NCBI RefSeq assembly: GCF_037975245.1 | Contig: NC_092576.1 | Location: forward strand, 23,164,611 to 23,228,610 | DNA: 64,000 bases | Source: Apostichopus japonicus | Lineage: Eukaryota; Echinodermata; Holothuroidea; Aspidochirotida; Stichopodidae | Direction: 5' to 3' | The notes under the pieces: generated by a model | The model's database searches: none | Seen by the model: the letters and a program-made list of their open reading frames with translations, nothing else | Told to the model about the DNA's origin: nothing | Shown here: positions 1 through 64,000 of the stretch, in pieces | Layout: every line of letters begins with the position of its first letter | How positions within the stretch are numbered: position 1 is the stretch's first letter | Made by a program: the position numbers and the translations under genes

Positions 1-132
1 TTCCGGATCAAATTTGATCCGGTTTCCTGATCCCAGGGGCACCGACCCCGCCCGGATCAAAATGATCCGGATTTCCGGATAAAAAAAAACAATGACCCCA
101 TTCCGGATAAATTTGATTTGGTTTCCGTTTCA
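1..132. repeat. GATCCGG-type palindromic repeat at the window edge
   Basis: Repeated short palindromes such as GATCAAATTTGATCCGG and CCGGATCAAAATGATCCGG. Similar wording in decayed form appears at about 4165-4270. Part of a larger repeat cut by the window edge. Confidence 0.5.
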
Positions 133-1682
133 AGGGTTCTTACGTTCTGGATATGTTATGAATAAGAAACAACATACAAATCTGAAAATAACTTGGCCAT
201 GTCTTTATTCTTTTTAACAACTTCGTTAACAAACAACGTCAATTATTTCTACTTGTAGAAAGAGATTGATCTGGGTTACAATACTGATGAACAAAAGCGG
301 AAATGGAAAAGTGGATGGAATGCGAGAGTTTTATCAAGGCAGCAAAAGTGTATACTATTTTTAGTAATATCCCTGTTATATATGTAACTCGTGACTTGTT
401 GTGGCAATTTATGTGTAACTTTTTGCTTTCAAAATCTTTACATCCTAACTAGAAGCATATGTCTTATGCTTTAAAATCTCCACTAAAGATATCCTAAAAT
501 AGGTTCAAATGTTAGAATATGCTTAAAAGAGATCATTTCCTGCTAACTTTAACCTTTGAAATCTACATATTGCAGGATATTGAAAAATTCTGAAAAATGC
601 TACTCCACCAGCCTCTCAACGAATGGTCTTACATTATTTACCAAATAATGATACTTTGATATATTTTGGTTTGTTACAAATAACTTAGTACTATAGAATG
701 ACACCACTTTGATATTGTACAACTTAACAATAGGTAAGACTTTAAATTGCATGCACAAAATCTTTGTTCCATACAGCAGAAATGATAGAGATGTGATTTG
801 TCATGGGAATAAGAAAATGTTTGTAAAAATAATTTCCTTACTATGTTTACCTCTGCAAAATTTTATTAAATATTAATTGCATCGAATGTTCTATGTATTC
901 AAATAAATGAAAATACTTCGAAAACTTAAGTATTTACTGAACCACCAACATGTTTGGAAATGAACAAGTGCTTGAATTATGACGTATGAATGCTTGATGA
1001 TGTTTCTCTTGTTACTTTGAGTGGCATAAGCAGATTTGAGTTGGGGGAGATGGTGGGGGCAGGTTAAGTACCAATGCATCACTCACTGTTTATACTAGAA
1101 ATAACACCATCCCTCTATTCATCTTTAAAATCTGAACAGCTCACACATAACAATGAGGAATTTTTGCAATTAAATTATGCAACCGGCTCACCCGAACTAT
1201 TCCAGTGCAATTTGACCTGTCAATATTGAAAATGGGTGGACAAACTGAACTCAAACTATGATAAATTTGTTATCTAAGATAATGTGATATCCATTAATAC
1301 CATGACGGGTAAACAAAAGGTGATGATTGCTCAGTCTTCTGGTTCAAAAAGTTCTCAAAAAGTCCTAGGTGTTGTATCATTCTATTTCTCATGTATAATT
1401 GAGTTCAAGCATTTTAAAACATATGTCAACTGTCTGCAGAAGTCATTGGCAAGGTAGCCCCCTTTTTTCAACTCTACTAAACACCTGCTCTAGTTGCTCT
1501 CTTGGTCCTCATGCCAAAACGAAAGGCTGTGGCTGTTGAACTTTTCAAGGACAGATGGTATGTTTGTGCCAATCTATTGAAAAGATAAATGAGACATTAC
1601 ACATTTTTGTTTTCAAATTGCAACATTCTGACATACAAGGATACAACCATACATTGCCACAATTTTGAAATTTTGCAACCAG

Positions 1683-1825
1683 CTCCTCATCATCATCATC
1701 ATCATCACCATCATCACCAACACCAACACCACCATCATCATCATCATCACCAACACTACCATCATCATCATCACCACCACCATCTTCACTATCATCATCA
1801 CCACCACCATCACCAACACCATGCA
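1683..1825. repeat. (CAT/CAC)n trinucleotide repeat
   Basis: An impure CAT/CAC array. It creates spurious His-, Ile- and Asp-rich open frames on both strands. Confidence 0.9.
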
Positions 1826-2229
1826 TCATTATCATTGTGATTCTCAATCATTTCATAACCATTAGGTCATTCTCTCTGAGAAACATATATGATTTTAAGA
1901 ATGTGAGGCAACCTTCGTTAACTTAAAGTACTAAAAATAGAAGAGTCATAAAAGAAAGAGAAAAAGCAGATTTGCATGATTTTGAAGCTCAGTAAAATTG
2001 CAATCAACCTAACAGGTACCCAAGGAAAGGCTAGAAAAGGACTAGCAAAACACTCATACCATACTCTTATGGCCCAATTAACGTTGATATATAATGTGTA
2101 GCCTACAACATGGCATTATTCACTCTTCTTAAGTCTTACAGCAACAGTAAGCTTTTGGCACTTTAGTTCGGGTTCCTGTTCGCCAAGTGACTGAGCTAGA
2201 ATAGCACATGTATTGAGTAAAACTCTTAC

Positions 2230-4054
2230 CATGCCATCTGTTGTGTATTTTCTGAGAGAATATCTCCCACAGAACTCTTCTTATTGTCTCTGATATTAAA
2301 GGCTCTGTGATACTCCAGTCTTCAGACACGTTACCATCGCTGAAATAACACACTCCTCTGCATCATCTGTGAAGAACAATCATTGATATTGTTTTAAGCA
2401 ACAAAAGTCACTAGATGCAAAAACTACATGAATGAATGAATGGATAGATGTATGAATGGTAGGATGGATGGATGAATGAAAGAATGAATAAATAAATAAA
2501 TAAATAAATTTTAATTTACCTGATGTCAATTCCAAATCTGTTGTGTCAACCAGCTTTGAAGGTTTATGAGGGTCGCGAACAGACTTCTTTGTCTTAATTT
2601 TGGTCCTTTTTCCTCACATATTGCAGTCGGTTTTCCGGGTAGCCTGTTGCTTCATGGGGACCTGTGCCAGCACAAAACTAGACTTCCTGAAATATAGCAA
2701 AGACAACATATGATAGCAAAATGTTACTTCTCTAAAAATTCATTGTAATAATACCTCCATGAAACTTCATTTCTGCAATTTTTATTTTTTTTATCTGCAG
2801 ACCTCATGCAATTAAGAGCCTATTCATATCACAAGCTTACTGTACAGCACCCACTTTTGCACACAGTATGGTATATGAACACAATATGAAAAGACCTGTA
2901 TTTGGACAATTTTTCCTTACCTTAATTTGCATTTTAAAACATATTGCCATAAATGAAGTTTACAGAACGTTTCAATATGGATCTCAGATCCTTATGATCT
3001 ATGATCCATGAACAGTATAATGAATTCAAAGAAGTTTCTCCCTACCATTTAGTGTGTTATTTTGCCCCTCTTTTTGCCATTACTAGGCAAGACCATAAGC
3101 AACTTTATGCTAAGGTGCATCGGTAAAAGCATTAACATAAAGCGGCATACCTGCTCGGTATAACCGGGTATACCTGAAATATTCGCGGAACCGCTACTTC
3201 AAGCGTCGACTGTACTATTACACAATACCATGAGCCTATGGACACTAGCCTACAAATGTATTTGCGATTTAATGACGAATTTACCATCTCTGTTTTTTTC
3301 TTTTGCAGAAACTTATTTAAATATTGATTTAAAAAAAAAGTATGAAAAATCAGTGTTGTTTTCATTTCAACGCAAAAGTACAGTTCAGTACACTCCACTA
3401 CTGGGCCCAGTCCAACCACAACACTACAGTAGCATATAGGCCTATGCCTTATTTGTAAATGATGACCTTATATAGAACATACAAGGGAAAGACTGATTCC
3501 CACTGTGGGCAAGTCTTACATTACCTAAATCTAAATTACCAGGAACCCTTATTGGGCCTTGCCTGCCTTACTTATGTCATTCAATTTATTTGGTTATCAA
3601 AAAATTACAATCCACTTGTGGTGAAGTAGCAACTGAACATTAGAACCCACCATACAGTAATACTGTTTGCCCTGTAGCACCATAGAGGCTTCACAATAGT
3701 ACTGCATACTGTTGTGAGTAGGCATGTACAGTACTGTAGTATACTGTACAGTACAGTCTGTAGCGTTTATAGTTGTTTTCACACCACACGCTACACACTA
3801 TAGTGTACACTGTATAACGCTAGGCCAGAGAAAACCCGTGACGGATTGTAGCACTAACTTTATTGCGTATGATTAACACAACAAACGAAATGGAAAGTGC
3901 CTAATAACTCACCTTTGGAATTCTTGACGTACTTCTCCAATCCCCATTGAAGTAATTTTGCTTCTACGAGATCCATAAGAGCATTTCGTGAGTGCAAAGT
4001 TTCGAAAAGATGGCGTATGTGTTCGAATAGCGTACGTTCGAGAGCTGCAGGCAC
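2230..4054 (-). CDS. possible two-exon 5' part of an unrecognised gene
   Basis: Exon 1 (4054-3913): ATG followed by 47 codons of well-mixed, helix-prone sequence (L-F-E-H-I-R-H-L-F-E-T-L-H; L-L-Q-W-G-L-E-K-Y-V), ending AAAG|GTGAGT in phase 1. Exon 2 (2355-2230): D-W-S-I-T-E-P-L-I-S-E-T-I-R-R-V-L-W, ending CATG|GTAAGA, also phase 1, so the frames join. The acceptor could be CAGAG| or CAG|, which affects one codon. I do not recognise the family. No third exon was found, although 1-2.2 kb would be the place. It may equally be chance open frame; codon composition looks more protein-like than neighbouring ORFs. Confidence 0.35.
2425..2512. repeat. GAAT/GGAT/AAAT tetranucleotide repeat
   Basis: Runs of GAATGAAT, GGATGGAT and AAATAAAT in succession. 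Confidence 0.85.
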
Positions 4055-7000
4055 TCAAGCACGATCAAAGCTTTTGTCACATGATGTACATCATCCAATA
4101 GCATCAAGCGCTACGTTCTGATCAGGAACGGTACAGTGAAATGATACCATGCCTAATGAAATTGAATCGGGAATGGTTGAATTTTATCCGGGAATGGATT
4201 AAACTTATCCTGAAAAGGATGAAACTATTTTTATCAGGAATCCGGGTAACAAAAGTGACCCGGAAAAATTAAGAGTGTACGTTATTCCTGACGGAAAAGG
4301 TTTCCAGAAAGAAAGAGAAAGGACAAAATTACTAGTGTTAATAGTGTTGACAATACTAGCATCATAGTGCTTATGTCTGCTAAGCAATCACCAAGTCACG
4401 TTGTCTCAGTCCTTCACTGTGTTTTTAGGCTCGAATTCGTGCACTTTGTATTCAGGCTCCAATTGATAGCAGTCAAGTCCAACTGCATTAACTTTATCTT
4501 TTTTTTTCAAAATCCAGAGTCCGGAATGTCTAGATATTGCTTTAGTTGTCGTTAACGGCGCGTAAGAAATGTTAGGCTCCGAAGGTTTCAAGGTGTTGAA
4601 ATGCGATATGTGGCTCGCTTACGTCACAAAACAAGCCCCAAACTGTCGCAATTCAAACAAAATGGTGAATGCCATGGGTGACAGTTAAATTGATTTTTAA
4701 GGTATAAAGAATGTTTTCAAGCATTCGTGTTGCTTTTGTCGAAAAGGGCGTACTGCAAAACGGCATTGTGTTATTTTTCCTTTAACCTAAAGAGAAAGTT
4801 TCCAACCACAAACAATAACATTTTGTTTATTTTTTTTTTATGAATTACGACTTATTGAAAGTGTTTTAATTTATGTCATATTACTTATTTGCACTCTTCA
4901 CTGCTTGGGAATGAAAACAATATTACCTACCAATCGGGATTGCAACACAGGATTTCCTTCTTTATGTAAAGAGATGGCGCTAGTTAAGTAATAGTTTCCT
5001 AAATATATTAAATATTAAGATGGCAATTGTAAGCTTCCGTATGTACATTTCTAATAGAGTAGCTATTCATTGAGCCACCGACGTATTCAGTGGACATAGG
5101 CTGAACAAATGCCGGTGTGACAGTACAGAGTGTCCCCTGTGCAAAGTATCCGTGGAGACACCCTGTACCAGCACATTTAGTCCTGTCGGACATTATCTGC
5201 TGAAAATTGTGTCTCTACCTCACAGCAAATATAGTCCCGCCGGACGAAATATGCTGGTACAGAATGTCCGCAAATACTTCATAGCGTATTTTGTCCCGCA
5301 TAAAATTGAGGCATTTCGACATTCAAAGGGTAATTAAGTTCATTATATCAATAATTAGAGCAGATGCATACATCGTTAGATGTTACGGGAATTAAATGAG
5401 ACGTTGTGCGTTGCTGCAAAACCAAAAAATAGATGGGGACAAAAAGAAGAAAAAGTAATAAGTCTTCCATCTGTGAAAGATGTTAATCAGGTTTTTGTTG
5501 TGATTGCTGCTATTAAATACTCCGTATGTATGTTGCATGTTGTATTCGGCCACTAAATTGCGTTCATAGTTATCTTTACAGAGAAAGAGAGAGAGAGAGA
5601 TCGCATAAACCTAACTTCCTCGCCAACGGAGGGCGGTTACGGGATAGGGCAGGCAACAGGTGCAACAAAAAATGATAATTACAGAGGTAAAAGATTACAA
5701 ACTTAAAGGAGTTAAAAGTTTCATTGTAGCCGTATTTCCCCAACACTTAGTGGGTAAGATTTGGCAATTATGGTAACTGTACTTCATAGGTCTACGAGAG
5801 TTGCCTAGCCAATATGAAATTTCATTCGTGCATAAAGCTCATTATTGGACGGGAACCGAAGGATTTTTTAAGTTACATCCTAAACGAAATCGTCAATGCT
5901 GTATACAACACTCAGGCCCATACACATGATTTTGAGTGCAAGGATGGGGGGGGGGGGGAGGAGCTGGGATGGTAAGTTATCGATTTGTGTCCTGGGAGGG
6001 GTCTTCTTAAGTCTGTGACCTATCTGTCATGAGTTCCAAAATAGTTTTGTTTGCTAATAACAACCCTGAAGTAGCTGGAAGTTACTTCTCTGACCTTGAG
6101 AATATCATCACTGCCCCAACCCTCTCCGTACGGGCGTGACACCTATTTATTGACTTTAATACAGGAAACAAAACAAAGCCAAACAAGGGAAAGAATAAAG
6201 CAAATAGGACAGAGCAGGATGCAATATGCTAGATTTTTTGTCTCATCATGTTTCTCACACTTTAAATATGTAATTCTTGTAGAGAAATGTTTTTTCAAAG
6301 AAACTTAATATAGTAAAAATCAAAAATTATAATTGGATGATAGTCATGCACAAACACAATATTCTGAATCCATATCAAACTGGGCAAAGAGTGACAAATG
6401 ATTATACATGGGATCAGGGAGGTAGGAGCCGGGGGGGGGGTACAGTCTGTACATACTATTTTTAAAATGGCATCCCATATCTTTTTATAGCACGGTTAAC
6501 AATAAACAATCTCAATAAATAGTATTGATTACATACTAACACATCATATATATTTGAGTGGTATGGCCGGTGTGTATCGGCTTATAGCATAACGAGTGGT
6601 GGTTGTGGGATGAGAAAATGTCCCTCTGATGTTTGTATTCTATCGTTTATCTTTTTTTGTAAAGGAGGAATGCTCGTAAAAGCTCTGCTCCTTCAGTCCT
6701 CCTCCACCTCCTTGTAATTTAATGTTTCACCATTGTATTTATATTATGTTGAAATAAAATCAAACTCAAATTCTATGCTGTAAAGTTGCATGTGTCGCAT
6801 GTATGTTGGGGCCACTTGTAAATCAGGCAAAATAAACATACTAAAGAGAAAATGAGGTTTTATCCCATGATACAAATGAGATTGGCTTGTTGATATAATT
6901 TTCACTTCACCTTGTGTATTACATCTATGGTATACGGCAATGTACGTAAAAAACAAAATAACAGAAGACGCAAGATGAAGCAAAATGGAAGGAAATCTAC

Positions 7001-9938
7001 AACAAGAACAAAAAATGCAACAACAAAGAATATTTAATTACCTTATAATATATTCGATTGTCCGCAATTACATTTGGCTGAGTGTTTAAAATCAATTTTT
7101 GCGTAAATGAAATGCCATAACATTATTTCTTTCCCTAAATATTTATTAACGTAACCAGTGAAATGTTCTTAACAAACGCGATGTTAAGCATTTCCATCAC
7201 TTACCAAAATAAAAGTAAAATAGAATTTGGTGAATTATCAGAATCAGGCAACAGCAACTCCCAATCCAATTCATGTTACTGCAACGTATCCAATACAATC
7301 TAACATAACGAGTGTTACAAGTATCCTATGCAGTTAAGGTTTTAAAAGGTGACTGAGAACTACAGGGTTTGATATATATCAGGTGCCATTAATAACGATA
7401 TTACAATGCTGTGGTGTATTGCGTTTATCCACCATGTCATATCGCAGGGTATGAAATGTTTTACAATATCCTTACCATAGAATAATTAATGAAAGAAACA
7501 AAAACAAAGAAAGATAGCAACAGTCATTAATGAAACGTACATTAACTTTCACCAAACAGCAAACAATGCTCTATCAACTGTTCTAATTTAACTGCATAGG
7601 GGAGATATCATGAACTAAACACCATTAACTTAACCACAAGAAGAGAAGAATGGCTACCCTAAAGAAACAAAGATACAAAAAAGAAAGTATATCCATGGGT
7701 TCAAAATAATACAGATGATATACTATTTGAATAATATATAAAATAAAAAAGGTAACTGAATTCGAATTAATCCATCATAAGCAATTCACCACCAAAAGGA
7801 CTTAAACACCTCCATATCTAGTATTGTACCGCTAGTATTAAGTTAGGCTCACACGACTTGTGAGGTTAGATAACGAATATAAAAAGATGAGTAGTATTGC
7901 GCATTGAAACATATAACAATGCTCTAACAGATGAACTCATTCAGTAAAAAGTGAGGTCTTCATCAAACTATTTATCAGTTGTAAGGAGGGAATAGATGGT
8001 AACTCGTCATACTGCTTAACTACTGCAGTAGGTGGAGTATATTGTGGCGCTGCACCAGGACCGGACGACAGTGGTTTGATAGGATCGTCAAGCTAACTGA
8101 CGCGGTTTGGGTTGGGCGTGGAGTTGTTTATTGCTATGGTTTCGGTTTTTTATTGTAATCTGTTTGTGGATGGGATTTTGGTTCCAATGAGCGTGTTTTG
8201 TGGAACGTAACATGATAGTAAAATAGTTGTAGAACCTGGTGCGAGTTTATGTATGTCTTTAAACGTAATGATTCATGATTGAAGCAACAAATGAAAGAAC
8301 ATTAATTCATACTTAGTAAAGATTCCTATATCCTATTGGTCCATTCAGGTCAGCTGACCGTGGTTAATCCTGTGAGTAACGCACGGTAAGATTACGGGGC
8401 ATTACTTTAATAAATCTTTGGTTATATGTAGCCAAAAATGTTTTGTTTATGATTTTCCCCCACACAAATAGTAGTGTATGAATGAACGGGGATTAACCCC
8501 TTATTTCAGACAATAAAATAATTATATGCTGGTACATCCATGATGAGGAAAAGCCTGGCGCATCCCAGCGCAAGCATGCCGTACCTCAACACGATTCCTA
8601 ATGTTCGTCATGTTTTGGAACTACTGCTTCGTGTTTAAAAAATTCATTGATTGACTATCACGTATGACTATCTTCCTATGGTACTTGGAAGCCAATACCA
8701 TAAACTAATTAATCGTCCACGCTTTCCATATCATCTGATTTAACAAGCCGCATATCACTATAATACAATAAAGATGTTGTAATGACTTACGGAGGCAAAC
8801 TTGCGTAAGGCGGCACACGAGACACGCAATATGAATCCTTATTTCCCGAAGTTTAGGGTACCTGGGAGCCAAAAAAGACAACGTTTAGTCAGTAATCTAT
8901 GTCATATTTATTGATCTGAATAAACAGGGCGGACATCGCCCTCTATTCTGAGCTTAACTGATTTATTTGACCCATACTTACAAGAGTTCATGAAACTTTT
9001 TTTTTTCTTCAAAAATGAAACCACTTTACAGATTTGAGTGTCTGCTTTTGATATTGCCAAGTTAGTCTATAACCTTTTCTGAAATGTTAAGATTACATCA
9101 ACACAATAGTAATCTGAAGTATGAACCTCACTTAAATTACTGTCTGCAAAACGTAATGTCTGAACGTATGCAAACAGTGTATTCATCATGTTGATTTAAA
9201 GATAAGATAAAAATGTTATTGCCTTACCTCTTCTTAATAAAAGTATATTTTCTTTGTGATAACTTTGATTGATAATGTCACAAACAGTATTAAAACGATT
9301 GTTGGGAACAAAGTACAGTATAATTTTATCATTTATGGTTTCATGACTTGTCTGATAACTCTGAATGAAATATGTTATGTGATGTTAACGTCATTTCCAA
9401 GATACATCTTAAACGCTATATAAGACGAATCTTATGCCTCGCATCTCTTTGATTCAGCTTCAAGTATAGCAAAACATATCAAAACGGATACTACGGTACG
9501 TCACCTACGCTCTTCATTGTAAATGAAATAAGCAGGTTAGTGAACAAGGTGAAATTTATATACATCATTGTCATTTTTTTACACATTTTATTGTCCGCTA
9601 AAGTCCAATACCTTCGCTAAGCCTATTCTATACAAAATGCGTATTTCTGTATAAGGACAATGTATGCTAGTTCTTTTATTAAAAGACCTTGCAAATGTTA
9701 TACCTGCTGAAGAGATTGCACGAAATATATACGTTACTACATATTTGTGTCGACAAGAAACCAAAAACAATAATCATATTAATATGTAATAATATAATAC
9801 CCTACATATATACAAAAGTAGTAGCATGAACCACTCTCCAAATTCTTGTTTACGTAGCAAATTTTTCTCTTGCAAGCAACACCGTAAGCTGAAACCTAAA
9901 TTAAAATCGCTATTTGAGGATGTAAATTGAAGCTTGTT
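4055..9938. other. stretch without supportable genes
   Basis: Only short open frames with low-complexity or random composition, poly-G runs (about 5947-5958 and 6430-6440), a GA run (5583-5600) and the inverted repeat at 5155-5265. I see no RNA gene or conserved domain. It could contain introns or UTR of a gene I cannot recognise. Confidence 0.5.
5155..5265. repeat. imperfect inverted repeat
   Basis: CTGTACCAGCACATTTAGTC near 5162 pairs imperfectly with the reverse complement of ATATGCTGGTACAGA near 5247; both arms also carry a GTC-C-G-CGGAC stretch. Could be a small MITE remnant. Confidence 0.4.
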
Positions 9939-21925
<11,987 letters not shown>

Positions 21926-22552
21926 TAAACCGACCAGAAATGTTCGTAGTTGGAAAGTGCGAAAGATGTAACTAACAACCCGATGATGTTTCTATTTTTT
22001 AACGAATTTTTCACTTGCCGCTACGACATTGAATGTGAAGCATATGCAAATACGTCTGCTTTCTATTTGTAACATTAAAAGTATATACGTACGGATGCTT
22101 CTAAAACGTAAGGTAGGACTACTATAATATCCAATCTATATAACTCAATTTCGTTCAATTTAATTTTTTCTCAAACATAAACAAGGTATTACAAGCTGCT
22201 TATGGACACAACATAAACTTAAAATATTTTACAAATAGCTGATAAGTAAGGTACAAATATTTAATTTTGCAAAGATAAGATTGATATGGTACTGAATCTT
22301 CAAGAGATTCGACATTGTGTTCAAAAGTAAGTATACGCTACCCTTAGTCTCAAATTGGGGACATACTTGTGTATTTAACCATTAATCTGTATATAATGTT
22401 TTACACGATGAATGATTATTATTACAAGGAAGCAATCCTGTAACTGTTGTTTATCGAGATCTTTTAAAACTGAATCTGTCTTTTGTATCTTGCGGATAAA
22501 GCTTAATCGAAGCTTGACGTTTGTTTTATTTTCTTGAAAGGGTTTTATCAAG
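21926..22552. promoter_or_regulatory. divergent intergenic region of pair 1 (PK1/NR1)
   Basis: Only 627 bp separates the two opposed start codons, so both promoters and 5' UTRs must overlap or share this space, unless unseen non-coding first exons lie elsewhere. The sequence is AT-rich without a CpG island. I see no TATA box or factor site that I would commit to. Confidence 0.55.
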
Positions 22553-22610
22553 ATGGTTATTGGACGTTTATCAATAGTAGCTCTGTCGACAATCTTGACC
22601 TGCATTGGAG
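22553..22610 (+). CDS. NR1 exon 1: signal peptide
   Basis: ATG at 22553 opens a 58-nt coding exon for MVIGRLSIVALSTILTC and a small C-region, a typical signal peptide, ending at GGAG|GTATGT in phase 1. The NR2 counterpart (53613-53670) is also 58 nt and also ends in phase 1, which supports this start. Confidence 0.72.
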
Positions 22611-25600
22611 GTATGTACATCACGTTGCACGCAAAGCTAGTCCATGCTTATGGTAGCAAATTATGTTCACAAAGTAGAAATTGACATGCCTTGATGATAA
22701 GAATGGTGGTTAATCAGTTACTATCGCTAATTATAAAAAAAAAAGGCACTGACGAACTCCGTTCCAAATTTATTTCATATTGCTTTCAGGTGTGGAATTA
22801 GTGTAGCCTGTGGACTTGTGATCCAACTTGTCTGTGATATATTTACTGTATGTAGGAATTATTATGTATTTGGTGGTGACGTCTTTAGCCTTGACAATGG
22901 CGTGTATACTGGTTGATATTAACGAAATGTTCCTCGAGACGGTTTAGTATAAATAGCTTATCGATTTGATGGTGGTTTTGTCCTCAAGTGGGTCTTAGCT
23001 AACTTTCGTCATGTACTTCTAAAGAACTTATCCTTTTGAAATGATTATCCATATGGATGCCTTAACTTCAGAAATGCAGTTAATGAACAACTTGTAATTT
23101 ATATTAATCATCAGTGTAGGTATGGTGTTCCTCAGCGAACCTGATATACAGTTATCATAAAAGATTTTTTTACCTATGATTTAACCGATTCCCTTCAAAA
23201 ACAACCTTTCCCCAAAATGTTGTTTATATTTTCATTTATTCTTTTGTCGAATTCTTTTAAACTGAGACCGATTATTATCATAAGGATTACTAGATTGCAT
23301 GTCATAATCGTATTATTAAAACATGTCAAAACCTATTTGTCGAGTAGGGCTTGGTTTGTTTAACTAATACTCGAGAAAGGTGTCGTGGGATTTTCGTAAC
23401 CGCTATGCGTGGGAATGAGTAAATCTCGTCACGTTAACAGTCTAAGCAAACAAAACTATTTGCCATGGTACATAAATATTCTTTTATGAAGATGTTCTGC
23501 CAATGGACAACGTTTCCAGCTTTTTGGACATGTATCATTCCAAAGTCTGAAAAATGTGCCGAAAATTTAGGTTGAACTTACAACTTGTCAACACTTTCAT
23601 CGTTGTAGCATAATATTTGTATTCCGCAGCTAATGACAATAGCTATACAGAATGTGAAGTTGAACAATACCTTTATCTGGGAATGAATGGCACTGTAGAA
23701 TGCCTTGGGACTGATGCTGAGAATATTGTCTGGTACAACACATCAAACTATGTGGGGAAAAGTCCTGTTGCTTCTCGTATTGGCAAAAATGACAGAAGTG
23801 GAAAAAATAATCCGTCTGATGAATTTTACATTGATGGAAAAGGTTCCTTAGCCATCAAAAATGTCAGTATACAGCATGAAGGAGACTTTCTGGTGACGAG
23901 AATAAATATATCAACATCTGCAGAAGATATTTGTTGTAGAAGTGTAAGGACTATCGGTAAGTCGATATTAACCTTATGCCTCTGCCAGTTATCAGACAGA
24001 TTTGAACATATGTTTTAATTTGTAATTTCAAAATTTGCAACACAACGTAGTTAATGAATGGGCCATTCGTAAAGAATGAACCCATACGCAAACATCAATA
24101 CAATGAATTGGTATATGTACATCATTCCTTCCAAAATAGGAAAGCAGATTTGTTTGCCTATTATAAAGCTAAACTACTTATATTAATCATTTACTGCATA
24201 TATAACGTAAACTGTTTACACTTCAATCAATGTAATTACATCGTTTAATTTTGAACAAAGCAATACGTTCTTGTAATATAACAATTCAAAAATTCCACCC
24301 GTCTTGACCTTTTTGCAGCCAAGCCAAATCCTCCTTATCCTGTTATTGAAGGCTGTGAAGAACAGGGCAAACTCTGTCATCTGAGGATAGAAAGATTTTC
24401 ACAGTTGAGCTGTATTGTAAGGAATAGCAGGCCTTCGATCAGTCCTTACTGGGCCATCAGACGCGCTCGAGGAGATGAAATTATAACGTCTACAACGAAA
24501 ACTTCAATTCATGGAGTATTTTACACTTCAAGAACAAATACAACAAACCTATTAGAAAAATTAACACCAGTGTTGTCACTTCTCGTTTGTAAGACCGACC
24601 ATCTCCCATCCCTTCTTAACAAATACACTTCACTAGTATTGGTTGAAGCTCATAGTAACTTTTATAGCGATAACATAGATCAATATCTTAAGAAAGTGCG
24701 TATAGAAATGAATTCAAAGCTAAACATCAAATGTACGTATAGTGATTTTAACATCGTTTTATGGAAACGGAAATTTAATGATGATACGAATTCACAAACG
24801 CTTTCAGCAGTTCTTCGCTTGGATACAAACCAAACTGTAACTTATCAAGATAGGTTTGAAGTAGACGAAGACGGTACGTTGACTAAGGAATTCACTTTAC
24901 CAACGGATGAAGGCATCTATCACTGCCTGTTTACTAGTGAAAGAACAGACGAGATGAACGCATATCAAGTTTCAGTTTATGGTACGTTAACTGTCATATG
25001 AGAAGGAGGGTTTGAGTATTTGAGTATCGTATGCCAATACCTATCATATTTCATTTATGTTTGAGTGCAATGTTTTATACAGTTTCAGAAAACGTTTTAT
25101 TTCTAGTCACCAAGATTGTGACAAGCAAAATAAAAAAAAATTAGTACATTTTTAGACGCAGGAACTAAAGTATCACATTGTGACAACCTTTGGCAATGTA
25201 GTTTCTGTTGGATGGTATTCTGTGAAGAGAGAGAGAAGTTATGTGACAACTGAACCTGACAACTTTGGTTTGTGCAAGTTAGCATTATAGCAATTTAGCA
25301 TTATATATTTAAATCATGTTCTATACTTGACTATAGTGTTTGCTAGCATAACATACAGTTTAAAGTGGATAACGCTTCTCGTAAACAGATCGGGTTCATA
25401 TTGTGAATGTAAACCAGCCAGTGGTGTAGCATTTTTTATTCCCTACCCACAATTGCGACCTTTTGTTAAAAGAAAACTGCGGAACCATAACCTGTATTGT
25501 ACAAAACTTCCAATGGTTACCTACTATCTATTATCAGGAAGTGAAACCTGTTTCAAAACTACCTGTTACGACAGGTAATAAACATATAGATGCTGGTTTC

Positions 25601-28600
25601 GGGATAAATAAATCTTATACCAGTTGGAATTAGGATGGACATGTTGCTACCTGTTTGGAATGAGTTGGGCCTTTTAACACGCTCCAGCAGGAGTTTTCTC
25701 CTTGAAACAAATACAACTATTTCTGACATTTATCTATAGAAAAGTCAAATCTGACAAAGCTAGGAAACATTTATTAAGTGTTATCATCGTTAGCAATATT
25801 GTATCGTAAACATGTAAACATGCATTGCATATATGTATGATGTTATAACAGTATGTGACAACTGGCAATTTTCTTCATTCGCAGTAAAACCAGACCCACC
25901 ATATTTAGTCGTATCAGGTTGCAATCATCAACAGTACTGTGTTCTCTCTGTGCAAAGTGACGATAACTTGACATGCATGGTATACGGAATACGCCCCGAA
26001 GTTCAACTAGAGTGGCAGGTTTTGAGTAAAGGTTCATCTGTCTCGATCGATCAGCCGCAGACAAGAACTGTACAAAGAAAGGATACTTTCGATGTATTTT
26101 TGACGTCTACCGTTAGCTCCATAACAGACACCGAACAGAGAGTAACGGCAGAATGTCGGGTAGTAGGCGAATATGCAGACGTAATGGATCTATCAGTAAA
26201 ATTGGATCTCCTAATAACATACGGTATACCCTCGCTGATAAGTTATTGATACATTTTTGAACCCATTCAGTAGTTTAAAGCTGATTGATATAGGACTTAC
26301 AAGTAACATAAATTTTTCAATTATTCATTTTTTATTATTTGATATGATATGATGTGATGTGATGTGTTGTGTTGTGCTGTACTGTGTTTTGTTTTGTTGT
26401 GATGTGATGTGATCTCATCTGATCTGATACGATATCAGATAAATCCAAAGTATCTTCAAACCCAGCCTGCAGTTAATTATTAATTGACAATCTTACAAAA
26501 TCTCTCAAATATTATTCAAAGCACGATATCGTATGACATGATTTCCAAAAGCTGCTAGATACGGTAGCAATGGAACCTGAATTGGCGATTACGAGATGAT
26601 ATCATCGGATTTAGGAAATTGCGGTCCCTCACATATACTGGTCATATTAATTTGAAACACGTGACAAATCAAGTGGATCACTTTAACTTGAGTGGTCGGG
26701 TCAATATAAGACATATTTATGGGAAATGATGCATTAAATTGTGCCAATAATAGCCCAACAGTAATTTAAAAAAACTTTCCAAAATATGAAAGATTAGTTG
26801 AGGTTCATTGACTCGTAAATTAAAGTCATATATATGAGATTTTTAAACAGTGTGCCGTTGTTGTCTATTGTCTTTCTCAGATACCGCTGAAGGACACCAG
26901 GTCAACTATATGTGGTTGTTGCTGCTCATCGTTCCTGTAGTTATTATCCTTATACTAACGGTGATATGCATCATAATTGCAATGAAACGTAAGAAAATAC
27001 TTCCCAGATTATCGAATCTAACCCAACGAGTCCAATATTCTAACTTGATAACGCATAAACAAATCAACTTCGACGAAGCGAAGCTAGTCAATCATATCTT
27101 AAGCGCTCTGTGAAATATGTTTCAAAATATGTTGTATATAATCTTAATATAATAGACATATCATAAAACAGGTAGAAACAACATACACAGCTGGTAGCGA
27201 TTCCTCGTTGGCATACCACGAGACCACATTGTGCTGTGCTTTCATTAATTCCCATCCTAATACTGCAATTCTAGCTCGATTGATTACCATGACTACATAG
27301 CAAATAGCTCGTGATGTTGGCAACTTGGATTGACTTTTATACCCTTAAGATAATTAATATAGTAACATTATATTTACATAGGTGATGTTCTGAATGCATC
27401 AAATATTGTTGGACATTGAGAGCAATGCTCTCTTTTGCTAATTCATCCAAATAATGAACACAGTACACATCCTTCAATTGACTTAACAGGCATACGGAAG
27501 AGAAAAAGAGAACACAAAGTTCAGTCAGAAGAAGTATCAATTAATTATCCAGGAAAATTCCGAATAAGCATCTCTCATGCCAGTGGAACCGAACAAGAGG
27601 TAGCAAAACTATCTAAGTTAAAACAATCAGCTTTTATATCATACAATTTATAATGAATGATACATTTCCATTGAGCGCTATCGTACCTAATGAGTTGATA
27701 TCGTTGCTCTAGACCTGTCAAAGTAAAACAGCCAAAAACTGAACTACACACAACGTCTGTGGTCACAATGTCATTAGAATTAAGCTGTCTTCACGAACCG
27801 TCATAACGATATGTGTCCATAACCGTAATTGCTCTGCGTGTATATATCGTCTTCAATTTGAATCCATCGGAATATACTTTAATTCATTATTGCTCATAGC
27901 TTCCTATCATTTTCTCTCAATCTCAGAATACGCCTATGATTTCGTTATCTCCTACAACAGAAGGTAAGAACATGAACTCCACCTGAACTAAAGCCAGGGT
28001 TTTAGTCGATTCCAACAAATCCGAGTTTGGTTTGAGTCTCGACCGAGTCCGAACAGAGTCCATCCTATGTTAAAAGGGACATTAGAAGTGAAGTTTAAAG
28101 CAATGGTCAGGTCAATATGTCAACTCGAGATGGTCAAAGTTAATTGGTTATTTACATTTATCAACTTCTCATTGGAAATTGAATTTCTTATGAAACAAAC
28201 CATTCATAGAGACATATGTTATTTGCATCAAACGGTTTTATAAGCATCACACGGTCTAGTTGCTATTGTACTTACTGTTTGAGCATTTCATATCCTTACA
28301 TTTTAAGTCAGGGCACTGCGGTCAATGCGGTAAAGTGTTTAACATGATTGAACATCCAACGTGAAACTTGTTTACATTAAAATGGGTAAAGACGGTATGC
28401 TAAAACCGAGACTGTAACACTACATTGATCTCTCCAAATGTTTCTTTCACTAAATGATGATATTTAATAAGATGGACCATTTATTTTTTAGCCTTTTTGA
28501 ATGTGAATCCGCAAGGAAGGCGACATGCGTTCAAGTTTTTTTTCATATCCACAGTTCACAGTTGATTGTCATTATCTTTAACTGGAGTCACGTGAAGTAT

Positions 28601-31600
28601 ATATTCCCTTATTACGTGAAATCATAATCAAACATGATCACAATATCGTTGTGAGGGAACTTGAGTTAGAGAGTAGATAATGTCAATAAGTTTTTGTGGC
28701 CAGACTGTATCTTGGGTGATTTTCTTAAAAATTTAAGTTTGAATTACTTTTACGCACTGAACGCATTTTTGTTATTTTGAAGGGACGTTCTTTCCGGTGA
28801 TGGGAGGTGCTGATAAAACAAACCTATTCATTGAAGTCTTAAGAAAACGATATCATCTTCTTTACAACGCTGTCCAACCCATTCCGTTTATTAAAGACAG
28901 GATGTATTGTGTCAACAAGTTGTTTGTCGAGGGCGGTATAGACCTCCTGGACTTAGATATGTATGAGTCCGGGGAAGAGAAGTGGCGTAAGCTGAAATCA
29001 TACAACTCTATATTAAACGACAAGAGAGAAGAATCTAAGAGATTTATAATTGAAGGTGATCCAGGGTACGGAAAGTCGACCCTAGCACTCCAGTTGGCAT
29101 ATGACTGGTGCAACAAGATTGCAAATTCACCTTTGCGAGACACAAACATTGTTTTATTTATACGATTAAGACATATCACAGGCATGAAATCGATTTTTGA
29201 CTCCATTTCACAAATCTTCCTGTCCAAGTACTCCTCCTGGACAGAAGCTGATGTAAAAGAGATACTATTTAACTGCATTTCCGGTGTAATCATCCTCGAT
29301 GGCTATGACGAGTACGCGGATCGTAATGATCCAAACACAGATATAGCAAACATTATAAAGAAAGAGCTATTCGAAGGGTTTGACGTCATTGTGACTACAC
29401 GGTCGTCATATCTCCCAAAGGATCTTGCTCCGAAAACACAACGACTTCGGTTGACAGGATTCACCGAAGAAGCGCGAGCTTCGTACATAGAAAAGGCTGT
29501 CACAAACAACACGAATGATGTTCGTGAAATCAAACTTCTACTCAAGGAAAATCCAATCCTTCGTGATCTGTGTCAAGTACCTCTGTTCTTTGTCATCTTC
29601 GCTCACATGACTCACGAAAAGAAGTCATTCCGTGATTTCTCTTCCGTGACGAGTTTCTTTCGCTACATGATATCCTGCTTCCACAGTCACATGAGAAACA
29701 AACTTGTGGGTGATTACGACAACGAATGGAAAATGTACGAGAAAGAACACAGTGAACTAGACACAATAGCTTTTGAAGGGTTGAGTGGAGATAAGCAACA
29801 ACTTTCGTGGAAGAAACAGTATATGTGCCAACGACTGGGTGAGGAGTTTTACAACATTTATCTCAAGATAGGTATTTTGGTTGAAGAGGTTTATCTCGAT
29901 GATGCAGACAAACCTGGTACATCTGACCACATTCAATACCAGACGGACGTCAGATTTTACCACAAATTATTCGGTGAGTGGTACGCAGCTCATTATCTTG
30001 CCAGCGTCGTTACTAGGGAAGACCAGGAAACCAACCATGAATTGTTCGACCTGATAAACGTGGCTGATCTTCAGTACGTTTACCGGTTCGCTTGCGGAAT
30101 AAACAAAGATGCCGCGAAGAATATCATCGAATACTTGCAGGAACAGAGACGTGACAACAAATTTGCGACTTTATGCATTTTGGAGAGAGACGGTAAAGTT
30201 GATAACATCCTTGAGATTGTAGCGAAGCTTGTATCAGCGAACATCTATATGCAGGAAAGAGATAGCAGGGTACTACAGAGATCTACCATTCAAGTGTTGG
30301 AGATTGCATCCAAGCACCAGGTAAAACTAGTGTAACATATATAAACCAGTTGAAAGCAGTTTGGGAGTTAAACTCATTCTTATTAAGTAATATATTACAT
30401 AGACTAAAGCAGATTGGGAATTTATCTCATTATCGTTAAATAATATATTATACGGAGCTCTATTTTGAAGATAAGTGTGCAATGTTACGTCAAGTTGTTA
30501 CCTACTGCCTATACTCATAGCTAGTATAGTAACTACTGGTGCCACTTGTAACATATGTTACCGTGTTACGAACATAAACAGTAATTACTGATGCACGGTT
30601 GAGCGACATGAACAGTAGTAACCTGTGTTACAATTGGCACCAATTCGTCATGCCGAGAACGAAAAAAGGCCATGTTAATGTATATACACATGCCTACTTA
30701 CTACTACTACTAATGGTGATCTGCCTTAAGGCAGGTCTCTCACCAAACACAAAATCATAAGAACCGCAGAACCGCTCTTCTGCATTCCTCTTCATAGTGA
30801 AATAATTTCTGACATCTCTGATATCATCCATCAACATTATTCTCTTTCTCCCTCTTGGTCGCTTCCCGTTCATTCTTCCTTCAAGCACATCTTTCAGTAG
30901 TCCGTCATGTCTCAAGATGTGCCCACCTTTTCTTTCTCAGATTAATAGTTCCTCCCAGCCTGCGGACCTCACCAACCCACTGTAGAACTTCCTCATTTGT
31001 GACCCTGTCTGACCATTTTATGTTCTCAGACTTTCTCCATAGCCATATCTCCAATGCGCATTCTATTGTTGTCCTCTTTCCTTAGTGTCCAGGTTTCTGA
31101 GCCACACAGGAATACACTCCACACAAAACATTTCATTAGTCTCTTCTTTAATTGTAACTCAAGACTAGCAGTAAAAAGAGAGTTGTGTAGTTTGAAAGTT
31201 TCCTTGGCCATTGCCACTTTTGCTCTGATTTCGGTTTCACAATATCCATCTTCCGCCAATAGACTACCAAGATATTTTAACTGTCTGACCTGTTCAAGTT
31301 CCTTCCCCTCTATCTCTATATGAACTCTCCTTTGTTCCCTTCCAATCTTCATGACTTTCGTTTTCTTGATGTTAATCCTCATCCCATACTGGTTGACAAC
31401 TCTGTTGGTATTCTCCATCATACGTTGAAGTCCAGCCTCCGTGCTTGCTAACATTGCCTGGTCATCTGCAAAACGTACCGACTTTATCCATTGTCCTCCA
31501 ACTTATATTCCTTCTTGTATTTCATCAAGTGCGTCAGTTATCATGGCTTCTGCGTAGATGTTAAAAAGGACTGGAGACATAAGACATCCTTGTCTCACTC

Positions 31601-34348
31601 CTCTCCCTATTGTGGCTGATTTTGTTTTGCCCATGAGAGTTCTTACTACCGCTGTCTGTTTCATGTACAACTCGGCGATGAGCTTTCTGTCCCTCCAGTC
31701 TATACCAATCTTTTTCAGAATCTCCATTAACTTGTTCCAGTTTACCCGGTCAAAGGCCTACTTATAGCATAACAAATTAGATACGCCTCATTTTCGAATC
31801 GCGTATCAAAGAACTCGCACTCAATGATTGGTACAGAAACTGCTGTTCATACCCCACAACCGAGCATCAGTTACTACTGCTTTGTGTTCGAAGCATGTGT
31901 CAACAAATATATGACCTAGTAAACTAAAGAAAGCAAAGTCCATATAATGTATGCGGATACACTGCAATGTGATTTATGTAAACGATGGTGTTATCATTTC
32001 TCAATAACATAGAAACCCGTCTCACGTGTGACATTTGTTGATCTGGTAAAAGGAGTTGATCAACAAAACCATCTGCTGCTACTTCACTCTGACTTGCACG
32101 TACCAGTCCTAAGCACACTGCAAAACCTAGAGATCAGTGACAGAGGGAGGGAGTTCACAGAAGAAGAAGTCTCGGGTTTACTTGATTACTCTTCAAATTG
32201 TGAAAGCCTGGAAGAGTTATGGTTAGTCAATTGTTATTAGTAACGAAGATGTGTTAATACGTCTACGCAATCAATAAGCTTTCACCCGGTGCAGAATCTA
32301 TGCTTGTTGTTGTCATTGTAATATTTAATTGACTGTGAGTGCCAATTGTCGATAACCGTACTAACATTTGATTAAGTGATGTTTTCTTCAATGCAGGTTC
32401 AGAAGTTGCATTCTTCCTCAACAAGTACAGTGTGAGAACATAACGCGGATACTGCCAGAAAGAAAGCTGCGAGGTACATGTAAACTATACACAGATATCA
32501 CTGATACTTTCAGCGAGAACCTGTTGTCACTGTTCATTAAAATGAAAGGCTTTAAAGCGAAATTGATTGGATGCGAAAACAGAAAGTGCGCCATTATAAC
32601 ATATTACAAATATTTGAAGTAAATTCGCTATGGCAAAAGAATATAAAAAATGGTGATCAATATTTTGAAAGACTTCAAATGTCCTGTGTATGAGATCTAA
32701 CCGAAAGAACTACTCACTTAAAAGACTTACGAGGTAGTAAATAGCAAGTTTAATTCACTTAAGTTTTTAAGCTTATGTTTGTGTTAAATTTTGTTAATCC
32801 GTTTCTTTACAGTTCGCTGGAATATAGGAACATACCTTAATGTCAAAAGCGGTTGTTGGAAGGTGAGAATTTTGCATACTAATACTTAACTACTAATATA
32901 TTTTAGCAATGGAACCTTCAAAGAGTATACGTCCATCGCGGAAGTGAACGTTATTTTGTTTCTATATTTTCTACTATGAATATTCGTATCATGATATGTT
33001 TCTAGACGAATTAACTGTATTCAGATCAGGAGTGAAGCAACTATAAACATCGTCATTTATGTAATTAATTATAAAATAACAACCACAGACTTACAATAAC
33101 TCGACCATTATTAATTATAATTATACAGACGTATCCATTAGGGAAATGATCGCTAAAGGGTCGCAAAAGTAACAACCGTTCATTCAGTCTGTTTTATGTT
33201 AGGAGGAATAACAATCCCTCATGCCAAAGACTACGATCCATTGCGATTTTCTATTGTCCGTAAAAATGTTGGTAAAACGTATGATTACGTGTGCGTTTCA
33301 TGTTCTCTTTTAGGGAGAGAACAACAAGGATATGAATAAAACTGAACATTTGTTGTTGGTAAGTTTCTATAATAAATTTGTATGAAAGTATATTTTACAA
33401 GAAAGCGAGCTTTCGAGGGAAACCGTTTGACGTTTTTATTGCCCACAATTAAGACATATATTAAACTTGAGAATCAGATATTGCAGTATTAATTGTATTA
33501 TTATAACATGCTACCATTGAAATATCACAGATATATATCCGTGAGATTAGCAGCTAGCAGCAAAGGCACATCATATTACAAAGAAAATACCTATAACAAA
33601 CAAGCCCCGGTAGCTCGTTAAGATAAGTCAAACAAAGCTCATTGTGTATTCAATTTGCTTATATACTAACCAGAATGTAAGTTATTTACCCCACAGTTTG
33701 CCTGGTATTGAAAACTAAACGAAAATGGCCAATCTAAAGTGTGAATTTACACTAATCGTGTTTCCTTTACTGTTTTTATGAAGACCTTTTAATATTTTGT
33801 TTTGTAGGTGAATCAGCTCCGTGGAAAGTACAGGTAAATACTTTTTATTGCTCGAATCTCCGATTTCATCCACCGAACCGAACAAACATACAAGTTGATT
33901 TTTTCTTTGCAATATTGAAATGTAATGCAGAGAAACCGAAAGCACAAATACATCTTTTGTTTCGACACAACATTGTCGGAACATCATATACAGTTGAGAT
34001 TAGCTCTCTTAAAAAGCCTGACGTCGGAAATATATACATCCTTCCGTCCGTCTATCGATCCATCGACCCATCCCTCCTTCGATCCATCCCTCCATCCATT
34101 CATACGTCTGAACCTTCACTTTTTTCGAAGTGGTATACGTTCTATACTTTCACGTTATCCATGCTTGAAATTATTGCAGTCGAATTTGTTGCTTTATCAT
34201 GTGATAACTCATTTGAGTGTAAGCACGGCATTAATTAAAAATTGTAACTTACACTCTCCGAATTCAAATGTTATGTAATCTTCTTTACAGGGACACACTC
34301 TGGCAACGTACAAGGAATCCAGCTTACACCGAGAACGCCAGGACATAG
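22553..34348 (+). CDS. NR1: Ig-transmembrane-NACHT-LRR receptor
   Basis: Exons: 22553-22610 (signal peptide), 23630-23956 (Ig1), 24319-24981 (two Ig-like domains), 25885-26223 (Ig4), 26881-26988 (TM), 27490-27533 (basic linker), 27927-27963, 28783-30320 (NACHT), 32013-32221, 32397-32473, 32813-32862, 33314-33358 and 33808-33833 (LRR-like C-terminus), 34291-34348 (terminal, frame less certain). Phases are consistent throughout and give about 1190 residues. An AATAAA at 34364-34369 follows the stop. The order signal peptide, Ig, TM, NACHT, LRR predicts a cell-surface receptor with a cytosolic STAND NTPase, unlike ordinary cytosolic NLRs. It starts 627 bp from PK1 on the opposite strand. The intron after the NACHT exon holds a reverse transcriptase relic. 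The downstream paralogue NR2 matches exon by exon. Confidence 0.82.
23630..26223 (+). CDS. NR1 Ig-like ectodomain exons
   Basis: Three exons with phase-1 borders. 23630-23956: a V-type-like domain with G-T-V-E-C, V-W-Y-N-T-S and Q-H-E-G-D-F at the F strand; the second Cys of a canonical Ig is not in the usual place. 24319-24981 (221 codons): two domains in one exon; the first begins after K-P-N-P-P-Y-P and holds L-S-C-I-V...L-L-V-C-K, the second has I-K-C-T-Y, V-L-W-K-R and D-E-G-I-Y-H-C. 25885-26223: begins K-P-D-P-P-Y-L and has L-T-C-M-V, L-E-W-Q-V and V-T-A-E-C. Several N-glycosylation sequons. Ligand unknown. Confidence 0.78.
26333..26440. repeat. TGATG/TGTTG pentanucleotide-like repeat
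   Basis: An impure array of GATAT, GATGT, GTTGT and GATCT units in the NR1 intron before the TM exon. Confidence 0.8.
26881..27963 (+). CDS. NR1 transmembrane and juxtamembrane exons
   Basis: 26881-26988 encodes a short stalk and a strong TM helix (WLLLLIVPVVIILILTVICI) followed by M-K-R. 27490-27533 encodes a highly basic stretch (R-I-R-K-R-K-R-E-H-K); 27927-27963 a short Ser/Thr-rich linker. Phases 1-1, 1-0 and 0-1 lead into the NACHT exon. The three exons have direct counterparts in NR2 at 57620-57745, 58112-58173 and 58285-58324. Confidence 0.72.
28783..30320 (+). CDS. NR1 NACHT NTPase exon
   Basis: One long exon of about 512 codons. Walker A is G-D-P-G-Y-G-K-S-T (29055-29081). Walker B is V-I-I-L-D-G-Y-D-E-Y (29286-29315), the L-x-L-D-G-x-D-E form typical of NACHT proteins. 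Sensor 1 lies in V-I-V-T-T-R-S, and a conserved Pro in C-Q-V-P-L-F-F marks the winged-helix/GxP region. The helical part extends to S-K-H-Q before the donor CAG|GTAAAA. If that donor were skipped the frame would stop after three more codons. All motifs needed for nucleotide binding and hydrolysis appear intact. Placed after a TM helix, the domain should face the cytosol. Confidence 0.9.
30695..31765 (-). mobile_element. degraded non-LTR retrotransposon (reverse transcriptase fragment)
   Basis: Minus-strand translation shows the RT core: A-F-D-R-V-N-W (motif A), G-V-R-Q-G-C-L-M-S-P-V-L-F-N-I-Y, F-A-D-D (catalytic motif) and L-K-Y-L-G-S, then a C-terminal segment with G-K-R-P-R-G-R-K-R. The copy starts abruptly at motif A (5' truncated), has an in-frame stop before F-A-D-D and more stops after about 31030, and ends in a short TAG-type tail at 30697-30713. 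It lies antisense in the intron between the NACHT exon and the first LRR exon of NR1. Clade not assigned; inactive. Confidence 0.8.
32013..34348 (+). CDS. NR1 C-terminal LRR-like exons
   Basis: 32013-32221 (209 nt) carries leucine-rich-repeat-like sequence with L-x-x-L-x-I and C-E-S-L-E-E-L-W; 32397-32473 continues with F-R-S-C-I-L-P. Then come 32813-32862, 33314-33358, 33808-33833 and 34291-34348. The first of these has exactly the same length and phase (0 to 2) as 61699-61907 in NR2. Repeats are few and degenerate, so an NLR-type ligand or autoinhibitory LRR is likely but short. The last exon can be read in two frames; the one kept follows phase 2. Confidence 0.6.
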
Positions 34349-34794
34349 AAGAATGTAACCGTAAATAAATTACAGCAGAATATGCATCATTACGTCTCAA
34401 CGTGACATAGAGTGTACTTTACCATACTCAAATATACTAATGCCATTGTTACTTTAATTTGGACCGCAACTTGGATCATCAGTTCCACAGCTGTGATTAA
34501 GTATATAGTTACAAAGTAGTCTAGAGTGTTGAAATTTGAGATATTTATTCGCCAAAACTGAAAGACTAGAGTTTACCAGTAGAAATGTAGTTCCAAGTGT
34601 GTCGTTATTGAATCCCAGTGCACGCTAATTGTTGTATTTGTTTTCGGGTCCATCTACTGTTTCGTTTAGTCTATAGTGTCATTTTTATCGCATCTTTTGA
34701 TTTTGTTTTGCAATGCCACGGACAAGCACATTCATTTAACGAAACAGATGAGTGGTACGTAGGGAAAGGAGCTGAGGGTGGGATGACTAACAGT

Positions 34795-35255
34795 GTTTCT
34801 TATTCCTGTCTTTACGATAGTAAAGTGACACCTGCATCGTGCAGTTATCTCAATCAGATTCCCATACATGGTCGGTTCATTGTTCATGACGGTACGAGCT
34901 TTTGTTTTGCATTGTCTTTCAAGAGCATGCTTCACGTACTATCGGCACGTAGGAAATATAAAGCCGTCCTAACAGGAGCAAAGCTGTGTCCACACGTAGT
35001 TGTACTTTATGTACCTGGGTAGGGGTGACGAAGAATAGTTTCGTTTTACAGTCTATACAATAGTAAAGCTTCACCTGAAACGTGCAGCTATTTCACTCAG
35101 ATTGCAAAACATGCTCGTACCATTGTTCATGACGGTAAAAGCTTTTGTGAGAGCTTTCAAGAGCCTACTTCACGTACTATCAACACGTAGGAAATGTGAA
35201 GTATTTATAACAGAAGCAAAGCTGTTTCCACACTTAGAGGTGCTTAATAGGCTAA
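34795..35255. repeat. diverged tandem duplication, 243-bp offset
   Basis: The segment around TTGTTCATGACGGTA (34880) recurs at 35123 with matching flanks: ATAGTAAAG, CACCTG, CGTGCAG, TTTCAAGAGC, CTTCACGTACTATC, CACGTAGGAAAT and AAGCTGT-TCCACAC. Open frames in both units are short and not conserved, so I read this as non-coding. Confidence 0.6.
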
Positions 35256-36555
35256 ATAATGACAGAACATTCACGAACATATACTGCAAAGCGTGCCAGA
35301 AAAATACCACGTTGGCTTAATACTCTCGCCAGAGACACTTTCTTTTCCCTGCTTCTACCGATTCCGTCGATGAGTATACTACTGTTATTTTTAACGTGAT
35401 GTACAAAATATGTAAGTGCGATCGGAGTTTCACCATAATTGGTACCATCTTTTCTATGTCATATCGTGTAGCTTACAATCTAATTTAGTCAATTTGTTTT
35501 TGCAAACATCGAAAAACGTTTTTACTCCCCTCTTCGTGATCTCTTCTTGTTTTATTCACACGTTGCAAAACATCCAGTACACGCTGTAAATTACTCGCCA
35601 AAATCGTGTAACCACGATGGTGTGGTATCCATTCCATTTCGAAGGAACTTATGATACTTTACGAGACGTGGCATTGTCTTGATAGCATAGTTATAATCTC
35701 AGTGTTGGGGGAATAGGAATGAAATTGGATCAAGTTGTTTGGTTTTCCTGACAATGAACTATGTTAAATGAAAACATTGCGATGTATAGCCATTAACGTA
35801 TAAAAAACACACCCTTAATATAGAAACAAACACGATATGAAAATGCATTATTTACATTGAAATTTTATTTTAATGAACGACTGAACGAAGAAATAGTTTA
35901 GCATGTAGTTCTTGACATGTAACCTTTAAACAATCCAACAAGCAGAATAGTATTTGTATAATACGAGTCTTCCATTCAGTCCGAACAATAAAGCAGAGAT
36001 TCTTGATATGTGGGAAGAAATTGTTTTGATGTAGTTCATGAAAGATTGTTACTTCATATGTGTTATTCTTTAAGTAAAATAGATAACAAAAATATAAAGC
36101 AAATAATTGAAAAAAAGCCAGTGAAGTACATCTTATTTTCATCATAAGTTCCAAAGAATTATATACATGATGATAAACAAGAAACCAAATTCTTGGAAAG
36201 CCATGTTTCCTGCTACGACGCTATATATGCGTATATGTATTACATAAAACTGCACGAACAATAAAACAATAGATACAAAAAGTTAACTTTAATTAATATA
36301 AACAAATCTTATGTATTAAATCGAAATATGCTTGAAAAGAATTAAGACTCGAAAAAGGTGATCACAAAAAAGACGAGAACAAAAACACAAAGAAAAAAAC
36401 CCATGTGTTCTAATATCTCTACTTAGGCAAAATGTAATCTAACAGTAAAATCACCACCCATTTTGGATTGGTTGGTTGTTTGAGTATAGATCTATGTAAT
36501 TGTTTTTTTTTTTTTCAACAGAGACAGTTTTACACAAAAGCACATTTGAAAAAGG

Positions 36556-37367
36556 TTAAAGCAGCATTTTGCGTTGGGTCGCTTTTTTCCACCTTTTTAA
36601 CATGTGCATCGATTTTTTTTACATTTGTCAATCATAAAACAGCAAACTAAGATACCATTCAAGTTTCACTCTGTCAAGAGCGTTAATTAGCGAGTAATTA
36701 ACGATTAGTATCGATAACGAGTAAAAGTGTCCTCGACAAAGTTTTCATATCTCCAAATCCTCTAGTTTGAATTCCACCAATCAGTGAATAGTATGTTTAT
36801 TCATGAGCAGTTTGCGTTTGGTCGCCGTTTTCTACTTTTTTTGACATGTCCATTGAGTTTTCTACATACATCAAATCACAAAACAGCAAATTAAGATATT
36901 AGCCAAGTTTTTCCCTGCCAAAAACGTTAATTGGCGAGTATTCCACATACAAAATTAATCGCATTCAGTTCCCAAACCCACTAGTTTGAATTCAACCAAT
37001 CAGAGATGCAGGTTTAGTTATGAGCCGTTGCTAAAAATAGATTCAAGACTTTGCGTTGGGAGTTGTTATGCAACTCCCTGATACAACTGCCATATAGACT
37101 GTACACAAATCAAGCGTGGTGTTATATTACGTATCTGTCAATGACGTTCTAGTGTTTAAATATTCATATTATGGGCGAGGTTTATTGGGTTCCCAACGGA
37201 AAATATCTTGGAGAACAACAAAGTTGAAAGTTGCAATTTTTTTGACTTTTATGCCACCATTTGAAGTAAAATATAAATAGATAAGCTAGTTATGTATGTC
37301 GTTATGGCATTGTGGAGTCAGTGAGGTTGAGAAATATCATAGTCGAGGACGCAAAATGCTGCTTTAA
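36556..37367. mobile_element. TTAA-flanked inverted-repeat element with internal tandem repeat
   Basis: TTAAAGCAGCATTTTGCGT at 36556-36574 is repeated in reverse complement at 37349-37367; TTAA lies at both outer ends. No transposase ORF is inside. The interior holds two diverged tandem units of about 245 bp (about 36562-36805 and 36806-37040), each ending in GTTTGAATTC-ACCAATCAG. A third copy of the terminal motif stands alone at 38091-38109. Non-autonomous, piggyBac-like by TTAA only. Confidence 0.5.
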
Positions 37368-37596
37368 CATTAATACCTCTTTGAAAATAATAAACCCATA
37401 CTTTTCTTTATTAAAAGTCAGTAACTCGTTATCGGTGACTGTACAGAGCAGATATCGTGAACATAGAAAGAGCGATTGAGAGAGTTTGTGAAAGAGTGTG
37501 TGTGTGAAACGTCGTTTCAGATTTATCTCATTTACAAGTGACAAATATTTATATAGAGTTTTGTTGATACATTAATTAAATGTAAGCGCCGATCCT

Positions 37597-37692
37597 TCAT
37601 AGGGTTCTTCCTCCAGTAATTGATTCCATCGGTACATAGGTATCAGAAAGAACATCCATTGACGTTTCGTAGGTTTGATTGTCATCCATCTC
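37597..37692 (-). CDS. PK2 last exon: C-terminal tail with YVPM motif
   Basis: A 96-nt terminal exon in phase 0 with acceptor ATTACAG and stop TGA. The tail has a first tyrosine in N-Q-T-Y-E-T and then D-T-Y-V-P-M-E (codons at 37638-37627). The Y-V-P-M match to PK1 makes this the most conserved part of an otherwise divergent tail. Confidence 0.75.
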   Translation of the reverse strand, partial: EMDDNQTYETSMDVLSDTYVPMESITGGRTL

Positions 37693-40600
37693 CTGTAATT
37701 CAATAGAACAACAATTCTAATTAGTTATAGAAGGTTAGCAATTTCGTAAGTTATTATCAGTAAACAAATATTAAATTAACGACCAATCAATTCCTTACTG
37801 AGTGCTTGTACACTATGCAGAGTAACTGATGTAATATTTAATTCTTACACTCAACTCCTACTGAGTAACAATACAATATAAAGAGTAACTGATGTGCCAG
37901 TTAAATCTAAAACTCAACTCCTTACTGAGTACCAGTAACATATGCAGAGTAACTCACGTGCTAGTTAAATGTAAAACTCAACTCCTTACTGAGTACCAGT
38001 AACATGTGCAAAATAACTTATGCGCTAGTAATATTTAAAACTTATAAAAACTTGATAGACACGGAAAACTTCAGGAAAAACGGCGACTCAACGCAAAATG
38101 CTGCTTTAAATATAAAATTCATCTCCTTACTGAGTAACAGTAAAATGCTTGTTAACTCTAATGTTCGCTTTCTCCGATTGAATAGCAGTGCTGTGAATAT
38201 CAAACTTGAATAAGTTGATTGACAAGTGACATTATAATGTATATGATATTATGTTTGAACCGTGTCATTTCCATATTACCAACCATTTCACACAGAGATT
38301 ACAGTAACTGCTGATTAAACGGTAGCAGGTTCTATAAAGATTAGAGTAAGAACTAAGTATGTGTAATTTCAACAAATACCAACAACTGGATGTGTTGGAA
38401 TTACACATATCATCAGTTCGTACTGTATTCTCATAGCAAATGCTACTGATTTATAGCACGAAATTCTTACTGCAGTTTAACATTTACAAATTAAAAGTGG
38501 TTATTGTATTTTCTCTGTGCATTGGTGCATCATATTACCAGCTCTGCAGTCAAAAAAATAAGTATTTGTCAATATTTCCATACATAAAACATAAACACCA
38601 TATTACCAATGTTTTCTAGATTGCAATTGCAAAGGAACTGTGCCTAGGAAAACGAATTGTTCTTAATTTTTGAAATATATTATGACAAATGTCGTCAGGA
38701 AATGCAGTGTTCCCGTTGAAGGCAGAAGTATTTGACAAATACACGATACATCGTTATGCATACCTGTCGAAGAAGACATCTTAATGTGGATATTGTGGGT
38801 CGCTGTTCACTATCATAGGCAAAGCACTCCATCAGTTTTTCGAGTCTTTAAAAGCAACAAAAAGGGGGATAATGTGACGATAAAGTGTTGATATCCCTGT
38901 TAGAATATATACAAAAAACAAATCATCTAGTACATTACGTAATAAGGCCTTCTTGTGAAGTGCATGAACCTTGAGTATGTGTACATTATGATCTTTTGAA
39001 AGACAAGCTCCCATCGTATAATATAAACAATTGTTCACAAGTAATTTTACTGCGGAGAGCGGAATAATCGTTTGCCTCGCAAGCGGTTCCAATAGCATTT
39101 CACAGTAGCTTAGACGATATGCTATAATGGAGGTTATTACTGTGCTTTAACGCTATTCCTGTCCATTCATCAGTAACATAGGAATATTCCGTTGACTTGC
39201 AACATGGACTTTGTAAGGAAACTGAAATTATTGCACATTAATGAGTGTATATCGACTCATGAAATTATGTCATTCCTTACTCAAGATTACTGCACAAATT
39301 GTATGAAACTCATTGTCATTGAAAAACTGACTTCTCTTGTCCATGAGATATTGAACTCTGATATAATTGAAATATTTTTTAATAACATGTTTCCAATGTT
39401 TTGTGAAATCAAGATAACACCAAAATAAAAAGAAATGTACTCGTTTCAAGACACTTGCCACTTTCATTAGCATCGTGAAGTCACTCAATCAACGGATTTT
39501 CTGTTATTTGTAAGATTAATAGCTTATCCATCAACTATCGTTTCCATTAAAAATGTTTAATATTCACCTGCAAAATGTTCAACCTGTTCGTATGTACTAG
39601 AGCATGCAGCATCTAACAAGCAACAGGCAGTTCTAATGAGCTTTTGCAGTAAATATTTACTAACACTTACTTCAAAAACTTTCCCGGTAAAACGCTTGTA
39701 AGGTTCGATTTAAAGTTGTCACAACCAATCTCACAATTTCCGTCCAAACCATCTGAAAAACACAAAGATAAACGAGATTAGTGTGGTAGTGTAAAATACA
39801 TTATATTTAAAAGTATAGGGAAATAAGCTTATATCAATCGTGACATATCTTACTTGCTTACCAACCTGCAAACATATATATTTTAAGTAAATTCTACATT
39901 TTGCAAACCTTTATCGAACCATAAACTTTATGGAAAAGTTTCTCTTGGATTTTCTCTTCACTTTAATGTGAACTGAGTCAAGGAGAACGTTCCTATTTCT
40001 CATGTTTGTAGCGATGTTAGTGCTTATCACGTAAACCGCACAGCGGATTCATAACGTCATGCACATAACGGCACTGCAAATTCAAACGGATCCCCACACA
40101 AAGCAAAATCATTGTAATAAACATCTCATAGTTCCTCGCTCCCACCCGAATTCCCACAAGTGTCCCCCAAATACCATCTCTCACTCCTTCTGACGCAGCA
40201 TGCCACTTTCATTGCCGCAAGAACTGGCTTCCAGGAGTTGAGGCTCTCATTAATAAAGAATATTACACATATATAAATCGTTTACAGTATTCTGTGCCAT
40301 TCGTTAATAAAGAAAATTACACATATATAATCATTTAGAGTAATCTGTACCATTTGCATGTGATTTTCAATTAAAGTTATACTGACACGAAACACCAACG
40401 TATTTTACCTGATGTAGAAAGCATAACATGAAACTTACCTCATCTCATCAATTAATAAAAACGAATTACCAATTCGCAGGGTGATAATGGTAACAACGAG
40501 AGGATACAATAAGCCATTTGAGGATACTGTACTCGACGTCCTTTTCACATAATCGTATTATCGTTTAGTTAGGCTCCCCGTATAACATCTTTTCCGAGAT

Positions 40601-43600
40601 CTAAGATGAAATCTTTTTCACTTTTCTCTTTGTGTTCTTTTTCTTTCCCTTGAAAGGCACATTTTCCCATTTCAAGGCACAATCGGAAATCAAAATAAAA
40701 CATATCATATGTGTACATGTTTTAACAAAAATGATCATGTACAGTGTGTGTTATTCGTGGACTCGAAAAGTTCAAATACCACACTTAGCTGATAATTAAT
40801 ACTACATGAAACATAACACTACTCACTGCTACAATTATGCTTAATTGATGATATGTGTTTTAATATCCAACTTAAAAACAACGAAATTCACGATTTTACC
40901 TTTTGATATTATCTTGCATATGACTAGCGCTACTGACCACACGTCACTGGCCTGCGTGTATTCACTCCTCTGCAGAGATTCGGGAGCAAGAATTTCCATT
41001 GAAATATCGGATTCCTAAAAATAAGAAGACAACATTAAATATTTATTTGTAAGATCTTTAACTATCGGTAAACTATTAATACAAGGGAAACCCAAGTTAC
41101 CATTATCATGAGTTCTATTATTTAATGGATGTGAAAATGCAGCCCAAGGTGAAATAAATAATTTAATACGAATAGCTTGTATTTTGAAGGACAATATGCG
41201 TTATTCTAAGGATCAATTTTAAGCAGTTGGGAATCCTTGTTAATACTGGATAGTCAAGTTAATGTTTAAGTCAAAACATATTGTTTCATGTTGTTATTTT
41301 TAAGAAATTGTTATGTATTCTTATTTTTGAGAAATTGTCATGTGTTGTTGTTTTTTCAGAAATTGCTATGGTAGGTCATCTGGTCTAGGCTTCAATCTAC
41401 TTCATTGATTGAGAGATCTCTCGTCATATATTTTATGTCGATGACTAGAACCATAAATACGTTCTACATACAGTGTTTCACCAAATACATACCTTATTCT
41501 TTATGGTTTTAACTCTGTGTGTGGCATCTTCGGCCAAGCAAAAGTCATATAACTTGCAAATTCTCGTCCCAGATACTAATACTTTCTTCATTGTTAGACC
41601 AGGATGAAGGAACTGGAAAAGTAGTGTATAAGTATAACTTGCTTGAAAAGTAACGGACAATCGACAGCATATTAACATTGCGTAGCTACCAGTTGTTTCT
41701 CCGAGTAATCTAAACACATTCGTTGTTCCTTTTTTTCTGCAGTAATCAGCGATTTTGTTCTGCACGTACATCATTAAAAGTGATACACTGCTAATCGGTT
41801 TGAAGAAAAATAATGCGATTTCCATTTATCCGATTAAAGAATGTCAAGCTATCTTACCAAACCAATTGAGAAGTACTATTTCTAACATTGCAATTGATCA
41901 TACAACAGCTCATTTAGATTACAATCCAAGTGCTAAACCAGTTTAGTTGTTTATTAAACCAATTTAATGAGTTTATAATGGATGTACCATCGTCAAAATA
42001 TTATTTTTAGTGTAACATGACATAATAAGACGGTCAATACTTATAAACCAATTACTGTTGACTTCCAGCTAGCTGGGGCAATTTCCTTATGCTAATACCT
42101 CTCTGAGATGTACTCCTATATCATGCTTCAAAGCACTCGTATTGACAGGTACAAACAGTTCCTAACATTTATCTGATAGAAACAAAATATTCATACTGCT
42201 TTATACTGACATTGCGAGTGCTCTGAAGCGGGGCATGACAGTAAAGTATAGACAAAGATCTCTCAACAGTGTATAACCCCTTTCTTATTTGTTATTAGTT
42301 TTATGATTCACCATTCACATTGTTGACGTCACGTTTTGTATGTACATATTTCTTAATGTGAAAATGTAAGGTTGCTATGTGTAGAAATTTTCAAGCAAAA
42401 TAATCAATGCACAGTTTATGAAACATTAAATGATTAGAATGTTAAAATCTGTCATTATGCGTATATTTGGCTTTTTGTTTATTGCAGTCGTTAACAGTTG
42501 CCGATATTGTGACCTTCAATAAAATATTCAATGGTACCTTTTGTCATATTTTTAATAGTTTAGCGCTCGTTTAGTCCATGAACTACAAGAATAAAACCGA
42601 TCAGTTTTGATGATTATAATTGTAACGGCTGTTATTATGCGTATAATTCGCATTTTGCTAATTGCAGTCGTTCACCATCGCCGATATCGTGTCCTTCTAT
42701 GAAATATTCAATGGCTCATTTTGTTTTGTTTTAAATAGTTCAGCAGTTCAGCATAGTTGTCCACGGACTACAAGCATAAAACTAATCTTTTTTGCTTTGC
42801 AGAACAGTCCCGTCACAGATGCTTCGAATATCTAATGATATTTTAACAGTCAATATTGAGACAACTTACCCCGTATGATTGGATAAACTCCACTCCTTCT
42901 AGAACATCCATGACGTAAGATCTAAGCATCGAATCATGTGAAATTATAGGATCGATAAATATCGATTCTCGCTGATGTTGTTTGGGATCTATCACGGTCT
43001 CCAGTGTCTCGCACGTTACGTGTTCATTTACTAAGAACATATTTGCTGTGCGGAAAGAATTGGGTTTGTGTAGGAAAGTTCAAACATATTTATATTATCA
43101 TGGGGATGGCGAAGAAGGCATCGTTAAGATGGAAGGCATACATTTTCATTTAATTTAAAAAAAGGTGTATTTATAGTTTAAAGATGGTTCGAAACATGCA
43201 CACTTATATGATTGATTTACTAAATATTTACTGGCAATAGGAGTTTCTAGTTGTCTTCGTAGCAGATTTGAGTTAATGTTTAAGCTTCACGAGACTTCTA
43301 GCAGTAAATAAAACGGCAAATCATTTATTAGCATGGGTGACAAAATTAGCTGTATACGAAAAGTATCAAGTTTGCCAACACTTACCTCCATCTATACATA
43401 TACCTTCAATACTAGGGATATTCTTTGATGTTGGTAAGTCCAAAAGACGCTTCACGTACAGGTCCCATTGAAATTCTCCTTTCTCATATAATTCCTCTAT
43501 TACAGACAAATGAAGACACAAGTGAGACTTATTCAAATAACAACGTGATTTATATCATAACAACCAGTATCAGCCGTTTGAAAACACGTCATTAAAACAA

Positions 43601-46600
43601 AAAGTAGTAAATTTGAATGTAAAAATTATAATTTCAACCTCACCTAGATTGAAAGTCATTAAGTTAGCGGATTCCTGTAATACTATTTTCCGAAGAAAGT
43701 CAATAAGCTACCGTTCTAAACTGTTATCCAAACAAAGAATAATTACTATATTAGAAAACAAAATGGTTTTACCTTTTATTGTAGTAAGGACAACACATCT
43801 CTTTCTTTTCGATGAAGACACTGTTCCCATCCATCGTGTGTAAACATTTCCTACTTTCATTTCAAGGATAAAGCAAACATCTTTCATTTGGAACAGCCTG
43901 TCATGAGATAAATGGTCCTTTATTGTTGCATAGTAGTGCCCTAAAAGGAAAGATCAAAGACTACAAGAATGTGCAGATTATGGTTTGTTAACATTTTAAT
44001 TCTTCGGAAAACAACTCTTTTTGGTTCTCCTTTTTCCAAAGAAGTTGCTAACCCGTTATTTTTAGCTTCCCGTAAGCACGCTCCATTTCCTTCCAAATTA
44101 AGTAAAGTGAATAGTTGAAACACTCTTACGAACATGATACAATTAATTAGTAATTTACAAATATGTCCTTCACGAACCTGACTACTTACTAACAGTAACA
44201 ATTTTACCGATGTATGAGAAGTACACGGTCGAACTAGAACATCTGCTATGAACGTGTGATATACCTACATGTTGAAAATCGGCAAGGGACGAAACGTTCG
44301 CCGTTACCCTGAGTTCCAATTTGGGGATAGGTATAATTACCGTTTTCCTTCTCTGGAACACCTGAGGACACTGAAGCGGGTGAGTTGTCAGGAATGTTTG
44401 GTAATCTGATACTGCAGGACAAAAAATGAGATAAGCTGGTATAATACGTTTGATGCTTCATTCGTGTTATATAATAACGTCACTTCTCCGTCTGATAAAG
44501 CAATCTTGCAAGCTGTGGTTGGCAAAATAGAGTCTCGACACCCGACTCACACAGAGATTACTACTATAAATCTTGAAGTTATGTAACACTGTAAAACTTG
44601 GATCGTGCTGATAAATCGACAGTGCATGCTACCGGGGTTAAAGTAAGAACACAATAATCTCTGGCAACCGTCTAACCATACTTGATGCATTTGTTGGGAT
44701 TTCACATATTCTTAGTTCTTACTGTAATCCTAATAGCACATGTTACCAATATATCAGCATGAGGTGGTGTTCACTGTGGTACAATGCTTTTACTGTTTAC
44801 AGTTCTTACTGTGTTCTCTGTGTGTATCGGTTCTTCTCTACGAAAATATGTCAATGAAGAAGGTATGCAAAGCTCCATTAAATGACCGGGTTGATAAACG
44901 TGATATCACATATAACAACACCGAAGTTACAATCTTACCTTGGTGGGTTGTATGGACAGACCGTTTCTAGACGAAGTAAAAACACATATAATAAGCTCAT
45001 GTGCAATTAATTACAAACAAGAAACAAAGAGGGAACTTTTATAAATTAAGAAAACTTTATCCAATATCATTTTTAATCAATGCTAGACCATAACGATTCT
45101 TGATTTCAGACACTTTCCTAGTTTTAAGAACAATTACTAATGTATATGTATAATCATATAATTAATTCTTAGAAAAATAATGGTGTCGAAGTCAGCTTCG
45201 TTTGTTAACTCAATTTTAACATCAGCGAATGTCGACTTACTTTGGAAGGTGTCGTCAGCTTTCTCAACAAGTGATCTGAAGAGACACAAACATATATTTT
45301 GTCATCACGAGTTGTACTTTTAATGACAGTTAAAGAAGACTTTAGTGGAATATAATGTTTGACATTATGGCCTGGTGCACCTAATACACACAGGGTACAT
45401 CGTAACTACTGTACACCTTTAAGTTTTGTAACAGAATAAAAACTGGATTGTGCTAAAAATCAGTAGCATGTGCTATAAGGTTAACAGTTAAAAGTCGAGG
45501 ATATGTGTAATCCGTACAACTCCAGTTTCATGCATTTGTTGGGATTTTACACATATCCTCATTTTAACGGTAACATCATAGCACATGCTACTGATTTATC
45601 ATATCTATCATCACAATCCAGTATTAACTGCTTTGGCTGAATTTGAGGACGTCAGATGAACTGCGGTGGGCAGCTTTGATTTTCTTTACAAGTGGCAGCT
45701 CGAGAGGTCTTTAGGGAATATTTTGACAGCGAATTTCTGGCGTTTGAAGCCGCATTTACGGAAAGTTGTGCATGGGTGGTGTTGTAGTTATGTAGATTAA
45801 CCATTCCAAGACATGAACATTTTCCATTTCATAACCTCTTTAAGGTAAGGTGAATGTTTGACACCATTATGTGTATTATATTGTACGCCAGACGTTGTTA
45901 TTTTTACTTTAAAATATCATAATGCGTTGTACTCACGATCCCGGTTGATCTGTTGATTAAGAATAGATCAAAGTTAATAATGATATGATTGTTTTATTAC
46001 GCATAGTAACTTAAGATGATTGGATATTTCTTGGTAATTTATTATTTCACTAAGTAACGTTTACTTGAATGTATTTACATCGTATTTTAGATGCAACAGT
46101 TACCTGTTGTAGGTGGATCACACGCTTTACAAGAAATGAGTGTCGCAGATCGCTCGGTTAGTGACAGCTGATTTCTGAAAAGAATAATAACATGTCTTTG
46201 AAACACTGAAATAATTACAGAAAAACATCTATTCAAACGATGCAACAGTCAACTAAAATAAAATATGTCAACAAGTCAATTATCCATTAGTTTTATTACC
46301 CACTACACTATATTGTTTATCCAATTAAAGAAGCTGTAAAACATAAGCGTTACCTCATTATTAATAAAAACTTACGTTTTAACAACGTATCGCGAATAAT
46401 AAGTAATCATTACTAATATAAAAAACGATTTTAAGTGTTCGCTCATAAAACTTGATCGTAGGAACTGCCATTAATATTTTGCTTTGGCTGCTATTCCTTT
46501 AATTTTGCAAGCAATTTCTAATTTGCAAAGTTTCAGGAATACAGCATGTGCTTCGTAATTTGATATGTTTTGAACGTGCATTGCTCTTCTGCTTAATATA

Positions 46601-47330
46601 GAGTAGATCGTGTAGGCAGTGTTATTAAATGAAAATTCCTGTATCATCTTTAAGTTATGTATTTGGTCCTGCTATAACAAACAATGTTTTAATGTTCATA
46701 TAATATGACGAAACAGTGTTTATACACAAGGTTGCCCAAAAAGTGAGATACGGAAGAGCATAAGTTACTGAGGTTTTAATACATATATTTATATACCTAA
46801 GGCCACTATGTGTTTTTAAATAATACCAAAGCTAATACTTAAGCGATACTTATTGCAGATTTGCATACTGATAGAGTGTATAAAATAAAATATCTACTAC
46901 ACGTATATGTCAAAGACTGTGATGAGAATAGAGAGTTTTTATTACCTCACAGTCATTTCTTCTGGAAATCCTGAAAAAAAGGAAATTACCGGAAATAACG
47001 ATGAACGAAATTAGATCATCGTTAATTTTCATCATTCCAATTCAGAGAAAACACTCAGCATAACGCTACTAACAATGCATGTTATCCAAATACCGTTTGA
47101 GTTTATATATTGCTCCATGTAGTAAAGTGAGCATAAGATGATAGCTGCAAGTAAGTGCCTATCAAGTGAACTAGTTTGAGTGAAATAGCAAATGCATCGA
47201 AGGGAGAACGACTCAGAATTACCACAGCATGCGGTAACCTCTGATTCATGAATTTTTTGCCAGCAATCAGTTTATCAAATCTTCGGTGTAATAGAATCGG
47301 CTCTTGAAATATAAACGTAACGAACGTATA

Positions 47331-47362
<32 letters not shown>

Positions 47363-50300
47363 CTTCGCTTGGACTATTTATTCAGTACAAGCGGCTAGCT
47401 ATATGCGGTTTAGTTGGTCCTTAATCCATCTTATCAGTTGCAATATGAACTTCAATTAAGATTGCTTGGTATAATCGCACAGTGTACAATTTACGGAAGA
47501 AAGAAGGGGCCAGGGATGCTAAAGAATAGCAAATATGTAAAGAGAGTCAAATGTTGTACAAGGTTGGCGAGTCAGCACCTCACAGTTTAACACTAACCGC
47601 TTTAAGTATAAGTTGACGTTTATATAACTTACTATGCGTCGAAGCATGGTGCAAGAGTATATGCATAATCATTTATTTACCTGCATGTCGTTTTATGATA
47701 CACCAAATCAATGCAGACAAAGCTGTTGTTAGAACGATCACCAATCCGACAAAGAGAACCAAAGAATATTTTATTTTGATTCTTTCTTCTGTTTAAATAG
47801 AAAATATCAAAAGCAAATAAACCAATTTAGGTTTTAATCAAATGTATCATCTCATTCAGCAGATAATAAGGGTCAGTTGACAATACATTTTTGCTGACCC
47901 AACTTTTAAAACAATTACAGTTTTCAATTTCTCTAAAGACACATTTTACGCAAACAGAAAATATCAGGACAAAGTATAAAGATATGAAGATTAAAATGCG
48001 TTAAGTTTGTTTTCATTTAGTTTAAAATCTTTAAATATTATGGAAGATGTTTACAAATTAGTAATTAAGTTACTGTATGAATCTCAACACAAAGAGGCAA
48101 AGTACCTGTGGGTGTTGTTTTATTCTAAGTGGAAGACCAAATAGCGTGATATTTTTGTCAAATAGTATAATCATATTTCTAACAAAGATAGGCACACCAA
48201 ACCATTACAAAGATAATATGTACACGTTTTATTACCGTTCTTCTCACAGAGTTGTTAATCGTTAATCGTAAGACACAACTGCAAACATTGTAAACTAAGC
48301 GGTGTTTTAGCCAGGTATATCACCTTAACTGGTATGATGACTTCATCTGAAGACATCTTTATGATAATGTTATTTTGTTAAAGTTAAATGATTTCCACTC
48401 GACAAATCTATGCAAATAAGATTCTAATGATGAATTTGAAAGTTTTCAAAATGGAAAAGTAATTGTTGTCTTTACCAGTAACTCGGAAGTATATGTTGGT
48501 GTGTAATTTTCCTGTTGGTAATCCTTCACAGATGCAAGTGATATTTCCACTTCTTCTTTTGAATTGGAGTAGGCCTACTAATGACGATACGGAATCAAAT
48601 GTATCGTCTTTGTGTTTGTTCGTTGAATTCATGTCTATTCTCAAAGGGAGAAGTTCTTCGTTATCTAATAACCACTTGATCGTCACCGCTGGACGTGATT
48701 TGCTAACACGGCACACGATCAGCATGTTTACGAAGTCATTAATGAGAATAGGCTGATCGTTCTTCATCCCGTTAATTGTAAGTTCCACTGTTGGTATTAC
48801 TAAAAAAGATGACCATATGTATTTTGGTGACAGCTATTGTAGAAAGAATACGACGCCTTAGGTATGTTTATATGATAAAATATGACTAAAAACTAAATCA
48901 TAATTGAAACCTTGTTGAAAACTTCTTGGTAAATACCCGAAGTTTACTTTGTTTTTTCGCTAAAAAGTTAACTATTAGTGAGAATTTTTAATTCATATGG
49001 TCGGCCAGAATTCTCAGCTCCAAATATATTATGTGCACTAAATCAGACCACGCTTGGCAAGGGGTGGGCCGAGGTCTACAGCACGGGCCTTAGATCAATA
49101 AAGAAGTCCTTTTTCATAATATACTTGAAAAAAAGGGTACCCTGTTGTTATATTTCTCCCTCCCTCAACTAGCTCTCGCGCTCCACGATTCTAACCATAC
49201 CTCACTGATCTCGTTGCAGACAGGTCCAACTAATGTCTTCCTTACCATAATTCAACGGAAATTGATATAAACGATAACATACGTGTTCATAAATATTGTG
49301 GTGCAGGTTAGTAAATTGAATCACTGTAAAGTGTCCTTTATTACAGGCACACATACTGAGTCTCTGAAAAGAACTGTTTACATACATTACTCTTCGTGGC
49401 TTCTCTGATGTTGAGCTTGGATAACTTTCAAGTAACTATTTTATCATTTTTATTATTTATTCCATTTCCAAGGCACTCTTGATTTACACCTGACGTGACA
49501 TATTCATGATCATACGGTTTCAGTTTCGATGTAAGGGTACTTGGGTTGAGAGAGAATGAAGTGCTTAGTTTCGAGCCCAGGCTGTACTTTGGGGGAATTT
49601 TCCTTACACAAGAACTTGGCTTAAATGACGAATATATAAAACGCTTAGTAAGAAAATTTACAACGCTGTCTTGCAAAAATGCATACATCCTCACCATATG
49701 TAACATAATGTGCCTTGACAGACCTCTCACGTCCTGCAGCACCGCTTTTACTCAGGCAAACGACGCTACCATTCTTATCTTTTGGACGGAATGCCAGGAA
49801 CGAGACCGAATCGTAGGTGTACTCATTGGTAGGACTGCTAAGACTTCGTATAGTAGAATTCGCAATTAATTGATTTGCTGGGACATCGTTAATAAGCCAA
49901 CTTAGTTCATCCACTGGCCTTGCTCCAAATGATGAACATACAGCTGATAGTGTGGCCAACATTTCGACATGGACGACGTTATAACTTTCTTGATTGTTAA
50001 TCAGGAGATGGGTTGTAGGAACAACTGTTAGATAAGTCATGATCATATAACAGGAATGGATTTGGTATATGCCCATTGGTGCAATAAGAAAGCAAACAGT
50101 GTTTATAGAAAAAAAAAATTTCAATCCAATCCCTCGTTTTCTTTCATAATGCAAGATATATTCCAACACTGTAATAACCTACAAATATCCTTGATTCTAA
50201 ACCAAACTAACAGTCTATTATTATCAAATTAGTTTATGACGTCACCAAATGAAACTCTTTAAAATAGGCACTAAACACATATCATTTTTTATGATGTCGT

Positions 50301-51564
50301 TTTGAGATTATTGTGCTAATTCAAAGCAATAATCTGAAAATTAAATGTACAATTTCGTCATGGGAGATTTGACTTTTTTGCACGTTTTTGCAACATTTAC
50401 AACGATATGATTGATACAAGAGTGTAAGAACTTTATTAACGTAAAATATGTGTAAAATGAGGCAAATTACTCCTTACCATAGGATTCGTATTGAACACGG
50501 ATTGATTGTGTGGGAAAACTGTATTGGTCACTGCTCACACATTTGATTGTGCCATTTAAACGTCGTGGTACAAATATAACTTCCAAGACAGTATCATAAG
50601 TGTGTCCATCTCTTCGATTTGAGCTGATGTTGTGGTTAACCTTAAGTGCGTCTTCGTGGGCTATTTCATACGTTAAATTAACTTGTGGGCGACTCCTGAC
50701 TGCCATGCATTTCACCGATGTCTCTGCACCATGCTCCAAGAAAGCCCGCGTGATATTTTCGTCATCATTTACAATAATCTTTAAAAGTGGCTTAACTGTC
50801 AGGGAGGAAAGTAAAATGATGTGACTAAACAATACATTTATATCAGGAAATGTATTTTACTTTAGAAATGTCTGGAGGATATTGTAGCTTATGACAACTT
50901 AACAACAAAAGAGATTAAAAAAAAAAACGATATTCTGATGAGTATTTGCGAAGTTGATATGATTCTATCCTTCGATATGCAAAACTTAAAGTATATACTT
51001 TACTTACATATGTCGTATCTAGGTCCTGTTGATGTATAGTTTAATTCATTAAATTTAACCCTATAATGATCATTTTGTAAAGTCATCGGAGTATTTGTCA
51101 CGATATTTCAATACAAATGGCGCAATGAGTACATTTTATAATTAACAGAAGCCCATGGAGTAAAAAGAAGAGACAAAAACCAGCATATAAGTTCATTAAT
51201 TCAGGTCATTGATAAACTAACCTTCCACTCCAAGTATGTACGTTTCAGCCAGACGAGAGTCGATAACGCATGTATAATTTCCTTCGTTGTTAACTTTCAA
51301 GAATGGTATTTTCAGAGAATAGTCATCTTGAAGAATTAAGGTTTTTCGATATATTGCCTTGGTAGGGATTCTGTTAATGTACAGTGTCTCGCCATTTTGT
51401 TTCCAGTTACCAGGTAGTTGTGGGATTTTGCTACAATTTAAAATCACTTCGCTTCCAATGAGTCGCTTCACAATATATTTATGTGGAGAACTCTGTTTTG
51501 CAAAAGAATCGATGGAAACCGCTAACATTAGAAAGAAAACTTTCCCAAACGTCACTGATTCCAT
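37597..51564 (-). CDS. PK2: Ig-domain transmembrane receptor with pseudokinase domain (paralogue of PK1)
   Basis: Exons in transcript order: 51564-51222 (signal peptide and Ig1), 50795-50478, 50024-49695 and 48799-48476 (Ig2-4), 47788-47681 (TM), 46970-46946, 46174-46104, 45275-45241, 44405-44341, 43940-43773, 43496-43386, 43045-42870, 41612-41493, 41014-40900, 39752-39671, 38845-38764, 37692-37597 (stop TGA). Phases match except that one exon (phase 0 in, 2 out) between 45.24 and 44.41 kb is not found. Predicted length is more than 850 residues. The ATG was chosen because it starts a clear signal peptide and gives a 343-nt first exon as in PK1; an upstream in-frame Met exists. The kinase-like domain has the same catalytic substitutions as PK1. 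Divergent from NR2. Confidence 0.8.
37793..38130. repeat. minisatellite, about 65-bp period
   Basis: Units run CTCAACTCCTTACTGAGTAC, then CAGTAACATATGCAGAGTAAC, then a G-TGCTAGTTAAAT block. About four units are visible, the last interrupted by unrelated sequence that carries the AAAATGCTGCTTTAA motif. In the last intron of PK2. Confidence 0.6.
38298..38480. mobile_element. foldback (MITE-like) element, copy 1
   Basis: Imperfect palindrome: AGTAAGAACTAAGTATGTGTAA on the left pairs with the reverse complement of the right arm TTACACATATCATCAGTTCG. Shares the arm and GCTACTGATTTAT text with copies at 44575-44765 and 45437-45625. In the last intron of PK2. Confidence 0.55.
38764..43940 (-). CDS. 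PK2 kinase-like domain exons (catalytically degenerate)
   Basis: 43940-43773: N-lobe with M-K-V-G-N-V-Y-T-R-W-M-G and C-V-V-L-T-T-I-K; the beta3 Lys position reads Thr by alignment with PK1. 43496-43386: L-L-D-L-P-T-S...I-E-G-I-C-I-D. 43045-42870: V-M-D-V-L-E-G-V-E-F-I-Q-S-Y-G. 41612-41493: H-P-G-L-T-M-K-K-V-L-V and K-L-Y-D-F-C-L-A-E-D. 41014-40900: L-A-P-E-S-L and A-S-D-V-W-S-V-A-L-V. 39752-39671 and 38845-38764: end in C-F-A-Y-D-S-E-Q-R-P-T. The APE motif, S-D-V-W and the alphaI Arg are kept, so the domain is under fold constraint though unlikely to phosphorylate. Exon lengths 168, 111, 120 and 82 (alphaI) nt equal those of PK1. Confidence 0.82.
44575..44765. mobile_element. foldback (MITE-like) element, copy 2
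   Basis: Shares GATGCATTTGTTGGGATTT, ACATATTCTTAG and AGCACATG-TAC with copy 3; arms of the palindrome are more decayed. Also in a PK2 intron. Confidence 0.5.
45437..45625. mobile_element. foldback (MITE-like) element, copy 3
   Basis: The best-preserved palindrome: the left arm begins AACTGGATTGTG, with ATCAGTAGCATGTGCTAT and GAGGATATGTGTAA, and the right arm carries their reverse complements ending CACAATCCAGTATT. The loop includes TGCATTTGTTGGGATTTT. No ORF. Confidence 0.6.
47331..47361. repeat. short (TA)n microsatellite
   Basis: About 30 bp of TA in the PK2 intron after the TM exon. Confidence 0.85.
47681..47788 (-). CDS. PK2 transmembrane exon
   Basis: A 108-nt exon, phase 1 in and out, encoding a short charged stalk (E-E-R-I-K-I-K), a helix (LVLFVGLVIVLTTALSALIW) and a basic stop-transfer I-K-R-H. 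Acceptor TTTAAACAG, donor GCAG|GTAAAT on the minus strand. It separates the Ig exons from the kinase-like exons. Confidence 0.75.
48476..51564 (-). CDS. PK2 ectodomain: signal peptide plus four Ig-like exons
   Basis: 51564-51222: hydrophobic signal (VFFLMLAVSI), then Ig1 with V-I-L-N-C, G-N-W-K and E-G-N-Y-T-C. 50795-50478 (318 nt, equal to PK1 Ig2): V-K-C-M-A...G-T-I-K-C; the central Trp is replaced by Tyr (L-T-Y-E). 50024-49695: A-V-C-S-S, L-S-W-L and G-S-V-V-C. 48799-48476: I-V-C-R-V, I-K-W-L-L and G-N-I-T-C. All borders are phase 1. PK1 Ig2 begins V-I-P like PK2 Ig4, so which domain PK1 lacks, or PK2 gained, is open. Confidence 0.8.
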
Positions 51565-53612
51565 GGGAGTATGGTATAATGTCGTTACTACAAAACGACA
51601 CACAAAGTGCAGAGTACATAAAATATAAAAGCATAGATTAAAATAGCACCCACAACCTCGTCAAGCTTCAGGTAAACATCTTCAAATCGTAACTGAAGGT
51701 AAACATTTTCAAAACAATTTGCTTCAACGTTTCGATGGTTGCTGTTTGTGGAAATATTTAGAAAATAGAAATTGAATGTCACACTATTTACGTGATATGG
51801 GTTCTTTATACTTTACCAATATTACTATTATGAATCAAAGTATGTGACATTGTGCATCTGTTTTTTGTAATTATTTTAACGACTTTCGGTTTTATTTCTT
51901 TGAACCTGAAGTTCCTTTAGTGAATTGTATCAATAAAAATTCAACATAATTAAAAGGGGTGTTACGTCTCATAAACTATCACTTTCAGGTTTAACAGTTG
52001 CTTGGCATTATTTCATATAATATTCTATTAAGTATTCAAAAATCATCATGATAATAGAGGTATAGCAAAAGTAATGTTATGAAAAAGAAACTGTATGCCA
52101 CAATAGTTTCAGTGTTCATGTAGAATCTGTCAATTATAAAATGATCTTCATTTAAGTCTGAAGCACCATTCATCTGCTATTCTTTTGTAGACTGATGCAA
52201 TAGGTTCAACTTTTAGATGAACTATCACTTTCAAATTAAGCAGTTGGTTGGCATCATTCCAGGTAGCCTATAATTTGTTTCAGTTTTCCTAGACCTTCTT
52301 TGATAATACTATGGCCGTTTATGAAACTCTCAAGGGTACTTGCTAGAATTGACTGAAGAATACATTTAAACAAGTAATGTTTAAGTCATATGTTTAGTTT
52401 AATTTGTCATAATCTGTCAGCACTAAACGTACCTTTAAGCAAAGTTTTCAACAACATTGCAATATGAATTGTGATTAAAAAAGAGCAAGTAAAACCTGTA
52501 CATTGAATTTGTTTATACAGATATACTGTTACGGGATCCAAGCCAAAGTTACTAGCCTCGACCATTTCCAACCTTCTAGTTATCTAGCAAGTCAATCTAG
52601 AAATTCAACTTTAGGCATAAGCAAATGATCAATGGAAGCATGGCTGAGAAAATATGAAGAGAAATTTAAGATATTTTCCCCCTGCCTAACCGACGTGCAG
52701 TATTCATATAAATTTACATGGTAATCGTTGTACTAGAACGACAAATGGGGCGAAGCATATATGTGAGGTAATTTAGTATTTTAATGTACTGTTTAAACCT
52801 AATTCCTACGACAAGTACGACGCAAGACAGGTCAATCGCTATATTAATATCAACATATTATCACACAAATAAGAACAATCAAGCCAAGCTCGTCAGACGC
52901 TGCGTGGTATTTATTAAAATTAAGGGAAATTTATTAACCTGCCCGTTGTGTACAATTACATCTGTGTAAGTTAGGAAAGAAATTACAACTTCAATCCAAT
53001 TTTTGGTTGATATTATTGACATGTCAAAGGAATGATGGCACAAACAAGAGTAGTATGCGTAATGCGATAACTAACAAGCTCGTTTGTAATACTTTTTATG
53101 AGACGGTACTCTCAAAGCATAACGTACAGTACTGAATGATGCAAATATTTAAAAACATTATTTAGATTTGTTTGACAGTTGCCTACCTTAGATAAACAAT
53201 GTTTGTGTAGACTGCCAAAATCAAAGTCAGAGATATCACGGGTGTGCCGTTAAAGATCAAAGTTTCATAAGTTGTGTTAGTTGGTGCGTAGTTCCAAAGG
53301 CTAAGTATTTATGTGCAAACAAAACCTCTTTACTTTTCAAGCAATAATCATCAAATGCTTACAGTTATCTACCGAGTTCTATTTTTGTCAGTCTTCATAA
53401 GCGTTTACTGTTCAAGTTTGTACATATAAAATGCAGTATTCACTGGCAAGAGTTGAAAACATCATCTTTGTGCTTTATAGAGATTTCCAGAAGCTATTTC
53501 ACCTGTTATATTTTCGTGATATGGTCGTTTGGCTTTTAAATAGGAACTCAAACGTTTCTTTTTCCTTCTATTTTCTGATTCTTGACGGTTAGCGTTAACA
53601 CAACACGGCACA
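51565..53612. promoter_or_regulatory. divergent intergenic region of pair 2 (PK2/NR2)
   Basis: About 2.05 kb between opposed start codons, AT-rich. Two related segments near 51960-52030 and 52215-52275 share ATAAACTATCACTTTCA-like and AGCAGTTG-like text, a partial internal duplication. No convincing promoter motif seen. Confidence 0.4.
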
Positions 53613-63595
<9,983 letters not shown>

Positions 63596-64000
63596 ATCTG
63601 CTTATTGTATTTTGTAATGTGAGATACTTTATTCGATCTTGAAGATCTATTATGTATCACACTTCTTTGCTGTGAGTCGCGTATCATTGTACTAATGTAT
63701 GTGTTTACTGAAACGACACAAGGTAGAAGACCTCAATGGAGTTTGCAAGCTTTTGCCTTATACCGTATTTGTTGAAGTTGTAAACTTTCATCTACATTGT
63801 GTATTACTTTGCAAGAAAGTGTTGCAAATTCCGTACATGGTTGAATGAAAGATTGAAGTCTAACTAAAGGCTTAACTTTTCTTGAGCAAGATGAGTTGTG
63901 TGAAAAACAATCATATTGTCACATAACATCAGACTACCGTATTCTTAAATCATTATGTTTCTTGCATTTGTATATCAGATTGGATCGCCATGAACCTTTC

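What the first reader, a model, noticed from the sequence alone, without database searches (positions are those of the whole stretch)
22553..34348. Cell-surface NLR: signal peptide, Ig domains, TM helix, NACHT and LRR in one gene
NLR proteins are normally cytosolic. Here the intron phases run without a break from a signal-peptide exon through Ig and TM exons to a full NACHT exon and LRR-like exons, and NR2 shows the same order. That would join extracellular recognition directly to a STAND ATPase in one chain.
Basis: partly seen in the sequence, partly recalled or inferred. Interest (0 to 1): 0.92.

Follow-up and report, generated by a model that had tools for sequence, protein, structure and literature searches.

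The report
Sea-cucumber-type membrane NLR with Ig domains
This gene appears to encode a cell-surface receptor whose outside part is built from antibody-like domains and whose inside part is an NLR immune switch; a receptor of this kind was described in a sea cucumber in 2021, but here it belongs to a large gene family and stands back to back with a second surface receptor that carries a probably disabled kinase.

Summary
The main observation holds. The gene at 22553-34348 has a signal-peptide exon, three Ig-bearing exons, a TM exon, two short linker exons and a NACHT exon; the phases fit, and the paralogue at 53613-63571 has the same phases. The window's genome is held. Of 200 NACHT exons scored, 63 have a related Ig exon within 10 kb upstream on the same strand and none in any other configuration within that distance. 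A phase-1/1 TM exon lies between Ig and NACHT in 21 of 22 loci read, against 1 of 22 on the reverse strand. The NACHT exon is a full NLR core, closest to NLRC4. LRRs are not supported. The architecture is published: AjNLRC4 of Apostichopus japonicus (PMC8699970), with similar domain positions. So this is a new member of a known kind. New here: family size, the exon-phase signature, and a head-to-head Ig-TM-pseudokinase gene in both units of the window, a layout that recurs in the genome. The exon plan also suggests that AjNLRC4's second TM, and the 'extracellular NACHT' of AjNLR-new (PMC13133943), are misread topology. No cDNA was seen; the species was not proven.

The parts
22553..22610 (+). 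NR1 E1, signal-peptide exon (MVIGRLSIVALSTILTCIG)
   Evidence: phase 0>1; hydrophobic start
23630..23956 (+). NR1 E2, V-type Ig exon
   Evidence: 43% identity over 82 residues to the NR2 E2 frame; no Pfam hit of its own
24319..24981 (+). NR1 E3, two Ig domains (the first by homology to E4 only)
   Evidence: V-set E 8.2e-6 in second half
25885..26223 (+). NR1 E4, Ig exon (C-type)
   Evidence: C1-set E 0.0075, below cut-off; 150 related places, 150 of 368 candidates scored
26881..26988 (+). NR1 E5, transmembrane exon (best 19-residue hydropathy 3.6)
27490..27599 (+). NR1 E6, basic juxtamembrane linker exon, phase 1>0
   Evidence: exon type seen in other loci; skipped by the best chains and not caught by the pattern in NR1
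27927..27963 (+). NR1 E7, linker exon with NTPM motif, phase 0>1
   Evidence: xxPM exon in 15 of 22 loci
28783..30320 (+). NR1 E8, NACHT-HD1-WHD-HD2 exon
32013..32221 (+). NR1 E9, phase 0>2, no recognised domain
32397..32473 (+). NR1 E10
32813..32862 (+). NR1 E11
33314..33358 (+). NR1 E12
33808..33833 (+). NR1 E13 (phase out differs from NR2 E13; unsure)
34291..34348 (+). NR1 E14 with stop (frame depends on E13)
53613..53670 (+). NR2 E1, signal-peptide exon
53873..54196 (+). NR2 E2, V-set exon
   Evidence: (E 5.6e-7)
55074..55721 (+). NR2 E3, two Ig domains
   Evidence: (V-set E 2.3e-6)
56734..57081 (+). NR2 E4, Ig exon (no Pfam hit of its own; 28% over 92 residues to NR1 E4)
57620..57745 (+). 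NR2 E5, TM exon
58112..58173 (+). NR2 E6, basic linker exon (not caught by the pattern)
58285..58324 (+). NR2 E7, GNPMM linker exon
58950..60469 (+). NR2 E8, NACHT exon
61699..63571 (+). NR2 E9-E13 (61699-61907, 62061-62134, 62520-62587, 62744-62785, 63545-63571); the 3' end was not found in the window
   Evidence: chose another donor for E9 (61861)
19099..21925 (-). Divergent partner 1 (K1): signal peptide + Ig (ORF 21509-21991), Ig (20630-21064), Ig (19868-20215), TM-like stretch in ORF 19102-19410 (hydropathy 2.2)
   Evidence: the gene finder did not recover these exons in unit 1
12728..16235 (-). K1 tyrosine-kinase-like exons (pseudokinase); assumed to be the cytoplasmic part of K1
   Evidence: PK_Tyr_Ser-Thr E 6.1e-22
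47681..51564 (-). Divergent partner 2 (K2): signal peptide + Ig, three further Ig frames, TM exon 47681-47788
40844..43953 (-). K2 tyrosine-kinase-like exons (pseudokinase); assumed to be the cytoplasmic part of K2
   Evidence: E 6.8e-23

Best explanation
NR1 and NR2 are type I membrane receptors of the AjNLRC4 kind. A cleaved signal peptide sends about four Ig domains outside the cell, one TM helix crosses the membrane, a short basic linker (E6-E7) follows, and a complete NACHT-HD1-WHD-HD2 switch of NLRC4 type lies in the cytosol. Shown here, from DNA alone: coding continuity, phases, the NACHT core and part of the Ig domains, and recurrence of the same plan across the genome. Inferred: the Ig array binds microbes or another surface protein; clustering of the ectodomains brings the NACHT modules together at the membrane, and ATP-dependent assembly then recruits effectors. 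For AjNLRC4 the published partners are beta-actin with Arp2/3 (phagocytosis) and caspase-1 with MLKL (lytic death). The head-to-head Ig-TM-pseudokinase gene may be co-expressed and may be a co-receptor; that step is conjecture.
For: Eight exons with one phase pattern in both paralogues. A simple gene finder not told the answer recovers E2, E3, E4, E5 and E8, in phase, in both genes. 63 of 200 NACHT exons have the Ig exon upstream within 10 kb and 0 elsewhere; on C16 37 were observed against a null mean of 0.83 and maximum of 5 in 300 random placements. E3-E4-NACHT order in 44 of 44. TM exon in 21 of 22 loci against 1 of 22 reversed and 0 of 22 upstream; xxPM linker exon in 15 of 22 against 0 and 0; basic linker in 11 of 22 against 0 and 0. 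NLRC4 is the top PDB match, E 5.2e-21, across NACHT to HD2. Positions agree with AjNLRC4: TM 483-503, NACHT 600-757 (PMC8699970 passage); NR2 most hydrophobic stretch 480-498, NACHT about 608-761 (worked out).
Against: No RNA evidence. The 20 fetched loci were chosen because they have an E4-like exon upstream of a NACHT. The patterns for E6 and E7 were chosen after looking, so their counts are not independent; E6 was missed in 11 of 22 (NR1 and NR2 among them) and E7 in 7 of 22. The finder skipped E6 and E7 in both genes and put three weak extra exons into NR2; the best chains used other borders in NR1 and NR2. L028 gave no TM exon, and in L035 the TM exon lies 7 kb from the NACHT. The signal-peptide exon was found in 15 of 22 loci, against 2 of 22 reversed. 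In 19 of 22 loci there is an in-frame Met before the P-loop. 16 of the 63 Ig-NACHT pairs, all on C7, have an Ig match that runs through two to four stops. Signal peptide and TM were judged by hydropathy only. Both AlphaFold models were poor.
Confidence: 0.85

Rival explanations
1. Two neighbouring genes: an Ig-TM receptor with a short tail, followed by a separate cytosolic NACHT gene; the phase fit is accidental or only an occasional read-through splice.
For: TM and NACHT exons would be phase-compatible by chance in about one case of three; 19 of 22 NACHT exons have an in-frame Met before the P-loop; E7 often carries a Met that could start translation.
Against: TM exon in the right phase in 21 of 22 loci, and linker exons recurring with fixed phases; NR2, L026 and L032 have no Met before the P-loop; residues before the first Met of E8 are conserved across loci; 63 Ig-NACHT pairs within 10 kb, all in one orientation; AjNLRC4 is reported as one protein (PMC8699970).
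Confidence: 0.08
2. Several products of one locus: besides the full chain, a short Ig-TM form (stop after E5) or a NACHT form starting in E7, so that membrane and cytosolic forms coexist. This does not exclude the best explanation.
For: E5 of NR2 is open into its intron up to a stop at 57819; recurrent Met in E7.
Against: No RNA evidence either way.
Confidence: 0.25
3. The topology is the reverse, NACHT outside and Ig inside, as claimed for AjNLR-new (PMC13133943).
For: That paper reports surface binding of recombinant NACHT and a TMHMM prediction (passages and section 4).
Against: The N-terminal hydrophobic stretch is a 19-residue signal-peptide-like start coded by its own 58-nt exon in NR1 and NR2; basic residues follow the TM helix in E6, which by the positive-inside rule (recalled) puts the NACHT in the cytosol. 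I did not see the AjNLR-new sequence.
Confidence: 0.05

Closest known systems
AjNLRC4, Apostichopus japonicus (PMC8699970; GenBank MN607598 as given in PMC11932488)
   Same: Ig-like, Ig, TM, NACHT in one chain; similar residue positions (Ig 251-353, TM 483-503, NACHT 600-757); no LRR, no CARD
   Different: Reported with a second TM at 776-795; in NR1 and NR2 the stretch at that place (806-824, 782-800) is the CQVPLFF segment, which aligns with a segment of solved NLRC4.
AjNLR-new, PIK48001.1 (PMC13133943)
   Same: Ig, TM and NACHT in one 1197-residue chain
   Different: Published with Ig inside and NACHT outside; the exon plan here argues for the opposite orientation.
Chiridota heheva NLRs (PMC8913654, passages seen)
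   Same: Holothuroid; 6 of 53 NLRs carry other domains, including the Ig V-set, which was not found in sea-urchin NLRs
   Different: Small repertoire; no TM or gene layout in the passages seen.
Mammalian NLRC4
   Same: NACHT-HD1-WHD-HD2 core, best PDB match
   Different: Cytosolic, CARD at the N-terminus, long LRR (recalled).
Plant paired NLRs and the ZAR1-RKS1 pseudokinase pair (recalled, no call)
   Same: Head-to-head pairing, and an NLR working with a pseudokinase
   Different: Only an analogy: plant proteins of another class; no interaction is shown here.

Membership tests
AjNLRC4-type membrane NLR | Ig ectodomain, TM and NACHT in one coding chain | tested here: met
   from DNA only
AjNLRC4-type membrane NLR | Domain positions along the chain | tested here: met
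   against positions in PMC8699970: NR2 within about 10 residues for TM and NACHT; NR1 TM close, NR1 NACHT about 35 residues later
AjNLRC4-type membrane NLR | Two TM segments, as published | tested here: not met
   (E1-E8): one stretch at 3.6/3.1 in E5; the stretch at the place of the second TM scores 1.4/1.5. I take the published second TM to be a misprediction, so I do not count it as defining
AjNLRC4-type membrane NLR | Direct sequence similarity to AjNLRC4 | not tested
   its sequence was not found in anything I could read
AjNLRC4-type membrane NLR | Surface location, microbe binding, actin binding | not testable with these tools
   needs experiment
NLR (NACHT-LRR) | NACHT with Walker A and B, HD1, WHD (FHxxxxE-like), HD2 | tested here: met
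   (10 of 10 members match NACHT)
NLR (NACHT-LRR) | C-terminal leucine-rich repeats | tested here: not met
   no Pfam hit for the NR1 or NR2 C-terminus; best PDB E 0.42 for NR1, several of the 7 listed being LRR proteins; none in E9. A single weak repeat is not excluded
NLR (NACHT-LRR) | N-terminal death-fold domain (usual, not strictly defining) | tested here: not met
   0 of 63 Ig-NACHT loci have a scored Death exon within 30 kb; 39 of 137 other NACHT loci have one downstream. Only PF00531 was searched (150 of 204 candidates scored); CARD, DED and PYD were not
Active receptor tyrosine kinase (partners K1, K2) | Catalytic Asp of HRD, DFG, VAIK Lys | tested here: not met
   K2 by alignment: HRD reads HPG, DFG reads DFC; K1 the same by eye, and no Lys at the VAIK place by eye in either. 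The fold family PK_Tyr_Ser-Thr is matched by both

The most novel reading that the evidence does not exclude
The unit is a two-receptor system: an Ig-NLR and an Ig-pseudokinase, expressed from a shared divergent promoter, form one surface complex in which the pseudokinase regulates or baits the NACHT switch, an animal membrane counterpart of plant NLR pairs. The layout is found on both sides of the deepest split of the NACHT tree (NR1 and L027; NR2 and L034), so it looks old and kept.
Probability: 0.2. Interest if true: 0.85.

Novelty: new member of a known kind. Interest (0 to 1): 0.5.

Why it matters
It shows that the membrane NLR described from two sea-cucumber genes belongs to a large, old family with a fixed exon plan, more than half of whose found members lie on one chromosome, and it gives a defined neighbour (an Ig-pseudokinase receptor) to test as partner. 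It also gives a reason to recheck two published topologies. It bears on whether an NLR core can be driven by extracellular recognition.

Tried and rejected
Rejected: the LRR part of the claim. Rejected as evidence: exon lengths of E5-E7 differing by multiples of three between close pairs, because the scan that found most of them had imposed the phases. Led nowhere: AlphaFold of E3 (mean pLDDT 36.6) and of the NACHT exon (48.7), so no fold search was run. dN/dS by exon was mixed: NACHT 0.14 to 1.06 in seven pairs; Ig exons, where defined, mostly 0.3 to 0.8, with some at 0 and one at 1.4; no clear sign of diversifying selection. TIR as another tail of the Ig genes: 13 TIR places, none on C16. 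Rfam: no hit. Literature: no listed title or abstract start concerned the pseudokinase pairing or the size and gene layout of an Ig-NACHT family; the library holds open-licence papers only. One search was badly framed and told nothing. One search stopped with a script error and was redone.
Full report
What the sequence shows. Reading the splice sites by eye and checking them by script gives, for the finding's gene (NR1), eight exons from ATG 22553 to 30320: signal peptide, V-type Ig, a double-Ig exon, a fourth Ig, TM, two short linker exons and NACHT. All have AG/GT borders, with phases 0>1, 1>1, 1>1, 1>1, 1>1, 1>0, 0>1, 1>0. NR2 has the same eight exons and phases at 53613-60469. The next four exons also agree in phase and roughly in length (209/209, 77/74, 50/68, 45/42). 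NR1 can be read on to a stop that ends at 34348, by way of an E13 whose phase does not agree with NR2. A simple gene finder that was not told the answer returned E2, E3, E4, E5 and E8 in both genes, in phase, but skipped E6 and E7 in both and added three weak exons in NR2. The best chains, which ran from the E4 donor to the NACHT exon, likewise used other borders for E5 and skipped E6 in NR1 and NR2.

Domains. Pfam gives NACHT at E 4.8e-17 and 5.2e-15 and V-set hits above cut-off in NR1 E3, NR2 E2 and NR2 E3; NR1 E2 and NR2 E4 have no Pfam hit, and NR1 E4 is below its cut-off. These exons are called Ig by homology to their paralogues and by position. A profile of ten NACHT exons (2 from the window, 8 of the 20 fetched loci) has NLRC4 as its best PDB match (E 5.2e-21), over profile positions 73-480 from the P-loop to HD2, with the F-H-K...E motif of the winged helix (motif recalled). 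All 10 members match NACHT. The C-terminal exons have no LRR match.

Recurrence. The window's own genome is held: 671.6 Mb in 35 contigs, the window on C16. Searches with the NR1 and NR2 NACHT exons and the Pfam model scored 200 distinct places; candidates were more numerous (614, 550 and 488), so this is a lower bound. The NR1 E4 exon matched 150 places (150 of 368 candidates scored) and the NR2 E3 exon 103 (150 of 251 scored). Of the 200 NACHT exons 63 have an E4-like exon within 10 kb upstream on the same strand and none has one in the other three configurations; within 20 kb it is 69, and one downstream on the same strand. On C16, 37 were observed against a mean of 0.83 and a maximum of 5 in 300 random placements; on C12, 7 against 0.10 and 1. 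With E3 or E4 within 12 kb the count is 67 of 200; 44 have both, and in 44 of 44 the order is E3, E4, NACHT. NR2 itself is found only through E3. Sixteen of the 63, all on C7, have an Ig match that is read through two to four stops, so they may be broken or spliced differently; 47 remain without them.

Joining TM to NACHT. Twenty of the 31 other loci then known were fetched as 10-kb stretches; they had been picked for having E4 upstream of NACHT. In these and the two window genes (22 in all) a phase-1/1 exon with a strongly hydrophobic stretch lies between E4 and E8 in 21, against 1 on the reverse strand of the same interval and 0 in an interval upstream of E4. The xxPM linker exon (phase 0/1) is found in 15, 0 and 0, and the basic linker exon (1/0) in 11, 0 and 0; all three together in 8, 0 and 0. 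The E6 and E7 patterns were drawn up after one search had shown many of these loci, so they are not an independent test, and the E6 pattern misses NR1 and NR2 themselves. A signal-peptide exon was found in 15 of 22, against 2 of 22 reversed. In NR2, L026 and L032 no Met stands in frame between the NACHT exon's acceptor and the P-loop; in the other 19 of 22 one does (the first script had counted L032 with the others because its P-loop is altered).

Age. A tree of the 22 NACHT exons separates 4 rows with NR2 from 18 with NR1 by a well-supported branch; the root is a midpoint for drawing, and the program warns that several rows have long branches. Both sides have the same exon plan, so it is probably older than that split. 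The Ig exons differ most: mean identity 0.39, 0.32 and 0.42 for E2, E3 and E4 (19, 21 and 20 loci), against 0.50 for E8 (22 loci).

The neighbour. On the minus strand, head to head with each NR gene, stand Ig exons with a signal-peptide-like start, a TM stretch, and then kinase exons. Divergent starts are 627 bp apart in unit 1 (21925 to 22553) and about 2.0 kb in unit 2 (51564 to 53613). Of the seven Ig frames of K1 and K2 scanned, three pass a Pfam Ig cut-off (C2-set_2 in 49648-50178, 48411-48833 and 19868-20215) and four stay below. The kinase exons match PK_Tyr_Ser-Thr at E 6.1e-22 and 6.8e-23, but in K2 HRD reads HPG and DFG reads DFC, and K1 reads the same by eye, so the kinase is probably dead. 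That the Ig-TM and kinase exons are one gene is inferred; in unit 1 the gene finder did not recover the Ig and TM exons in frame. In the genome 16 of 21 matches of the K2 Ig exon have a matching kinase exon within 8 kb downstream on the same strand. Genome-wide, 12 Ig clusters of the NR type have such exons head to head (Ig within 20 kb or kinase within 25 kb); in 10 both the Ig and the kinase exon are seen, and in 5 the NR-type gene has a scored NACHT. Within 20 kb, E4-like exons meet the K2-type Ig exon upstream on the opposite strand in 10 cases and in no other configuration. Against this: when E3 matches are added, 2 clusters also have it upstream on the same strand, and for the kinase exon alone the tally is 11 clusters upstream-opposite against 3 downstream-opposite, 2 downstream-same and 1 upstream-same. 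Of the 63 Ig-NACHT loci only 5 have the K2-type Ig exon and 4 the kinase exon upstream-opposite within 30 kb, so the pairing is recurrent but not general, as far as these queries can see.

What is known. PMC8699970 (abstract, passages, section 35 and the first of two parts of section 38 seen) describes AjNLRC4 of Apostichopus japonicus: Ig-like 31-132, Ig 251-353, TM 483-503, NACHT 600-757, a second TM at 776-795. It is reported on the coelomocyte surface, binding microbes by its Ig part, forming dimers, internalised, its NACHT part binding beta-actin. PMC11932488 (passages) adds caspase-1 activation and MLKL cleavage. PMC8913654 (passages) reports NLRs with Ig V-set in Chiridota heheva, not in sea urchin. 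PMC13228809 (one passage) says that the A. japonicus genome paper listed NLR and tyrosine kinase receptor families among the expanded ones. The window is therefore probably from a sea cucumber, but the species was not proven.

Topology. In the E1-E8 part of NR1 and NR2 the only strongly hydrophobic stretch besides the start is E5 (3.6 and 3.1; the start 1.9 and 1.6). The next is the CQVPLFF segment at 806-824 and 782-800 (1.4 and 1.5), about 20 residues after the NACHT match, just where AjNLRC4's second TM is placed. It aligns with a PLFVVI segment of NLRC4, whose structure is solved. I infer that the second TM is a buried helix, and that the first 'TM' of AjNLR-new (PMC13133943: abstract, passages and section 4) is a signal peptide. 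I did not have either sequence.

Mechanism. Most likely the Ig array senses a microbe or surface partner, clustering drives the NACHT modules together under the membrane, and the assembled NACHT recruits cytoskeletal or cell-death effectors. The plan of the chain is shown from DNA; the signalling is taken from the AjNLRC4 papers (where the 2025 paper has caspase-1 bound by the Ig part, not the NACHT, which does not fit this topology easily); the role of the pseudokinase partner is conjecture.

Noticed in passing
window 31026-31499, minus: Reverse transcriptase fragment (RVT_1 E 2.3e-7) in the NR1 intron between E8 and E9.
   Followed up: no
window 55789-56547: A (TA)65 run and a fold-back repeat with near-identical inverted arms in the NR2 intron between E3 and E4.
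   Followed up: no
window 34612-35317: Tandem partial duplication just downstream of NR1; stretches of the two copies are about 59% alike as protein. Nature unknown.
   Followed up: no
L032 (C16:22840697-22850687): Near-identical copy of NR2 about 0.37 Mb away: exons E2-E4 about 99%, NACHT 95% identical. Its P-loop differs from the family's, so its ATPase may be dead.
   Followed up: partly
C7, 16 places: Ig matches upstream of NACHT exons on C7 run through two to four stops; this branch may have lost or changed its ectodomain.
   Followed up: no
L043: The linker exon E7 lacks one base relative to its close neighbour L044: a broken copy or an assembly error.
   Followed up: no
84 of 151 Ig ectodomain clusters: Ig clusters of the same type with no scored NACHT nearby, also on C11 and C15; they may carry other tails or unscored NACHTs. 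No TIR place lies on C16.
   Followed up: partly
NACHT exons without Ig, many on C12: 39 of 137 NACHT exons without Ig have a Death exon within 30 kb downstream on the same strand, an unusual order for NLRs if it is the same gene.
   Followed up: no
PMC11932488, section 12: Caspase-1 is reported to bind the Ig part of AjNLRC4, which should be outside the cell or in a vesicle: a tension with the published and the present topology.
   Followed up: no
C35 and C29: C35 carries a full-length cox1 match (probably the mitochondrial contig); C29 carries several cox1 fragments.
   Followed up: no
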